NCBI GenBank assembly: GCA_021405325.1
Contig: QWII01000017.1
Location: 1-64,000, forward strand
DNA from: Caldilinea sp. CFX5
GTDB taxonomy: Bacteria; Chloroflexota; Anaerolineae; Caldilineales; Caldilineaceae
Length of the DNA: 64,000 nucleotides
Direction: 5' to 3'
The notes beneath the pieces are model-generated. The model was not told the origin of the DNA, searched no databases, and worked only from the letters and a program-made list of their open reading frames with translations. Shown piece after piece: positions 1 to 64,000 of this stretch (the first letter of the stretch is position 1; the number at the start of each line of letters is the position of its first letter). The translations under genes were made by a program, and so were the position numbers.

Positions 1-2058
1 CTGCCGGTTATTTACATCCCATAGCCGAATGCTTTTATCGGCGCTGCCGGAAACGATGTAGCGTCCATCTGGGCTAAAGGCCACTGCCAAGACAGAATCC
101 GTATGACCAACGAATTGTGTCAGTTGTTGCCCAGTCTGTGCATCCCATAGGCGTATGCTCCGGTCATCACTGCCGGAAACGATCTGCTGTCCATCTGGAC
201 TGAACGCTACAGACCAAACAGATCCGGTATGACCAAAGAGAATCGTAAGCGGTGTCAAGTGCGGAAGACGCCAAAGACGGATTGTACCATCAGTACTACC
301 AGAAACAACGCGTTGATGATCAGGGCTAAAAGCTACACTATAGACAGGTCCTTCATGACGTTGATTTGCAGGGGGAATTGTATATCGCCAAGCAGGTCCC
401 TCGACGACCGTACGTAGAGCAGTATACGCATTTGCCGTGGTATAGCCATCCACCGCCAGCGTTGTCAGCATGGCATCACGGGCTAAGATCAAAGACTGGT
501 TACCAAAACTTTGATCGCGCCGAATTAATAATTGAGTTTGACCAGCTAGATTCTCCGCCAAGGCGCGGCGCAGGGCGCGTTCGGCTTCCGCTTGTGCGGT
601 GGCTGCCGCTTGCTCTTTGGTAATAGCATCCTGGCGTGCAGTCCATACAAAGCCAGCCAGACTCACTGCACCCAGGAACAGCACGACAATTACGCCCAAC
701 AACAAGCGCAATCGGCGGCTGTGGTGTTGTTCGGTGGCGGCTTGGGCTTGGGCTTCACGCTCACGTTGTTCGGCAGCGGTGCGTGCGGACTGCTCCTCAT
801 TCAACCGTTTCGTCTTTTGATAGTGTACCTGCCAGTCGAGAAGTGCGGGGCCGAGGACATCATGGAAGATCTCATACTGGGTGTCGCCCGCCGGTGAAGT
901 TACGGCGCGTAGCAGGCGTTTGCTCTGTAATTGTTCGATCACCGCAGCCAGTGACGCCACGTCACTGCCGGTGTAATAGGCCAGTTCAACCAGCGACAGC
1001 GCGATCTTGGCGCCGGAGGGGGTTACGAGCCGATCGAAGAAACGGGCAGCCAGATATTGCTCATCTAGACTGAGTTTTGCCAACGTGCCATTCAGGTAAT
1101 CCCGTACAATCGTCGCCGCGCCATGCAAAGCATCAAGCGTACTTTTGCGCAGACAGGTTGAGCCGATGTACCCCTCCTGCTTCCAAAGCTCGGTCAGCAC
1201 CAGTTGTAGATAGGGCGCTTCAATGCGATCAGCGTTGGTTTCGCTGCGACCGCCGACGCCCTGTTTGCTCAGGGTCACTTGCCCGCTGCCAACCTGGTCG
1301 AGGACCGCTGCCACCAACAGCGGTTCAATGTCGTAAGCGGTCTGCTGATCCTGATTAAAGCGGTCCAGCGGTTTCACCACTGCTTCGTGACCGGCGGTGC
1401 GATCCAGGTGGCCAATGCTCAACCGGTTGTCGAGCAGGAAGGGGATACGCCCCTTAAAGTAGTCAAGCCGAGCAAGGGCGTCCTCGCGCAGACTGAGCAG
1501 AAAATTGGCGCGCAGATGGCTGCTGTTGACGGCCTGGATAAAGTGATGGGCAAAGCTGCCAAGGCCAGTTTCGTTGGGGTGATAAAGAAAATACTCCTCA
1601 AATTGATCGAGAACGATCAGCAGATCGCTCTGGGTCTGCTCGCCAATCTGTGCCAGCAAGGTCGGGAAGGGTTGATGGGGGTACATCTGCAAATCGGGTG
1701 CATTGGGGACACCCGCGTAGAGTGCAGAGGTTGTTCGATGAATCTGTTTGGTCAACCCGAACAACGCTTCCCCTTGCCAGCTGTTGAAATAGACGGGAAT
1801 GATCTCTGGGCGACCGTAAGCTACCTGATTGGCCCGCGCCTGTTGCTGCAATCGATGAATTACCCCGGCGCGCAACACCGAGCTTTTACCCACGCCGCTG
1901 GGACCATATAAGAGCGTCAGCCGCGCAACCCCCAGATTGGCGGTGAGGGTGGTGATCTCCTGGTCGCGGCCAAAGAAGTAGGCATAATCCGCCTCAGTGT
2001 AGGGTTCAAGCCCTTGGTAGGGGGAGCGGCGGCGCGTCTCGTGAGCCACGTCCGTCAT
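1..2058 (-). CDS. nSTAND NTPase with transmembrane segment and WD40 repeats (3' end outside window)
   Basis: The frame is open for 686 codons from the ATG at 2058 to the window edge, so the C-terminus is missing. An N-terminal STAND-type NTPase carries a Walker A motif GPSGVGKSS (residues about 52-60) and an LLIVLDQFEEY Walker B. It is followed by a winged-helix-like region, an Ala/Glu/Gln-rich stretch and one hydrophobic helix near residues 449-470. From about residue 567 at least three WD40 units are visible (GH-x-SV-x-x-VAFSPDG...SGS-x-D-x-x-IRLWD). The ATG overlaps the stop of the upstream CHAT-SIR2 gene (ATGA), so the two are translationally coupled. By analogy with nSTAND/WD40 proteins of Chloroflexota and cyanobacteria, WD40 would sense, the NTPase would oligomerise, and the partner would be the effector. 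That role is inference. Confidence 0.9.
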   Translation of the reverse strand, partial: MTDVAHETRRRSPYQGLEPYTEADYAYFFGRDQEITTLTANLGVARLTLLYGPSGVGKSSVLRAGVIHRLQQQARANQVAYGRPEIIPVYFNSWQGEALFGLTKQIHRTTSALYAGVPNAPDLQMYPHQPFPTLLAQIGEQTQSDLLIVLDQFEEYFLYHPNETGLGSFAHHFIQAVNSSHLRANFLLSLREDALARLDYFKGRIPFLLDNRLSIGHLDRTAGHEAVVKPLDRFNQDQQTAYDIEPLLVAAVLDQVGSGQVTLSKQGVGGRSETNADRIEAPYLQLVLTELWKQEGYIGSTCLRKSTLDALHGAATIVRDYLNGTLAKLSLDEQYLAARFFDRLVTPSGAKIALSLVELAYYTGSDVASLAAVIEQLQSKRLLRAVTSPAGDTQYEIFHDVLGPALLDWQVHYQKTKRLNEEQSARTAAEQREREAQAQAATEQHHSRRLRLLLGVIVVLFLGAVSLAGFVWTARQDAITKEQAAATAQAEAERALRRALAENLAGQTQLLIRRDQSFGNQSLILARDAMLTTLAVDGYTTANAYTALRTVVEGPAWRYTIPPANQRHEGPVYSVAFSPDHQRVVSGSTDGTIRLWRLPHLTPLTILFGHTGSVWSVAFSPDGQQIVSGSDDRSIRLWDAQTGQQLTQFVGHTDSVLAVAFSPDGRYIVSGSADKSIRLWDVNNRQ

Positions 2059-4379
2059 ATGCGCGCCTCCAACTGATCGAGCCATTCGTTGATATAGGCG
2101 ACCACGGCCTCCGGCGCCGCCTCAATCGGCGCAATGCCCTGGTCACGCCAGTAGGCTTCTTCCAAGCGGTTGAGGTTGGGGACAATCGCCCAGCCACCAT
2201 CGAGCAACCGGCGTTGTTGGATACGGAGCCGTTGCCAGAGCAGGCGGAAATACCAAGGGCGCAGGGAATAGCCAAAACAGAGCAGGCTGCTGCGCCGAAA
2301 CTGTTCGAGTAAGGTCATTGGTAAGAGCGCGCCGATCTCTTGGGGCAGGCGGTTGAGATAATGATCTTCGGTGACAATCAAGCGTTCTGGCGCGGACGCC
2401 ACGCCCTGACCACAGAGTTTGATGATAATTGGGTGTTGGTCGGTTAGATGGCCCTGGTACCGGTTTGGATCTTGTTCCGGCGCCACCAAGGGAATGGCTT
2501 CCCCGGACGGCGGCAGATGAACAAAGCAGGCCGGCTGAACTGTGGAGCCATCATCACCAGGGTGCTGATAGGCAAAGAGATGATAGGGCTGTGCGATGGA
2601 CTGAAAGGCTTCTTCGAGCAATTGATCCAAGGCGGTGGAGAAGATGATCAAGCGGCGCTTTGGGTCAACTGGGTAGCCTTTGGCACGTAAACGACCAGCG
2701 AGTTCGGCCAATAAGCGATGAAAAAGAGTGGGCGTATAGCTGGCTTGATAAAGGTCGGTCAACCTATCATAGAGCGCCCCTGGCTGCTCCAGGAGCGTCG
2801 TATGTTGTGAAATTTCCGGCAACGATGGTTTGCCCGCCAGCGGTTCCGGCAGCCGCTGCGCTAATTCCCGCGCTGCTTCGTCGGCGCTGGGCGGATAAAG
2901 CCCGGCGACCCATCCATCCTGTGCGGGTCGGCCAAAGCGGCTAACATCCCATCCCAAAAAGGGGACGAGACGCCCATATTGAAGCGCATCCAAAATGGCC
3001 TTATATTCGTCAAATTGCCCATGCAGCCGGATCGTATCAATGGGAGCGCCATCAAGATGCCCTTTCACCTCGGCGAGCAGGCGGCGGGTTTGGCAGAAAT
3101 TGGGCGCCAGTCGTTCCACTTCCAGCAAGCACTGATAGGCTTCCCGCCAGGCTGCGGTTTCCTTAGAGGCTTGGGCCGCATCGTAGAAGCGGGCGGCCTT
3201 GCGGCTCTTCTCAATCTGTGCGACTGCGTTTTGCGCACCGGCATGAGCAGGGTCGAGCGCTAGGATGCGGGTCAACAAGGCACGCTGTTGGGCCGGTTCA
3301 TTGGTTGTCGGCAGCCGCAGCCAGAGGTGTTCGGCTTTTTGCCCATCTGTCAACACCGGCAGCACAAACGGTTCACTGTCTTGTAAATAGAGCGCCGGCA
3401 CCCCCCAGGCGGTTGAGTGTTCAGCCATCCGTTTGCGCCCTTCGCCCAACGCCGCTTCCAGGTGGTAGCCATCGGCCAGCGCGCGATAGAACTCTTGGGA
3501 AAAGAGCAGGGCGTCCGTATCACGAATGGGCGCTTGCATGGCAATGACCGCCGGCAAGCCCTGTTGGATCAACTTTTGCGCCACGCCGGCAAAGGCGGAA
3601 CGATACCCCGGCGTCGCCCCTTGACAGGCGTTGAGCAGCGCCAGCCGTAACGTCTCACAACCGCTTAGTAAGGTTGCCATCTGTTCTGCTGCGCAGGGGA
3701 TAGCGCTGCCGTCCGCCTTTTGCAAATAGAGCAAACCGGCCTGGGTCGTCGAGTCAAAGCGACCATGACCGACAAAGTGAAAAATATGAGGCTTGTGTTC
3801 CCGGAGCGCGCTCTGGAACGCTTCATAGGTGGGGTCGATGCGGATGACTTCCAGCGCAGCAGTGGTGGTGGCATTGACCAAATTGGCCCATTCCGCCATT
3901 GCGTCCAACCCTGGCAGGTCAGTAGGATTGCTGATCATGACTAGCAGGCGCAACTGGCCCTCGACCGCCACCAGTTTACGCCCTGGTGTCGGCAAGCTGC
4001 GCACCAGCGATAGGTTGGGATGCAACGCCAGGGGCTGCTCGCTGGTGCGGTCATACAAATATTCCCACGGTACAGCCAGCAGTTCCGGCGTATTGCTCAT
4101 CAAGCGCAGGCGCACGCGCTGACCGGATGCCATTGCCGCAGCATACCGACGAAGGAGCCCGCCCCCCAGCAGTTCATCAAAGAGGGCGCCGCCGACACTT
4201 TTCCAGAGGGCGTCATCCGGTTGGCCTTGATCAAGCGCAACGTTCAACTGGGCAACGGCATCTGCCACCGCCGACAGGCGAAAGGCGCCCAACGTTGTCG
4301 TGTTGTAATCGTACACGATAACATTATCACCGGCCGTAGGTTCGGCACTAGTAATGGTAATCCCAAGATCTACTAACAT
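2055..4379 (-). CDS. CHAT protease-like / SIR2-like fusion protein
   Basis: 774 residues. The N-terminal half is a CHAT (caspase-HetF) domain: a VPWEY motif (103-107), HFVGHG with the candidate catalytic His205, and LLNACQGA with the candidate Cys252. A helical linker (about 360-440) precedes a SIR2-like domain. Its signatures are LVPFLGWDVSRFGRP (NAD-pocket loop, about 471-485), IIFSTALDQLLEEAF, IIIKLCGQ and LLCFGYSLRPWYFRLL. The same order (pocket loop, N/T-D loop, K-x-H/C-G, GYSL-x-D/P) is known from SIR2 NADase-type defence proteins. The NTPase-WD40 gene overlaps the stop codon. I infer a two-gene conflict or cell-death module with protease and NAD-consuming activity in one effector chain. 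Neither activity is proven, and the pocket has WDVS instead of the usual AGVS/ADVN. No strong ribosome binding site precedes the ATG. Confidence 0.88.
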   Translation of the reverse strand: MLVDLGITITSAEPTAGDNVIVYDYNTTTLGAFRLSAVADAVAQLNVALDQGQPDDALWKSVGGALFDELLGGGLLRRYAAAMASGQRVRLRLMSNTPELLAVPWEYLYDRTSEQPLALHPNLSLVRSLPTPGRKLVAVEGQLRLLVMISNPTDLPGLDAMAEWANLVNATTTAALEVIRIDPTYEAFQSALREHKPHIFHFVGHGRFDSTTQAGLLYLQKADGSAIPCAAEQMATLLSGCETLRLALLNACQGATPGYRSAFAGVAQKLIQQGLPAVIAMQAPIRDTDALLFSQEFYRALADGYHLEAALGEGRKRMAEHSTAWGVPALYLQDSEPFVLPVLTDGQKAEHLWLRLPTTNEPAQQRALLTRILALDPAHAGAQNAVAQIEKSRKAARFYDAAQASKETAAWREAYQCLLEVERLAPNFCQTRRLLAEVKGHLDGAPIDTIRLHGQFDEYKAILDALQYGRLVPFLGWDVSRFGRPAQDGWVAGLYPPSADEAARELAQRLPEPLAGKPSLPEISQHTTLLEQPGALYDRLTDLYQASYTPTLFHRLLAELAGRLRAKGYPVDPKRRLIIFSTALDQLLEEAFQSIAQPYHLFAYQHPGDDGSTVQPACFVHLPPSGEAIPLVAPEQDPNRYQGHLTDQHPIIIKLCGQGVASAPERLIVTEDHYLNRLPQEIGALLPMTLLEQFRRSSLLCFGYSLRPWYFRLLWQRLRIQQRRLLDGGWAIVPNLNRLEEAYWRDQGIAPIEAAPEAVVAYINEWLDQLEARI

Positions 4380-4545
4380 AGGGGAAGGTCTCTACTAATT
4401 GAAATTATAATAATTTAGCTTACTGAATACAGAGGTTGTAAACGATGATTGTTTTGGAGTTGGAATAAAGATGTAAGCCCAAATTGATCATACTTGATTT
4501 TGCAGAAACGCGCAACTTCGTGTAATTGTTTTTTCAATTACGTCC

Positions 4546-4574
4546 TTGACTATCCACCCATCACCCCGTACAAT
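4546..4574 (+). promoter_or_regulatory. sigma70-type promoter of the acyl-CoA synthetase gene
   Basis: TTGACT (4546-4551) and TACAAT (4569-4574) are separated by exactly 17 bases, 86 bases before the start codon. A GGAGGTG ribosome binding site lies at 4648-4654. The divergent CHAT-SIR2 gene starts at 4379, so this 280-base gap carries the promoters for both directions. Confidence 0.6.
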
Positions 4575-4659
4575 TACCCCAACAGGCTCCCCAACCGCCT
4601 GCGTTCCAGAAAGTGTCCCGTTTCCAGGCGAGTAAACCCATACCGACGGAGGTGTTTCG

Positions 4660-6378
4660 ATGACCGCAAGCAACCGCAGTTATCGCAGTGGCGCCAGTGA
4701 CAAGCCGCTGCTGGGCGTGACCATTGGCGATTTGTTTGACCAGATCGTGGCGCGCTACCCCGACAATGAAGCGCTCGTCTCTCGCCACCAGGGGCTGCGC
4801 TACAGCTATCGCGCCCTGCAAATGGTGGTCGATCAAGGTGCGCGGGCGTTGTTGGCGTTGGGCGTTGCCAAGGGGGAACGGGTCGGCATCTGGGCGCCCA
4901 ACTGTGCGGAGTGGGCCATCACTCAGTTTGCCACCAGCAAGATCGGCGCGATTCTGGTCAACATCAACCCCAGCTATCGGGTCCATGAACTGCAATATGC
5001 GCTCAAGCAGTCGGGCTGCGCGTACTTGATCATTGCGCCCCAGTTTCGCACCTCCAACTACACGGCGATGATCTACGAGTTAGCGCCCGAACTCCAGAAT
5101 AGTCAACCTCTGCCGGCCGGGGCTGGCCTTGTCGCCGCACAACTGCCCGATCTACGCGTCGTTGTGCGCCTGGGAGCCGAGCCATCCCCCGGCATGTTGA
5201 CCTGGGGCGACCTGCTGGCCCTGGGCGACAACATCAGCGTCGATCAACTGGCCGAACGGCAAGCGCAGCAACAATTCGACGACCCGATCAACATCCAATA
5301 CACCAGCGGCACCACCGGCTATCCCAAAGGCGCGACCCTCAGCCACCACAACATCCTCAACAACGGCTACTTTGTCGCGGAGATCATGGGCTTCACCGAC
5401 CAGGATCGCCTGGTCATTCCCGTGCCGCTCTACCACTGTTTCGGCATGGTCATGGGCAACCTGGGCTGCGTCACCCACGGCGCGACCATGATCTACCCCA
5501 ACGACGGCTTTGACGCCAAGACCGTTCTGGATGCCGTCCAGGAAGAACGGGCCACCGCACTCTATGGCGTGCCGACCATGTTTATCGCCGAACTCAACCA
5601 TCCCGATTTTGCCAACTATGATTTCAGCACCTTGCGCACCGGCGTCATGGCTGGTTCGCCCTGTCCAGTTGAGGTGATGAAGAAGGTACAATCATTGATG
5701 AACATGCGCGATGTGGAAATCTGCTATGGCATGACCGAGACCAGCCCCGTCAGCACCCAAACCCGCATCGGCACGCCGCTCGACAAACAGGTCAGTACCG
5801 TCGGTCAGGTGCATCCCCATGTGGAGATCAAGATCATCGACCCGGTCACCGGCGCGATTGTCCCCAACGGCACACCGGGGGAACTCTGCACGCGCGGCTA
5901 TAGCGTCATGCTCGGCTACTGGAACAACGCCGACGCCACCGCCAAAGCCATCGACGTGGCACGCTGGATGCACACCGGCGACCTGGCCGTGATGGATGAC
6001 GAGGGCTATGTCAACATTGTGGGGCGCATCAAAGATATGATTATCCGCGGCGGCGAGAATGTCTACCCGCGCGAGATCGAGGAATTCCTCTACACCCACC
6101 CACAGATCCAGGATGTTCAGGTGGTGGGCCTGCCGGATGAGAAATATGGCGAAGAGATCATGGCCTGGGTCAAGCTCAAACCGGGCGCGACCACCACCAG
6201 CGAAGAGGTGCGTGACTTCTGTCGCGGTCGCATCGCCCACTACAAAATCCCACGCTACGTCAAGTTTGTCGACGCTTTTCCAATGACGGTGACGGGGAAG
6301 ATCCAGAAGTTTATCATGCGCGACCAAAGCATCAAAGAGTTGGGATTAGAGGCCGCGGCGGCGGTAAAGACGGCGTAA
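4660..6378 (+). CDS. medium/long-chain acyl-CoA synthetase (AMP-binding family)
   Basis: 572 residues of the ANL adenylating superfamily. It activates a fatty acid to acyl-AMP and then acyl-CoA in the cytoplasm. The P-loop-like motif [12 protein letters not shown] lies near residues 216-227. YGMTETSP (A5) and [14 protein letters not shown] with the downstream [27 protein letters not shown] hinge (A7-A8) follow. The C-terminal Lys is in TVTGKIQKF. Sequence style resembles ACSF2/FadD-type ligases rather than acetyl-CoA synthetase. A good promoter and GGAGG site support the chosen start. It is flanked by a divergent conflict module and a convergent exporter, so no operon partner suggests the substrate. 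Confidence 0.9.
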
Positions 6379-6382
6379 AACA

Positions 6383-6465
6383 AACACAACAACGGATTCA
6401 GGACAGGAACGGATTTGCTTCGGCAAGGGGAAAATCCGTTCCTGTCCTGAATCCGTTGTTGTGTT
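6383..6465. repeat. 33-bp perfect inverted repeat between convergent genes
   Basis: Arms 6383-6415 and 6433-6465 are perfectly complementary, with a 17-base loop. It lies between the stops of the acyl-CoA synthetase and the MFS gene and could act as a bidirectional terminator, although no clear U-tract follows. One arm is repeated at 10603-10632 with a single mismatch, so it belongs to a dispersed palindromic family. Confidence 0.8.
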
Positions 6466-6474
6466 CCCGTGCCC

Positions 6475-7992
6475 CTAATGCATCCCTGCCTGTGACAGCT
6501 CCTGCGGCGCTTTCGGGTCAACTGGCGTCGCCGGTTTCGCCTCTTCAATCCGGCCACCGGGGGCCAGCAGCGAGACGCCCAGCGCCAAGGCCGCGGCAAC
6601 AAACGCGATGACAAAGACGCTTTGAATCGAGACGCCCAGTGCGTGACGAAGGGCATCGTTCAGGCCAGCCGCGGCATCGCTGCGCGCCAGCGGGTCGAGC
6701 AGGCTATTGAGCGAAACCGTCGCCGGATCGATCCCCGCCGCAGTTAAGCTAGAGGCCAACCGTGTGCTGAGAACCGCACCCATGACGCTGACGCCCAGCG
6801 TACCACCGATATTGCGACTGAATTGCAGCGTGGAGGTCGCCGCGCCCATGTTGCGTCGCCCAACCTTGCTCTGTACGGCGATCAAGAAGGGGGAGATGGC
6901 AAAGCCCATGCCGACGCCCATCAAGCCCAGGTAGAGCATCACTTGCCAGCGGGTCACATCGTCCGTGATCAGCGTCATGAGGAAAGCGCCCAAGGTCAGC
7001 AAGGCTGTCCCCAGGATAACAACCTTGCGGTAACTCATGTAGAGCAGCGCGCGGCTACCGATAATGCTCGACCCGACCCAGCCCAACAACATCGGCATCA
7101 AGGTCGAGCCGGCGCTGGTGGCGCTGGTGCCTAACACCGCCTGCACAAACAACGGCACAAAGGAGAGACTGCCGAACATCGCCCAGCCGGAAAGAACGCC
7201 ATGTCCGGTGGCGCTGGCAAAGAGCCGTTCACGAAAGAGGGGAATCGGCAGCACCGGGTCAGCCGCCCGCCGTTCGACCCACAGCAGGGCGATGAACAAC
7301 ACAACCGACGCCGCAATCAAACCCTTCCCCCACGTTGTACTCAGTTCAAACAACCCCAACAAGAGCGTCACCACCGATGCCGTGAGTAGCAGCGCACCAG
7401 CGTAGTCGATCACCGGCTTGACATTCCTATCAACATGGCGATCTTGTAGGGCGAACCAAACCAGCAGCGCGGCGATGATCCCCGGCACGACATTGACATA
7501 AAAGACCCAGTGCCAAGAGATTTGATCGACCAGAAAGCCGCCCAGCAACGGCCCCACCACCGACGAGACGCCCCAAACGCCGGAGAAAAGTCCCTGCATC
7601 CGCGCCCGTTGTTCAAAGCTAAAGATGTCGCCGACAATGATAAAGACCAGCGGCATTACCCCGCCCGCGCCCAAGCCCTGGATAGCGCGGAAAGCAATCA
7701 ACTGCCCCATACTCTGCGCCATACCACAGAGCACCGAGCCGACCAGGAAGATTCCCAGCGCCACAATAAAAACCGGTCGCCGCCCGAAGATGTCGGAAAG
7801 CTTGCCATAGATCGGCACCGTCGTGGTCGAGGTGAGCATATAGACCGAAAAGACCCAACTATAGATCGCCAAACCACCCAACTGGCTGACGATGGTGGGC
7901 ATGGCGGTAGAAATCACGGTTGCTTCCATCGAGGCCATAAAGAGGCCGAGCATAATACCAACCGTGGTTAAAATCGTGCGCTGACGCGACAT
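6475..7992 (-). CDS. MFS drug exporter, DHA2 (EmrB/QacA-like, 14 TM)
   Basis: 505 residues, mostly hydrophobic, with the length and spacing of a 14-helix proton-coupled exporter. MFS motif A is GKLSDIFGRRPVF. The antiporter motif C region is GVWGVSSVVGPLLGGFL. It would export hydrophobic or cationic compounds at the cytoplasmic membrane; the substrate cannot be read from sequence. An AGGAGCAAGGAA site precedes the ATG. No regulator gene sits beside it. The 8014-8046 palindrome separates it from the upstream dehydratase-like gene. Confidence 0.88.
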   Translation of the reverse strand: MSRQRTILTTVGIMLGLFMASMEATVISTAMPTIVSQLGGLAIYSWVFSVYMLTSTTTVPIYGKLSDIFGRRPVFIVALGIFLVGSVLCGMAQSMGQLIAFRAIQGLGAGGVMPLVFIIVGDIFSFEQRARMQGLFSGVWGVSSVVGPLLGGFLVDQISWHWVFYVNVVPGIIAALLVWFALQDRHVDRNVKPVIDYAGALLLTASVVTLLLGLFELSTTWGKGLIAASVVLFIALLWVERRAADPVLPIPLFRERLFASATGHGVLSGWAMFGSLSFVPLFVQAVLGTSATSAGSTLMPMLLGWVGSSIIGSRALLYMSYRKVVILGTALLTLGAFLMTLITDDVTRWQVMLYLGLMGVGMGFAISPFLIAVQSKVGRRNMGAATSTLQFSRNIGGTLGVSVMGAVLSTRLASSLTAAGIDPATVSLNSLLDPLARSDAAAGLNDALRHALGVSIQSVFVIAFVAAALALGVSLLAPGGRIEEAKPATPVDPKAPQELSQAGMH

Positions 7993-8013
7993 AAATCGTT
8001 CCTTGCTCCTAAT

Positions 8014-8046
8014 CGCTCTTAGCCGGTCCGTGACCGGCTAAGAGCG
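8014..8046. repeat. palindrome with 14-bp arms
   Basis: Arms 8014-8027 and 8033-8046 are perfectly complementary around a 5-base loop; the core reads TTAGCCGGTCCGTGACCGGC. It lies just upstream of the MFS gene and after the dehydratase-like gene. A near copy occurs at 17436-17474, so it is a dispersed element and possibly also a terminator. Confidence 0.75.
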
Positions 8047-8065
8047 GACTTAGTCATGCGTTAGT

Positions 8066-9229
8066 TTAGAAAAACGGCTCAATCCACCCTGCCGGCACGT
8101 CCAAGCCAAAACCGGGGGCGTCGCTTGGCGTCAACCAGCCCTCTTTGGCAACCGGTTCGCCGGGGATCTGGGCGATCTCTTCCAGCGGGACGCCGGGGGC
8201 TGAACCAACAAAATATTCCAGCCAGGGTACAGCCGGCATGGCAAGGCTAAAGTGTTGCCCAAAGGCGTTGCGACCACCACCGTGCAGCATCACGCTAATC
8301 CCGGCGGCATCCGCTGCTGTTGCAATCTTCAAACAGGTGCTGACGCCGCCGCACCAGTTAATGTCCGGTTGCAGCACATCGACCACCTTGTGATTGATGG
8401 CCCATTGGAACGGCACATGGGTATACCAATGCTCCCCTGTCGTCAGCGTCTGCCAGGGCAGTCGTTGGCGCAGCGCCACATGAGCATCCAGGTCTTCGGG
8501 AATCAGACACTCTTCCATCCACTTGAGGCGGTAGGGGCGCAGGGTTTCGGCCAGCCGCACGGTGTACTCGACATCAAAGGCCATCCAACAATCAAGCATC
8601 AACTCACACTCGTCACCGATCTGTTCACGCGTTTTGGCGACTAACTCCTCATTCTTGCGGATGCCATCCAGCCCGTCCGCCGGGCCGTAGGGACAAGCCA
8701 ATTTGAACGCATTAAAGCCCAACTCCTGATACCAATCAACATCGTTACCGGTGGCGTAGCAGAAGAGCTTCTCCTTGTGCGGCCCACCGAGCAAACGATA
8801 GACCGGTTGGCCCAACGCCTTGCCTTTGGCATCCCACAGCGCCAGATCGACCGCGCTCACTGCGTATGCCGCCAGACCGGTTGAACCGTAAGGCTTGGTC
8901 ATGCGGAACATCATATCGGCCAGCTTTTCAATGGCAAAACCATCCTCGCCGATCAGGTTGGGGGCCAGGTGGTCATCGATCACGGCGGCGACGGCGCGAC
9001 CATAGCTGGTGCTACCCAGCCCCCAGGTGCCATCTTCCAGCGTGACCTTGCACCAAACTTCTTCCCAGCGACTCGGCGTCCACAAACTGCGATGGCGTTT
9101 GACTTTGGGAAAACGGGACATGGGGTTGGCAACTTCCGCCTGCGTCCCCCACGATTCGCGGCGGGGCGTCGTCTTCGCCAGTCGTGGCGGCACTTTTACC
9201 CGCACGGCGCGGATGTCAACAATCTTCAT
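8066..9229 (-). CDS. enolase-superfamily sugar-acid dehydratase (L-rhamnonate dehydratase-like)
   Basis: 387 residues from the ATG at 9229, which follows GGAGAGAGGAACCAAG. An in-frame upstream ATG at 9304 would add 25 poorly supported residues lying in a palindrome. The fold is the mandelate racemase/muconate-lactonising type: a capping domain, then a barrel with acidic metal ligands in LMLDCW, EECLIPED and TTGEHW. The candidate catalytic His is in MLHGGGRNAFGQH, the context seen in rhamnonate dehydratases. Members dehydrate acid sugars to 2-keto-3-deoxy acids. The Gfo/Idh oxidoreductase behind it and an SDR resembling deoxygluconate dehydrogenases at 16.3 kb fit sugar-acid catabolism. The exact substrate is inference. 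Confidence 0.82.
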   Translation of the reverse strand: MKIVDIRAVRVKVPPRLAKTTPRRESWGTQAEVANPMSRFPKVKRHRSLWTPSRWEEVWCKVTLEDGTWGLGSTSYGRAVAAVIDDHLAPNLIGEDGFAIEKLADMMFRMTKPYGSTGLAAYAVSAVDLALWDAKGKALGQPVYRLLGGPHKEKLFCYATGNDVDWYQELGFNAFKLACPYGPADGLDGIRKNEELVAKTREQIGDECELMLDCWMAFDVEYTVRLAETLRPYRLKWMEECLIPEDLDAHVALRQRLPWQTLTTGEHWYTHVPFQWAINHKVVDVLQPDINWCGGVSTCLKIATAADAAGISVMLHGGGRNAFGQHFSLAMPAVPWLEYFVGSAPGVPLEEIAQIPGEPVAKEGWLTPSDAPGFGLDVPAGWIEPFF

Positions 9230-9287
9230 CTTGGTTCCTCTCTCCTGTTTCGTAAAATAAGCCATGACTGATTGTGTCGCTTGCCCC

Positions 9288-9364
9288 ATATCACCGCGAA
9301 TCATGGGATTAGCGAATCTTTGTCTCCTGGCGTGATTCGCTAATCCTATGATTCGCGGTGATAT
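9288..9364. repeat. 31-bp inverted repeat upstream of the dehydratase-like gene
   Basis: Arms 9288-9318 and 9334-9364 match in 30 of 31 positions around a 15-base loop. It lies between the stop of the Gfo/Idh gene (9454) and the start of the dehydratase-like gene, both on the minus strand. It could be a terminator or a mobile palindrome; no U-tract is seen. Confidence 0.75.
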
Positions 9365-9453
9365 GCCTCAGACGCACCGATCCATCAAGGCTTCTTCTAC
9401 AAACCATGACAGTTGCTATGTGTACTTGTGCCACCAGTATACCGCAGAACGCT

Positions 9454-10497
9454 CTACAACACCACCGCCCGATTGCTCTCCGCCGCTTCGAGCAGGGCCA
9501 GAATCACCGCCAGCGAACGCGTCCCCTCCGCCGCGCTGACAAAAGGCGCTTCTTCACCTTGAATCACACGGCAAAAATGCTCCAATTGCCGCACCAGCGG
9601 ATCGGCATTTTCGACCGTAACGCGGCTACTCGTCATGGGATGCTGCCAACCAACCCGACTAGGGTCGGCATAGTGCCACAACTGCATCGTGGGAAAAGCC
9701 AGCGCGCCCGTCGTCCCGACAAAGTGATAACAATCTTCGTCTGCCCGAAAGTAGAGCGGGTTTTCCCCGGTGGTCGCCTCGTAGGACCAGGGCGCTGCCG
9801 CTGCATCCGATAACAAGATCGAGCCAAACGCGCCATTGGCAAAGGTCAAGGTCGCCGTTAACGAATCTTCCACCGCAAAACCCCGCACCGCCGCACTACT
9901 CTGGGCATAGACCTGGGTAATCTCGCCACAGATAAAGCGCAGCGAATCGATCTCGTGGATCAAATTGATCAGCGCCGGCCCGCCATTCGGTCGCTGCGTC
10001 CGCCAGGTGACGTCAAAATAGTCATCCGGCTTGCGAATCGTCCACAAGACCGAAACGCCAATCAGCTTCCCCAACGCCCCCTGCTGAATCAACGTGCGCG
10101 TTTGGGCAATCAACGGATTATGCCGCCGATGATGCCCCACCAACACCTGCACCCCCGCCTGTTGCGCCGCCCGGTTGATCCGTTCTGCATCGGCCAAACT
10201 GTCCGCAATTGGTTTTTCCACCAGCAGATGCACCCCATGCGCCACACAAACCTCCGCCACCGGCGCATGTAAATGGTTCGGCGTCGCCACAATCACCCCC
10301 GCCGGTCTTTGTGTAATGAGCAATTCCTCCAACTTCTGATAAAAAGGAACCTGAAACTCATGCGCCACCTGCACCCGGCTACCGTCACTATCACAAATCC
10401 CCACCAATTCCGCCACCGCCGACGCCCGAACCAACCCCGCATGTTTCTGCCCAATCACCCCCGCGCCGACAATCGCAATCCGACATTTATTGTTCAT
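9454..10497 (-). CDS. Gfo/Idh/MocA family NAD(P)-dependent oxidoreductase
   Basis: 347 residues. An N-terminal Rossmann fold opens with RIAIVGAGVIGQKHA (about 5-19). VATPNHLH and the family hallmark LLVEKPIADS follow, with the substrate Lys in EKP. The C-terminal alpha/beta domain has the usual length. These enzymes oxidise or epimerise sugars and cyclitols. Together with the dehydratase-like gene downstream on the same strand (224 bases away, with a palindrome between) it suggests carbohydrate use. No clear ribosome binding site precedes the ATG. The substrate is not assignable. Confidence 0.88.
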   Translation of the reverse strand: MNNKCRIAIVGAGVIGQKHAGLVRASAVAELVGICDSDGSRVQVAHEFQVPFYQKLEELLITQRPAGVIVATPNHLHAPVAEVCVAHGVHLLVEKPIADSLADAERINRAAQQAGVQVLVGHHRRHNPLIAQTRTLIQQGALGKLIGVSVLWTIRKPDDYFDVTWRTQRPNGGPALINLIHEIDSLRFICGEITQVYAQSSAAVRGFAVEDSLTATLTFANGAFGSILLSDAAAAPWSYEATTGENPLYFRADEDCYHFVGTTGALAFPTMQLWHYADPSRVGWQHPMTSSRVTVENADPLVRQLEHFCRVIQGEEAPFVSAAEGTRSLAVILALLEAAESNRAVVL

Positions 10498-10602
10498 AAA
10501 GATCTAGCCAATAGAAGTTCCAAATCAGAAACCAACTTTTTTATTCACACAGATAGGAAGAAGCACAGCTTGAAAACAGTTGCGCGCACATCCGCACGAA
10601 AC

Positions 10603-10632
10603 AAATCCGCTCCTGTCCTGAATCCGTTGTTG
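10603..10632. repeat. second copy of the 6.4-kb palindrome arm
   Basis: These 30 bases repeat the right arm of the 6383-6465 inverted repeat with one substitution (CCGCTCCTG for CCGTTCCTG). They sit between the Gfo/Idh start and the glycosyltransferase stop. The matching opposite arm is absent, so this looks like a decayed copy. Confidence 0.65.
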
Positions 10633-10647
10633 AATCCGCTGTAGTGT

Positions 10648-12279
10648 TCACGGGGCACGCTCAAAGCGCATCACCTGCAAACCGACAAACTCCCGCCGTT
10701 CAACCAATGTCATCTGCGCTTGCAGTTCACGCGGAATAATCCCGTCCGGGTCGGTGTACCAATCATGGGAATAGACCAGCCAGACGCTCTGCTGATCGGC
10801 CAACAAATTGCGCATATAAGGCAGATCCGCCTCGGTCATCTTCGGTTCCAACACCCCCCGATCAAAGAGATCGACCGGCAACCCACGCAACGGCACGTCT
10901 TGTTCGTAATGACGAAAATAATATTGAAAGGGCAATTGCACCCAGGTTGCATTAAAAAGAATCATCTCCCCCGGTTGGATCTCGTCCGCCACATAGGCTG
11001 CCGCCTCCGCCCAATCTTCCTTCTCAAAATAGGTAAAATAGGTATGCAACGCTAACCCATTCAGCGCCAATAACACCGCCAGCCCCCCAATCCCCACCCC
11101 GATGTGCGACAACGCAACCTGCTTTAGCAGGTTTTGGCGATCAGACGCCGAATTGATTCGGCGGGCCACCCGCCACTGCGCCACCCGCGCCCCCACCGCC
11201 TCCCCCGCCCCCATCATCCCGCTTGCCACCAGCAGCAAATAGGGCAACGTCACCCAGATCAACGTGCGGTCCGAAAAGATGGGTCGGCGCAGACTAACCA
11301 ACAATTCCCCCACAATCGGCAGCAAAAAAAGCGTCAGGAGCAACCCAGCGCGGGCCGGCGTCTGCCGTAGCGTGCGCACCCCCAACAGGGCCAGCCCCCA
11401 CCAAAGCACATTCACCGCCACAAACGGGGGCGACCACGAAGGCCACAAAAAGGCCAGGTTAAAATTGTGCAGTGCCTCATAAACCATCCCCACCGTTGGC
11501 GGGCCGATCCAAAATTCGCGATCCACCATCACCGACTGAATGACAAAAGGAATACTCCACGGCAGCCAAAGCGCTACCGCCAACAGTTGGGTGCGCAACC
11601 AGCGCCGCTCAAAATCAATCGCATTCAACACCGGTAGCGACGAAACATGCCCCTGCCACTGTTTCCAAAGCCACGCACCGCCAATCGCCGCATTGAGCGC
11701 CAACGGGAAAAAGACCGTCGCTGTGTTGTGGGTCAGCATCACCGTCGCCTGCGCCACCGCCAATCCAACCCACGGCCATTGCCGTTGCCGCGCCCGTTCA
11801 CTAAAGAGGACAACCATCAGCAGATAAAACGCCACCGCAACAGTCAGGGTCAGCAGCGCGTACATGCGCACTTCCTGAGCATACTGCACCTGAAAGGGCG
11901 AAAGCGCCAGCAGCAGCGCCGCCAACAGCGCCGTCCGTTGGTTGAGGAGATACCGACCAGCGGCATAGAAAACCGGAATCGCCAACCCACTACAAAGCGC
12001 CGACAACGCCCGCGCCGTCCCCTGGGCATCGCCAAAGAGCAGCACCCAGAAATGGAGCAGCGAATAGTAGAGCGGCGGATGCTGGTCGATCTTGATCAGC
12101 CACGCCCACAGATCCACCAGCGGCTGTTGTGCCAACCAGATGCTAAATGCCTCATCCAGCCAAACCGTCTGCGCACCAATGGCATAGAAACGCAAGCCAA
12201 AACCGACGAGGGTGATCAAGCCGAGCGTCAGGGTAGACCTGGAAAGGAAATGGCTACCAAGTTGTTTTTTGTCTTGCAT
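10648..12279 (-). CDS. GT39-like polytopic glycosyltransferase (ArnT/PMT type)
   Basis: 543 residues from the ATG at 12279, which overlaps the stop of the upstream MetE-like gene (ATGA). A longer reading to 12378 would run through that gene and is less likely. It has about 10-12 predicted hydrophobic helices. The first loop carries TVWLDEAFSIWLAQQ, and DQHPPLYYSLLHFW follows; these are typical of dolichyl/undecaprenyl-phosphate sugar transferases. QEVRMYALL follows a later helix. It would transfer a lipid-linked sugar outside the membrane, to protein or lipid. Coupling to a MetE-like gene has no obvious functional logic. Confidence 0.82.
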   Translation of the reverse strand: MQDKKQLGSHFLSRSTLTLGLITLVGFGLRFYAIGAQTVWLDEAFSIWLAQQPLVDLWAWLIKIDQHPPLYYSLLHFWVLLFGDAQGTARALSALCSGLAIPVFYAAGRYLLNQRTALLAALLLALSPFQVQYAQEVRMYALLTLTVAVAFYLLMVVLFSERARQRQWPWVGLAVAQATVMLTHNTATVFFPLALNAAIGGAWLWKQWQGHVSSLPVLNAIDFERRWLRTQLLAVALWLPWSIPFVIQSVMVDREFWIGPPTVGMVYEALHNFNLAFLWPSWSPPFVAVNVLWWGLALLGVRTLRQTPARAGLLLTLFLLPIVGELLVSLRRPIFSDRTLIWVTLPYLLLVASGMMGAGEAVGARVAQWRVARRINSASDRQNLLKQVALSHIGVGIGGLAVLLALNGLALHTYFTYFEKEDWAEAAAYVADEIQPGEMILFNATWVQLPFQYYFRHYEQDVPLRGLPVDLFDRGVLEPKMTEADLPYMRNLLADQQSVWLVYSHDWYTDPDGIIPRELQAQMTLVERREFVGLQVMRFERAP

Positions 12280-13298
12280 CAGCGTACCTGTATTGTTTGA
12301 TTGACGGTTTGGACGGCTTGCATCATCACCTGCGCTTTGCCTACTGCCAACGCCGTGTCGCGGCGCCCCAAGCCGCACGAAGGGCAGATGAGCAAGCGCG
12401 CCGCCGGCACATAGGAGAGCAGTTCCTGAATTTTCGCTACGACTGCTGCTGGCGTCTCAACGATGGGTGACTTTACATCAATGATACCGACGGCTACTTC
12501 CATGCTTTGTGGAATCTGCGCCAGCAACGCCCGTTCCGCCCACTGTTCCGGCAACGAAAACTCCAACACCACCCGGTCGATCACCCCCGCCAGCGCCTGA
12601 ATCGTCGGCAGCAACGGGTGGAAGGTGCGGTTGGTTGTCCAGCTTTGCGCCATAAAATCGCCATAACAGAAGTGGACGCTACGCCGGATGCCGGTGAAGC
12701 CGGCAAAGAGCGCGTGAATCAAGGCAGCCGCGCTTGCCGTCGTCCAGCCATCTTTGTTATCGACCAACCCCATCGCCACATGGGGCAGATCGAGTTGGAT
12801 GTCCGTCGCGCCCAGGTCAATACAAGCCTGTATTTCGGTGCGAATCAGATCAATCACTGCCGGCCAGGTCGCCCGCCGCGCTTCCACCGGCTCAATGCGC
12901 ATGGTGATTTCAGAAGGGCCGGGCAGGGTCACTTTGGTGATCTTGGCATCAAGCGCCCGTTCTCGTTGCAAGGCCGCCGCAATGCCCAGACCATTGGGCG
13001 CAGCAAGCGGCCCCACCACACAGTACGTGCCACGGTTGCCCCATGCCTCCCGATCTTCCGTAGGTTCGATTCCGGTCAAACCAGCGGGGAAGTGCAGAAT
13101 GAAGGTGTCGGCGGCTGTCTCGCCGCCGGTGTATTCCTGGAGACCACAGGCGCACTGCTCGGCAATCGCTTGGGCAGCGACCCGTTGTAGCAAAGGTTCG
13201 GTTTCCTCAGGCGAGAGTCGCCCCTGGTGATAGGCTTCGAGCGCAGGGATAAATTCAGCGGCGGGGGGCCAACTGCCGACAACGGTGGTGCGAATCAT
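12279..13298 (-). CDS. MetE-like (cobalamin-independent methionine synthase C-terminal fold) protein
   Basis: 339 residues, close to the C-terminal half of MetE. It opens with TTVVGSWPP. Candidate zinc ligands are His and Cys in VHFCYGD, Glu in VVLEFS, and Cys in LICPSCGLGRR. Single-domain members include archaeal core-MetE, which transfers methyl groups to homocysteine, and related enzymes of uncertain donor. An AAGGAG site lies 8-9 bases before the ATG. The stop overlaps the glycosyltransferase start. The methyl donor cannot be read from sequence. Confidence 0.82.
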   Translation of the reverse strand: MIRTTVVGSWPPAAEFIPALEAYHQGRLSPEETEPLLQRVAAQAIAEQCACGLQEYTGGETAADTFILHFPAGLTGIEPTEDREAWGNRGTYCVVGPLAAPNGLGIAAALQRERALDAKITKVTLPGPSEITMRIEPVEARRATWPAVIDLIRTEIQACIDLGATDIQLDLPHVAMGLVDNKDGWTTASAAALIHALFAGFTGIRRSVHFCYGDFMAQSWTTNRTFHPLLPTIQALAGVIDRVVLEFSLPEQWAERALLAQIPQSMEVAVGIIDVKSPIVETPAAVVAKIQELLSYVPAARLLICPSCGLGRRDTALAVGKAQVMMQAVQTVNQTIQVR

Positions 13299-13424
13299 GG
13301 CGTTTGGCTCCTTGTCGCATGGTTGAGTTTGGTGGCTTTTCCGGTTACGGTTCTTTGCCCATTACAGCAGAGCTAACCCTACTTTGTCAAATTGATGGGC
13401 CATAACTCACCGGGTACGGGGACC

Positions 13425-13499
13425 GGCGCCCCTTTCTGGAAGAGGCAACTGCTGTTCTGTTATGCGCGCTGGTTCCCGCCTCTTCCAGGAAGGGGCGCC
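13425..13499. repeat. 22-bp inverted repeat in the 13.3-13.7 kb gap
   Basis: Arms 13425-13446 and 13478-13499 match in 21 of 22 positions with a 31-base loop. It lies in the roughly 420-base divergent gap between the MetE-like gene and GH44. That gap also contains a 10-base palindrome (TTGTATACAA) near 13555 that could be an operator. I see no other gene there. Confidence 0.7.
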
Positions 13500-13720
13500 T
13501 TGTCTATACGGTTATCTTTGTGCGCGCCTTTTTTGTAGGGAAGTGGACAGCTTTGTTGTATACAAACCATGATAGGATGACGGCTACATCGCATCCTACA
13601 TTTGTCACTATTGCTCAACTTTTTGTCGTATTCGTTTGTGTGGCGGGTCGCCATCACTTCATCTGTCTGCACAAGAGTACTGCCCATGCTGCCGCACACG
13701 AGAATTTTACGAGTAACGCT

Positions 13721-16057
13721 ATGTCACAAAAACGTTTTAGCCAACTTCTTTTGAGCCTGCTCAGTATCACACTGGTCATACTCTGTTTGCCGCCACCGTC
13801 ACTTGCGCAAACGGTTATGCCGGCCCATCAGTCAACCGCCGATCTCATAATTTATGCCGATGCTCTCGCCACCGGCTGGCAGGATTGGTCATGGGATAGC
13901 ACCACCGACCGCAACGGGACAACCATCGTCCATCAGGGCGCCAAAGCCTATGTCATCACCCCCAATCAGCCGTGGGCGGGCTTCTCGCTGCGCGCCCCAA
14001 CGCCTATGAGCGCCGCCGGTTATACGGCCATCAGCTTCTGGATCAACGGCGGCAGTAGCACCACCGGTCTCCATCTCTATATCCAACAAAGCGACGCCGG
14101 CCCTGAAGGCCCGCGGGTGGAAGTCAACGCTGCTGTCAACACCTGGACGCAAGTGCAAATTCCGCTAAGCGCCTTGGGCAATCCAACGACCATTGCCCGC
14201 ATCACCCTGCAAGATCGCTGGGGCGGCCTTCAACCCACCTACTACCTGGACGATATTGTTTTAATCGGCGATCCACTGGCCGGCCCGCCGACGCCGACAC
14301 CACCCCCCCTCCCCAACATTGACATCACTTTGAATATCGATGTCGCCGCCGACCGTAAACCGATCAACGACGACATCTATGGCATCCACTATGTTGAGGA
14401 CGAAGCCTTCGCCAAAGCCATTGCCCTACCATTGCGGCGCTGGGGCGGCAATGACACCACCCGTTACAACTGGCGCAACAACATGTATGGCAACCCCGAC
14501 TGGTACTTTGAAAACGAACTGCGCACCACTACCGCCGACGATTTCATTGCCAAAAATCGCCGTACCGGCGCCGCTTCGATCATCACCATCCCCCTGATCG
14601 GCTATGTCGCCAAAGATCCGGGGGAAGCAGGCAACAGCGCAACCTATCCTTGCAGCTTCGACACGCGTGTCTACAACTACACCCCCCAACCTTACCCCTT
14701 CAACCAACGTCCGGCCACCGATCCCGATGACCCCAAACGCGCGCACTGTGGCAGCGGCATCGTTGGCTACACGAATAATGAGCAGGATAAACCAATCTAT
14801 TTCACCGGCAACAACCCGCTCGACACCAGCATTCCCATCACCACTGCCTGGGCCAGCGCGTGGATCGCCCACCTCCACCAACAATTTGGCCCAGCCGCCA
14901 ACGGCGGCGTCCGCTTCTACAGCCTAGACAATGAGCCGGACATCTGGTTTGAAACCCATCGCGATATCGCGCCTCAAGCAATAACCTTGCAGCAGTTACG
15001 CGACCGCAGCTATCAATACGCCGCCGCCATCAAAGCCGCCGATCCCAACGCCCTCACCTTAGGCCCCGTTGTGCATGGCTGGACCTATTACTGGCACTCG
15101 CCCAGCGATGGTCAGGCCGGCCTCTGGGCAACCCGCCCCGACCGCCAGCAATACAACGATCTGCCGTTGGTGGCCTGGTATCTGCAACAGATGGCTGCCT
15201 ATGAACAAGCCCACGGCGTCCGGCTGCTCGACTATCTGGATCTCCACTACTATGTCGCTGCTGACGGCGTTTCCCAACAAGCCGCCGGTGACGCCGCCAC
15301 CCAAGCCCGTCGCCTGCGCTCCACCCGTTCCCTCTGGGATGCCACCTATGAGGATGAAAGCTGGATTGCCAGCGCGCCGGTTACGGATGGCAATCAGGTC
15401 GTCCCTGATTACAAAAGTGTGCGGCTGATTGCCCGGATGCGAGAATGGCGTGACCGTTACTACCCCGGTACTAAACTGGCGATCACCGAGTATAACTGGG
15501 GTGCGCTCGACCATATCAATGGGGCATTGGCGCAGGCGGATGTTTTGGGGATCTTTGGTCGGGAAGGGTTGGACTTAGCCGTACTCTTTGACAGCCCCTA
15601 CGCGCCGGGCGGCAAATTCACGCCAGATGGGCCGGGCGCGTTTGCCTTCCGCCTCTACCGCAATTATGATGGGCAAGGCAAACGCTTTGGCGAGACCAGT
15701 GTGCGGGCCACGAGCAGCGATCAAGGGCAACTTGCCACCTACGCCGCCCAACGTGCCGGCGATCAGAGTCTCACGGCAGTGGTGATCAACAAGGGTGATA
15801 CGCCCCTCACCGCCAACCTGGCCATTGCCAATTTTTCGTTGACCAATCAGGCCAAACTCTACCGCTACAGCGCCGCCAACTTGACCGCGATTGAAGCACA
15901 GCCGGCGCTTGCCACCAATAACAATGGCTTGGTAGCAACGTTCCCGGCCCATTCGATTACACTCATCGAGTTGGCCCAAGGAACCAACCCTTTGCCGACG
16001 CCAACCCCCGTTGCCGGTGTTAATAACCGCCTTTACCTACCCCTGACGCGCAAATAA
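13721..16057 (+). CDS. secreted GH44 endoglucanase/xyloglucanase-type glycoside hydrolase
   Basis: 778 residues from the ATG at 13721. The signal peptide (about 1-29: KR, then LLLSLLSITLVILCLPP, ending ALAQ-like) supports this start over 13520. Residues about 40-185 form a jelly-roll, CBM-like domain (GWQDWSWDST...YYLDDIVL). After a Pro/Thr linker comes a GH44 catalytic domain. Candidate acid/base Glu405 is in YSLDNEPDIW and candidate nucleophile Glu590 in AITEYNWG, the two GH44 signature strands. A beta-sandwich follows. The last residues NNRLYLPLTRK resemble the tail of the FG-GAP protein at 32447, a possible sorting tag. It would cut beta-1,4-glucans outside the cell. Confidence 0.88.
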   Translation: MSQKRFSQLLLSLLSITLVILCLPPPSLAQTVMPAHQSTADLIIYADALATGWQDWSWDSTTDRNGTTIVHQGAKAYVITPNQPWAGFSLRAPTPMSAAGYTAISFWINGGSSTTGLHLYIQQSDAGPEGPRVEVNAAVNTWTQVQIPLSALGNPTTIARITLQDRWGGLQPTYYLDDIVLIGDPLAGPPTPTPPPLPNIDITLNIDVAADRKPINDDIYGIHYVEDEAFAKAIALPLRRWGGNDTTRYNWRNNMYGNPDWYFENELRTTTADDFIAKNRRTGAASIITIPLIGYVAKDPGEAGNSATYPCSFDTRVYNYTPQPYPFNQRPATDPDDPKRAHCGSGIVGYTNNEQDKPIYFTGNNPLDTSIPITTAWASAWIAHLHQQFGPAANGGVRFYSLDNEPDIWFETHRDIAPQAITLQQLRDRSYQYAAAIKAADPNALTLGPVVHGWTYYWHSPSDGQAGLWATRPDRQQYNDLPLVAWYLQQMAAYEQAHGVRLLDYLDLHYYVAADGVSQQAAGDAATQARRLRSTRSLWDATYEDESWIASAPVTDGNQVVPDYKSVRLIARMREWRDRYYPGTKLAITEYNWGALDHINGALAQADVLGIFGREGLDLAVLFDSPYAPGGKFTPDGPGAFAFRLYRNYDGQGKRFGETSVRATSSDQGQLATYAAQRAGDQSLTAVVINKGDTPLTANLAIANFSLTNQAKLYRYSAANLTAIEAQPALATNNNGLVATFPAHSITLIELAQGTNPLPTPTPVAGVNNRLYLPLTRK

Positions 16058-16077
16058 ATTCCTCCTGGCATAGTGTT

Positions 16078-16156
16078 TCGTCCCATAGGGATGCCTGAGT
16101 TTAGGAGCCGGTTGCTCCCGATTTTGGACCTAAACTCAGGCGCCCCTATGGGACGA
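16078..16156. repeat. 28-bp inverted repeat after GH44
   Basis: Arms 16078-16105 and 16129-16156 are nearly complementary (26 of 28) with a 23-base loop. It sits 20 bases after the GH44 stop and before the SDR gene, a position suited to a terminator. Confidence 0.7.
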
Positions 16157-16264
16157 ACTTTCTTCGGAACAATCACTGCTCTGTGGTAAAATAGGTCATC
16201 TTCACCACGCCGGCGGCTTTTGCGACGCTCCCCAGCGCGCCGCCACACAACTCGGAGGAACAAG

Positions 16265-17047
16265 ATGAACCTTGGACACTATTTTGATTTAACGGGGCGC
16301 GTCGCCTTTGTCACTGGCGCGGGGCGGGGCATTGGTCTGGGCATGGCGACTGCGCTGGCCGATGCCGGCGCTGACATTGCCTGTCTCTACAATACCCGTT
16401 ATAGCGATGTGCAACAGATGGCCGAAGCGCGTGGTCGCCGCTTCCTGCCTATTCAACTGGATTTAGTAACAGCAACCCCGGAACAGTTGAGCGAGGTAGT
16501 ACAAACCGTAGCAAGCAGTTTAGGCCGACTGGACATCCTGGTCAACAACGCCGGCATCATCCGCCGCACCGAGGCCATCGACTACCCCACCGCCGACTGG
16601 GACGCGACGCTGCAAGTCAACCTCAACAGCGCCTTTTTCCTCGCCCAAGCCGCGGCGCGCGTCATGTTGCAGCACCCGATTGAAAATGGTTTTCGTGGCA
16701 AGATCATTCAAGTGGCGTCGGTGTTGGCTTTTCAAGGCGGCATCCGTGTCCCCGCCTATACCGCCGCCAAACATGCCCTGGTCGGCCTGACCCAAGCACT
16801 GGGTAACGAATGGGCGCGCCACGGCATCAACGTCAACGCCATCGCCCCCGGCTACATTGTCACCGACAACACCGAAGCGCTGCGCAACGACCCCGACCGC
16901 AGCAAAGCGATCCTCGAACGCATCCCTGCCGGTCGCTGGGGCCAACCCGAAGACCTGGCCGGCGTCACCCTCTTCCTCGCCTCCGCCGCGTCGAACTACG
17001 TCAGTGGCAGCACCATTGTAGTGGATGGGGGGTGGTTGGCGCGGTAG
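16265..17047 (+). CDS. SDR family oxidoreductase (2-deoxy-D-gluconate 3-dehydrogenase-like)
   Basis: 260 residues from the ATG at 16265, directly behind CGGAGGAACAAG. The 16220 ATG adds a basic, low-support extension. It is a classical SDR: the cofactor motif TGAGRGIG near residues 15-22, NNAG, the catalytic Tyr and Lys in YTAAKHA, and the C-terminal YVSGSTIVVDGGW. The opening FDLTGRVAFVTGAGRGIG resembles KduD-type enzymes that oxidise deoxy sugar acids with NAD. That fits the dehydratase-like gene at 8-9 kb, but family members vary widely in substrate. Confidence 0.87.
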   Translation: MNLGHYFDLTGRVAFVTGAGRGIGLGMATALADAGADIACLYNTRYSDVQQMAEARGRRFLPIQLDLVTATPEQLSEVVQTVASSLGRLDILVNNAGIIRRTEAIDYPTADWDATLQVNLNSAFFLAQAAARVMLQHPIENGFRGKIIQVASVLAFQGGIRVPAYTAAKHALVGLTQALGNEWARHGINVNAIAPGYIVTDNTEALRNDPDRSKAILERIPAGRWGQPEDLAGVTLFLASAASNYVSGSTIVVDGGWLAR

Positions 17048-17113
17048 AAGACAGGTACACAGGTACAGTTGGTATCTTCCCTATTTACCTGTCTACCTGT
17101 CTACCTGTCTTCT
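17046..17113. terminator. hairpin between convergent SDR and PspC genes
   Basis: Arms 17046-17065 and 17094-17113 match in 19 of 20 positions. They overlap the last codon region of both convergent genes (SDR stop 17047, PspC stop 17113-17115). Position suggests a shared bidirectional terminator; no U-tract is present. Confidence 0.5.
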
Positions 17114-17301
17114 CAGCGGCGTGGGATGATAATCCACAGCACGATATAGGGCAGGAACCCGGGCAGACCGCCAGGCAAGAGGAGCAGGAGAAAGAGCAGG
17201 CGGAACCAGAGCGGGCTGATGCCAAAGAAGGCGCCCAAGCCCCCACAGACGCCGGCGATGATGCCGTCCTGGCGACGTAATTCATTGCGACCTTGTGTCA
17301 T
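17113..17301 (-). CDS. small PspC-domain membrane protein
   Basis: 62 residues. It opens with a basic stretch (RNELRRQDG) and the PspC signature IIAGVCGGLGAFFGI, then two hydrophobic segments ending LPYIVLWIIIPRR. PspC-domain proteins act at the membrane in envelope stress or as small structural membrane proteins. There is no pspA or pspB neighbour, so a role in the phage-shock response is not supported by context. An AAAGGAAG site precedes the ATG. Confidence 0.88.
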   Translation of the reverse strand: MTQGRNELRRQDGIIAGVCGGLGAFFGISPLWFRLLFLLLLLPGGLPGFLPYIVLWIIIPRR

Positions 17302-17435
17302 AAGGCCAACTTCCTTTCTATGAAGTCACTGGCGCCTTGAACCGGCTCTCACCGCAACAATGGGCCAGTCGTGCGATTGCTCATTGTTTACCAGTACGTG
17401 AGCCTGGGTGCAAAGTTTCGCTTGCCTAACCCCTC

Positions 17436-17474
17436 CCCCGCGCTTAGCCGGTCACGGACCGACTAAGCGCGGGG
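17436..17474. repeat. 18-bp-arm palindrome, copy of the 8.0-kb element
   Basis: Arms 17436-17453 and 17457-17474 pair with one mismatch. The core TTAGCCGGTCACGGACC matches the element at 8014-8046. An ATTTTTG tract follows on the plus strand, so it could terminate plus-strand transcription, although both flanking genes are on the minus strand. Confidence 0.7.
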
Positions 17475-17502
17475 ATTTTTGTGGTCTTATTGTACCGTAG
17501 CC

Positions 17503-17982
17503 CTACTTGATGGCTGTAACCGTCCCACCAGTCATGCGCACTAGCTCAGCCGGCGTCAACCGGAAGACGGCGTTAGGATGACCGGCGGCGGCCCAGATTT
17601 CGGCATATTGCAACAGGTCTTCGTCGATCAGGGTAGTCAACGGCTGGGCATGACCGAGGGGCGGAATGCCGCCGATAGCGTAGCCGGTCTGTTCGCGTAC
17701 AAAGTCGGCGTCCGGTTTCTCCAATTTTTCGCCTAGTTGTGCGCCCACCCGTTTTTCATGCACGCGATTGGCGCCGCTGGCGATAATCAAAATTGCCCGG
17801 TGGCTGGTTGCGCCCTTAAAGACCAACGACTTGGCAATCTGCGCCACTTCACAGCCGACCGCCGCCGCCGCTTCCGCCGAACTACGCGTCGAATCGGCTA
17901 ATTCGATGACTTCGTTGGTAAACCCCTGCGCCGCCAACGCATCCTGAACGCGCTGGGCGCTGGGCTTTAACCCGTTACTCAT
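17503..17982 (-). CDS. YbaK/EbsC-type aminoacyl-tRNA editing domain protein
   Basis: 159 residues, full length for stand-alone YbaK/ProX-like deacylases. The pattern matches the family: SSAEAAAAVGCEVAQIAKSLVFK with the conserved Lys, then YAIGGIPPLGH, then the C-terminal IWAAAGHPNAVFRLTPAELVRMTGG. It would hydrolyse mischarged aminoacyl-tRNA (Cys-tRNAPro or similar) in the cytoplasm. A GGGAG site precedes the ATG. The metallophosphoesterase pseudogene follows upstream on the same strand. Confidence 0.9.
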   Translation of the reverse strand: MSNGLKPSAQRVQDALAAQGFTNEVIELADSTRSSAEAAAAVGCEVAQIAKSLVFKGATSHRAILIIASGANRVHEKRVGAQLGEKLEKPDADFVREQTGYAIGGIPPLGHAQPLTTLIDEDLLQYAEIWAAAGHPNAVFRLTPAELVRMTGGTVTAIK

Positions 17983-18026
17983 CCTATACTCCCAATGGAA
18001 GGTGGGCGCTTACCGTAGAGACCCTT

Positions 18027-18433
18027 TCAAAGCTCCACCACAAGCGCTGGTTGAAAATTACCAGTAATTTCACCGGGGTAACCTCTTGGATTACAAATGA
18101 CCCGCGTCGACGCCAAATAATAGTCCTGGCATTGGTGAATATGACCATGGATCCATACGGCTGCGCCTGAAGTCACCACCAGTTCATCCAGGTTTGAGGC
18201 ATACCCGGCGCTCACAATATCCCGCGCAAAGCGCTCCGGTACAGATTTTCTGCTAGGGGCATGGTGCGTGATATATAGAGAACAGGTGTATGGGGAAAAT
18301 TAGTCGCCGCCCACGCCACGCCCTTTGTACCTGGGTAGGTATCGCCGGCCAGAATAACAATATCCGCCTCTGTTGGTTGCGGTTGAAAGTCGGCAAATTC
18401 GAGGTGTAAATCGCTGAGAATGTGGAGTTTCAT
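18027..18433 (-). pseudogene. metallophosphoesterase with out-of-frame internal deletion
   Basis: The N-terminal part (18433 to about 18275) reads MKLHILSDLHLEF...VILAGDTYPGTKGVAWAA...PVLYI, a calcineurin-like phosphoesterase start with its D-x-H motif. The C-terminal part, in another frame from about 18277 to 18027, reads ITHHAPSRKSVPERFARDIVSAGYASNLDE...WIHGHIHQ...NPRGYPGE, the end of the same family with its GHxH motif. The central part carrying the GNHE motif, roughly 110 residues by family length, is missing. The junction shifts the frame, so the first frame ends at a TGA near 18212. The start overlaps the AcpS stop (ATGA). Confidence 0.85.
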
Positions 18434-18804
18434 TTGGTCATCGCCACCACAAACGCAATGGCGCGGTCGCGATCATGGCTCAGGCTGACCGACCACTCGT
18501 GCAACCCCAACCGTCGCGCATGGTCAGCCGCCGCGCGATGAAGGAGGAGCGACGGCGCACCGCTTTCCGAATCGCGCACAATTTCAATATCGGTCCACTC
18601 GATGCCCTGTCGCCAGATGCCGGTGCCTAAGGCTTTGGCCACCGCTTCTTTGGCGGCAAAACGGGCTGCCAGCGACTCGATCCGCTGCTGGCAGTCCTGG
18701 CGCTCGGCAGCGGTATAGACGCGTTCTAGGAAGCGGGCGCCATGTTGGTCAACCGCCCGCTTGATACGTTCGATTTCGATCAGGTCTACACCCGTTCTTA
18801 GCAT
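18430..18804 (-). CDS. acpS: holo-[acyl-carrier-protein] synthase
   Basis: 124 residues. It moves the phosphopantetheine arm of CoA to acyl carrier protein. The conserved start is GVDLIEIERI with the metal-binding Asp. LAARFAAKEAVAKALGTG carries the Glu/Lys motif, and WSVSLSHDRDRAIAFVVA ends the fold. The length is that of AcpS. The start lies 5 bases after the toxin stop and the stop overlaps the phosphoesterase pseudogene start, so a toxin-antitoxin pair sits in front of this essential gene in one apparent operon. Confidence 0.92.
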   Translation of the reverse strand: MLRTGVDLIEIERIKRAVDQHGARFLERVYTAAERQDCQQRIESLAARFAAKEAVAKALGTGIWRQGIEWTDIEIVRDSESGAPSLLLHRAAADHARRLGLHEWSVSLSHDRDRAIAFVVAMTK

Positions 18805-18809
18805 AACCC

Positions 18810-19106
18810 TTATTCTTGATACACATCTTTGCGATGCTTAATGACCAGCAGAAGCACAATTCTGCCCTGATCATCAAATTCGTAACGGACACGATAGTCA
18901 CCGACCCGAATCCGGTATTCAGCCGCATAGCCCTTTAGCTTTACACAACCAGGGGGACGAGGCTGAGTTTTCAGCTCAAGAATATGCTCTACAACTCTTG
19001 GCTTTACTTGTTGTGGCAGATCGTCTAGCTGTTTTTGAACTTGCTTGGGTACGATAACGGTGTACTCGACCGGCTGCTTATGACTGGTTTTTGACGTATT
19101 CATCAA
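18810..19106 (-). CDS. RelE/ParE-family toxin
   Basis: 98 residues with the RelE fold pattern: VEYTVIVPKQVQKQLDDLPQQV, then LELKTQPRPPGCVKLKGYAAEYRIRVGDYRVRYEFDDQGRIVLLLVIKHRKDVYQE. The closing R-x-G-D-Y-R-V-x-Y...H-R-x-x-x-Y segment is the usual RelE catalytic region. Members cleave ribosome-bound mRNA. It overlaps the antitoxin stop by 29 bases; a second ATG at 19103 is possible. It is followed at once by acpS. Confidence 0.88.
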   Translation of the reverse strand: MMNTSKTSHKQPVEYTVIVPKQVQKQLDDLPQQVKPRVVEHILELKTQPRPPGCVKLKGYAAEYRIRVGDYRVRYEFDDQGRIVLLLVIKHRKDVYQE

Positions 19107-19317
19107 TTGTCATGTATTGACCGGTTTGATAATCAACGCGGGCTTCGTGAATTTCGAGACGGACCGTCGGATCTTTTTCCCATGCCTCTTCTTCAGCTTC
19201 AGCAATTTGTGTCTCAAGAATCTCTAATAGTTGGTATTTTTCGCGCAAGGTCAAATTGGCAAAAACTTCGGCTAACAGAGTAAGTGGAATGGATAAACGA
19301 ATGGTATCTTGCACCAT
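19078..19317 (-). CDS. antitoxin of the RelE-type pair
   Basis: 79 residues from MVQDTIRLSIP at 19317, preceded by GGAGGGAGAG. An upstream in-frame ATG at 19344 lacks a site. The protein is acidic and helical (EILETQIAEAEEEAWEKDP) and ends VDYQTGQYMTIDEYVKN, resembling small Chloroflexota/cyanobacterial antitoxins found next to RelE. I do not recognise a named DNA-binding domain. It overlaps the toxin by 29 bases, the usual coupled arrangement. Confidence 0.72.
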   Translation of the reverse strand: MVQDTIRLSIPLTLLAEVFANLTLREKYQLLEILETQIAEAEEEAWEKDPTVRLEIHEARVDYQTGQYMTIDEYVKNQS

Positions 19318-19356
19318 CTCTCCCTCCATGATAAAACAGTTCATAGCAACAAGGTG

Positions 19357-20616
19357 TTACGGCCCGGCCACCACAATCGTACATTGCTCCGGTCGCAGAT
19401 ATTGCGCCGCCACCCGTTGCACATCCGCCGCCGTGACGCCATAGATCAAGCCTTTATAGCGTTCCAGGTAATCCAACCCCAGGTCGAACCACTCCATCAT
19501 AAGCAGAGTGGAGGCGACGCCATTGTTGGTCTCCAGGGTCAACGGCAAGACGCCGGTCATATAGGCCTGACTGTCGGCCAGTTCTTCGGCAGTGACCGGG
19601 GCGGAGGCCAAGCGATCGAACTCGACCAGGATGCTATCAATCGCCTGCGCGACGTTGGTGGGGTTGACGCCGGCCTGCGCCAGCCAGACGCCATTATGCA
19701 GGTCAGCATCAACAGAGCTGTAGCTATAATAAGCCAGCCCCTGCTCCTCGCGCACCCGTTCGCCCAGGCGTCCCATCATACCAAATTGGCCGAGAATGTT
19801 GTTCGCCACCCGCACGGCATAAAAATCCGGGTGATGGCGGGGAATAGCCCGTACACCCAGGGCAATGTCGGCCTGCACTTTGCCGGGAATGGGATGGTTG
19901 ATCCGCTGCCCGCCTTTGAGTGTAGCAAAGGGCGGCACATTTCTGTCCGGGGTGATGCCTTGCCAGGCGCCAAAGTGCGTATGGATCAGATCCAACACGG
20001 CCCGGGTTTCCACGGCGCCGACTACCACCAGAATCGCGCCTTGGGGGGTGTAATAGTTGGCATGAAAGGCGGTCAGATCCGCCGGCTGGATTTGGGCAAT
20101 GGTCTCCACATAACCGCTGGTGGAGCGGCCATAGGGGTGATCGCCGTAAATGGCTTCATAAAAGCGCAGTCCCGCCATCTGGTTGGTATCCTGGGCGCGC
20201 TCTTGCAGGCGGACTAATTTTTGTTGGCGCACCCGCTCCACATGCACCGTTGGAAATTGCGGACGTTGCAACACATCAGCCAAGACCTCCATCATGGTCG
20301 GAAAATCTTCGGCCAGGCTGGTGGCGTTGAAGCTGGTAAAGTGGTCGCTGCTGCCGGCGCCCAGGCTGGCGCCAATCGACTCGATCGTCTCGTTAAAGCG
20401 ATCAAAGTCATAGTGCGCGCTGCCGCGGGTCAACATGCTGGCGACAAAGCTGCTCAAGCCGGCTTTAGCCGCCGGTTCATGGATCGCGCCGACGGGAATG
20501 TACCCTTCCGTTACGACGACCGGCGCCGAATGGTTTTCGCGTACGAGCACGGTCATGCCGTTGGTGAGGATGACGCGGGTAATGTTGTCAGAATTAGGGA
20601 TGGCGTTTGTAACCAT
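19357..20616 (-). CDS. M16-family peptidase homologue lacking the catalytic motif
   Basis: 419 residues with the M16B fold and length. Where active members have HxxEH this one reads AGLSSFVASMLTRGS, so zinc binding and catalysis are not expected. R/Y-type residues of the C-terminal domain remain (LGERVREEQGLAYYSYSS). Non-catalytic M16B subunits pair with an active one, as in mitochondrial processing peptidase and bacterial two-gene M16B enzymes. The active partner is at 21073-22368 on the same strand. Two small genes (DUF2283, DUF4258) separate the pair. The start is 12 bases after the DUF2283 stop. Confidence 0.88.
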   Translation of the reverse strand: MVTNAIPNSDNITRVILTNGMTVLVRENHSAPVVVTEGYIPVGAIHEPAAKAGLSSFVASMLTRGSAHYDFDRFNETIESIGASLGAGSSDHFTSFNATSLAEDFPTMMEVLADVLQRPQFPTVHVERVRQQKLVRLQERAQDTNQMAGLRFYEAIYGDHPYGRSTSGYVETIAQIQPADLTAFHANYYTPQGAILVVVGAVETRAVLDLIHTHFGAWQGITPDRNVPPFATLKGGQRINHPIPGKVQADIALGVRAIPRHHPDFYAVRVANNILGQFGMMGRLGERVREEQGLAYYSYSSVDADLHNGVWLAQAGVNPTNVAQAIDSILVEFDRLASAPVTAEELADSQAYMTGVLPLTLETNNGVASTLLMMEWFDLGLDYLERYKGLIYGVTAADVQRVAAQYLRPEQCTIVVAGP

Positions 20617-20628
20617 GTCAAAACCTTT

Positions 20629-20829
20629 TCAAACAGTTTCAAATTGAAGAATATGTAACTTATCCGGTTTGACACGCGTACTTAGGGAGAGAATCTCAAT
20701 CCCTACCACGTTCCCTTCCTCATTATAATCAAGAATGATACCCGGCTGAACTTCCTCTGACTCAATGATTTCACTTTCATCAAGTCTAAAATAAAGGGCA
20801 TCATTCTCTTTATCCACTTTCAGTCTCAT
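20629..20829 (-). CDS. DUF2283 small protein
   Basis: 66 residues from [16 protein letters not shown] at 20829, whose ATGA overlaps the stop of the DUF4258 gene. A GTG at 20838 would add three residues. The DUF2283 pattern (MKxxYDxxADALYIRL, then E...G-I-I-L-D-Y-x-x-x-G-x-V-V-G-I-E-I-L) is clear. DUF2283 proteins commonly follow DUF4258 genes and behave like the partner of a toxin-antitoxin-type pair. Function is not established. Confidence 0.85.
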   Translation of the reverse strand: MRLKVDKENDALYFRLDESEIIESEEVQPGIILDYNEEGNVVGIEILSLSTRVKPDKLHILQFETV

Positions 20830-21080
20830 CTTTGCCACTTTCTCCTTAACCGGCTATCAAAGAAGATCGTGATAATGCGATTTGGCGCTACATGCTCGTT
20901 GGTTACTACATGGAGTATCCGGCCACCCTTTTCTGGAATGGCTTTCATATAGTGCCTATTATCGTCATCACCTACTTCAACCAAATCTGGGAAGTCTACG
21001 GTACGCCAGATCCATTCTATAGATAATCGCCGTTCCTGTATCATTTCGAGTGCATGAGATGTTAAGGAATACCTATTCAT
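20826..21080 (-). CDS. DUF4258 small protein
   Basis: 84 residues: [28 protein letters not shown]...[24 protein letters not shown]. The initial S/T-x-H-A-x-x-R/M-I-x-E-R motif and the final V-I-T-x-F-F-D-x-R segment define DUF4258, a small RelE/BrnT-like alpha/beta fold. It overlaps the catalytic M16 stop by 8 bases (ATGAATAG) and the DUF2283 gene by a few, so all four genes are co-transcribed. A toxin-like role is inferred from the common pairing with DUF2283. Confidence 0.83.
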
Positions 21081-22368
21081 CTTCTAGCAGATCTAAGCTT
21101 TCTTCAGGTACATACCAGCCGACTGTTTGCTTATTGCGTGTAAAATAAGTTTGCGCCACCCGCTGGACATCCGCCGCCGTCACGGCGCTCAGTTTTTCCA
21201 ACCAGTTGTCGAGCCAACTGGTGTCGCCGATAATTTCGCTAAAGCCCAGCCAGTAGGCTTGATAGGTGACGCTTTCGCTGCTGTAGGCGAATTGGGCTTT
21301 AGTCTGTTTGATCGCCTTGGTCATCTCGGCAGCGGTCACGCCTTCTTGCTGGATCTTGGCGATCTCGGCCCAAATGGTCTCTTCCACTTGTTGATGGGTC
21401 GTGCCAGGCGCCAGGGTGGCATAAAACGAGAAGAGATTCGGGTCAATCGACGGGCGGTAGCTGCAACTGACATCAACCGTCAACTGCGTATCAACCAGGG
21501 CGCGATAGAGGCGATTACTGCGATTGTTGCCGCCACCGCCAAACAGCCCCATCCCCTTGGCGCCGCCCAAGACGGCATCCATGACAATCAGTGGGAAGAA
21601 GTCGGGGTGCGTCGCCTCCGGGGTGACAAAGACCATCATAAAGTAGGCGGTCGGGTCGCTGCCGCGCAGAATAATGCGGCGTTCGGCTCCCTGTGGGTCT
21701 TCGGTCAGGCGCATGGGGGGCACAGCCGGGCCAACCGGCAATTGCCCAAAGTGGGTTTCCAGCTTTTGGATCATCGCCTGGGTGTCAAAGTCGCCGGTGA
21801 CGACGGCAATCGCATTGTTGGGCGTGTAAAAGGTGCGATAGTGCTGGTAGAGGTCATCGCGATTCATGGACAACAGATCGCTCTTCCAGCCGATGATCGG
21901 GTGGTGATAGCTATGGACACGGAAAGCCGCGGCCTGGACTTCTTCATTGAGCAAGTAAAAATAACTGTTTTCGCTGCCCTCGCGCTCGCTGATGATGACT
22001 GTGCGCTCCGATTCGACCTCTTCGGCGTCAAAGATTGAGTTCGCCATGCGGTCGCTCTCCACTTGCAGGGCCAGGTCAATGCGATCCGACGGCAGCGTCT
22101 CGAAGTAGGTTGTCCAATCCTCGGAGGTCATGCCGTTGAAAATGCCGCCGGCGCGGGCAATGGCTTTGTCAAATTCGCCGCGCGGGAATTGCTCGGTGCC
22201 CTTAAAGAGCATGTGTTCTACCCAGTGGCTGATGCCGGTGACGCCAGCCCGTTCATTGCGGCTGCCCACCCGGTAAAAGATCCAAAAGCTGGCGACCGGC
22301 GCGACATGGCTCTCGCGTAGCACCAGTTGCAGCCCATTGCTAAGAGTCGTTTTGGTCAAACCTTCCAT
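21073..22368 (-). CDS. M16-family zinc metallopeptidase (catalytic subunit)
   Basis: 431 residues from [17 protein letters not shown] at 22368; a longer start at 22443 adds an atypical leader. The HxxEH zinc motif is HWVEH (48-52), with the downstream Glu in [17 protein letters not shown]. It is an M16B peptidase of the kind that degrades peptides and cleaved presequences. The lineage of paired genes and the inactive partner at 19357 suggest a heterodimer. No signal peptide is visible, so it is probably cytoplasmic. Confidence 0.9.
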
Positions 22369-22493
22369 AGCCAATCTCAATTCCTCTCTCAGGCGAAATG
22401 ATTGCAGCGTTGCCCACTCTATCGCCTGATTATACACCAACAAGCCGCCAACGCTGTCAGCAAGCTTCTGTTGTGAAATCGTCGCGTGGTCTG

Positions 22494-22525
22494 GACGACG
22501 CGACGACGCGACGACGCGACGACGC
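22494..22525. repeat. 8-bp tandem repeat (GACGACGC x4)
   Basis: Four perfect head-to-tail copies of GACGACGC lie in the 22369-22546 gap between the flippase-like and M16 genes. Nothing else is recognisable in the gap. Confidence 0.8.
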
Positions 22526-22546
22526 GACCATATGACAGATCACTGA

Positions 22547-23554
22547 CTACTGCTGCGCCTGCGCCTCGGCTTTTTGAAAATCCGACCAGCGCAACTGGGC
22601 GCGCCAGAAATAGTAGGCGCCCAACAACGTCACCGGCAGCCAGAGCGCGGCGTGTAAGGTAAAGGTATAACTGGCCGCCAGATTGCGTTCCACGCCAAAA
22701 GCGGCCAACGTTTCGATGCCGGGCGTGTCAAAGGTGCCGATATAGCCCGGCGCTGACGGCAGCGTCGTGGCGAGGTTAACCAGCCCATTCATGAGCATCA
22801 ACACCAAAAAGCTAACCGTGAAATTAAAAGCATGCATGACAAACCAATATTTCACCGTCTCCATTAGCCAGATCACGATGCTGGTGCCGAAGATCATGAG
22901 GACATCGCTGCCGCTGCTAAGGCTGCGCAGACCAACCATAAAACGGCTATAAAAATTATCCAGCGGTGCGCGGATGCGTTTGGGCAACAAGCGGTCGGCA
23001 AACCAGGTGTAGACTCGATCCAGAAAACGGGGCTGGGTTGCCATCCAGACAAAGAGCGCGGTGGCGATAAAGAGGGCGACGGTCAAAAAGATCACCAACG
23101 AGCGGTAGAAGGGCGGCAAGGCAGGGGCGAAGGGCAACGCCAGAAAGACAAAAAGCAACATCACCAGCCCATCAAAGACCCGCTCGATCAAGACGGTGGC
23201 GAGGCTGGAGCTGATGGCAATATCTTCTTGTCGTTTCAGTACATAGGAACGAATCACTTCGCCGGCGCGGAAGGGGTAGATGTTGTTGCCGAAGTAGCCA
23301 ATACAGACCAAGGGAAAGAGCCGCGTCAGCGGCACCGGTTTCAGATGACGCAATGTATAGTGCCAGCGCCAACTGCGCGCCCACAAGCCGACAAAGTAGA
23401 CGGCCACCCCCGGCAAGATCCACCAATAATTTGCGGTTCGTAACGAAGTCATGACCTCCGTTAAATGGAGGCCAGGTAGAGCCAAATAAATAAAAAACGC
23501 GCTGATCAGAAAGCCGATCAGCAACTGCCAATGCCGTTTCAAATGCAATGCCAT
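22547..23554 (-). CDS. lysylphosphatidylglycerol synthase TM / flippase-like membrane protein
   Basis: 335 residues from [10 protein letters not shown] at 23554. It has about eight hydrophobic segments and the family's conserved [29 protein letters not shown] and [15 protein letters not shown] motifs, plus [12 protein letters not shown] near the C-terminus. This is the YbhN/AglD-type domain, which lacks the aminoacyl transferase half of MprF and is thought to move lipid-linked molecules. No glycosyltransferase neighbour defines a substrate. Confidence 0.88.
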
Positions 23555-23624
23555 CCTTCCGTAAAGTTTGAGGCACAGCATATCATAGCTTCCGGCGCAA
23601 GCACAAAAGCATCAGGGCAAAGAA

Positions 23625-23680
23625 AACGGCGACGATCACGCGCTTTGGTTGGCTACATCCTCACATTGATCGTCGCCGTT
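23625..23680. terminator. 14-bp hairpin between the SWIM and flippase-like genes
   Basis: Arms 23625-23638 and 23667-23680 are perfectly complementary with a 28-base loop. It lies downstream of the SWIM gene stop (23712) and upstream of the flippase-like start, so it may terminate the former. Confidence 0.45.
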
Positions 23681-23711
23681 GGGTGGCAGGATGAACAGAA
23701 TTTTGTATCGC

Positions 23712-23966
23712 TTATAACGACGGGTGGTACATCACCGCTGGCTCGACCGACTCACCTAAAATCTCTTCAATGGCCATGACATGGGCGCAGACGTTGCGCA
23801 GGATAAACTCTTCACAATCACAGTTCCAGTTGCCTTTGTTATAGCTAACCGTGTGATTGGCATTATCGCCGTGCAACTCAAGCTCAAAATTGTGAACTTT
23901 CAGCCGCCGATCACGCTCTTCTGCATATTGCCGAGCCTTTAGTAGTCTGCTTGCTGTTGAATCCAT
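23712..23966 (-). CDS. small SWIM zinc-finger protein
   Basis: 84 residues from MDSTASRLLKARQYAEERDRR at 23966, preceded by AGGAAAGGTGAG. The longer frame to 24095 lacks support. A SWIM motif is evident: WNCDCEEFILRNVCAHVMAIEE (C-x-C-x(8)-C-x-H). SWIM domains bind zinc and DNA or protein in SWI2/SNF2 and MuDR contexts, but stand-alone small versions are common in Chloroflexota and unexplained. Confidence 0.82.
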   Translation of the reverse strand: MDSTASRLLKARQYAEERDRRLKVHNFELELHGDNANHTVSYNKGNWNCDCEEFILRNVCAHVMAIEEILGESVEPAVMYHPSL

Positions 23967-24079
23967 TGTCTCACCTTTCCTCATAGTTGCATTTGTAACA
24001 GGTTGCACTCGTACAGTAGTTGCACTTGTCACCAAAAAGAATGGGTTGATCGGAACTGGGGCGGCAGAGACGCCCAATA

Positions 24080-24115
24080 AAAAACACCCAGGCACAAGTA
24101 CGCCCAGGTGTTTTT
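24080..24115. terminator. Rho-independent-type hairpin with A/T tracts
   Basis: Arms 24080-24093 and 24102-24115 (AAAAACACCCAGGC / GCCCAGGTGTTTTT) pair with two mismatches, and A and T tracts give a terminator shape in both directions. No gene ends directly at it. Just beyond lie three copies of a 12-base CTTCTTTGCGGT-type repeat (about 24145-24178). Confidence 0.5.
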
Positions 24116-24970
24116 CGCAATGTTATAGACAGCGCTCATCATTGTCTTCTTTGCGGTCTTCTTTGCGGTCTTCTTTGCACATGATTGTGTCATGGTCAGC
24201 TTGGTGTCACAACCGCACCCCACCCAAGCCCCAACGTCACTGGCAGCGCAACCGGGGCGAAATGACGTTAACAGAAGCAGGGTATAACAGTTGTTTACCC
24301 AAGGTGCAAAAGACACAGTAGCACTTATCCTGCGTTTTTCTCCCGGTAACGGTCTAAACCGCACCAGAATTACCATAAACCGACAATCGAAACAGGCACA
24401 TCGTTCGCGGTTCACTCGATTCATGACCAGTAAATCATCAACACCAGTAGACTCTCTAAACAATCACTCGCTGGACTCACTTTAGTACTATATCTTTAGT
24501 ACTATATCTTTAGTACCAAATAATGAAGCATTACCAACGAATCATTGACGATGAAGTAATCTGCTGATGTCCTTAGTATAATACCGAAGCGCGCCCTTGT
24601 CAAATGCGTTTTGCGTACCATTCACCGACAATTGACGGGCTATCTTATCAGAAAAAAGTCGATTTCCGTAATCCAACAAAATTCCTTTCGATAATCACTT
24701 TTCTTTCCACTATGTTTGCATCCTGGTTATGCGCGGTTGACCCGATAAAGATTTCTCCCCTTGTTTCGAGTTGCATCGCCGGCTTGCGTAGACCACAATC
24801 ATGGTCGTTTCTGTGTGCTGTGGCATTCCAGGGCTGATACAATCATAGCGTTCCCTGGAGTCGAGATAACAAACAGCGTTTACAGGGGAAAGAGTGCTTT
24901 ACATTTGCGCCACTTTTCGTATAATTAAAGCGCTAGTCTGAGCATAACCGGCAACCAGTGACCTGTATAT
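24116..24970. other. long gene-poor, AT-rich divergent region
   Basis: I see no convincing gene in this stretch. It holds the 12-base repeats near 24145, a 14-base tandem repeat at 24481-24517 (TTTAGTACTATATC, two full copies plus a partial), and a TATAAT near 24576 without a well-spaced -35. The promoter of the BTAD regulator is at the right end. The length and AT content fit a regulatory region for a large activator. Confidence 0.5.
24898..24925 (+). promoter_or_regulatory. candidate promoter of the BTAD regulator
   Basis: TTTACA (24898-24903) and TATAAT (24920-24925) are 16 bases apart. The start codon at 24971 is 45 bases beyond the -10 box. Confidence 0.5.
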
Positions 24971-27900
24971 ATGCAAGTACAAAAGAATTTCATGACCGCT
25001 TATCCGCAGATCAAACTCTTTGGTACACCTGCCATCACCCGTGACGGGCAGCCGGTGACCGGCTTTATCTCCAACAAAGCGGCGGCTGCCATCTATTTTA
25101 TCGTTGCCGGCGCGCAAACCCAAGGCCGCGATCTCCTGGCCACGCTCCTCTGGACCAACTCGATCGATACTTACGCCAAAAAGAATCTGCGCAATGTGCT
25201 TTCTAATCTGCGCGATCTACTGGGGGATGTCCTCGAAATCACGCGCGAAACCGTGAGCTTGCCGGCATCACTCTATGAAACCGTGGATAGCAACCGCTTT
25301 CTGGCGCTCTTCAAGCAAGCGGAACAGACTACGCTTGCCGACCAACGCCGTGACCACCTGGCCGCTGCTGTTGCGCTCTACCAAGGCCCCTTCTTGGATG
25401 GCTTTCATATTGCCGACGCCGAAGCGTTTGACGAATGGCTGCGCAGCGAACGGGAACGCTTCGGTTTGCTGGCAATCCAGGCGCTCCATGAATTAGTCGC
25501 AGGCAGCGGGCCGCAGGGTAAAGTGCTGGAAGGGATCAACTACGCCACCCAATTGCTCAAACTCGACCCGCTGCGCGAAGAGACCCATCGCCACCTGATG
25601 CAACTGCTGGCGCTTGACGGGCAGGTGAGCGCGGCCCTGGCCCAATATCGCACCTGCCAGAAATTGCTACAAAGTGAACTGGGCGTAGACCCCGATCCTG
25701 AAACCCAAGATCTCTACCGGCGCATCCAGGCCGGCGAATTTCGCAAGGAAAGTACGACCGCGCTGACAACCATCCCCATGGCGATCCCGGCGGCGCCCCC
25801 GGTGGTTCCTGTGAAAACGTCGCCCCGCATTGTCCTGCCGGCGGTGATCACCGGCTTTGTCGGGCGCGTGGCGGAAGTCGCCCAGGTGCAGCAGCGACTG
25901 GCGGAACCGGGCTGTCGGCTGCTTACCATCACCGGCATGGGGGGCGTGGGCAAGACGCGGCTGGCCTTGCGCGCTGGTCACGCCCTGGCCAATCGTTCGC
26001 TTAACGCATCACCGCCGATCTATACCGATGGCATTTACTTTGTCCCCCTCGCCGCCCTGACCCCGAATGCCCAAAGCGAACACCAACTGCCGACGGCCAT
26101 TGCCGTCCAATTGCAACTCCCCCTCAGCGGGGCAACGGCGCCGGCCACCCAACTGATCCAGGCGCTCTACGACAAGGATCTCTTGCTGATCCTCGACAAC
26201 TGTGAACATTTGCCGATGGCGCCATTGCTCAGTCCCCTCTTGCAGGAGACCCGCTATCTCCAATGTTTGGTCACTTCGCGCAGTCGGCTCAATGTACACG
26301 GTGAACATCTCCTGCAACTATCCGGGCTGACGACGCCTGACGATGCTCCGGCAGTTGCCAGCCCCGGTGATGGGGAGAGTGATGCCACCCGCCTCTTTGT
26401 GCAGAGCGTGCAGGCCATTCATGCCGACTTTGCGCTGGATCGCCAGACGACGCCGCTTGTCACGAAGATCTGCCAGCTTTTGCATGGCTTGCCGCTGGGC
26501 ATTGAACTGGCGGCAAGTTGGGTGCGCTTTCTGTCACTGGAAGAAATCGCCCAGGAGATCCAGCAAAACCTGGATTTTCTCGATACTACGCTGGATGCCC
26601 AACCGGATCCCCAGCGTAGTTTGCGTGCTGTCTTTATGAACTCCTACCGCCTGCTCTCAACGGCCGAACAACAGGTGTTGCGCCGGCTGTCGGTGTTCCG
26701 CGGCGGTTTTACGCGTGCGGCTGCCACGCACATCACCGGTGCAACGCTCCCCATGTTGGCTGCCCTCAGCGATAAATCGTTGCTCGAACGCACCGGGCTG
26801 CCGGCGGATAAACCAACCAAAAGGGCTACCGGTGCCTGGCTGAATTATCGGCTGCACCCGGTGATCCACCAATATGCCGCCGAGCAACTGGCGTTGGCGC
26901 AGGAGGCCAGCACCACGCAGGAACGCCACGCCAGCTATATCGTCGGCATGTTGGCCGAACAGCGCAGCGCGCTCCAAGGGACTGGACAACAAGCCGCGCT
27001 ACAGTTGATCCACAGCGAGATCGAAAATGTGCGCGCCGCCTGGCAGTGGTTGATCGACCACCTGGTGCAAGGTGACGTGGCGCTGGCAGACAACGAAACC
27101 CAGATCAGCCAGGGCATCGACAGCCTCTTCCACTTTTATGATATGCGCAGTTGGTTTCAAGAGGGCGAAGCAGTCTTTGGGCAACTGGCCCGTCAATTGG
27201 CAACCTTTGCCACCACGGGAGCGGCAACAACGACACCCGATGAGGCGGAGACCGTGTATATGGCCTGGTCGCTTCAGGCCAAAGCCCAAGCGCGTCAGGG
27301 GTGGTTTGCCTTTCATCTTGGTCGCTATGCCGAAAGTCGCCGGCTGTTGGTCGAGAGCTTGCAGCGCTTGCAAGAGTTGGACGCCGAGGTCGAAACCATC
27401 TTCAACCTGAATTACCTGGGGGCGTTGCTCCGTCACCTGGGCGAGTTTGCCCAAGCCACGACCTATCTCCAGGAAGCGCTCCGACTGGCCCGGCGGCACA
27501 ACGACCCGATGAGTACCAGTATCGCCCTCAACATTCTGGGGCAAATTGCGTCATTGCAGGGTGATGCCGTCGAAGCGCGCCGCCTGTGTCAGGAAGCCTT
27601 GCAGATCAAACGCACCATCGGCGACCGCTGGGGCATGACCTATTCGCTCACCTACCTGGGCCGGGTGATCCAGGCCAGCGGCGATTATGGCACGGCGCAA
27701 AAGCTCTTCGCCGAAAGCCTGACCATCTGCGAGGCGATCGGCGATCAGCGGGGCGCCGCCTTTGCCCTGCAAAACTTGGGAGACACTGCCTTTGCCGCCG
27801 GCGATCTAGCCACCGCTGGTCAACGCTACCAGGAGAGCCTCGCCCTCTACCGCACCATCGGCAATCGGGCTGAAAGCAGCCTGACATTGGCCCGGCTGGG

Positions 27901-28279
27901 CGAAACCTATCGCGCCGGTGGGGAACAGAGCCAGGCGCGCCAAGTATTGGTCGAAGCGTTGGGGCTGGCCTGGTCGTTGTCATCGACACCCGGCCTATTG
28001 GCGTCATTGCTGGGGTTGGCTGCGCTTGATCTGGCTGTTGGAAAACCAGCGGAAGCCATATCGCCCCTGCGCTATGTCTACCAACACCCGGCCAGTAGCC
28101 AAGAACAGATAAAGCAAGCCGCGCAATTGCTCAACACGATTGGCGCTGATATGAACACTAAGGATGGGTGGGATGTAGCTGATTATGTGGAGACGGTGTT
28201 GCCCATTGACAATCCGTCGCTCTCATTTTTGCATCAGGAAGCAGCAACTAACTCTGCCACACGCGCTTCTAGCCTTTGA
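24971..28279 (+). CDS. BTAD-STAND-TPR transcriptional regulator (AfsR/SARP-like)
   Basis: 1102 residues. Residues about 12-100 are a winged-helix domain (IKLFGTPAITRDG, then KAAAAIYFIVAG). About 100-265 form a bacterial transcriptional activator domain with the typical DPLREETHRHLMQLLALDGQVSAALAQYRTC and LGVDPDPETQDLYRRI. A STAND NTPase follows: Walker A GMGGVGKT (322-329), Walker B LLLILDNCEHL, sensor CLVTSRSRL. From about 760 on there are TPR repeats. The class is an NTP-gated activator whose TPR sensor releases the DNA-binding end. The target is unknown; the divergent AT-rich region and the cyclase-like gene 118 bases downstream are candidates. Another ATG at 24992 is possible. Confidence 0.88.
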   Translation: MQVQKNFMTAYPQIKLFGTPAITRDGQPVTGFISNKAAAAIYFIVAGAQTQGRDLLATLLWTNSIDTYAKKNLRNVLSNLRDLLGDVLEITRETVSLPASLYETVDSNRFLALFKQAEQTTLADQRRDHLAAAVALYQGPFLDGFHIADAEAFDEWLRSERERFGLLAIQALHELVAGSGPQGKVLEGINYATQLLKLDPLREETHRHLMQLLALDGQVSAALAQYRTCQKLLQSELGVDPDPETQDLYRRIQAGEFRKESTTALTTIPMAIPAAPPVVPVKTSPRIVLPAVITGFVGRVAEVAQVQQRLAEPGCRLLTITGMGGVGKTRLALRAGHALANRSLNASPPIYTDGIYFVPLAALTPNAQSEHQLPTAIAVQLQLPLSGATAPATQLIQALYDKDLLLILDNCEHLPMAPLLSPLLQETRYLQCLVTSRSRLNVHGEHLLQLSGLTTPDDAPAVASPGDGESDATRLFVQSVQAIHADFALDRQTTPLVTKICQLLHGLPLGIELAASWVRFLSLEEIAQEIQQNLDFLDTTLDAQPDPQRSLRAVFMNSYRLLSTAEQQVLRRLSVFRGGFTRAAATHITGATLPMLAALSDKSLLERTGLPADKPTKRATGAWLNYRLHPVIHQYAAEQLALAQEASTTQERHASYIVGMLAEQRSALQGTGQQAALQLIHSEIENVRAAWQWLIDHLVQGDVALADNETQISQGIDSLFHFYDMRSWFQEGEAVFGQLARQLATFATTGAATTTPDEAETVYMAWSLQAKAQARQGWFAFHLGRYAESRRLLVESLQRLQELDAEVETIFNLNYLGALLRHLGEFAQATTYLQEALRLARRHNDPMSTSIALNILGQIASLQGDAVEARRLCQEALQIKRTIGDRWGMTYSLTYLGRVIQASGDYGTAQKLFAESLTICEAIGDQRGAAFALQNLGDTAFAAGDLATAGQRYQESLALYRTIGNRAESSLTLARLGETYRAGGEQSQARQVLVEALGLAWSLSSTPGLLASLLGLAALDLAVGKPAEAISPLRYVYQHPASSQEQIKQAAQLLNTIGADMNTKDGWDVADYVETVLPIDNPSLSFLHQEAATNSATRASSL

Positions 28280-28397
28280 ATTTTTTGAATGTAGGTGTGA
28301 ATCGTTTGGGACGACACCTTGTTCTGCAACCAGAGCGTAAGTTGCGGTGACGCGCCCTTTGTCTGATCAACTGTTTCCCATTTGACCGGAGGGAGCT

Positions 28398-31300
28398 ATG
28401 AATCACATCTTGACGCCACCTTTTGTCCTTGACGCTTATGCGGCCAATCAGTTGCAAGAGCAGAGCGGGGCGGTCTGTCTCTTTGTAGACACCGCCGGCT
28501 TCACCCCATTGACCAGCGCCCTCATGGCGCATGGCACAGAAGGCGCAGAGGTGTTGGCCCAGGTATTGGCCGACATCTTCACCCCGCTGCTGACCATTGT
28601 CTACGCACAAGGCGGCTATGTGGCCGGTTTTGCCGGTGACGCCTTCAAGGCCATCTTCCCTGGTCTCGGCGCCGACAGTCATCAGCGCGCGGCCACCGCC
28701 GCCTGGCAGATCCGCCAACAGATGGTAGCTCATGCTGTGCAAGCTACCCGCTTTGGCGCTTTTCGCTTTGCCGTCAAGATCACAATGGCCAGCGGCCCGG
28801 TCGAATGGTGCATCTGGCGCGCAGCAGAGACAGAGAACAGCGCCGGTTTCCAGCAACAGGCTGCCCTTCTCTTTGGCGGCGCAGCCCTGGCGCAAGCGCT
28901 GGCTGCCGACCCGCTGGTTCAAGCCGGCGAAATTGTCATGACGGCAGCGGTCGCCGCCCAGTTGCCCCCCGCCGCTACTCTTGAAGCCGTTGCCGATCAT
29001 TTCCGGCTGTGCGCCTGGTCGATAACTACGCCAGTAGTCGCGCCATCCGCCACTCACTACGGTCCGGCAGAGCTCGCCGAACACCCGCCACTTGCCAACC
29101 ACTTCTTCCCCACCGAATTGCTCGACCGCCAAACGCAGGGTGAATTTCGCCAGGTGGTGACACTCTTTGTCAACCTGCAAGCGCTGCCCAGCGGCGCAAC
29201 GGCGACGGAATTTGCCGGCGCCCTCTTTCGGCTATTGACCCAATATGGCGGCTATCTCTGTCGCATCGGCCAGATCGGCGACCGCGACCCCGGCGGCACC
29301 TTGCTGCTCTTCTGGGGCGCGCCGACCAGCCATGAGAACGACGTGATGCGCGCCCTCCATTTTGCCCTGGCGTTGCCGGCCATTACCCCTACCCCCATGC
29401 GCATCGGCATCACCACGGCGCTGGCCTATGCCGGTTTTGTCGGTTCCCCCTTGCGCGAGGAGTACACCTGTTATGGCGCCCACGTCAACCTGGCCGCCCG
29501 CCAGATGGTTATGGCCGACTGGGGTGAGATCTGGCTCGATGAAGCGACCACTCATCTGGCTGGCTCCTCGTTTACAGTGTCACTACCGGCAATGCTGCGC
29601 TTCAAAGGCTTTGCTGAAGAACGCACTGTCTACCGTCTGTTGCGTCACCAGAGCGTCAACGTTGAACGCTTCTACACCGGCGCACTGGTCGGTCGCGCCG
29701 CCGAACTGGCCCAACTCCAAAACGCTTTTGCCCCGCTGGCTGAAGGTCGATCTGCCGGTCTCATCACCATCATCGGCGAAGCGGGCATTGGCAAGAGTCG
29801 GTTGGTCTATGAGTTGCAGCGGCAGCTTGAAGATGACAAGGTGACAAGGTGGCAAGGTGACAAGGTGAGTCATGGAGCAAGCGAGCCTGTCACCCTGTCA
29901 CCCCCTCACCCTGTCACCTTGCCCCAATGGTTCCGCTGCCAGAGTGACGAAATTCTGCGCCAGCCCCTCAACCCCTTTCGGTACTGGCTGCGCAGCTATT
30001 TCAACCAATCGACTAGCGCAGAGGAAGCAACCAACAAAATTGCTTTCACAACAAAACTGGACGATCTGATCGCTAGATTGGGTGCCGGGGCGCTCGTGTC
30101 TCGTGTCTCCAGTCTCGTGTCTGAACTCGACCGCACCCGTTCCTTCCTCGGCGCACTGGTCGATCTCCACTGGCCGGACTCACTCTATAGCCAGGTGGAG
30201 CCGCAACTGCGCTTGGAAAACACACTGGTTGCGCTCAAAAATTTGATCCTGGCCGAGAGTCTGCGTCAGCCAGTGATCCTGTATCTGGAAGATGCGCATT
30301 GGTTGGATGCCGATTCACAGAGCTTTCTTATACGGTTGCTTCAACAAGTGGCGGAATACCCGTTGGCGGTGATTGTTACACGGCGACCGGGGGAGGAGAC
30401 AGGGAGACACGAGACACGAGATACGAGACACGAGATGGTTGAGGGGCCGCAGTTGACCATACGGTTGACCGCACTGGCGGCTGAGGAGATCAGGGCGTTG
30501 GCAACGGTGCAGTTGCAAGGGGCGCCAGCGCCGGGATTGGTTGCGTTGTTGTTAGCGCGGGCTGAGGGGAATCCTTTTTTTGCCGAGCAGCTTTTGCGCT
30601 ATTTGCAAGAGGAGGGGTGGCTAACGCAGGGGTCGGAAGGCTGGCAGTTGCGCAACGCCAAAGCGACCCCAGCCCTGTTGCCCAACGGGGCGCGGGCGCT
30701 CTTGGTCGCCCGGCTGGATCGGCTGCCACAACCGGTCAAAGAGGTCGTGCAGACCGCCGCCGTCCTGGGCCGCGAGTTTGACACGCAAGTGCTGGCCCAG
30801 ATGTTGGCCGCGGATGCCACCTTGACCACGAAGTTGGCCGCCGCCGACCAGGCGGGGATTTGGTCGGCAATCAACCAGGCGCGCTATCTCTTTCGTCATG
30901 CGCTGCTGCGTGAGGCGGCTTACGAGATGCAATTGCGGGCACAGTTACGAAATCTCCATCGGCGGGCAGCAGAGGCAATGCGAAGCCTCTTTGGCGAACG
31001 GCTTGATCCATATTATGCCGAGCTGGCCTATCACTACGACCGGGCGGAAGTGTTGGCAACGGCGGCAACGTGGTATGGCAAGGCCGGCGAGCAAGCCGCC
31101 AATGGCTATGCAAACCATGACGCCGTGCGCTATTTTAGCCGAGCGTTGGAACTGACCCCTGACACCCAACCAGAAGTGCATTTTGACCTGCTGTCGGGGC
31201 GGCAAGCAGTCTATGAGCGCTTGGGCGAGAACGAGGCGCGGCGCAACGATATTACAACTTTGCAGAAAATCGCCGAGCAACTGCCCGATGTTTCCTATGC

Positions 31301-32471
31301 TGCCCAAGCGGCATTAAAACTGACCGATTACCTCTGCCTGAAGTGCGATTACAAAGCAGCGAATAGTATCATTCAGCGAGCGGCGCTACAAGCCAGCGAG
31401 CGTGCTGATCCGCGGCTGCTGACTGAGATTCACTATTGGTGGGGCCGTGTCTGTTGGCTACAGGGCGACTATGGCGCGGCAACAGAGCATCTTGAGCGAG
31501 CATTGCGCTTGGCAAGATCCAGCCAATATCCTTTTGGTGAAGCCCTGACGTTGACAGACCTAGGCACGCTTTTCTTTTATCAGGGGAACTACGGAGATGC
31601 GAGAAAACAGCTTGCCGACGCCCTGCCCATCTATCGCGCTCTTGCCAAACGCCAAGGCGAGGGTGGCGCACTTGCCATGTTGGGATCGCTGGCGTCGCAA
31701 AGTGCAGAGTACGAAGCGGCGCTTTCATACTTTGTGCAGGCGCAGGAAATTTTCCAGGCGATTGGCTATTCGTATGGTCTGGGCTTTATTTGGGGTAACC
31801 TCGGCTTAAATTACAGCTATGTGGGTCTGTACGACGAAGCGCAAAAAATGCTGCACCAGGCGCTTGTTGATTGCCGCCGACGCCACCAGCCGCAAGGCGA
31901 GAGTAGTTACCTCGATTCGCTGGCTGTGATTCAACTGCAACTGGGGAATTACCAAGAAGCGTATCAGTTGGCGACAGAGGCATTGGCGATTCAGCAAGCC
32001 ATCCATGATCGGCGTTTTGAAGCCTATAGCCTTACCTATCAGGGCGATGCGCTCGCCGCCTTGGGTGATTTTGCCCCCGCTTTGCTTGCCTACGAACAGG
32101 CGTTGACCATTCGCCGCCAACTTGGCGAAGAAAAATTGACTTTGGAAATCCTGAGTGGCTTGGCGCGGCTAAAATTGGCCCAGGGCGCCATTGCCGAGTC
32201 TGTGGCGCTGGTAACACAGATTTTGCGTTGGATCGACAATCACGGGATCGAAGGCATTGAATTCCCGATCCAGCTCTACCTGACCTGTTTCGAGATTTTG
32301 CAAGCAACGGGCGATGCCACGCAGGCATCGCCTGTTCTGGCAGCCGGCTATCAGCTTTTGCAGGAACGCGCCGCAAAGCTTCAGGATCAGCAACTACGCC
32401 AGCGTTTTTTGCAGGTTGTGCCTTTCAATCGCCAGCTTACCAACCTTTATCTGGCGATGATGGGCAGATAG
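28398..32471 (+). CDS. tandem class III cyclase - AAA ATPase - TPR protein (soluble adenylyl cyclase-like layout)
   Basis: 1357 residues. The first cyclase homology domain (about 20-200) has CLFVDTAGFTPLTSALM with a metal-binding Asp and VAGFAGDAFKAIFP. The second (about 255-430) has EEYTCYGAHVNLAARQM, but its first Asp is replaced in LFVNLQ, so at most one composite active site is likely. An AAA/STAND-like ATPase follows (Walker A GEAGIGKS at 460-467; Walker B ILYLEDAHWLD) and then TPR repeats. This order matches mammalian soluble adenylyl cyclase and related bacterial proteins. A GGAGGGAGCT site precedes the ATG. Two repeat-derived insertions interrupt the ATPase. The last 25 bases overlap the convergent FG-GAP gene. 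Confidence 0.87.
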   Translation: MNHILTPPFVLDAYAANQLQEQSGAVCLFVDTAGFTPLTSALMAHGTEGAEVLAQVLADIFTPLLTIVYAQGGYVAGFAGDAFKAIFPGLGADSHQRAATAAWQIRQQMVAHAVQATRFGAFRFAVKITMASGPVEWCIWRAAETENSAGFQQQAALLFGGAALAQALAADPLVQAGEIVMTAAVAAQLPPAATLEAVADHFRLCAWSITTPVVAPSATHYGPAELAEHPPLANHFFPTELLDRQTQGEFRQVVTLFVNLQALPSGATATEFAGALFRLLTQYGGYLCRIGQIGDRDPGGTLLLFWGAPTSHENDVMRALHFALALPAITPTPMRIGITTALAYAGFVGSPLREEYTCYGAHVNLAARQMVMADWGEIWLDEATTHLAGSSFTVSLPAMLRFKGFAEERTVYRLLRHQSVNVERFYTGALVGRAAELAQLQNAFAPLAEGRSAGLITIIGEAGIGKSRLVYELQRQLEDDKVTRWQGDKVSHGASEPVTLSPPHPVTLPQWFRCQSDEILRQPLNPFRYWLRSYFNQSTSAEEATNKIAFTTKLDDLIARLGAGALVSRVSSLVSELDRTRSFLGALVDLHWPDSLYSQVEPQLRLENTLVALKNLILAESLRQPVILYLEDAHWLDADSQSFLIRLLQQVAEYPLAVIVTRRPGEETGRHETRDTRHEMVEGPQLTIRLTALAAEEIRALATVQLQGAPAPGLVALLLARAEGNPFFAEQLLRYLQEEGWLTQGSEGWQLRNAKATPALLPNGARALLVARLDRLPQPVKEVVQTAAVLGREFDTQVLAQMLAADATLTTKLAAADQAGIWSAINQARYLFRHALLREAAYEMQLRAQLRNLHRRAAEAMRSLFGERLDPYYAELAYHYDRAEVLATAATWYGKAGEQAANGYANHDAVRYFSRALELTPDTQPEVHFDLLSGRQAVYERLGENEARRNDITTLQKIAEQLPDVSYAAQAALKLTDYLCLKCDYKAANSIIQRAALQASERADPRLLTEIHYWWGRVCWLQGDYGAATEHLERALRLARSSQYPFGEALTLTDLGTLFFYQGNYGDARKQLADALPIYRALAKRQGEGGALAMLGSLASQSAEYEAALSYFVQAQEIFQAIGYSYGLGFIWGNLGLNYSYVGLYDEAQKMLHQALVDCRRRHQPQGESSYLDSLAVIQLQLGNYQEAYQLATEALAIQQAIHDRRFEAYSLTYQGDALAALGDFAPALLAYEQALTIRRQLGEEKLTLEILSGLARLKLAQGAIAESVALVTQILRWIDNHGIEGIEFPIQLYLTCFEILQATGDATQASPVLAAGYQLLQERAAKLQDQQLRQRFLQVVPFNRQLTNLYLAMMGR
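29833..29926. repeat. in-frame (GTGACAAG)/(CACCCTGT) inverted repeat tract inside the cyclase-like gene
   Basis: Several GTGACAAG-type units face CCTGTCACC-type units across a short spacer, forming a hairpin-capable tract. It encodes a low-complexity stretch (DDKVTRWQGDKVSHG...) right after the Walker A helix. Such tracts usually sit between genes, so this looks like an in-frame insertion. Confidence 0.75.
30093..30434. repeat. pair of inverted GAGACAC-type repeat tracts inside the cyclase-like gene
   Basis: CTCGTGTCT units at 30093-30122 and GAGACACGA units at about 30401-30434 are inverted relative to each other and about 280 bases apart. Both stay in frame; the second encodes GRHETRDTRHEM. 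They flank the segment holding the Walker B motif. Confidence 0.7.
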
Positions 32472-35400
32472 AGCTTGGCGCCCGCAAGAAGCTGCGTCAC
32501 CTGACGGTTGTCCCAACTCGCCATGAATGGTGCGGGTTGCCCGTTGATCGCAAAGTTGACTGTCTGCCCCCGTTGTCCACAGCCATCGCCGTTGTCGGCT
32601 CGCACCTGGACGACATAGGCGAGTTGACCTTGCCATGATTGCAACGTACTCTCGCCACAAGTCACGCTACCAATCGTCGCCACGAGGCTCATGCCTGGCT
32701 GCCATAAAACAGCGTTTTGACTTGGCATAAAGCCGTAAAGGGTGGCCGGCGGCTCCAGCAAGCCATCTGGCCGATTGGTGGCGGCACTGACAGCTTGTTC
32801 AGCGCCCACGACAGGCAGATAGGGGGTCACCACTTGGGTGGCATAGATCAGATAGTTGCTGCCAAAGTTCATGGTTGCTAGCGTGTTGACCAGCGGTGCA
32901 AAGACGGGATCGACGGTACGCGCATAGAGAGGCCAGGGGCCGGGCTGGTTGGGGCGGACTTCATAGACCAGGGTGTAGGCGCCATCCAACGAGGCCAGGG
33001 CGTTTGTCACCGACTTGGCGGCAGCGATAGGGTAGGTCAACGCGTTCCAGCCAGGAAGCAGCGGTTGCAGTTGCGCCGTCGCCATCACGGCGTAGATGCC
33101 CTGCCCCCGGTTGGTGTGGGGCATAACAACGGTTGCCAGATTCTCATTAACATCAACGCCGTTTGCCAAAGGCCCCGTTTGTAGCCGTTGCCACGCGCCG
33201 GCGGCGGGCGCCAGATAGTAGATGTTCAAGGTCTGTTCGTAGCCTGGTGGGACATCACGCTGGTTGTATTGAAACATCAGCGTGCGGGTGATGTCGCGGT
33301 TACTCTGGATGCGATAACCGGCGCCAACAGGGGTTAACCAGGGAGGAAGGTTGGGCAAGTCGTTGATTGTCTGCAGCGTCGTGTCGCCTGTATCGGCCAA
33401 CAGATCATCCAGGTTGAGAATGGTCACTTTGCCATCGCCCGAGGCCACAGGCGCTTCGAGCGAGCGCGTATTTGCGCCCCAGGCGCGATTTGCTCCATTG
33501 CCAACCCATCCAGTGGGCGGTCCCCAACCGCCCCCTAAGAAGAACTGCGTGATGGCTTGGCGTTGGTCGGGGTTTTGGTCGCTGTAAATCCACACAAAGC
33601 CTTCAAAGGTGGGATAGGGCAGGCTGATGGTTGCATTGTAGGTGTCATTGGTTGCGCCTGAAAGCAGGGTAAGCGGCTGGGCAACCGAACGGATGGCTGT
33701 GGAATCATCGGGCGGACCGTAGGCGGGCAGGAGTTGAGCAAAGAGCTGACCCACAACGCCCGCCTGTGTCACGGTGATCTGGAAGGTTGCGGATGTTACT
33801 GGTGAGAGTTGAATCTCCGGTCGCCAGCCAGCCATTGCGCGTACCTGGATTGATGTACTCTGGGCGGTCACAGTCTCACAGCCAGCCCGTACCAGCTCGC
33901 CGGCATTGTCGATGACACACACTTTGTCACCGGCCACCGCGCCGCGCACCATGATGCGATCACTGCCCACACCAGTCGTGCCGAGATAGAGCAAAGCGTC
34001 ATCTGTCGGGGTGGCTGTTCCCTGGCCTTGCAGCACATAGGCTTGCGCCTGGCGCAGGACGGTGACACTGCCACTTTCATCGCGCAGGTCATAATTGCGC
34101 GCCGCAACCGGTTGAGCCACGGTGCTTGTGGCAGTAACCATGCGTACACGGGTGACATCAAGCGGCAGCAGCGCCGGCCCATCCAACAGCGGAGTGGGAA
34201 TATGTAGTTCCGGGTAGAAATGAGTCACGGTCTCCCAGTCACTGCGGCCCGTCAGCAGACTGGCGGCGACGGTGCGCAGACAAGGGTTGCGCGTTGGATC
34301 ATTGGGGGTATGCCATTGTGTAGGGGTGAGCAATTCACTATAGCCGGGATTGTAGGCGTCGGTCATAAAGCTGCCCTGACAGTTAGTGATGCGTAGGATG
34401 CCATTCTCCACTCCCAGGTAGTTATCGGGCAGGTAGAGCAGATAGTGGGCCAGTTCGTGTGCCAGCGCTCGCTGCCAGTCCTGGGTCAACTCGGCGGCGT
34501 TCTGTCCAAAGGGATCCCAGATTGGCCCCATGCGCACTTGACCGGGGACATAGGCGTTGGCTAAACGTCCGCGCAAGCCGGCGGTTTCATCCTGAGCCGC
34601 GTTGACCAACCCACCCATGGTGGCCCGCGGTCGCAGGTTGTTGTTGGCGTAGATCACCATATCAGCCGAAAGCCAGGCTGCCCGCTTGGGGTGAATCCGT
34701 ACTTCCCCCAGCGCAACCTGCCCGTCGCTTACGTCATAAAGAATCGCCGAGGCGCGTTCAAAGGCGCTCTTGAGTTGGTCGTAGAAGACCCCATCACTGC
34801 CGGCATCCCACTCCAATGAGACATCCACGTCGAAGAGCATGAGCGGATGAGCAGTGCTTACCGTGAGCGTCTGCACGCCGGCTTGGGCGACGGTGGTCAT
34901 TGTCAAGCCATTGTCGTTGGGGATACCGCTGGTGGCGTAGAGGGTATAGTTGAGACTATGGGTAATCGGCGCCAGCGCCAGCAGTTGATCGCCAATCGCC
35001 AGCGCGCCACGACCGGTTAGATAGCCATTCTTGGTGGTGGTGAACGGTTGACTGGCATTGGGCATAGGGTCTGCGTCGGTTGTCGCGCCCTGGGGCAAAC
35101 GGTAGACGCGCGCGTTGGCAACTGGGTGATGATCACTGTCCACCACGCGTACTTGTGTGCCTTGCACGCGGAAGGGAAAGGTAGTGGCGCTAGCATAGGG
35201 CCACAGATATGGGCCAGCCACAACCTTCCTATAACGAAATGCGCCAACGCTAAGTGGCTGTTGCGGTCGGGGATAGGCGACCAGCCTGAGGGCAACGTGA
35301 TCAGATCGGCCAAAAAAGCCCGAAGCATAGGTGTCCCAAACAAAGGTATAGGCAACGCCAGTTGGACTGGTAGCTAGATTGGTTGTTACGGTTGTGGTAG

Positions 35401-38400
35401 TCGGCACTGCCGGTTGCCAATAACCGCCGCCATCCAGCGAAAAGAAAGCCGCCACCCGTCCAACCGGTTCGCCCTGTGGGTCAGTCAGGCGGTAGGGTAT
35501 GGCAAGAAAACGATCCGATAGGATCTCCCCGCGCGCAAAAAAGTTCGCGGTTGGCGTTGCGCCAGGCGGCCTTACCACAATGTGTGGTCCTTCCTGTGCG
35601 CGTCGCGTTGTCGTCCGCCGTCCGTTCAAATAAAGAAAATTGGCGCCGTCCCCGCCCGTTACAATATCGAGGTAACCATTCCCATCCAGGTCGCCCACGG
35701 CTACTGTTTCCAAGTCATATGCCAAACCGGAGAAATTAATGGCGCTGGGAAAGTTGCCCTGACCATCATTCAGATAGGATTGATCGGGTTCAATGTCGTC
35801 TTGGTTTCTTCTCCCGGCCAGAATATCCAGATCGCCATCCCCATCCAGATCCCCCACGGCAATCGTCTTGGTCTTATTTAGGCCGTTGCCAAAATTCCGC
35901 ACACGGGTAAAGTTGGCCGCGCCATCATTTAAATAAACTTTATCTTGTTCTGGTGGGTTGCCGGTGACAATATCCAGATCGCCATCACCGTCCATATCAC
36001 CTAACGCCAGATGAATAGCCACGCCGAAGGTACGGGTACTGGTGAAATGACCGGCGCCATCGTTTAAATAAATAACACCTCGCCCATCGCCAACGAGAAA
36101 ATCAGGCTGCCCATCGTCATCGCTGTCACCGCCACAACCGACAACAATATCCAAATCGCCATCATCGTCCATATCACCCAGCGTGACACCATTGGTGAGA
36201 TCGTTGCCCGTACCGAAGGGGTAGTTCTCCGTAAAGTTGGCGGCGCCGTCATTGACATAGATGAGACCGCTGCCATTGCCGACAATGTCAAGATCGCCAT
36301 CCCCATCCATATCACCCAGCGTAATGCGTTGCGGCTGAACGCCGACAGCAAAGGGGTGCATAAGGGGAAAGTGACTCTGCCCATCATTCAGATAGACGGC
36401 GCCGCTGCCGCCGACAATGTCTAAATCGCTATCGCTATCCAGATCACCAACGGCGATGAAGCGCTCTGGGCCAAAGTGATTGGTATAATCCGTGATAAAA
36501 TAACCCAGGCCATCATTTTGGTGGATCAACCCTCCCCGGACAACATCTAGGTCGCCATCGTGATCCATATCGCCCACGGCCATTGAATCCGTCAGGAGAA
36601 CTTGGATCAATAAGCCATGACTACGGTTGAAATTGGCGACCCCATCATTGAAGTAGATGCTACCCTCAATAATATCAAGGTTACTATCACCATCCATGTC
36701 CCCTACGGATACGCCGAAGTGTGCGCCATGCCCTGTTCCAAAGGCGCGGGTGACGCCAAAGGTGGCGCCACTGTTCAAATAAACAAAATTTTGTTCATTA
36801 TAGTTGCCGACAACAATATCAAGATCACCATCTTTATCCATGTCGGCAACGGTTACACTGCGTGTCCGATCTGTACCTGTGCCAAAATTACGTGTTTGGG
36901 TAAAATTACCCTGCCCATCATTCAAATAAACGACATTTTGCAGACCGGGATCAAGACTCTCACCCGTTGGCCCTTTCCCTGTCACGATATCAAGATCGCC
37001 ATCCCCATCCAAATCACCTACGGCCACACTATTCGTATTCGCCGCATTTGCGCCAAAATTGCGGGCAACGGTGAAATGGGCTTGACCATCGTTCAGATAG
37101 ACGACATTTTGACCCATCGTACCAGTGACAATGTCCAAATCATGATCGCCATCCAGATCGCCCACGGCCACACTATTCGTTTTGGCGTCGCTGCGGCCGA
37201 AGGGATGCACCAAACCAAAATTACCTTTCCCATCATTCAGGTAAACCATACTTTGCATACCGGGATTATCAGCTAAGTTGCCAGGAGGGCCGTTGCCGAC
37301 AACGATGTCAAGGTCGCCATCGCCATCCATATCCGCGATGACAACGCTATTCGCCCGTTCATGACCTGTACCCAAGTGTTGCGCCGTGGCAAAATTGCCC
37401 TTTCCATCATTGATATAGATGAGGTTTTGATCCGCACCGGCAATTAAGTCGCGATCGCCATCACCGTCGATGTCACCGACCGCAATACTATTGACCGCAC
37501 TCAATCCAGTACCGATATTACGGGCGATGGCAAAATTGCCTTGCCCGTCATTGTGATAGATGACAATAACATCATGATGACCGAGGATAATGTCCAAGTC
37601 ACCATCATTGTCAATATCGTCGACAGCTTGACAGTTCGTGCGGTAATCCGATAGGGCATAGGGGCGCGCCTGTGTCGTGGAAACGACGCCACCCCCATCG
37701 TTCAGGTAGATCGCGTCACCAACTGACCAATTGCCTTCGACAATATCCAGATCTCCATCGTTATCCAGGTCGCCGATCGCTACGCTATTGGTAAGGTAGC
37801 CACTAATGCTATAATCCATAGCAAGATATTCGCCCCGTCCCAAGTTGAAGAGAATGCCGTTGAAGGTGCCGTTTTCTCCCCAATTCCCGGTTACAATATC
37901 AAGATTGCCATCGCTGTTCATATCAGCGATGGCGATGCTTTCCACCCATTCCCAGAAATAGCCAACCCAGAGCGTCTCTGTAAAGACGCCACCGCTATTT
38001 GGATAGACATAGATGTTATCCGGACCGGCAACAATATCCAAATCGCCATCGCTGTCCATGTCCCCTACCGCGACATCTCCTCCGCTACTGGCAAAGGTGG
38101 TCGTGACAGGAAAGGCGGCCGCGCCATTATTGAAGTGGATCACGCCATTTTCAGCGACAATATCCAGATCTTGATCACCATCCAGATCGCCTAGCGCCAG
38201 GTGGCCATTGGTGGCAGTAAAGGTGTTGGTGACGGGAAAGGTCGCGGCGCCATCATTGAGGTAAATGACGCCGCTGTCAGTGACAATGTCAAAGTCCCCG
38301 TCGCCATCCATATCACCCAACGCGAGATCCACGGCTGCGCCGCCAAACGCGGTTTGGGCAATGAAGGTCGTTGCGCCATGGTTAAGATAAATCGTGCCAT

Positions 38401-38812
38401 CGGTTCTGACAATATCCAGATCGCCATCCCCATCCAAGTCACCCACCGTCACATCACCGGCGCCGCCAAAGGTTTGGATAGCGTCACAAGCCGCTGTGCC
38501 ATCATTGAAGCAGATCACACCCACGTTGTTCACAATATCTAGATCACCATCCCCATCCATATCACCCACGACGGACCGGGATTCTTCGTGATGGGGGATC
38601 GCAAGCGGATGGTAGGTAAAGGAGGGGTCAGCCGCCAGGAGCCGTTGCGGCCAGCCCCAGAACAATGCACTGAGGGTCAGGCTGATCAAAAAAGCGATCC
38701 ATTCTCTACGGCTGAACCTGCGCTGTGTGGGCAAACCGTCACTGCCGCTTGTTTCCGCTCGTGCTGTATAAAGGCTTGTGTAGGTGGGTAAATCGCGCAT
38801 GATCCCTCGCAT
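32447..38812 (-). CDS. giant secreted FG-GAP/VCBS repeat protein with HExxH metalloprotease-like region
   Basis: 2121 residues from the ATG at 38812, which follows GGAGAAGCTT; the 38866 ATG has no site. A basic N-terminus and the hydrophobic stretch AFLISLTLSALFWGW make a signal peptide or anchor. I count 21 calcium-binding FG-GAP loops (G-D-M/L-D-G-D-G-D-L-D-I-V) up to about residue 1090, enough for three beta-propellers. The second half holds ALAHELAHYLLYLPDNYLG (candidate zinc motif His1452-Glu-x-x-His1456) and several beta-rich domains. The C-terminus ends AKLYLPIIAR, like the GH44 tail. It is probably a surface adhesin or peptidase. The gene's 3' end overlaps the convergent cyclase-like gene by 25 bases. 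Confidence 0.88.
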   Translation of the reverse strand: MRGIMRDLPTYTSLYTARAETSGSDGLPTQRRFSRREWIAFLISLTLSALFWGWPQRLLAADPSFTYHPLAIPHHEESRSVVGDMDGDGDLDIVNNVGVICFNDGTAACDAIQTFGGAGDVTVGDLDGDGDLDIVRTDGTIYLNHGATTFIAQTAFGGAAVDLALGDMDGDGDFDIVTDSGVIYLNDGAATFPVTNTFTATNGHLALGDLDGDQDLDIVAENGVIHFNNGAAAFPVTTTFASSGGDVAVGDMDSDGDLDIVAGPDNIYVYPNSGGVFTETLWVGYFWEWVESIAIADMNSDGNLDIVTGNWGENGTFNGILFNLGRGEYLAMDYSISGYLTNSVAIGDLDNDGDLDIVEGNWSVGDAIYLNDGGGVVSTTQARPYALSDYRTNCQAVDDIDNDGDLDIILGHHDVIVIYHNDGQGNFAIARNIGTGLSAVNSIAVGDIDGDGDRDLIAGADQNLIYINDGKGNFATAQHLGTGHERANSVVIADMDGDGDLDIVVGNGPPGNLADNPGMQSMVYLNDGKGNFGLVHPFGRSDAKTNSVAVGDLDGDHDLDIVTGTMGQNVVYLNDGQAHFTVARNFGANAANTNSVAVGDLDGDGDLDIVTGKGPTGESLDPGLQNVVYLNDGQGNFTQTRNFGTGTDRTRSVTVADMDKDGDLDIVVGNYNEQNFVYLNSGATFGVTRAFGTGHGAHFGVSVGDMDGDSNLDIIEGSIYFNDGVANFNRSHGLLIQVLLTDSMAVGDMDHDGDLDVVRGGLIHQNDGLGYFITDYTNHFGPERFIAVGDLDSDSDLDIVGGSGAVYLNDGQSHFPLMHPFAVGVQPQRITLGDMDGDGDLDIVGNGSGLIYVNDGAANFTENYPFGTGNDLTNGVTLGDMDDDGDLDIVVGCGGDSDDDGQPDFLVGDGRGVIYLNDGAGHFTSTRTFGVAIHLALGDMDGDGDLDIVTGNPPEQDKVYLNDGAANFTRVRNFGNGLNKTKTIAVGDLDGDGDLDILAGRRNQDDIEPDQSYLNDGQGNFPSAINFSGLAYDLETVAVGDLDGNGYLDIVTGGDGANFLYLNGRRTTTRRAQEGPHIVVRPPGATPTANFFARGEILSDRFLAIPYRLTDPQGEPVGRVAAFFSLDGGGYWQPAVPTTTTVTTNLATSPTGVAYTFVWDTYASGFFGRSDHVALRLVAYPRPQQPLSVGAFRYRKVVAGPYLWPYASATTFPFRVQGTQVRVVDSDHHPVANARVYRLPQGATTDADPMPNASQPFTTTKNGYLTGRGALAIGDQLLALAPITHSLNYTLYATSGIPNDNGLTMTTVAQAGVQTLTVSTAHPLMLFDVDVSLEWDAGSDGVFYDQLKSAFERASAILYDVSDGQVALGEVRIHPKRAAWLSADMVIYANNNLRPRATMGGLVNAAQDETAGLRGRLANAYVPGQVRMGPIWDPFGQNAAELTQDWQRALAHELAHYLLYLPDNYLGVENGILRITNCQGSFMTDAYNPGYSELLTPTQWHTPNDPTRNPCLRTVAASLLTGRSDWETVTHFYPELHIPTPLLDGPALLPLDVTRVRMVTATSTVAQPVAARNYDLRDESGSVTVLRQAQAYVLQGQGTATPTDDALLYLGTTGVGSDRIMVRGAVAGDKVCVIDNAGELVRAGCETVTAQSTSIQVRAMAGWRPEIQLSPVTSATFQITVTQAGVVGQLFAQLLPAYGPPDDSTAIRSVAQPLTLLSGATNDTYNATISLPYPTFEGFVWIYSDQNPDQRQAITQFFLGGGWGPPTGWVGNGANRAWGANTRSLEAPVASGDGKVTILNLDDLLADTGDTTLQTINDLPNLPPWLTPVGAGYRIQSNRDITRTLMFQYNQRDVPPGYEQTLNIYYLAPAAGAWQRLQTGPLANGVDVNENLATVVMPHTNRGQGIYAVMATAQLQPLLPGWNALTYPIAAAKSVTNALASLDGAYTLVYEVRPNQPGPWPLYARTVDPVFAPLVNTLATMNFGSNYLIYATQVVTPYLPVVGAEQAVSAATNRPDGLLEPPATLYGFMPSQNAVLWQPGMSLVATIGSVTCGESTLQSWQGQLAYVVQVRADNGDGCGQRGQTVNFAINGQPAPFMASWDNRQVTQLLAGAKLYLPIIAR

Positions 38813-38978
38813 AAGCTTCTCCGGCGTTGATTGAGCAAAGTAAAAACAGTGTGCTGACTCGATCATCGCACCAGCGCTTCCAGCGCAATGGCTGACGTGC
38901 CTGGTTGTACCAAAATCGGGCCGCCCTGCAACTATAGCATAGCGCCATTTACTGATGCTGACAAGGGACCGGGAACTA

Positions 38979-39002
38979 GGACAAGTGTCCTAGCCACTGG
39001 TC
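38979..39002. promoter_or_regulatory. GGACA-N2-TGTCC operator-like dyad upstream of the FG-GAP gene
   Basis: The core GGACAAGTGTCC (38979-38990) is extended to a TAGGACA/TGTCCTA dyad. An imperfect third half-site, TGGTC, lies 7 bases to the right (38998-39002), and GGACC lies 13 bases to the left. The same core is in the two regulator promoters at 46569 and 57714. The gap 38813-39070 contains no gene. Confidence 0.5.
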
Positions 39003-39070
39003 TGCTCATTACTGATGGGTTGATGGGTAGCGCTTTTACGCGTTATACAGATTGGCACACGTTGACCTGG

Positions 39071-40669
39071 TTACTCCACCGTCGTCACCAGCACCGGCTC
39101 CACAGTAATGCCGGTGGTTGCATCGTGATAAGGCGTTTCATAGAGGGTGCGGTTGGCGTCATCGACGGCTTCCACAAAGAAGACCACGGTGATGGTCGTT
39201 AGTTGCAGTTGCTGGGCATAGCGGGCGGCCTGGCCCAAGGCGAGGTTGTACTCAAAGTCGCTGCGAAAGCCCTTTAGTTCCAGCCCATAGTGGTAGGTTT
39301 GATAGCGAATCAATAAATCAATCTGTCCATTGCCGGTGGGAAATTCGGGGTGGACGCGTCCGCCGGTGCGTTCGAGAAAGCGGGAAAGCCACATAAAGAG
39401 GTTGAAATGATAGACCGCCTCATACAAACGTAAATCGGTGCGGCGGGGCGCCTCTTGAAAGAGCCAGGTGTGGTTTTTCTGTACATATTGCTCATAGAGG
39501 CGGAGCAGATTTTTGATCTGCAGCCCTGCCGGCGTCAGGATGTGGGTGAGGGTGGTGAAGGGGGCGTAGAGGGCGCCTGTATCGCGGTAGAGTTCACGGG
39601 CAAAGTGATTGAAGAGGCGCTTTTGAATAAATGGGCAAGGGAATTTGACATAAAATTTGCGCCGATCGACGACTTCCTCATCGATCACGCCATTCATATA
39701 GAGATAATTGATGCTGGGGTCATCATAAGTGAAGGTAATCTTTTCCTCACTTTGGAAGAGTTCAATCAGAAAGGTGCGATGCGGCTCTTCATTAGCTTTG
39801 CTAATGATGTTGATAATGTTGGCATTGGGCAGCAGGCTACTGGCGGTCGCCTCGACAACTTCAAAATCATCGAGGGTAAGCATTGGGCGCTGTTCATTGT
39901 AGGTTTCGGTTAACAACTCGCCAAACCAGGAGGTCAAGCCGGGCTGACCGCGTAATTCTGTGTAGATGCGTTCAATCACTGCCGGCTCAATCGCCTGGCC
40001 GCTTTCGCGCGCATACCAATGATACATCGCTGCAACTTCCTCAAAGGTAAGGTTGGGAATGTGCATACTGCGTTGGACATTGAAAGGCGACCCTCGTTGG
40101 TTGTCGATGCCCAAGACGCTGCGCACCCCGATTAACGCCAGACCATGCAACAGGTAACTCTTTTCACCGGTCGCTTTGTCAGGCTGTTCCCGGCGCGTGT
40201 TATAAATGTTGCGAAAAACACTGACAAGGCCAGTGATCGCCGCGGGCGCCAGTGCATCAAACTCATCCAGAATCAAAATCAATGGCTGCTTGAGGAAGTC
40301 CTGGCGGAAGAGGGAGTAAAAGTCATCGAGTTGTTGAATTTCAACCGGCGGCAATGCCAATGCTTCGCAGATGTCGCGCGTAATGACTTGCGCAATCCGT
40401 ACAACATCGGGCGTCATCTTCAAATGTTCCAGATTGATCTTCAGCACATCAAAGCCGGCATAGCGCGCGTCGTGGCGCAGTTGCCACATGGCCTGCTGTA
40501 AGATCCAGCTCTTGCCCCGTTGCCGCGGCGCCCAAACGGTGATGTAATGGCCGCCTTCACTGGGAACCTCGCCAACGAGATGCGTTATGGCCTGGTCAAC
40601 CAACGCCTGGCGCGGCACATAATAGTGCAGTTTGGTGTTAATCGGTCCATACGATGAAAATTTTCGCAT
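39071..40669 (-). CDS. AAA-like ATPase with C-terminal PD-(D/E)XK nuclease-like domain
   Basis: 532 residues. The P-loop is WAPRQRGKSWILQQ (about 47-60) and Walker B is LILILDEFDAL. A winged-helix-like region follows. The C-terminal part has GQIDLLIRYQTYHYGLELKGF, a D...E-x-K arrangement of PD-(D/E)XK nucleases, as in AAA-ATPase/DUF1703-type proteins thought to be mobile or defence-related. AGGAAGGCAG precedes the ATG. It sits upstream of the FG-GAP gene on the same strand but 258 bases away. A role in conflict or DNA uptake is inference only. Confidence 0.82.
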   Translation of the reverse strand: MRKFSSYGPINTKLHYYVPRQALVDQAITHLVGEVPSEGGHYITVWAPRQRGKSWILQQAMWQLRHDARYAGFDVLKINLEHLKMTPDVVRIAQVITRDICEALALPPVEIQQLDDFYSLFRQDFLKQPLILILDEFDALAPAAITGLVSVFRNIYNTRREQPDKATGEKSYLLHGLALIGVRSVLGIDNQRGSPFNVQRSMHIPNLTFEEVAAMYHWYARESGQAIEPAVIERIYTELRGQPGLTSWFGELLTETYNEQRPMLTLDDFEVVEATASSLLPNANIINIISKANEEPHRTFLIELFQSEEKITFTYDDPSINYLYMNGVIDEEVVDRRKFYVKFPCPFIQKRLFNHFARELYRDTGALYAPFTTLTHILTPAGLQIKNLLRLYEQYVQKNHTWLFQEAPRRTDLRLYEAVYHFNLFMWLSRFLERTGGRVHPEFPTGNGQIDLLIRYQTYHYGLELKGFRSDFEYNLALGQAARYAQQLQLTTITVVFFVEAVDDANRTLYETPYHDATTGITVEPVLVTTVE

Positions 40670-40961
40670 CTGCCTTCCTCATGGCCTGCCGCGCTTGCTA
40701 CAATTCTCGCAACAACAGGAGTATAACACAGATCACAAACGCCACCCAAAGGAGACCAGCCATGATACCCCGGTTAACTGTGGCTGCCAACACGAATCTG
40801 TGACTGACCAACTGAGTCAGTGGCTCACTGCGATTCTGGACGATCTCGGGACGTTTTTGCCTGCTCCGCTGAACGATCCCGTGACGCGATGGGGCTATGC
40901 TTGTCCATAGCACAATGCGTCGTTATCCAAGCAACGGTCCAGCCCAAAGGAGCAGTATCCC

Positions 40962-41444
40962 ATGATCAACAGGTTAGTCCTTCCCTTCTGCCCAAGTTTT
41001 CAACGCACGTGGTCGCAACCGCCCGCGGCGGCGGAGATTGAGCCGCCGGCGCCCGCCCTAAGCCGGCCCACAGAACCCGCCAGGCAACTGCAAGCGCGCC
41101 AGTTGCACCAAGCCTTCCAGCACGCCTATCAACGCTTTGCCCAAGCGTACCCCGCTTGGGTGAAGCATGGTTTTAGCGACGAATGGCTGCGACCAGCGCT
41201 GTTGCAACCCTTGCTCCGCCAGGGTGGGGGGTGCGCCGATAGCGCCTATTTCCTGTTGCCCACCGCCCATGAATTGGTCGAACGATGGAACAAATGCTGC
41301 GACAAGCAGGGCGGTGGCGCCGAACCGGTGGCGCAGCGGGTACAACGGCAAGTTGAACTGATCGGCGTCGCTGATGATCTGTTGCTCTGGCTGCAAGATG
41401 AACTGCTCCGGGACGACCCACAAGAGGCTATCCCGACAGAATAA
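40962..41444 (+). CDS. hypothetical protein, member 1 of a two-copy family
   Basis: 160 residues, soluble and helical; AAAGGAG precedes the ATG. I recognise no named domain. It is related to the 136-residue protein at 58182. Shared blocks are LHQAFQHAYQRFAQAYPAWVKHGF / LHRAYGCFAPLYPQWVQRRF, then LPTAHELVERW / LPTGPELATAW, then ...R-Q-x-E-L-I/V-G-V-A-x-x-x-L. The copies lie in cassettes A and B next to members of the MLN small-protein family, which suggests a linked function. Confidence 0.75.
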   Translation: MINRLVLPFCPSFQRTWSQPPAAAEIEPPAPALSRPTEPARQLQARQLHQAFQHAYQRFAQAYPAWVKHGFSDEWLRPALLQPLLRQGGGCADSAYFLLPTAHELVERWNKCCDKQGGGAEPVAQRVQRQVELIGVADDLLLWLQDELLRDDPQEAIPTE

Positions 41445-41488
41445 GGGTCGCCGGCGGGCCGGCTGCGCGGTCAGAAAGGAGCGTCACC

Positions 41489-41866
41489 TTGCAAAAGATC
41501 AATTTGCTCACGGCTTTGTTGGTTTGGGGCGGGCTGGCCCATCTAGTAGCGGATTGGCTGTTGCAGAATGAATGGATGGTGCGTCATAAACAGGAGCTCC
41601 GCCACCCCGCCGCCTGGGTGCATGGGGCTATCCATACGCTGGCGCTGCTGCTCTTCCTGCCCTGGCGGTTGGCGCTCCTGATCGGTCTCAGCCACGTTTT
41701 GATCGACACCCGCCTCCCCGTCCGCTGGTGGAAACGGCTGGCGGGCAAGGCAGCAGCGGATCCCCTCTCGCTGCTGCCCCAGACCCAAATAGTCGAACTG
41801 TGGGTCGATCAGGTGCTGCACCTGGTTGTCCTGGCGGCGGTGATCTGGGTGGTGTATGGTCGTTAG
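41489..41866 (+). CDS. DUF3307 membrane protein (TTG start)
   Basis: 125 residues. A TTG at 41489 follows AAAGGAGCGTCACC and is the best-supported start. The DUF3307 pattern is clear: LAHLVADWLLQNEWMVRHKQE, then WVHGAIHTLALLLFLP, then GLSHVLIDTRLPVRWW, with 3-4 hydrophobic segments and conserved His and Asp residues. Its function is unknown. It lies between the 160-residue protein and the first MLN-family gene. Confidence 0.85.
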   Translation: MQKINLLTALLVWGGLAHLVADWLLQNEWMVRHKQELRHPAAWVHGAIHTLALLLFLPWRLALLIGLSHVLIDTRLPVRWWKRLAGKAAADPLSLLPQTQIVELWVDQVLHLVVLAAVIWVVYGR

Positions 41867-41880
41867 CGCAGAGCGCCAGA

Positions 41881-41935
41881 AGTAAGACAGCGACTGCCCC
41901 ACTGCCCCACTGTCTCACTGGCCCACTGTCTTACT
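41881..41935. repeat. hairpin with CTGCCCCACTG-type direct repeats
   Basis: AGTAAGACAG (41881-41890) pairs with CTGTCTTACT (41926-41935) around several CCCACTG units. The segment GGTCAGTAAGACAGTGGG also occurs at 47458-47475 in opposite orientation, after the STAS gene. It may terminate the DUF3307 gene. Confidence 0.6.
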
Positions 41936-41981
41936 GACCATCTGTCAGTTTATTTATGGAGTTAACCCAAAAGGAGGCATT

Positions 41982-42203
41982 ATGTTGAACTATCACGAAC
42001 TGGTAACCTTAGCTGTTGACCGCCAGGCCGCTTACCTGGCCGATGCCGAACAACGGTGGCTCGTCGAACAGGTCACTGCCGGCCAGCTTCACCCCGTCCG
42101 GGTTTGGCTTGGGCAGCGGCTGATCGCCTGGGGTGCGCGCTTGATGCGTGGCAACGGAACACCGATCATGCCGTTGACCACCGAAACTGTGGCTCGTTAC
42201 TAA
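41982..42203 (+). CDS. MLN-family small protein, copy 1
   Basis: 73 residues behind AAAAGGAGGCATT. It belongs to a family of four in this window (also 50785, 57884, 61033). The shared pattern is MLN, a helix with a D/E-R-Q/R block near residues 13-15, A-E near 20-22, then W-x-G/R-x-x-L...W. Its amphipathic helices and Arg-rich C-terminal half could bind membrane, nucleic acid or a partner. No known domain is recognised. A possible 26-codon reading frame with its own ribosome site (42237-42317) follows, but has no other support. Confidence 0.75.
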   Translation: MLNYHELVTLAVDRQAAYLADAEQRWLVEQVTAGQLHPVRVWLGQRLIAWGARLMRGNGTPIMPLTTETVARY

Positions 42204-42297
42204 GGCTTTACGCAGGCGCTTTTGCAAGGAGAAGGAATGGTACTGTTAGGCGAATTAGGATTCCAAGATTGCCGTAGCCATTTCTTGCTCCTTATTC

Positions 42298-42783
42298 TCA
42301 ATCACGGTTGCCGCTGATAACATATGGCATAAGCTGGACAAAATCAGCAACGCTATCTGGCTCCAAATAATCACCCATCTCTTCTTCTCGTCCTGCGATC
42401 TGTTGGCGGATGATGTGGGCTAACTGCAATTCGTAGCGGAAGTCAGATTCGTACAGCAGCAAGTCAAGCAGGGTATTGAGTAATTGCGGATGAGCATTTA
42501 CCCCATGTGTTCGCATATAGTTCAGCGCCATTTCGCGATTAACGGCAAAAACCACCCGTAGGGCTGTGGCTTGCAGAAAAGGCTCGATCGTCGTCCGCGC
42601 CAACAACTCCTGTGCTGTTTCCACGGCCATTGTCCTGTTGCGCGCCCAAAGCTCTGTCAGCGCAGCGTTGGCGATATAGGGATCACTCTCTAAGGCAAGC
42701 TGCTCAAGCACTTCAACAGATAAACCCTTAAAATCAATCTCCTGATCGGTTAGCATCAACAGATCATTCACTTGATCATCCAT
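42298..42783 (-). CDS. hypothetical helical protein
   Basis: 161 residues, acidic and helical (VEVLEQLALESDPYIANAALTELWARN...ALRVVFAVNREMALNYM), suggestive of HEAT-like helical pairs. I do not recognise it. A GAGGGAAA site precedes the ATG. It is co-directional with, and 53 bases from, the 176-residue protein behind it; the pair separates the first MLN gene from the secreted peptide. An immunity-like role is possible but not shown. Confidence 0.7.
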   Translation of the reverse strand: MDDQVNDLLMLTDQEIDFKGLSVEVLEQLALESDPYIANAALTELWARNRTMAVETAQELLARTTIEPFLQATALRVVFAVNREMALNYMRTHGVNAHPQLLNTLLDLLLYESDFRYELQLAHIIRQQIAGREEEMGDYLEPDSVADFVQLMPYVISGNRD

Positions 42784-42836
42784 AACTATTTCCCTCTATC
42801 CTCTTCCTACGGCACTCTTACGGGCATCCAAGATCA

Positions 42837-43367
42837 TCATCCTTTCGGAGAAAGAAAGTGAATGGTCGTCATATACCTTGTCCCATCATCGAGTACCTTC
42901 CACCCAGTTTGAACGGTTAGCGAACCGCGCGGTGCAGGCAATTGGGTGCGCACCATGTCACCACCAGCAGTACTTGCGGTCACGGTCGCTCCGCATTCAA
43001 GCAAATGCACCATGATTTTTCGGATGTCTTCAACGATAGCAAATAGACCGCTTTCTAACAACGCTGCTAGATTTTCTAAAGACTTTCGCTGATTGTCCTG
43101 TTTTCTTTGTAACTCATGAAGTCGATCCAGCTTGCTACTTTCGCGGAAGGCACGTTGACTGGTTCGCCTCTCCTGTTTGAGTTGTTCCAGTTCTGCGAGT
43201 TCTTCGTCAGTTACCGAGCTGCCACCCATTCCGTAAACGGTAACCTTCGCAATCGGAATCAGTACAGATTCTTGTCTAATACACTGAACCGCCTGACCTG
43301 TTGGCAGTAGAATCTCAACGACCTCAAAATGCGCCTTCAACGCTGTAATGATTGCTTCCCAATTCAT
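42837..43367 (-). CDS. hypothetical coiled-coil protein
   Basis: 176 residues. A central charged helix (DEELAELEQLKQERRTSQRAFRESSKLDRLHELQRKQDNQRKSLENL, about 54-98) predicts a coiled coil. It lies between a small beta-rich N-terminal part and a C-terminal strand pair. No known family is recognised. It is probably in an operon with the 161-residue gene. No clear ribosome binding site is visible. Confidence 0.68.
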   Translation of the reverse strand: MNWEAIITALKAHFEVVEILLPTGQAVQCIRQESVLIPIAKVTVYGMGGSSVTDEELAELEQLKQERRTSQRAFRESSKLDRLHELQRKQDNQRKSLENLAALLESGLFAIVEDIRKIMVHLLECGATVTASTAGGDMVRTQLPAPRGSLTVQTGWKVLDDGTRYMTTIHFLSPKG

Positions 43368-43674
43368 TTCAGTCCAGTTTTCCCGTGCATGATCAGGTGG
43401 TTTTGCTGTTTACGACATGAAGAGCGCCACTAATCCAACCAGCGATGGAGAGCGCTACTCGCCAATCAAACCTTCGCCTCATTCTAGCCCAGCTTTGCAG
43501 ACTGACCAAATGGCATTGAGCAACGTTTCAATATCTGGGTGTCACGCCCATAATCATCACTTTTTATTATACGTTTCCATGACGATAACTATACGTTTCA
43601 TTAACGAATCCTGGGCGGAAACCAGGCGCGCCGTGGGCGTTCCGTGGACGCCCGCCGGCTAGGCTGATAAGCAA

Positions 43675-43754
43675 GGAAAACCAAAAGCCCAAAGCGCTTG
43701 CAAGCCGGTGGGGTAGCGCCCCACACCGAGATCTCGGGTTCTGTTGGCTTTTCC
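43675..43754 (+). ncRNA. structured leader RNA upstream of the secreted Cys/Gly peptide
   Basis: A closing helix can form between GGAAAACCAA (43675-43684) and TTGGCTTTTCC (43744-43754, one bulge). Inside are a GCTTGCAAGC palindrome, a GTGGGG/CCCCAC hairpin with loop TAGCG (43708-43724) and a CCGAGATCTCGG palindrome (43726-43737). It lies 44 bases before the peptide start. I cannot match it to a known riboswitch class; only fragments look like a c-di-GMP-I aptamer. The rest of the 43368-43674 gap shows no gene. Confidence 0.4.
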
Positions 43755-43797
43755 CCCAATCGACAAACCTTGCTCATCTCAAAAGGAGACCTACGTT

Positions 43798-43947
43798 ATG
43801 AAACACAACGTTCTGTTCAAAGGCTTGCTCGCCTTCGTCTTGACCCTGGCTGTCCTCTTCGGTTCCGGTGTGATTATGGAAAAGACGGGGGTGGCGCTGA
43901 CGCCGACTGCATATGCCTGTAGTGCAGCAGGCGGCGGCGGTTGCTAG
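43798..43947 (+). CDS. 49-residue secreted or membrane-anchored Cys/Gly-tailed peptide
   Basis: ATG at 43798 behind AAAAGGAGACCTACGTT. The peptide opens MKHNVLFKG, has the hydrophobic segment LLAFVLTLAVLFGSGVI (about 9-25), a short spacer, and ends TAYACSAAGGGGC. It could be a signal-peptide precursor releasing a roughly 20-residue peptide with two Cys, or a membrane-anchored peptide. The AYACSAAGGGGC tail would suit a disulfide or lanthionine-like ring, but no modifying enzyme is adjacent. It is convergent with the cassette A regulator and has its own structured leader. Confidence 0.6.
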   Translation: MKHNVLFKGLLAFVLTLAVLFGSGVIMEKTGVALTPTAYACSAAGGGGC

Positions 43948-43961
43948 CCATCCTTGATTAA

Positions 43962-45119
43962 TTACTGACCTGTTGATGTTGTCTCGATATAGTGGCCAAT
44001 CACTTGCAGGGCAACATCAACAGACTCCAATTCTTTCAGTTCCTCAAGCAGGCGCTCTTCACCGTAATGATTGCCGAGTTGACGATAGAGTTGCAATGCC
44101 CGCCCAATGTATTCGTCTGCTTTGGCTGTTTGCCCACCCTGTGTGTAAATGATTCCAATGTTGTGCCAGGTATAGGCAAGGAGCAACACATCGTGATGTT
44201 TATGGAAAATCTGCTCGGCCTGGCGCGCAAGGTCTTCTGCTTTGACAAGCTTGCCCTTCTGTCGATAGGCAATCGCCATGTTTTGAAGGATGTAGCCGAC
44301 CATTGCCGTTTCGCCGAGGGCTTCGGCTCTGTGATAAGCGTCTTCTAACCAGGTTAGGGCTTCCTCAGGCTTCTTCTGATCGACATAAAGCATACCCAAA
44401 TTCAGCAAACCAAAAGCAGTCAAACTGTGTTCATCACCTATTGCACGCCAAAAGTTACAGGCTTGCTGTAGATGGGTTTCTGCTTCTGCCCATCGCTTCT
44501 GACGTGTGTAGAGGGTACCTAAATGGTTGTGTGTGTGTGCACGCCCGTGCTGACTGTTAAGCGCCTCAAAGAGCGTTAGTGCATAACAACCCAGAACTTC
44601 TGACCGCCACCATTGTTCATGTTCCCCATAATAAAACCCCAAATTCGAGCAAGCCCGCGCCAGTTCAAAGCGATTATCGGTGCGGCGGGCCAGGCGGATG
44701 ACGCGGCGGTAGTAGGCCACCACGTCGGCGCCCCGGCTCTGGCGTTGCGAGAGGCGCGCCAGCAGGGCGGTCAGCGTAATCTCGCCGGCCACGTCGGCCA
44801 CCTGCTGGGCGGCGGCGATGGCCCGTTCCAACAGGCTGTGCCAGCTATCCCACAGCCCGCGCCGTTCCATGTAGGGGGCAAAGGTGATGATCAGATGGCG
44901 CGTCGCCGGCCAGACGGTGGCCGCCTGGCTGGGGGCGACGGCCAGCCCAAAGCCAATCGCCTTGAGAATATTCTCCCGCTCGCGGTCGAGCGTACTCACG
45001 GCAATTGTCTTGACGGCGGTGTGTTCACCCCAATAGGCGACCTCGCGCATCACCTGGCGTTCAAAGAAGCCAAGATGATCCTGGGATCGAAGCTGGGGGT
45101 CATGTACGCGGTCGACCAC
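43962..45119 (-). CDS. TPR part of the cassette A regulator (frame-shifted from 45050-46522)
   Basis: 385 residues, TPR repeats throughout (HGRAHTHNHLGTLYTRQKRWAEAETHLQQA and similar). It corresponds to the C-terminal half of the intact 966-residue regulator of cassette B, but here lies in another frame overlapping the STAND part by 70 bases. An ATG at 45119 could start it separately. Most likely a single-base indel near 45090-45130 split one gene; a split gene pair, programmed frameshift or assembly error are alternatives. Confidence 0.78.
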   Translation of the reverse strand: MVDRVHDPQLRSQDHLGFFERQVMREVAYWGEHTAVKTIAVSTLDRERENILKAIGFGLAVAPSQAATVWPATRHLIITFAPYMERRGLWDSWHSLLERAIAAAQQVADVAGEITLTALLARLSQRQSRGADVVAYYRRVIRLARRTDNRFELARACSNLGFYYGEHEQWWRSEVLGCYALTLFEALNSQHGRAHTHNHLGTLYTRQKRWAEAETHLQQACNFWRAIGDEHSLTAFGLLNLGMLYVDQKKPEEALTWLEDAYHRAEALGETAMVGYILQNMAIAYRQKGKLVKAEDLARQAEQIFHKHHDVLLLAYTWHNIGIIYTQGGQTAKADEYIGRALQLYRQLGNHYGEERLLEELKELESVDVALQVIGHYIETTSTGQ

Positions 45120-46522
45120 TTCAGCACCTCATTGAGCAAAAAGGTTTCGGTCAGGCGATGGAGCCGATAGCGCCGCTCAGTCAGATCGCCGGCCAGCTCC
45201 ACCAGCGAGAGCGTCACCAACTGTTCCAGCCCCTGCGCCAACTCCTCGGCGTCAAGACCACTCACCGCCAGCAGATGGTCAAAGGTGACATTGGGATGGA
45301 TCGGCATGGCCAGCCAGAGTTGGCGGCTGCGCTCGTCGAGCAACTGCCACGCCTGCCAGTAGATGTAGGTGTAGAGCGCCTCGATCCGCTTGCCCTGCGC
45401 CGCCTGTAAATTGTGCAAGACCTGCGCCAACGGCAGGAGGCGTAACTGTCCCACCACCAGCTTGAGCGCCAGCGGGTTGCCCCCCACCACGTCGTAAATT
45501 GGCTGCAACTGAGCGTCGGTCGCCTGGCGCAGGGGCGTCAACCCGCGCACCGTACCTTCGTGACGCAACAGGGCAAAGGCATCGGCGGCGCTCAATTCGG
45601 GCAGGGCATAGCAGAAGAGATCCTCATGCTCCTCCGGCAGATGACGGGTGGTGAGCAGGATCTTGCTGGGCCGGCTCAACGAACGCAGCGCCGGCAAGAG
45701 GGTGGCATAGTCGGCCACCGTCTCCAAATTGTCCACCACCAGCAGATGAGGCTGCGCCCGCAAGCGTTCCTGCACGGCGGCAACCTTGGCCGGGGCCGGC
45801 GCCAACAGGTTGGCCTGGGGGTCGAGCTGGCGCAACAATTCGTCGATCAAGGTGGCAAAATCGAGCGCCGGTTGTGCTGCGGTTGGCTGGCCGTTCTGCC
45901 CGCCGATGGCTGGCGCAAATTCCTCCGGTTTGGCGCTCACCCACAGAATTTTGGCAAAGGGCGGTGGGGTGGCGCGGTGTAGCGCCTGCACCACGGCGGT
46001 GGCCAGGGTGGTTTTGCCGATGCCGCCAATGCCGGCCAGCGCCACCAACCAGGGCGCCGTCGGCGCTTGCAACACCTGGGCCAGTTCGGTTTGCGCCGCC
46101 GCAATGCCAAAGAGCGTCGCTTCGCCCCGGTCGGCCAGGGCTGGCGGCAATGGCGGGCCGGCGGTCGTCGGCGCATCACTGGCTTGGGGGGACGCGGACG
46201 GCCCAGCAAACCATGCCTGCACCTCGGCGGGGTGGATCGCATACCCCGCCTGCGCAGCCCAGGCGATGGCGCCGGCCAGGTCAAGCTGCGCGGCAAAGAG
46301 GCCGATCAGGTGCAGCATATAGGTGCGCGTCGGCTTCCAGGTGCGGCCCTTTTGTGTGTGGGCGCGTTCCCAGCGCGAGAGCAGGGTGCTGTCGATGACG
46401 CGGTATTCCTCGGATGGGCCGCGGCGCGCCAGTTGATCGAGCGCTTCGATCAGCGCTTCCTGGTTCCACTGGCGCGCTTTGCGTAAAGCTTGTAACTGCT
46501 TGCCAAACTCAGGTAGGTTCAT
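45050..46522 (-). CDS. XRE-STAND (NB-ARC) regulator, N-terminal part (cassette A)
   Basis: 490 residues. An XRE-like helix-turn-helix occupies about 1-95 (FGKQLQALRKARQWNQEALIEALDQLARRGPSEEYRVIDSTLLSRWERAHTQKG). An NB-ARC-type NTPase follows: Walker A GIGGIGKTT (about 164-172), Walker B LLVVDNLETV, ILLTTRH, GNPLAL. The last residues after LNEVLKW leave the family pattern, pointing to a frameshift into 43962-45119. Its first 110 residues closely match the cassette B regulator, and the promoter carries the same four-half-site operator. It is presumably a ligand-gated activator or repressor of the divergent STAS/exporter genes. Confidence 0.85.
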   Translation of the reverse strand: MNLPEFGKQLQALRKARQWNQEALIEALDQLARRGPSEEYRVIDSTLLSRWERAHTQKGRTWKPTRTYMLHLIGLFAAQLDLAGAIAWAAQAGYAIHPAEVQAWFAGPSASPQASDAPTTAGPPLPPALADRGEATLFGIAAAQTELAQVLQAPTAPWLVALAGIGGIGKTTLATAVVQALHRATPPPFAKILWVSAKPEEFAPAIGGQNGQPTAAQPALDFATLIDELLRQLDPQANLLAPAPAKVAAVQERLRAQPHLLVVDNLETVADYATLLPALRSLSRPSKILLTTRHLPEEHEDLFCYALPELSAADAFALLRHEGTVRGLTPLRQATDAQLQPIYDVVGGNPLALKLVVGQLRLLPLAQVLHNLQAAQGKRIEALYTYIYWQAWQLLDERSRQLWLAMPIHPNVTFDHLLAVSGLDAEELAQGLEQLVTLSLVELAGDLTERRYRLHRLTETFLLNEVLKWSTAYMTPSFDPRIILASLNAR

Positions 46523-46568
46523 AGCGCAACGGTATCACAATGGCTGTTCTTTGGTAAGCAGGCGGCGA

Positions 46569-46604
46569 GGACAACGACTTGGACAACTGTCCTACTGACT
46601 GTCC
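46569..46604. promoter_or_regulatory. four-half-site operator of cassette A
   Basis: The layout is GGACA-N7-GGACA-N2-TGTCC-N7-TGTCC (half-sites at 46569, 46581, 46588 and 46600), perfectly symmetric. It lies 47 bases upstream of the regulator start, in the 357-base divergent gap to the STAS gene. The gap also shares GTCCCTTACCAGC and GTTATTGTACCTCAC blocks with the cassette B promoter. A site for the XRE regulator itself is the simplest reading. Confidence 0.68.
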
Positions 46605-46879
46605 CTTACCAGCCCAACAAAAAGTGTATAGACTATGCAGGTAAAGCACGGCTAGTTCACACGGTTATTGTACCTCACCATTGCGTTCGCAAGCAAGGGT
46701 GCTTGATGACTAGGAAAGGGCTTACCTTACGCCTAAGGCCGCTTCTGGTCGATCCCTGGACGTTTTTTACGGCTGTGCTGGGCGCTTACGGGACTTTTGC
46801 CCGGTAGAGTGATAACCAACAGCAGAATGCATAGTGTGCCCACCATCTGGCTACATTCGCATAATAAAAAGGAGGGTCA

Positions 46880-47458
46880 ATGGTCAATCCAATTGCATCC
46901 AATATTTCCCCGGCGCAGGCTACTGCAATTCCCTGGCCGCAACGTTTCGCTACAGCGTTGAAAACGCTCTGGGGTATAGCACGCCCTGCGGCGACGCCAA
47001 CGACAATGGTCGAAACCGCCGCCGCCGACAAACCGGTGTTGCTTGCCTTGCAGGCATCGTTGCCGGCTGGCCGAACCGATGTTGTCTGTCTAGCGGTGGC
47101 GGGTGAGCTGACGCGCCACACTTACACCAGTTTGATTGAAGTCGCCCGCCGGCACTACCAACAAGGTCAACGCTATCTATTGCTCGATCTGCGCCAGACC
47201 ACCCAGATCGAACTCTCCGGTCTCTTTGCCTTGCTCAGTATCGCCCGGCTCTACAGCGGGCAAACGCTGCTCGATCCCGAAGCTGGGTGGGCTGGCTTGC
47301 ACACCGCCGTCGAGGAGATCGCCCCGGCATTGAGGCAACGGGTGAAGTTGATCACCCCCTCGCCCGCCGCCGTTGCCGCGCTGGAGCGCGCTAGTTTCTG
47401 CGGCTGTTTCACCCATTATCCCGATGTGGATACAGCCATAAGGGCAATAAGTCGGTAG
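46880..47458 (+). CDS. STAS-domain protein, copy A
   Basis: 192 residues behind AAAAAGGAGGGTCA. The conserved N-terminal stretch (MVNPIASNISPA...IPWPQRF) leads into a STAS-like domain: GRTDVVCLAVAGELTRHTYTSLIEVARRHYQQGQRYLLLDLRQTTQIELSGLFALLSIARLYSG. This has the beta-alpha pattern of anti-sigma-factor antagonists, with Ser in ELSGL at the phosphorylation position. The copy at 58816 is clearly paralogous. No anti-sigma kinase is adjacent. It may sense or relay a signal in each cassette. Confidence 0.82.
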   Translation: MVNPIASNISPAQATAIPWPQRFATALKTLWGIARPAATPTTMVETAAADKPVLLALQASLPAGRTDVVCLAVAGELTRHTYTSLIEVARRHYQQGQRYLLLDLRQTTQIELSGLFALLSIARLYSGQTLLDPEAGWAGLHTAVEEIAPALRQRVKLITPSPAAVAALERASFCGCFTHYPDVDTAIRAISR

Positions 47459-47540
47459 GTCAGTAAGACAGTGGGATAGTAACGCAGTGCTGTATAACAG
47501 GGCTGTTGTAGTCAATTCTTTTTTGAAAAGGAATCCATTC

Positions 47541-48806
47541 ATGCGCAACTACATCCAGACGTTACGTTGTTTCAACCGCAACCTCCGTCTCTTCTTTGTC
47601 GCCAACGCCATCTTAGGCTTCGTTGCCTTCGGGATCAACGCTTTGCTGATGAACCTCTATCTGCTGCGGCTGGGCTATGGCGCCGATTTCATCGGTCAAG
47701 TCAATGCGGCAGGGCCACTCACCCTGGCGATTGCCAGTTTGCCGGCTGGCGCCTTTAGCCAGCGTTATGGCATCCAGCGCGGGCTGCGCATTGGTTTTTT
47801 GTTCAACATCCTGATCGCAAGTTTGCTCCCCTTGAATGAGTTCTTGCCCAGCGGGTGGCAGAAGGTTTGGATCCTCAGTAGCGCTGGCCTTTCCTGGGCC
47901 TGTGGTGCGCTCATTTTGGTGAACCTTCCCCCCTTTCTGATGGCGGCGACCGCGGATGAGGAGCGCAAGGTAGCCTTTTCGGTGCAGGCCGCGATCTGGC
48001 CCTTCTTTGGCTTTGTGGGCAACCTGGTAGGTGGGCTGTTGCCGGGGCTGTTCGCCTTCCTACTGGACGTTACCTCCACCCAAGCCGCGCCCTATCGACT
48101 GGCGCTGTTGCTGGCGTCAGCGATCAATTTCTTGGCGGTGCTAGCCATCTGGCAGATGAAAGAAGTCGCAGCCACGCCGGTTGCCACGCGGCAGGAACAG
48201 CGCCGCGGATTAGGCTTGCCCTGGCGTGTGATCGGGGTGGTGACGCTTATCTCGATCTTGCGTATCGGTGGCGAATACACCATGCGGGTCTTCTTTAATG
48301 TCTACCTGGACAGTGTGCTGGCGACGCCAACAGCGTTGATCGGTCTACTCTTGGCGGCCGGTCAACTGCTGGCGCTGCTGTCGCTCTTGGCGCCCGCGGT
48401 CATGGCGCGGTTTAGCCAAGAACGCATCCTCATTGGCACGATGCTGGGGATGGCGCTGGCCTTTCTGCCCGTGCTGTTCATGGCGCATTGGCTCGCCGTC
48501 GGTGTGAGTTTCATTGGCATGATCGGGCTGGTCGCCATTTCTGGCCCGGTTTACCAAATTTACACCTTGGAAGCAGTTCAGCCGCAGTGGCATACGGCGA
48601 TAGCCAGCGCCACCTCGATGGCGGCGGGCATCAGCATCGCCACCATCGCTCTGGGCGGCGGCTATGTGATCGTGGGCTATGGCTATCCAACCCTCTTTGC
48701 TCTGGGCGCTCTGTTGGCGCTGGTCGCGGCGTTGCTCTTTGGGGTCTATTTTCGCAAAGCCCGTAGTCCGCTGTCTTTGGTCACGGCGGAAGTTGGGCTG
48801 GAGTGA
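47541..48806 (+). CDS. MFS transporter (12 TM)
   Basis: 421 residues from MRNYIQTLRCFNRNLRLFF at 47541, behind AAAAGGAATCC; 47487 would add a poorly supported leader. Twelve hydrophobic segments are visible, with an MFS motif A-like AFSQRYGIQRGLRIG. Efflux is more likely than uptake, given the neighbouring ABM and kinase-like genes, but the substrate is unknown. It follows the STAS gene in the same direction. Confidence 0.85.
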   Translation: MRNYIQTLRCFNRNLRLFFVANAILGFVAFGINALLMNLYLLRLGYGADFIGQVNAAGPLTLAIASLPAGAFSQRYGIQRGLRIGFLFNILIASLLPLNEFLPSGWQKVWILSSAGLSWACGALILVNLPPFLMAATADEERKVAFSVQAAIWPFFGFVGNLVGGLLPGLFAFLLDVTSTQAAPYRLALLLASAINFLAVLAIWQMKEVAATPVATRQEQRRGLGLPWRVIGVVTLISILRIGGEYTMRVFFNVYLDSVLATPTALIGLLLAAGQLLALLSLLAPAVMARFSQERILIGTMLGMALAFLPVLFMAHWLAVGVSFIGMIGLVAISGPVYQIYTLEAVQPQWHTAIASATSMAAGISIATIALGGGYVIVGYGYPTLFALGALLALVAALLFGVYFRKARSPLSLVTAEVGLE

Positions 48807-48872
48807 GCGTGGCGAGCATTTTGTCGTCGGTTCGTAATCGTTTGGAACTATATATAACAAAGGAGAAAGATC

Positions 48873-49166
48873 ATGATCGTGCATCGGATGACATTCTACA
48901 TCAAGCCGGGACACCTGGATGAAGCGCGTGAGATGGTGTTGGCGGAAATCAAAAGAGTCAACTGGCATCGCCCAATCCGCCTCTACGCGAGTAAGATGGG
49001 ACGTTTTAATACGTTGGCAACCGAAAACGACTTTGCGAATTTGGCCGAGTATGAACAGTATTGGAATGATTGGTTTGCCACCCCAGCAGCGCGCACCTTC
49101 CTTGAAAAATGGGACACGCTGGTAGAGCCTGGTGGCGCGCAAGAATTATGGGATTTAGCCACATAG
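48873..49166 (+). CDS. small dimeric alpha/beta-barrel (NIPSNAP-like) protein
   Basis: 97 residues behind ACAAAGGAGAAAGATC. The pattern MIVHRMTFYIKPGHLDEAREMVLAEIK, then FNTLATENDFANLAEYEQYWNDWFA, suggests a ferredoxin-like dimeric barrel of the NIPSNAP/ABM superfamily. No catalytic residue can be assigned. It forms an apparent operon with the ABM gene behind it. Confidence 0.72.
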   Translation: MIVHRMTFYIKPGHLDEAREMVLAEIKRVNWHRPIRLYASKMGRFNTLATENDFANLAEYEQYWNDWFATPAARTFLEKWDTLVEPGGAQELWDLAT

Positions 49167-49234
49167 CCGCGCCCGCCAGCCAGGGTGGTAGGTTCACCAT
49201 TTCTTACCATTCATATTCAAATCAGGAGGTTACC

Positions 49235-49549
49235 ATGTATAGCGTACTAGCACACGTCACGATCCAGCCGCAGCACGTGGACGAATTTATCACCCTGCAC
49301 CGGGAACTTGCCGGCGAGTATCTGCGGGATGAGCCGGGCACGCTCGGCTTTGATGTCATTCAGGACGAAAAAGCAGTCAATCACTTTTACTTCCATGAGA
49401 CCTATGTGGATGAAGCCGCCTTTCAAGCCCATATGCACGGGGCAATCGCCCAGCGCAACTTCCCTCGGATTCTCGCCTTGCTCGCCGGGCCGGTCGATGA
49501 TTCTCTCTTCCTCGGCAAGGGGTTCAATATCACACCAGTCGAGCGCTAG
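49235..49549 (+). CDS. antibiotic-biosynthesis-monooxygenase (ABM) domain protein
   Basis: 104 residues from MYSVLAHVTIQPQHVDEF at 49235, preceded by AGGAGG. ABM signatures are present: EYLRDEPGTLGFDVIQDE, then HFYFHETYVDEAAFQAHM. Family members such as YgiN oxidise quinols, and others act on polyketides or only bind. The three small genes 48873-50320 and the exporter look like a transport/modification set in cassette A. Confidence 0.85.
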   Translation: MYSVLAHVTIQPQHVDEFITLHRELAGEYLRDEPGTLGFDVIQDEKAVNHFYFHETYVDEAAFQAHMHGAIAQRNFPRILALLAGPVDDSLFLGKGFNITPVER

Positions 49550-49602
49550 TACTCATGGGCGGAAAGCTGACCGCTAGGAGGGTCATCTCCGCCCATGAGT
49601 AC
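49549..49602. terminator. 15-bp perfect hairpin after the ABM gene
   Basis: Arms 49549-49563 and 49588-49602 (GTACTCATGGGCGGA and complement) flank a 24-base loop directly after the ABM stop. A downstream gene starts at 49637, so it may act as a partial terminator or a dispersed repeat. Confidence 0.5.
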
Positions 49603-49636
49603 GAGTAGACTCAGCTTGCAAAATAAGGAGATTCGT

Positions 49637-50320
49637 ATGGCGAATACAACACCTGGCACCATCATTGTCCTGAACGGCTGCCCAAGCGTCGGCAAGACTA
49701 GCATCGCCAAAGCGATTCAACGGACCTTTGCGGCTCCCTATCTGCATGTGGGCATTGATCTCTTTTGGTTGGAGGTCTTCCCGTGGGAATGGGCAGGCGC
49801 AGCAACCAATGGCGTCCAGGAAATACCAATCGAAGGGGCATCACCACCGAAAATCAGGCAGACAGCCCAGCCTTTTGGCAACTTTGTTATCTCCGGACTC
49901 CACCATACCATCGCGACGCTGGCTCGGATGGGTCACAACGTCGTGGTCGATCATGCCTTGACTGACGCCAGGTACGTCGCGGACAGCGTCACGGCGTGGC
50001 AGTCATTCCCAGTGTGGCTCGTTGGTGTATTCTGTCCGCTCGAAACAATACACCAACGCGTTGCTGCACGGACCGATCGAAGTTGGCCCAGCTATCTGCC
50101 AATGGTCAACTGGATGTTTGATGAAGCCCATCAACATACGCAGGGCATCTATGATTTTGCGGTGGATACCGCACGCTTGACACCCGAAGAATGTGCCTTG
50201 CAGATCAAACGCCGCCTGTCCGAAGGACCACCGCCTACCGCCATGCATTGGCTGAAGGCGTGGAGCGACCCAGCCAAGCATCGGGGCTGGATCAGAGGGT
50301 GTGCGGAGCCGATGAGCTAA
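49637..50320 (+). CDS. chloramphenicol phosphotransferase-like kinase
   Basis: 227 residues from MANTTPGTIIVLNGCPSVGKTSIAKAI at 49637, behind AAGGAGATTCGT. The P-loop is GCPSVGKTS. Further family features are HVGIDLFWLEVFPW, NVVVDHALTD, VWLVGVFCPLETIHQRVAARTDR and the C-terminal CALQIKRRLSEGPPPTAMHWL. The related Streptomyces enzyme phosphorylates chloramphenicol's 3-OH; here the substrate could be a self-made or foreign compound. A remnant of a second copy lies at 62436-62660. Confidence 0.82.
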   Translation: MANTTPGTIIVLNGCPSVGKTSIAKAIQRTFAAPYLHVGIDLFWLEVFPWEWAGAATNGVQEIPIEGASPPKIRQTAQPFGNFVISGLHHTIATLARMGHNVVVDHALTDARYVADSVTAWQSFPVWLVGVFCPLETIHQRVAARTDRSWPSYLPMVNWMFDEAHQHTQGIYDFAVDTARLTPEECALQIKRRLSEGPPPTAMHWLKAWSDPAKHRGWIRGCAEPMS

Positions 50321-50339
50321 GCCAGGGCGGCAGGGTACT

Positions 50340-50740
50340 GAAAACTTGTGGTGCAAGCGGGCTATCGCTTGCCCGATCATTACAGCACCAGCGCGGCCAA
50401 CAACGACTAACTGCACGGGCGTGGGGATTTTTGGGCAGCCCAGACGGAGTTCGGCATCGCCTATTACGATGATCCGGCCAGCCCCCTAGGCTACGACTGG
50501 CTTGCCCATGTCATGGCAGGCGGTCACCAAACATTTGAACCTGTTGGCGGAAGCCGGCCCTGGTGGTCGTCGCACCACAGGGACACGAACGGCGCTATAC
50601 GCTCTCTTTGTCCCCCTCGCAGATCGCAACGCACTGGATTGCCGGTGTTGAGCAACAATGGGATGAGCGGTTGGGTCACCTCAAACAACTGTTGGTTGAC
50701 GAAATCGCGCCAGCGGAAGAACCAACGGCAGCCGAATGAG
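50340..50740 (+). pseudogene. decayed gene of unknown family
   Basis: Two frames read like protein but are broken. VVQAGYRLPDHYSTSAANND is followed by a stop, then WAAQTEFGIAYYDDPASPLGYDWLAHVMAGG. After a frame change comes VVVAPQGHERRYTLSLSPSQIATHWIAGVEQQWDERLGHLKQLLVDEI. The last part resembles the end of a helix-turn-helix or SRPBCC-type protein, but I cannot name it. It sits between the kinase gene and the MLN copy 2. Confidence 0.5.
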
Positions 50741-50784
50741 GATCGCGGTTGTTTTGCGAAAATAGACGCCCGTGAGGAGGTGCG

Positions 50785-51069
50785 ATGCTCAACGAGCATA
50801 ACCTGGAAAGCTGGCTCAACGACCGACGCCAGTTCCTGTTGGCCGAAGCCGAAAGGTATCAGTTGATCAAGATCGCGGCTGCTGGTCGTCCTTCCTTCGC
50901 CTATTATCTCCGCTATTGGGGAAGGTTATTGAAAACTTGGTCCGGCGGTGACTGGGTTGTCGGGCGCAATCGGCGTTTGCATCAGTTGTTGGGCTTGCAA
51001 ATTGAGGGCAAACATCATGCCGATGGCAGCGTCGAGCCGTTCGGGTTGCCCGGTAAAGATCGCCTGTAA
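50785..51069 (+). CDS. MLN-family small protein, copy 2 (C-terminus altered)
   Basis: 94 residues behind GAGGAGGTGCG. It matches the family up to about residue 52 (MLNEHNLESWLNDRRQFLLAEAERYQLIKI...YLRYWGRLLKTW). Beyond that it runs antisense into the 3' end of the VioB-like gene (stop at 50926) and loses the family pattern. This looks like a gene truncated by arrival or rearrangement of the borosin operon, with the tail read from foreign sequence. Confidence 0.55.
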   Translation: MLNEHNLESWLNDRRQFLLAEAERYQLIKIAAAGRPSFAYYLRYWGRLLKTWSGGDWVVGRNRRLHQLLGLQIEGKHHADGSVEPFGLPGKDRL

Positions 51070-53628
51070 CACCCGCAGGAGGTTGGCATAATTCTGGTTG
51101 AAAGCTTCGGAAAGCGTGCGCGCTTGCGAACCTTTGGGCAACACGTGGGTATCGGGGTTGTCGATCATCGGCCAGACGCCGTTTGGGTCAAAATGGATAG
51201 TCGTGCCGGTAAAGCTGAAGCCATTTTCTGTGATCACAAGTTTGTGCCCGTGGACGATTTCGGCAAAGCGATAATAGTGCGACAACTCGCCATCCTCCGT
51301 TTGCGGACGGAACCGAGATGTACCCTCGCCCTGCTCCACAATCTCGCGGATGGCTCGGCGGGCGGATGTAAGGTCAGTCACGGCAATCAACTTGCCCTGA
51401 TCCGGCCAGTGGCGCAGTTGACGCGCCGGGTCGCCGGTGAAAATATTGCTATGCTTACTCAGGTTTGTAAACGCCGCTTTGATCTGCTGGTAAAACCAAC
51501 CGATGGTCAACTGGTGCGGGTTGGGGGTGTGGATGGTCTCTTCCGGCTTTTCAATCGACATGAAGACATTTTGGATCTGTTCCAGCGAGCATTTTTTGAG
51601 CGAAACCGTCAGATCCGGCCGCAATCCGCCCGGCAGCGGGCCGGGGTAGCGGGGCAGAAAGTGGGATTGGTCAAGCCGGGGTGTGCCACCGATGGCATTG
51701 AGCAGGTTGCAGGCCAGCGCCATATGCAACATCTCTTCTATCACTACACTGCGGATGATCGCGCCCACCACGCGGTTGTGCCCCGGCTTGAGCGAGTAGA
51801 GCGCACAGAGATAGACGGGAATGGTGGCATGTTCCAGTTCAATGGCTAATTGGAGCGCCTTCCGCAGCCGTTCCACAGTGATCAGCTTCATAAAGAGCGG
51901 GTTCTCCAGCCAGCGCCGGATCATCGTCCGCTTGGGTGTGGAGAGGTCACGCGTCACCGGCATGTAATTGGGGTCGGTGACGGGGCGGCTGAAGACGAGC
52001 TTGAGCGCATATAAGCGCTGAATCACGCTGTTGTAATCGGCCAAGTTAACAATGCTGCGCATCACGGGGTAGAGATTGGCATACTGTTGAAAGATCGGCT
52101 GCACATCGTCCACCCAGGTCGGGTCGTCGTCACAGGGCTGCTCATCCCAGACCAACACATTGAGGATATAGGCCGGGTTCAGACTGGGCGCCGGATTATT
52201 GAATTGCAGCGGGCTGATGCCCTGCCAGTCATAACGCACGCCATAGACCTGGCCGTCGATGTAGCGGCGCGGGTTGCCGGGGGGCTGGGCATGCAATTCA
52301 AACTGCGCTTTGCCGGTCTGGTCTGTCCTTACCGACGACGGGAAGTGCAACGCTGACGGCGGTATACCGACCGGCGGTCCCGGTTGTACGCCCTGTTTCA
52401 CCTGGCTGGCGACACTGCTGTTGTCAAATGTGAGGTCAAAGCACTGATCAGCGCACGGTTCGCCAAAACGGGTGGCGTATAAGTTCACAGTAACGCTGCT
52501 GTGGGCATCGAGGCGGAAGACGTAAGGTTCAGTACGCGCAAAAGCGCCTTCCTCATTTTCGCGCAACAAGACGCCCGCAATCCGCGCCTGCGCGACGAAA
52601 CGTTCGGCGCTGAGATCGAGCGCTTCCCCGACCAATTGCACGACCGCCAGGGGACAGTGGCGCGCCCATGCCTGTTGTTGGGCCGTCAGCGGGAAGGCTT
52701 GAATCCCTGCCTGGTTCTCATACCAACCCATGGTCTGATAGTTGATCCGTCCGATCAAGGAATATTGTTGGTCGGGGAGGCAAAGGGCCATGTAGAGCGG
52801 GCCGAGATCTTGCAGCGGGCCACCCGGTGCGGTGGTGGGCAGGCTGTTGCCAAAGTCCACCAGCAAGCATTGCCGATCGGCATCAACACGGCAAGGGGCA
52901 TAGTTAAGCGGCTGCTGTGGCAGGTTACGCAGCAAGCGCCCCGCCACAAATTGCGTGGGTTCGTTGGGTTGGTAAAGTCCTAACGCGCCAACCAGGCGTC
53001 CATAGGTGAAATCAGGTGAGGTATGGTGTCCATCATGGTAACCATCTACCGTAAATTTGATTGAGAGACGAGTCGGGAGTTGCCCATCCACGATCAACTC
53101 ACGCAGGAAGCGTGAACAGGGAGCCGATGACCACTGGATATTGGCAACAACAGACTGATAAATTGCGCTAAAACAGGAGTCTGGATATCCGGTTGGAAAA
53201 CGCCGCCAGATATCAGCAAAAGGTGCAACCACAAACTCACCCTTTAATCGATTCCCGCCATTCTGATCGTCGAGCCGAACCTGAAGTCCCCAAATCTCAG
53301 AAACCATTTGCTGCTCAGGATCGAGATCAACCAACTTGCCGGCGACCCGATCATGCGCACTCTTGATCGTTGCACCAATCACAGGGTCGAGGGCTGGGTC
53401 AGTACAGCATGAGCCATCAAGGTAGCAAACACTATATACAAAGCATTCGCGCAGGCGCCAATTGCCGTCCCCGGTTGGGTTCCACCAGCCATGCGTACCC
53501 TCACCGCGTAACTGGTCATTGGGTGTAAACGTAGTATCATCAAAATGTACAGGGTCATTGTTCACCGATGAGGGAGTTGCTTGAAAACGGCCAGAAAAAT
53601 GCAGTCTAGGAAAACCGAGATAACTCAT
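50926..53628 (-). CDS. VioB/RebD-like ferritin-fold protein (candidate borosin tailoring enzyme)
   Basis: 900 residues from MSYLGFPRLHFSGRF at 53628; this ATG overlaps the methyltransferase stop (ATGA). The N-terminus matches the start of VioB/RebD/StaD proteins (L-x-FPR-x-HF-x-GR-x...N-x-D). A mid segment YMPVTRDLSTPKRTMIRRWL also matches. The ferritin-like domain has IELEHATIPVYLCALY (Glu near 597-600) and VVIEEMLHMALACNLLNAIGG (EExxH near 631-635), candidate metal or heme ligands. VioB and RebD couple tryptophan-derived imines; there is no VioA-like amino acid oxidase here. I infer that it modifies the precursor (core contains Trp, Cys, His). It is shorter than VioB by about 100 residues. 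Confidence 0.85.
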   Translation of the reverse strand: MSYLGFPRLHFSGRFQATPSSVNNDPVHFDDTTFTPNDQLRGEGTHGWWNPTGDGNWRLRECFVYSVCYLDGSCCTDPALDPVIGATIKSAHDRVAGKLVDLDPEQQMVSEIWGLQVRLDDQNGGNRLKGEFVVAPFADIWRRFPTGYPDSCFSAIYQSVVANIQWSSAPCSRFLRELIVDGQLPTRLSIKFTVDGYHDGHHTSPDFTYGRLVGALGLYQPNEPTQFVAGRLLRNLPQQPLNYAPCRVDADRQCLLVDFGNSLPTTAPGGPLQDLGPLYMALCLPDQQYSLIGRINYQTMGWYENQAGIQAFPLTAQQQAWARHCPLAVVQLVGEALDLSAERFVAQARIAGVLLRENEEGAFARTEPYVFRLDAHSSVTVNLYATRFGEPCADQCFDLTFDNSSVASQVKQGVQPGPPVGIPPSALHFPSSVRTDQTGKAQFELHAQPPGNPRRYIDGQVYGVRYDWQGISPLQFNNPAPSLNPAYILNVLVWDEQPCDDDPTWVDDVQPIFQQYANLYPVMRSIVNLADYNSVIQRLYALKLVFSRPVTDPNYMPVTRDLSTPKRTMIRRWLENPLFMKLITVERLRKALQLAIELEHATIPVYLCALYSLKPGHNRVVGAIIRSVVIEEMLHMALACNLLNAIGGTPRLDQSHFLPRYPGPLPGGLRPDLTVSLKKCSLEQIQNVFMSIEKPEETIHTPNPHQLTIGWFYQQIKAAFTNLSKHSNIFTGDPARQLRHWPDQGKLIAVTDLTSARRAIREIVEQGEGTSRFRPQTEDGELSHYYRFAEIVHGHKLVITENGFSFTGTTIHFDPNGVWPMIDNPDTHVLPKGSQARTLSEAFNQNYANLLRVLQAIFTGQPERLDAAIGMMFALNLQAQQLMQTPIAPDNPVTAGPSFQ

Positions 53629-54437
53629 AAAGGGTTGAAACTCCGTTTCCAAAATAAATCGTCTGGATTCATGCCTAAGCGCGCTACTATTTCTTGATCT
53701 ACAGGTGCAGTTGCTTTGGGTGGCACGTAGAGTGTAGATAGAGGCGTTATTTTTCCGCCAGGTAAGTTTGCTAAAAGTATAGGTTCGATCACGGGAGGTA
53801 TGGTTGGGTATTGCGATGCTTCATAGAGTATCGCTCCGTGGTCAGAACCGTAAGCGTTTACAAGGATGTCCGCCAACAGTTGTACGCCTTTGCTAATATC
53901 ACCACAAATGGATTGTAAACCAATCGCCCCAACCTGCCACAGAATCAGATGAAGCGTTGTATCAAGCTGACGTTTACTCAGTAAAAATCCCGTTGCTTCA
54001 AAAGATTGCCAGCCCTGGTAAGCAGGCTCGAAACCTAAATCGGCGAATAAACAATCCACGGCTGAAATACCTGGTAACATCCAGGCACGATACCCTTCCT
54101 GGCGCGCCTGCCGAATGGCTTCATGCGCTGGTGTAACCATCACACCGGGGTGTCCATAAAAAACAGCACAGACCTGTGCGCCTTGACGGACAAAAGTCAG
54201 GATGTGAAGAACAATCTCATGATACGTTTGGCTACGATGTTTTTCGTCTGCATAGAAATGATGTAACGATTCCGCTGTTGGATTTAGGCTTTTGATCCAG
54301 TGACCGACCACTTCGTTGTTAACCAGATACAAAACTTTTTCTGCATTTTTGATAAATGCTTGAGCCTCCAGCGTGACTTGACCCACCAGCTTTATCCCTG
54401 TACCTACTACCACTAATGAGCCTGGGAACATTGTCAT
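53625..54437 (-). CDS. split borosin alpha-N-methyltransferase (SonM/OphMA-like)
   Basis: 270 residues of the tetrapyrrole-methylase fold. Key residues: SLVVVGTGIKLVGQ, then Tyr62, Arg68, Tyr72 and Tyr94 (FYADEKHRSQTYHEI...VFYGHPGV). Spacing 6, 4, 22 equals Tyr66/Arg72/Tyr76/Tyr98 of fungal OphMA as I recall it. LPGISAVDCLFADLGFEP and FEATGFLL match bacterial SonM. These enzymes use S-adenosylmethionine to methylate backbone amides of a precursor. The C-terminus ends without a core peptide, so this is the split type. GGAGAAAGG precedes the ATG. The precursor is immediately upstream, past a hairpin. Confidence 0.88.
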   Translation of the reverse strand: MTMFPGSLVVVGTGIKLVGQVTLEAQAFIKNAEKVLYLVNNEVVGHWIKSLNPTAESLHHFYADEKHRSQTYHEIVLHILTFVRQGAQVCAVFYGHPGVMVTPAHEAIRQARQEGYRAWMLPGISAVDCLFADLGFEPAYQGWQSFEATGFLLSKRQLDTTLHLILWQVGAIGLQSICGDISKGVQLLADILVNAYGSDHGAILYEASQYPTIPPVIEPILLANLPGGKITPLSTLYVPPKATAPVDQEIVARLGMNPDDLFWKRSFNPL

Positions 54438-54449
54438 CCTTTCTCCATA

Positions 54450-54498
54450 GGTCGTAACACCCGAAGGGGGTTAATAATCTTCTACGGGTGTTACGACC
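54450..54498 (-). promoter_or_regulatory. intercistronic hairpin between precursor and methyltransferase
   Basis: Two perfectly complementary 14-base arms (54450-54463 and 54485-54498) flank a 21-base loop. It lies 21 bases past the precursor stop and 13 bases before the methyltransferase ATG. No U-tract follows, so partial termination or mRNA-end protection is more likely than full termination. This would allow more precursor than enzyme, as is usual in RiPP operons. Confidence 0.6.
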
Positions 54499-54519
54499 CA
54501 TAGCTTCTAAGCGCCCTGC

Positions 54520-54780
54520 TCATCCATTATGATGATGGTGGTGAACATTCCAACAGACAATCGTGCCGCCCAGATAGTCAATAAGTTGTTGTCGTCCCGT
54601 CTCATCACGCTGGGCATTTGCCAACAAATGCGCCTCCTCTTCAGACATTCCCTCGTTGATCAACATCTGCTGCAGCTCATCAACGGTTAATCCTGCCATC
54701 TTTGCCTGGCGTTGCGGATCTGTCGCCAAGTCAATCAAAAAATGCCACAAAGTATAGCTAACGATTGAATCATTTGACAT
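54520..54780 (-). CDS. putative borosin precursor peptide with His-rich core
   Basis: 86 residues. Residues 1-70 are an acidic helical domain (YTLWHFLIDLATDPQRQAKM, then GLTVDELQQMLINEGMSEEEAHLL) resembling the borosin-binding domain of SonA. The C-terminus GGTIVCWNVHHHHHNG (71-86) is the likely core. Hydrophobic I74-V75-C76-W77 and V79 correspond in position to the YLVIS stretch methylated in SonA. The ribosome site GAGGAG and the ATG lie inside the 3' end of the regulator gene (11-base overlap). A five-His tail suggests metal binding or a follower sequence. No protease gene is adjacent. Confidence 0.82.
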   Translation of the reverse strand: MSNDSIVSYTLWHFLIDLATDPQRQAKMAGLTVDELQQMLINEGMSEEEAHLLANAQRDETGRQQLIDYLGGTIVCWNVHHHHHNG

Positions 54781-57670
54781 CTTCTACTCCTCTTTTTTGT
54801 TCGAGTAACTTCAGATCTGTGGTAAACGTTCTTGCCAAAGACAAAGCTGTACTCTTCAGGAAACTTGTATCGGCAAGTTCCTGCGGTAGCATGTTCATAA
54901 TGGATGCGCCCAGTGGGGTAGACTGAATCTGTTCTTGCAATTGGTCAATCGTATAAGCGGGTAGTTGGGTAGTAAGCGCAGACAGTTGCATTTGGGCCTG
55001 GTGGCGTGTCTGATAATCACTGGCAGGATGTTTTGCCACCAACGAGAGTAGCAGAAAAATCGCTTTTACTGATGAATCAGACAAAGCACGCTTGTCGCTA
55101 TTTGACTCAGTGGTTAGGGATTGCAGCTTGTTAGAGAGCAGTTTTACTACTCCCACCAAATTTTGTAAAAGAAGAGGCTTCGCATTAATCTCCTTCGACA
55201 ACTCGAATGCAGTGCGCAAATACTCCTGCGCACTTATTTCTTCGCCCTGAGCGCAAGCAACATCGAACAGATGATTGAGGGTACGAATTAATCCTGTTTT
55301 TTCGCCATTTTCTTGGTAAATTGTCAGACTTTGTTGATGCCTTGCGCGTGCCAGACTGTAGTCTGCCCGTTTTTGTGCAATCACCCCTAAATGATTGTTA
55401 CACAAGGCAATACCAGTACGATTACCGAGTTCTGCAAATAATCGCAGACTTTGCTCATATAATTGTTCAGCTTCTTCATCAAGAAATTCAGCAACCTTAG
55501 CAAGATTCAGGAGAGCGTTTGCTATACCCCAGTTTTTTTCTAGGCGCTGATAAATTTTTAATCCAGCTTGATACCAATGTTTTGCTTTGTGATAATTGCC
55601 TACGGCCATTTCTACCTGGCCTAAATGTACGCAAAGGCTAGCTTTGAGGGGTGGATCGTCGATATTGGTGTGTCGTTCGAAACTTTGATGCAGATACTGA
55701 AAGGATGCCTGATAGTCACCTTGATTGTAAGCGATAATGCCCAACGTATGATAGGCAAGACAGATTTCTTTGTCATCCGGGTATTGCTGCAAACTCTTTA
55801 AGCTTTCCTGTAGAAGCTGTACTGCCTGATCGGGCTGTCCCAAAAAGTGGTCAAATAATGATTCACGCACCATCACCTTTGCCAGACATTGTTGTATCCC
55901 AGGTTCTGGATAAGTATTAAGCTGTAAAGTCTTTGTTAAACTTGTACGAGCCACGCCAAACGTGCTTTTCCCTTCCCGAAACCAGTTGACCATAGAATAA
56001 AAAGGGGTAAAGGAGGGTATGTATTGCTCTAGTATGACCACACGTTGGTGAGCAACAGCCCAATGCCAACCAGACCGTATATTGTGAATCTCCTCTTTGA
56101 TCTGAGTAACTGCGCTCTGTTCCTGAGCGCTGTGCAAAAGCGGTTCCAGTTGTTGTAAAAAGCCGCCGTAATATTGCGCATGACATTCTTGTACGGCCTG
56201 ATCACGGTCTGCATCCGCTTGCAGCTTTTCCTGGGCGAATTGACGCAACAATTCATGCAACTCATAGCGCCCCGCCGTCACTTTGAGCAAGGATTTATCG
56301 ACCAGGCTGCGCAACGTCACCAAAGACGACTTGACCACACTGGTGGCAGCTTCGCGCGTGAAACCACCTTGGAAGACCGCCAGGGCTGCCAATACTGCCT
56401 GCTCCGGCGCAGTCAGCAATTGCCACGAATATTCAAAGACCGCCCGCATACTGCGCTGGCGCGCCGGCAGATTGCGATGGGGCGAAGTTAAAAAGTCGAG
56501 ATTGCGCGCAATTTCGTCGCCGATTTCAACGCAGGAGAGCATGTGAACCCAGGCCGCCGCCATCTCAAGGCCCAGCGGAATGCCTTGCACCAGGGTGCAG
56601 ATGCGGGCAATCGCCGCCGCTTGCACCGGGTCGTTGCCCGGATCAAAGTGATCATCAGCCTGCTGCGCCCGCGCCAGAAAGAGGTCGATGGCAGCATACG
56701 CTTCCGTCATGGTCAGCGCCGGGAGAGCCAGGGCGCCCTGACGCGCCTGGCCCGGTGTTGGCTGGACCGTCGGAAAGGGCAGCCCCGTCACCGCCAGCAC
56801 CCACTCCTCGGCCAGGTTCAGCCGCTCGCGCGAGGTCACCAGCAGATGAACGCCCGGCGCCGCCTGCAAGATAGCGGTCAGCAGGGGACCAATCTCGGCA
56901 ACCAGATGCTCCACATTGTCCAGCAGCAGGAGCAAGCGCCGTTTCTGCAACGCAGCCAGCAACTGTTGTTCGGGATCAACCGCCCCCGCCAACGCCACCC
57001 CCAGCGTATTAGCCAGTCCATTCACGACTAAGCCGGTTGTGCTGATACCGATTAACGCGAAAAAGTAGACGCCATCGGCAAAGGCGTCGTTCGGTTGGTT
57101 GACAACGGCATGCGCCACTTGCAGCGCCAACCGCGTCTTGCCCACCCCGCCTTCACCTACGATGGTGATTAACCGCGTCGCTGGCGCTGCCAGATAAGCC
57201 AGTAAGCGCGCCATCTCCTCGGCGCGCCCGACAAAAGAGGTGAGCATGGTCGGCAGGTTGTGGGGCGGCGTCGACGGTGCGATCCCCGGCGCGCCATTGG
57301 TTGGCGCCGGTTGCGCGTCAGCGCCAGCGAGCTGGGCCGCGGCCGTCGGCACAGCAAACCACGCCTGCACTTCGGCGGGGTTGATCTGATAGCCGGCCTG
57401 GGCCGCCCACGCGATGGCGCCGGTCAAGTCAAGCTGTGGGGCAAAAAGGTGGATCAGGTGCAACATGTAGGTGTGCGTGGGTTTCCAGTGGCGCCCCTTT
57501 TGGCTGTGGGCGCGTTCCCAGCGCGAGAGCAGCGTGCCGTCGATGACGCGATACTCTGCCGGCGGGCCAGTGCGCGCGAGTTGATCGAGCGCTTCGATCA
57601 GCGCTTCCTGACTCCATTGGCGCGCTTTGCGCAAGGCTTGCAACTGCTTCCCAAACTCGGTAAGGTTCAT
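54770..57670 (-). CDS. XRE-STAND-TPR regulator of the borosin operon
   Basis: 966 residues. XRE-like helix-turn-helix (about 1-100; LSRWERAHSQKGRHWKPTHTYMLHLI), NB-ARC NTPase (Walker A GEGGVGKT 172-179; Walker B LLLLLDNVEHL), and TPR repeats from about 560. The first 110 residues match the cassette A regulator almost position for position. The stop overlaps the precursor start, so the operon is read regulator first. Its promoter has the four-half-site operator. The TPR region presumably senses a ligand or peptide. No ribosome binding site is obvious. Confidence 0.9.
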   Translation of the reverse strand: MNLTEFGKQLQALRKARQWSQEALIEALDQLARTGPPAEYRVIDGTLLSRWERAHSQKGRHWKPTHTYMLHLIHLFAPQLDLTGAIAWAAQAGYQINPAEVQAWFAVPTAAAQLAGADAQPAPTNGAPGIAPSTPPHNLPTMLTSFVGRAEEMARLLAYLAAPATRLITIVGEGGVGKTRLALQVAHAVVNQPNDAFADGVYFFALIGISTTGLVVNGLANTLGVALAGAVDPEQQLLAALQKRRLLLLLDNVEHLVAEIGPLLTAILQAAPGVHLLVTSRERLNLAEEWVLAVTGLPFPTVQPTPGQARQGALALPALTMTEAYAAIDLFLARAQQADDHFDPGNDPVQAAAIARICTLVQGIPLGLEMAAAWVHMLSCVEIGDEIARNLDFLTSPHRNLPARQRSMRAVFEYSWQLLTAPEQAVLAALAVFQGGFTREAATSVVKSSLVTLRSLVDKSLLKVTAGRYELHELLRQFAQEKLQADADRDQAVQECHAQYYGGFLQQLEPLLHSAQEQSAVTQIKEEIHNIRSGWHWAVAHQRVVILEQYIPSFTPFYSMVNWFREGKSTFGVARTSLTKTLQLNTYPEPGIQQCLAKVMVRESLFDHFLGQPDQAVQLLQESLKSLQQYPDDKEICLAYHTLGIIAYNQGDYQASFQYLHQSFERHTNIDDPPLKASLCVHLGQVEMAVGNYHKAKHWYQAGLKIYQRLEKNWGIANALLNLAKVAEFLDEEAEQLYEQSLRLFAELGNRTGIALCNNHLGVIAQKRADYSLARARHQQSLTIYQENGEKTGLIRTLNHLFDVACAQGEEISAQEYLRTAFELSKEINAKPLLLQNLVGVVKLLSNKLQSLTTESNSDKRALSDSSVKAIFLLLSLVAKHPASDYQTRHQAQMQLSALTTQLPAYTIDQLQEQIQSTPLGASIMNMLPQELADTSFLKSTALSLARTFTTDLKLLEQKRGVEDVK

Positions 57671-57713
57671 AAAGTTGGATCAATATGGGTGTTCCAGGAC
57701 GATCACGATTCTG

Positions 57714-57749
57714 GGACAGTGACTTGGACAGGTGTCCTAGTGGCTGTCC
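57714..57749. promoter_or_regulatory. four-half-site operator of cassette B / borosin operon
   Basis: The layout is GGACA-N7-GGACA-N2-TGTCC-N7-TGTCC with half-sites at 57714, 57726, 57733 and 57745, the same geometry as 46569-46604. It lies 44 bases upstream of the regulator start. The flanking GTCCCTTACCAGC and GTTATTGTACCTCAC blocks are also shared. It probably controls both the borosin operon and the divergent small genes. Confidence 0.7.
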
Positions 57750-57883
57750 CTTACCAGCACAGCCGGAAGTGTATACACTATCCTGGTAAAGCGCAGACAG
57801 TTACCACTGTTATTGTACCTCACGATTGCAGTAGTATGCAAGGCTGTTTTACGGCAAAGAAAACAGCACTTAAAGGAGGACTT

Positions 57884-58117
57884 ATGCTGAACCAACATCA
57901 ACTGGAGATATTGACCTACGAACGCCAGCGGGCCTTTCACGTCGAAGCCGAAGAACGCCGGTTAGCAAAGGTTGCCGCGTCCGGTCGTTCCCCCTTTGTA
58001 TCTACCTTGCGTTGCCGGCTCGGCGCCTGTCTGGTACAGTGGGGCTGCACCTTACAAGGAGTGACGGCGCCGCTGCCGTTACCGCTAGAGCCGCTGCCGC
58101 ACCCTGCCCGTCAATAG
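57884..58117 (+). CDS. MLN-family small protein, copy 3
   Basis: 77 residues behind TTAAAGGAGGACTT, divergent from the borosin regulator. It starts MLNQHQLEILTYERQRAFHVEAEERRLAKVAASGRSPF and keeps the family's Arg/Cys-rich LRCRLGACLVQWG block; the tail is Pro/Leu-rich. It shares the intergenic operator region with the regulator, so it is probably controlled with it. Confidence 0.75.
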   Translation: MLNQHQLEILTYERQRAFHVEAEERRLAKVAASGRSPFVSTLRCRLGACLVQWGCTLQGVTAPLPLPLEPLPHPARQ

Positions 58118-58181
58118 CCAACGCCGCATCTCATCCATTCCACGGGTCAAGGACATTATCTGCATGACAACAGGAGAGCCA

Positions 58182-58592
58182 ATGATCAACCTAACTTCAC
58201 TCCACGCCCATGTCCGGGTTTGGCGATATCTGTCGCGGTGGCAGACAACCGACAAAACCAATACACAGTACGCCCAGGCGCTGGCCGACCAGGCCGAAAT
58301 CCAATGTCACCACCTGGCCTTGCATCGCGCCTACGGTTGCTTTGCCCCGCTCTACCCACAGTGGGTGCAGCGCCGCTTTGATGCAGAATTTCTACGCCAG
58401 ATGACCAGTGGCCCGGTTCTCCCCACCGGCCCCGAACTGGCGACGGCGTGGGATCGCCAGTTTGGCCCGCTCTCCAGTCCGCCGGTGCGCTGTCGGCAGC
58501 TGGCGGAACTGGTCGGCGTTGCCAACCACTTTTTGGCTTGCTATGAACGCGAACGCACCCAGCTTGCGGCTTTCGATCTGCCGCGCATCTAG
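58182..58592 (+). CDS. hypothetical protein, member 2 of the two-copy family
   Basis: 136 residues from MINLTSLHAHVRVWRYL at 58182, behind CAGGAGAGCCA; 58164 has no site. It is a paralogue of the 160-residue protein at 40962: LHRAYGCFAPLYPQWVQRRFDAEFLRQ, LPTGPELATAWDRQFG, LAELVGVANHFLACY. It is soluble and helical with Trp/Tyr-rich helices. The family is unknown to me. It lies after MLN copy 3, repeating the neighbourhood of cassette A. Confidence 0.75.
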   Translation: MINLTSLHAHVRVWRYLSRWQTTDKTNTQYAQALADQAEIQCHHLALHRAYGCFAPLYPQWVQRRFDAEFLRQMTSGPVLPTGPELATAWDRQFGPLSSPPVRCRQLAELVGVANHFLACYERERTQLAAFDLPRI

Positions 58593-58615
58593 TACCATGC
58601 GGCAGCAATAGACCA

Positions 58616-58744
58616 ATCGTAGGTGCGGCTTGTAGCCGCACGAGCCGGCAGACCGTGCGGCTACAAGCCGCACGAGCCGGCAGACTGTGCGGCTACAAGC
58701 CGCACGAGCCGGCAGACTGTGCGGCTACAAGCCGCACCTACGAT
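58616..58744. repeat. GTGCGGCTACAAGCCGCAC repeat array with 26-bp terminal inverted repeats
   Basis: Outer 26-base arms are perfectly complementary. Between them a 32-base unit is repeated about three times, each unit itself palindromic. A shorter relative lies at 61281-61373. The architecture suggests a non-coding mobile or REP-like element after the 58182 gene. Confidence 0.85.
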
Positions 58745-58815
58745 CCATTGGCTGATGTAGGCGGTTCTGGACTAGCCCTCTATCATCAGTCTCTATACTA
58801 TCAGGAGTCCCGACG

Positions 58816-59397
58816 ATGATCAACCCAATCTCATCCAGCGTCACACCCGCCAATGCTTCCCCGATCCCCTGGCCGCAGCGCCTCACCAACGTGGTGAAAG
58901 CGCTGTGGAGGATTACGAGGCCCCAATCATCACACGCAACAACCGCAGACACTGTCGCCGCCGACCAACCGGTTCTGCTCGCCTTGCGGGCGTCGCTGCT
59001 GGCGGGTCGAACCGATGTTGTCTGTTTAACGGTGGAAGGTGAAGTGAATAGCGAGACCTACACCATCCTGGTTGAAACCGCCTGCTTGCACTATCAGCAA
59101 GGCCGGCGCTATCTGTTGCTCGATCTGCGCCAGACAACGCGGATTGAAGTATCAGGTCTCTTTGCGTTGTGTAACATTGCCCGGCTCTACAGCGGCCTCC
59201 CCCTGCTTGATCCCGACCTGGGCTGGGCGGCCTTGCGCGCCGCAACTGAAGCGGTCACGCCAACGCTGGCTGAACGCGTCAAGGTGTTGGCGCCTTCGTC
59301 TGTTGCAACAGCGGCGCTGGCGAGCAGCAGCCTCTGTCAATTTTTGGAACAGTACCCGGATCAGGCAAGCGCCCTGACCGCCTTGCCCAATCCTTAG
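58816..59397 (+). CDS. STAS-domain protein, copy B
   Basis: 193 residues behind AGGAGTCCCGACG. It is aligned along its length with the 46880 protein: MINPISSSVTPA...IPWPQRL, GRTDVVCLTVEGEVNSETYTILVE, YLLLDLRQTTRIEVSGLFALCNIARLYSG. Ser sits at the phosphosite position in EVSGL. A duplicated STAS protein in each regulator cassette suggests it belongs to the signalling circuit. Confidence 0.82.
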   Translation: MINPISSSVTPANASPIPWPQRLTNVVKALWRITRPQSSHATTADTVAADQPVLLALRASLLAGRTDVVCLTVEGEVNSETYTILVETACLHYQQGRRYLLLDLRQTTRIEVSGLFALCNIARLYSGLPLLDPDLGWAALRAATEAVTPTLAERVKVLAPSSVATAALASSSLCQFLEQYPDQASALTALPNP

Positions 59398-59449
59398 GGC
59401 AACCGACACCATTGCAACGATACTGGAACCTTCATCCACTGGAGAAACC

Positions 59450-60949
59450 ATGAAATCGCCAACGCCCACGATGACGCTGTTCCTCTTCCTTGCCGGTCTC
59501 CTGAGTCTGCTGCTGGTGATCAGCAGTTGTCGGACCGCCAAGACCGCCGATCCTGATGGGGTGGCGCAGGCTGTCCAGGCCACCTTAACCGCCTGGCCCA
59601 CCTCACCCCCGCGTATCGTTGAAGTGACACGGATTGTTGCAGTGGTGCGCAACCCGGCGGCAGCGCCCGGCGCCCAGGCGGTGGGTTCACCCACCCCCAA
59701 CCCGCCAGTCAACGACGCGCCGGCGCCGTCACCGGAACCGACAGCACTGGCGTTGACCGAAGGCGCACAGGAAAGCCCCGATAGCGTTGAAGACGCGTTG
59801 GTTGCGTTGGTCAATCAACAGCGGGCGGCGCATGGCCTGTCACCGTTGACCATTGCCGACGAGTTGATCCGCGCCGCCCGTCGCCATAGCAATGATATGG
59901 CCGCCTACGAGTTGCTCCACCACCGTGGCTCCGACGGTTCCACCTATGCCCAGCGCATCCGCGAGGCGGGCTACCCGGCGCTCGATAGCAATGAAGCCGT
60001 CTTTTGGGGCACCCCACGGCCGGAAGAGGTCGTCGCCTGGCTGATCCAGGATGAAGCCCACCGGGTGATCCTGCTTTCGCCCGGTTTTACCGAAATTGGC
60101 GTCAGCCACACCCAAATGGACAGCGGGCGCTGGCAGCACTATTGGACGCTTGACTTTGGTAAACGCGCCGACGGCAGCACCCAACCGGCGCCAACCCAGG
60201 CTGCCCCACTACGCCCCCAGCCCAGCGATCCGCCGACGCCGGCCCCGACGGTTCTGGCTGTAGTCAATGGCACTGCGCCAAGCGAGGATGGTTGTCCGGC
60301 CACTTCGGCGCAACAGTATGATCGCATCCCGATGATGAGCATTGATAACACCCATCCGGCTGATCAGCACGGCGATCTCAACCTGGCGCTCCGTGGCTAT
60401 ATCGCCAGCCCAGGCGCCGCCACCTTGATCGACATGGCCGGCCCCACGGATGGCGATGCGCCCCAGTTCACCACCCTCTTTGGTCAGCAGGCGGGGCGCT
60501 CCTTGACGGCGGCCTATCAAGTCTACGACTGGAACTGGGGGTGTGGCGGTGATGGCTGTCGCGGCGGGCCGCTGCGCAATGTCGAGGTCACGTTGGTCGG
60601 CGTCGCCGCTACCCCTAGTGAAGCCATCTATGCCCCCCGCCGACAGAACGAAATTTACGGTGGCGGCTACCTGGCAGTGATTCTCTACGCTGACACCAAC
60701 CGGCTTACGCTGGGCTATACACGGGAAGGATCGGTGGCGCATGGCTATGCCGTCCATTTGGAAGCGCTCTGTGTTGACCCGAATTTGCTCACGGCCTATC
60801 GCACAGCGAATGCCGCGGGGCGGGGTTGGTTGCCGGCGGTGCGAGCGCATGATCTGGTGGGGCGCGCCGCCGGTGGCGTCGTGCTAGTGGCGATGCGCGA
60901 CCGGGGGAGCTTTATGGACCCCCGGTCGCGCAAGGATTGGTGGCGTTAA
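59450..60949 (+). CDS. CAP-domain (SCP/PR-1) lipoprotein
   Basis: 499 residues. The N-terminal signal ends in a lipobox (LLVISSC, Cys27). After a Pro/Thr/Ala-rich spacer a CAP domain spans about 110-245: ALVNQQRAAHGLSPL, then RRHSNDMAAYELLHHRGSDGSTYAQRI, then WLIQDEAHRVILLSPGFTEIGVSH, with the usual His and Glu residues. A second domain (about 300-499) ends YDWNWGCGGDGCRGGPL...LTLGYTREGSVAHGYAVHLEALCVDP...MRDRGSFMDPRSRKDWW, a form I recall from other Chloroflexota extracellular proteins. It is exported and lipid-anchored; CAP proteins bind lipids or act against competitors. Role here unknown. Confidence 0.85.
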   Translation: MKSPTPTMTLFLFLAGLLSLLLVISSCRTAKTADPDGVAQAVQATLTAWPTSPPRIVEVTRIVAVVRNPAAAPGAQAVGSPTPNPPVNDAPAPSPEPTALALTEGAQESPDSVEDALVALVNQQRAAHGLSPLTIADELIRAARRHSNDMAAYELLHHRGSDGSTYAQRIREAGYPALDSNEAVFWGTPRPEEVVAWLIQDEAHRVILLSPGFTEIGVSHTQMDSGRWQHYWTLDFGKRADGSTQPAPTQAAPLRPQPSDPPTPAPTVLAVVNGTAPSEDGCPATSAQQYDRIPMMSIDNTHPADQHGDLNLALRGYIASPGAATLIDMAGPTDGDAPQFTTLFGQQAGRSLTAAYQVYDWNWGCGGDGCRGGPLRNVEVTLVGVAATPSEAIYAPRRQNEIYGGGYLAVILYADTNRLTLGYTREGSVAHGYAVHLEALCVDPNLLTAYRTANAAGRGWLPAVRAHDLVGRAAGGVVLVAMRDRGSFMDPRSRKDWWR

Positions 60950-61032
60950 TGTCGTTGCAACGGCACGCCAATCTCACGCTCTACTTTGTTGCTGACTGTC
61001 CACTTCACTTCAATTCGCCATAAGGAGGCACT

Positions 61033-61251
61033 ATGTTGAACTATGATGCGACCGTCACCCAGGCCAAAGAACGCCAAAGTTTGCTGTTGGGGGAAGCCGA
61101 GCAATGGCATTTGGCACAGTCACTCGCCCCGTCCCAACCACACCCTATCTTCGCCTGGGTTGGGCGCCGGTTGATCCGGTGGGGCGAACAGTTACAGAGC
61201 GAAGGGCAAACGCCGGTATTGCCCACCAGCCGGGCAATCTTTACTCGCTAG
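61033..61251 (+). CDS. MLN-family small protein, copy 4
   Basis: 72 residues behind ATAAGGAGGCACT. It is nearest in style to copy 1 (41982): MLNYDATVTQAKERQSLLLGEAEQWHLAQSL, then FAWVGRRLIRWGEQLQSEGQTPVLP. The W-V-G-R-R-L-I-R-W-G block matches W-L-G-Q-R-L-I-A-W-G of copy 1. It follows the CAP lipoprotein gene in the same direction. Confidence 0.78.
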   Translation: MLNYDATVTQAKERQSLLLGEAEQWHLAQSLAPSQPHPIFAWVGRRLIRWGEQLQSEGQTPVLPTSRAIFTR

Positions 61252-61280
61252 TACGCAACGGCTTACATCAACCAATAGAA

Positions 61281-61373
61281 CGTAGGTGCGGCTTGTAGCC
61301 GCACGAGCCGGGAGTTCGTGCGGCTACAAGCCATACGAGCCGGGAGTTCGTGCGGCTACAAGCCGCACCTACG
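61281..61373. repeat. second GTGCGGCTACAAGCC repeat element
   Basis: Same family as 58616-58744, with CGTAGGTGCGGCTTGTAGCC ends inverted at the other side and two internal units. One unit carries CCATAC instead of CCGCAC. Confidence 0.8.
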
Positions 61374-61376
61374 ATT

Positions 61377-61427
61377 TTTCAGGATGAACACGGATTTTTC
61401 GCTGCTTTATCCCTGTTCATCCTGAAA
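61377..61427. repeat. TTTCAGGATGAACA inverted repeat
   Basis: Arms 61377-61390 and 61414-61427 are complementary, directly next to the 61281 element. A terminator for the small gene or another dispersed repeat is possible. Confidence 0.6.
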
Positions 61428-61488
61428 ATCCGTGTACAGATGCTAAAAACTAAGCAGTCAAACCACTTCTTCCAAAGAGGAGTATTCC

Positions 61489-62391
61489 ATGACAAATAAA
61501 TGGCCTATGCCCACGGTGGGGTTGTTGCTGTTGAAGGGTGTCGGTACGGTAATGATCCTTGTCTTACACCTGAGTGGGGTTGCCCAGCCGATTACAGGCT
61601 TGGCGACGGAAGCGGCAATGGCCCAGATCGTCCCGGCGCAAAATGGTGCGCAAGTTACGGGTCGCTATAGCGGGGTGGTGAAGTTGCAATTTACCGTAGC
61701 CGGCGTTTATAGCGATACGCTGCCGACACGCATCTTCACGAGCACCCCCGATCTGGGCAGCATTGGCCTGGCGCTCTCAATCAGTCAGACCGGCCAGGCT
61801 CTCAGCGGCTATGGTAGTCTGGACAAAATGGTGACCTTAAGCGCCGAACAGACCATTGAAACTACCGTTAATGGAAGGGCTAATCTTCAGGGTGGCCCTT
61901 CCATTAACGGCAACTTTGACGGCATCAACTTGACACTGCTCTCGGAACGGGTTGCCGCCACCTACCGTGGGCAGCCGATCCAGCGCCAATTTCGGCTCAC
62001 TGGGGCCATCGGGCGGAGTGATGGCAGCCAGTTAGGCGGTCAATATCGCGAAACAATCTGGGGCCTCGCCGACCAGCCGATCACCGTGATTGGCGTCTTT
62101 CGGCTGCAACGACCAATCGCCGGCGCCACGGTCACTAGCAGCAAGCCGCCCTTTGGCACAGCAACCACCGCTGAGCAGGTCATGACCTACACGCCCAACG
62201 TCTGCGCTGTGGCGACAGCGCTCATTCGCGACAACGCAGACAGTAGCAAGGATGAGACGGCTATGTGTATAAGTGATGCTACCCCTGCTCTTTGCCACTA
62301 CCCTTGGCCCCGGCCTGGGCGCGATCATCACGCAGCAGAGCCTCTTTGTCATTTTTCCCGTGGCGGCGGTCATTACAGCGTTGGGCGTTAG
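61489..62391 (+). CDS. secreted hypothetical protein with rearranged C-terminus
   Basis: 300 residues behind AAAGAGGAG. The signal peptide or anchor is VGLLLLKGVGTVMILVLHL. A beta-rich body follows (GRYSGVVKLQFTVAGVY...GQALSGYGSLDKMVTL...QFRLTGAIGRSDGSQLGGQYRETIWGL). The last 45 residues (after about residue 255) are basic and His/Cys-rich and look read from another frame. The overlapping frame encodes a hydrophobic tail (62275-62421). I infer that the original stop was lost by a fusion or indel near 62240. Confidence 0.6.
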   Translation: MTNKWPMPTVGLLLLKGVGTVMILVLHLSGVAQPITGLATEAAMAQIVPAQNGAQVTGRYSGVVKLQFTVAGVYSDTLPTRIFTSTPDLGSIGLALSISQTGQALSGYGSLDKMVTLSAEQTIETTVNGRANLQGGPSINGNFDGINLTLLSERVAATYRGQPIQRQFRLTGAIGRSDGSQLGGQYRETIWGLADQPITVIGVFRLQRPIAGATVTSSKPPFGTATTAEQVMTYTPNVCAVATALIRDNADSSKDETAMCISDATPALCHYPWPRPGRDHHAAEPLCHFSRGGGHYSVGR

Positions 62392-62421
62392 AGCGGTGAC
62401 GTGGGCGGCGGCACAAAAATA
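62275..62421 (+). pseudogene. fragment encoding a membrane-protein C-terminus
   Basis: In a frame different from the 61489 gene the sequence reads MLPLLFATTLGPGLGAIITQQSLFVIFPVAAVITALGVRAVTWAAAQK, a typical two-helix membrane tail. Its frame is closed by a TAA immediately upstream. It resembles the end of an MFS-like transporter and may be a remnant of a cassette B exporter matching 47541 in cassette A. Confidence 0.45.
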
Positions 62422-62435
62422 GAAAGGTTGCGATT

Positions 62436-62660
62436 ATGCTGCCGACGCTCTTGGTCGGTGTTCAGTCAGCGCCAGTGGTTAGTGCAGGGTCTATGCCAGC
62501 ACCCACCCAAGTAGCGTCAATCTGTGACCCAGGCGTCTACGATTTGACCGTCGATCTCGCCCTGCTGACGCCCCACCAGTGCGCGTTGCAGATCCAAGCG
62601 TACTTGCAGGCAGGGCCGCCGCCCACCGCCTGGCGTTGGCTCAAAGTATCGACTCGCTCC
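62436..62660 (+). pseudogene. remnant of a chloramphenicol phosphotransferase-like gene
   Basis: GVYDLTVDLALLTPHQCALQIQAYLQAGPPPTAWRWLK matches GIYDFAVDTARLTPEECALQIKRRLSEGPPPTAMHWLK at the end of the intact kinase at 49637. The P-loop and the rest are absent, and the reading continues into unrelated sequence. The upstream ATG at 62436 belongs to other sequence. So cassette B once carried the kinase gene. Confidence 0.72.
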
Positions 62661-62691
62661 CGTAAAATTTACTGCCGCGCTACGACGCCGC

Positions 62692-63996
62692 TTACTCAAG
62701 TTCGGCCAGTAACGCCTGGGCATTGGCGACCAGTGGGACAGCATGGCACGCCTCAAAGCTGGCAATGGCCCGGCGACAGCAGGCCAGCGCCTGCTCCCGC
62801 TCGCCCAGTTCGTGGTGGAGAAAAGCCAGCAGGATCTGTTGCTCGCCGATGAGCCGCTGGTCGCCGCTGGTTTCAGCCAAGGTCAAGGCGGTGTGGGTGG
62901 CGGCAACGGCCTCCGACAGACGCGCGGTCTCTGCCAGGACCGCACCCAACCGGCCATGCAAGTGGGCTTGGGCGGCGACATCCTGTAATTGTTCGGCAAA
63001 GGTCAAGGCTTGGGTAAAATGGTTCAGCGTCTCCGCCCATTGCTCTTGGGCCAGGCAAGCCGAACCGAGGTGGGTGAGCATGGTCAACTGCCAGCCCCAA
63101 TCCTCCTTGGTGCGGGCCAGCGCCAGACCACGCTGGGCATAGGCAATGCTGCGCTGAGCCTGCCCCTGTTGCAGCAAAAAGTCGATCAGCAGGTTGAGCG
63201 CATTGATCTCGGCCAACGCCTCGTTACTTTCACGGGCAATCCGGATCACCTGGTCGCCATAGAGTTGCGCGATGCTCTGGCGCCCGGCGGCAATCTGTGC
63301 GCGTAACAAGCCGGTGAGAGCCGCAATCTGCGCCGGCCGCTCTTCCAGGGTATCGGCCAGAGTGAGCGCCTGCTCGTACTGTTCACTGGCGGCATCCGGT
63401 TCATCGTTAGCCAGCATGACATCGCCCAGCCCGACCAGGGCGGAACATTGGGGACGGGTCAGCGCCAGATGTTGGGCCGTATGCAGCGCCTGGGCATAGT
63501 AGTCAGCCGCCTTGTCGAGCGCCCGCAGCCCCAGAAAGAGACCCCCCAACTTGCCGGCCAGGGTCAGGATGCGCCGTTGGTCGCCCATCGCCATTGCCAG
63601 CGCCAGCGCCTGTTCCAGCCGTGCGACCGCCTTCGTCACCTCGCCCCGGTCAGCCATCAGTTGCCCGATCTGCATTTGGGCGTCCGCTTGCAACGCCTGA
63701 TGACCAATCTCCGTAGCGACATTGAGCGAGCGAAAGAGGGCGCGCTGGGCAAATTGGGCATTGCCCAGCCGGGCCAGGGCCAGTCCTTTGTAGCCCCAAA
63801 GCCGGGCCTCAGCTTCCTGGTGGTTGCCGGCTTGAGCCAGTTCCAGCGCTTCCTCGATTTGGGTCAAGCCTTTGGGGGTGTTGCCGATGTCGAAATAGGC
63901 GCGACCCAAGGCCAGCAAGGCATCGATGAGCGCCGTTGCTTCCCCCTGCGGCCGCGCCTGCGCAACCTGCGCTTCGCAATAATCGATAGTTTTCAT
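62692..63996 (-). CDS. TPR-rich protein, possibly the C-terminal part of a STAND regulator (start uncertain)
   Basis: At least 434 residues of TPR repeats (ADAQMQIGQLMADRGEVTKAVARLEQALALAMAMGD and similar, about nine units). The first ATG in the window is 63996, but the frame stays open to the edge and no ribosome binding site is visible, so the true start may lie outside. The style matches the sensor half of AfsR-type or cyclase/STAND proteins. No DNA-binding or NTPase part is within the window. Confidence 0.75.
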   Translation of the reverse strand: MKTIDYCEAQVAQARPQGEATALIDALLALGRAYFDIGNTPKGLTQIEEALELAQAGNHQEAEARLWGYKGLALARLGNAQFAQRALFRSLNVATEIGHQALQADAQMQIGQLMADRGEVTKAVARLEQALALAMAMGDQRRILTLAGKLGGLFLGLRALDKAADYYAQALHTAQHLALTRPQCSALVGLGDVMLANDEPDAASEQYEQALTLADTLEERPAQIAALTGLLRAQIAAGRQSIAQLYGDQVIRIARESNEALAEINALNLLIDFLLQQGQAQRSIAYAQRGLALARTKEDWGWQLTMLTHLGSACLAQEQWAETLNHFTQALTFAEQLQDVAAQAHLHGRLGAVLAETARLSEAVAATHTALTLAETSGDQRLIGEQQILLAFLHHELGEREQALACCRRAIASFEACHAVPLVANAQALLAELE

Positions 63997-64000
63997 CGCA

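Follow-up and report, generated by a model that had tools for sequence, protein, structure and literature searches.

A predicted split borosin system with a PF12902 ferritin-like partner in Caldilinea sp. CFX5

A stretch of 64,000 nucleotides from Caldilinea sp. CFX5, here called the window, contains a gene for a short peptide next to a gene for a methylase-fold enzyme. This raises the question whether both constitute a split borosin system and which of the neighboring genes would act on the same peptide. The initial annotation had proposed such a pair at 53625..54780. Both open reading frames are present on the minus strand, the precursor at 54780..54520 and the enzyme at 54437..53625, and the reading as a split borosin is supported: among proteins of solved structure, the enzyme is closest to SonM and OphMA, and a profile comparison relates the leader of the precursor to the borosin-binding domain.

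A compact row of four genes

The open reading frame list shows four minus-strand genes in succession. These encode a STAND-type regulator of 966 amino acids (54770..57670), the borosin precursor of 86 amino acids (54520..54780), the borosin alpha-N-methyltransferase of 270 amino acids (53625..54437) and a ferritin-like protein of 900 amino acids (50926..53628). The 3′ end of the regulator gene and the start of the precursor gene overlap by 11 bases, a GAGGAG precedes the ATG of the precursor, and the ATG of the ferritin-like gene overlaps the TGA of the enzyme gene as ATGA. The sole gap in the row, 82 bases on the same strand, lies between precursor and enzyme. The four tightly packed genes probably form one operon with a single transcript. 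The two genes which overlap the pair, regulator and ferritin-like protein, were absent from the initial annotation and are the more unusual part of the locus.

Within the gap a hairpin of 19 + 2 base pairs is found (54445..54503, minus strand) with a folding energy of −38.2 kcal/mol and a z-score of −4.87, a stability reached by none of 200 shuffles. No U-run is present 3′ of it, and its arms occur only once within the 64-kb window. Such a hairpin between precursor and enzyme could lead to a surplus of precursor relative to the enzyme.

The regulator shows Pfam matches to NACHT (4.9e-9), NB-ARC (2e-5) and TPR_12 (6e-23), and the match to a helix-turn-helix is weak (HTH_31, 17 bits, below the cut-off of 27). 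A homologue of this regulator is located just upstream in five of six Chloroflexota-named loci (L008, L016, L019, L033 and L049, not L063), and in all five an open reading frame separates it from the enzyme. For L016 and L019, this intervening frame gave no match with the leader HMM. In the phylum of genome G001, 8 of 400 genomes carry the enzyme, and a weak TPR match (24–30% identity) lies just upstream in seven of these eight; among the eight loci, L130 and L131 repeat L008 and L063. This gene order by itself would place the host of the window in the Chloroflexota.

Methyltransferase and precursor

Compared with solved structures, the enzyme matches SonM with an E-value of 7.9e-57 (195.7 bits, residues 6–261) and the OphMA family from 4.1e-53, the value for OphMA itself. 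The four active-site residues named in the initial annotation, Tyr62, Arg68, Tyr72 and Tyr94, align in a HMMER alignment to Y58, R67, Y71 and Y93 of SonM, for which mutants have been measured (PMC8429565). In an alignment of the window enzyme with 15 relatives (16 sequences), no substitution occurs at R68 or Y72, and Y62 and Y94 are conserved to at least 90%. The closest of 4,722 enzyme relatives found displays 71% identity and is located on a contig of 1,960 bases.

Since family libraries return only the broad PF00590, the sole Pfam family on the enzyme, and general methylase models under their cut-offs, the assignment as a borosin enzyme depends on the match to SonM and OphMA together with the neighboring gene. 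That PF00590 is the only Pfam match would also fit a cobalamin or YabN tetrapyrrole methylase beside an unrelated small open reading frame, i.e., no borosin at all. This is highly improbable, because the YabN model reaches 49.9 bits against an NCBIfam cut-off of 525, far less than the SonM score, and because the leader of the precursor matches the borosin leader profile. The cobalamin (corrin) and sirohaem methylase models all stay below 20 bits, compared to their NCBIfam curated cut-offs.

For the precursor, a search needing shared 5-residue words found one relative, the metagenomic P0122 of 92 amino acids, with 61% identity over 99% of the precursor. Its leader is mostly conserved up to Gly72, after which the tails diverge (RFDYWHSGGHSGNDGNNDEI in P0122 vs. 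TIVCWNVHHHHHNG in the window); a conserved leader followed by a changed tail is the pattern expected of leader plus core. The pairing of peptide and enzyme goes beyond chance, because P0122 matches the precursor over nearly its entire length and an intact gene for an enzyme of a peptide-modifying family follows. Precursor and enzyme almost certainly represent a split borosin pair resembling type IV.

The helical nature of the peptide, suggested earlier, is borne out by an AlphaFold2 model from the window precursor and P0122 (mean pLDDT 75.7, low confidence from residue 76), which contains five helices at residues 9–20, 22–29, 33–42, 47–58 and 60–70. A structure search with this model gave no SonA match. 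By profile the relation becomes visible: from 81 distinct leaders gathered beside borosin enzymes elsewhere, 26 were used as a profile, which retrieves SonA (7.2e-14), dbOphMA (7e-5) and OphMA (about 8e-4) from the PDB. The window precursor together with P0122 matches this profile with a probability of 93.8 and an E-value of 1.7e-7 in a profile–profile comparison. The window precursor on its own gives a weak match with the leader HMM, an E-value of 0.018 among 16,363 open reading frames, and due to this low single-sequence score the leader is regarded as a divergent member. Judged from these sequence comparisons, residues 1–70 (54571..54780, minus strand) form a divergent leader of the borosin-binding domain type.

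The core region comprises residues 71–86, GGTIVCWNVHHHHHNG (54523..54570, minus strand). It holds the motif IVCW, where P0122 has FDYW, and five consecutive histidines (54529–54543) encoded by a mix of CAC and CAT. In the profile register, residue 53 of the window precursor corresponds to SonA position 42, and the methylated residues of SonA are L63 and I65 (PMC8429565). By this register, methylation would be expected at about I74 and C76, within the zone of residues 74–79 given in the initial annotation; the predicted methylation zone near residues 74–77 corresponds to 54550–54561 on the minus strand.

The initial annotation had also called the histidine tail TIVCWNVHHHHHNG unlike known borosin cores, and this holds: three or more consecutive histidines occur in none of 76 other precursor tails, two in five of these 76 distinct tails. 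The set leaves out the window, duplicates, tails below 6 or above 400 residues and enzymes lacking a leader match, and includes five enzyme fusions. A run of five, unseen in these 76 tails, could point to a different purpose of the peptide, namely a secreted or stored putative metal ligand with a backbone methylated for stability, whose neighboring ferritin-like protein would handle the metal and not the peptide. The ferritin-like fold of that protein with its ExxH motifs would fit, and histidines are also found in the Aquisphaera core VTYHYMGG and in THHGGH of L062. Against it, the histidine run is not conserved in P0122, and none of the genes scanned was recognized as a metal transporter or regulator. 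This explanation as a whole is regarded as quite improbable.

The ferritin-like partner and its recurrence

The ferritin-like protein consists of a beta-rich N-terminal part of about 500 residues and a C-terminal PF12902 domain (residues 592–792; 51253–51855, minus strand). The domain passes the Pfam cut-off, the ferritin-like fold agrees with this assignment, and the ExxH metal motifs are intact and conserved across 34 aligned sequences. The best-known member of the PF12902 family acts on indole units, and VioB of violacein synthesis acts on a small aromatic metabolite. It is conceivable that the locus is a plain split borosin with a bystander, in which the precursor becomes N-methylated only and the PF12902 protein serves something else, e.g., such a small aromatic metabolite. 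However, the model for VioB (iminophenyl-pyruvate dimer synthase, TIGR04492) scores only 15.6 bits on the partner against a cut-off of 1,250, and the ATGA overlap ties the partner gene to the enzyme gene.

Whether the neighborhood recurs was addressed with a partner profile built from 60 relatives, the window copy among them. From named genomes, 80 of 371 relatives were kept and 79 loci scanned with this profile, which matches three (L061, L066 and L077). Over all 106 unique enzymes, a partner match follows the enzyme gene within 2.2 kb on its strand in eight, window included; it is the next gene in seven of these and one gene away in the eighth. The seven linked loci besides the window belong to Myxococcota and Planctomycetes. 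The other 98 enzymes showed no partner within the flank examined, which often covered 1.5 kb only.

Other counts weigh against a shared pathway, and the first of these also favors the bystander explanation. The ferritin-like gene is absent from the examined flanks of all Chloroflexota loci except the window. In L008 the enzyme is followed by a LodA-like gene (PF17990 6.4e-79, PF18417 4.1e-43), implying that a different oxidase family may occupy the partner position there; the matches listed for LodA together with RiPP in the open-access literature were unrelated. Of ten loci retrieved with the partner or PF12902 as query, eight lack a borosin enzyme, and the two loci with one stem from genomes picked for their enzyme.

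The class of the Myxococcales MAG carrying L077 (G006, Myxococcota) was sampled by 289 genomes. With at most eight candidates scored per genome, the enzyme was detected 28 times, in 18 of the genomes; PF12902 rows number 66 in 51 genomes, with two rows being pieces of one gene. While 62 of the 66 rows have no adjoining detected enzyme, in line with a bystander, four are direct neighbors of an enzyme by coordinates (G006, G419, G428 and G480), with 42–72 bases between the matched stretches. By a rough estimate, well under 0.01 such pairs would be expected by chance; the four may be of common descent. The class of Aquisphaera (G690) has seven enzymes in 6 of 248 genomes, and the N-terminal half of the partner lies downstream of three enzymes, two in G690 and one in G794. 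It is the next gene for the second G690 copy and for G794, whereas for the first G690 copy one gene intervenes, the end of which overlaps the partner start. The Myxococcota partners represent the ferritin half only and the Planctomycetes partners the N-terminal half only.

This recurrence in Myxococcota and Planctomycetes speaks against a bystander, which is regarded as rather unlikely. Since relatives of both halves follow borosin enzymes in distant bacteria, the partner is predicted to tailor the precursor, and it can be considered somewhat likely that it acts on the same peptide as the methyltransferase. In addition, for the metagenomic enzyme P0015 and for the ferritin-like P0125, which shows 76% identity, the longest contig has a length of 6,875 in each case, which hints that the two share one contig.

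The linked loci also allow a view on their cores. Linked precursors of Myxococcota contain 12 to 31 counted tyrosine motifs, lower bounds where a contig end cuts them, among them AIYASQPA, VVYAAG, MVYAAQ and MVYGAG; L093 and L095 show a borosin-binding leader, which in L066 and L077 falls beyond the end of the contig. In Aquisphaera and G794, the precursor motifs are IVYGPVYFF, IVYGPVYYF or VTYHYMGG. Taken together, the linked cores contain MVYA, VVYA, AIYA, IVYG or VTYH. Tyrosine or tryptophan is present in five of five linked tails vs. 37 of 71 unlinked ones (Fisher p 0.06), and by residue frequency the difference has a p-value of 0.02 with kinship ignored. An enrichment of these residues in partner-linked tails is suggestive only.

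Proposed pathway and known borosin systems

The preferred reading, with a probability of roughly 0.6, is a split borosin whose PF12902 partner is predicted from sequence to oxidize the Cys-Trp part of the core. By means of its leader, the precursor would bind to the enzyme dimer in the way known for SonA and SonM. The enzyme of the SonM family would then methylate backbone amides of the C-terminal core, most likely near I74–W77 and running from the N- to the C-terminal side, after which the ferritin-like protein with its intact ExxH motifs would oxidize Trp77, or Tyr in the distant relatives. Gene content and order, homology, key residues and recurrence of the pair are observed; the operon, the order of steps, the methylation sites and the oxidation are inferred.

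A broader proposal is tentative, with the odds somewhat against it. Here, Myxococcota, Planctomycetes and the window would share a borosin subtype, in which a PF12902 oxidase and the N-terminal partner domain crosslink or oxidize Tyr or Trp in backbone-N-methylated cores. The precursors of Myxococcota would be large, their repeats numbering up to 31 or more, and the window product would be an N-methylated, oxidized Cys-Trp peptide with a five-histidine metal site.

If the partner is a recurrent second enzyme, type IV pathways gain a testable second step; at the time of their description, the final product was not known for any of these borosins (PMC8429565). If the proposed tailoring is true, the PF12902 family gains a peptide substrate. 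A borosin methyltransferase plus PF12902 would serve as a handle for genome mining, and stable peptides would benefit from a combination of backbone N-methylation and aromatic oxidation in a ribosomal product. Borosin and ferritin appear together in no paper of the open-access library searched.

Compared to known systems, the locus resembles the type IV split SonM/SonA of Shewanella oneidensis (PMC8429565): a separate enzyme and a short precursor are adjacent, the active-site residues are the same, and a helical leader stands ahead of a C-terminal core. In contrast to SonM/SonA, the window has a divergent leader spacing and a Cys-Trp-His5 core, a STAND regulator upstream and a PF12902 protein downstream. 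With the fused borosins (OphMA, omphalotin) it shares a homologous methyltransferase domain, and the leader profile also matches the OphMA clasp; however, precursor and enzyme are two proteins in the window and one in OphMA. Unlike the PF12902 proteins VioB and Caulobacter CC_0557 (3hl1), the window protein is linked to a peptide methyltransferase, and by its score it is not an orthologue of VioB. The split borosin as a kind is already known; what is new lies in the partner protein, in the divergence of the leader and in a core with Cys-Trp-His5.

Repeat precursors in Myxococcota and the preceding ORF

In other genomes, borosin precursors of Myxococcota (L066:1-960, L077:1-360, L121:6568-7497 and L122:5900-6545) carry 12 to 31 tandem Tyr-containing motifs and reach lengths of up to about 310 residues. 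Each of them is followed directly by a methyltransferase and a gene of the ferritin-like family PF12902. In L093 and L095, an ORF located 5' of the precursor bears formylglycine-generating-enzyme-like motifs, as judged by eye, and within L122, the genome stretch of L095, by the same visual reading this ORF seems to be fused to a protein kinase.

Other genes following borosin enzymes

Directly 3' of the borosin enzyme in a Caldilineaceae MAG a LodA-like protein is encoded (PF17990, PF18417; L008:6541-8403). Behind other borosin enzymes this position seems, by eye, to be taken by a flavoprotein resembling halogenases (L103:233-1462) and by a P450-like protein (L021:1647-2852). Furthermore, a subtilase (PF00082; L019:11138-14074) lies downstream of the borosin enzyme in an Ardenticatenaceae MAG and is a candidate leader peptidase.

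Further genes, repeats and regulators in the window

Convergent with the probable borosin operon, a chloramphenicol-phosphotransferase-like kinase is encoded on the plus strand (49595-50320; PF07931), which scores 51.5 bits with the NCBIfam model CPT against a cut-off of 250. A protein combining a CHAT domain with a SIR2-like domain is found on the minus strand (2055-4379). Tandem repeats of 32 bases are present at two sites (58623-58737 and 61286-61368), which have in common a unit containing the palindrome GTGCGGCTACAAGCCGCAC.

On the minus strand, an NB-ARC protein (45050-46522) and an overlapping TPR protein (43962-45119) possibly represent one STAND regulator split over two frames. The plus strand encodes a BTAD, NB-ARC and TPR regulator (24971-28279), whose domain architecture is shared by the regulator that precedes the borosin genes in L008.
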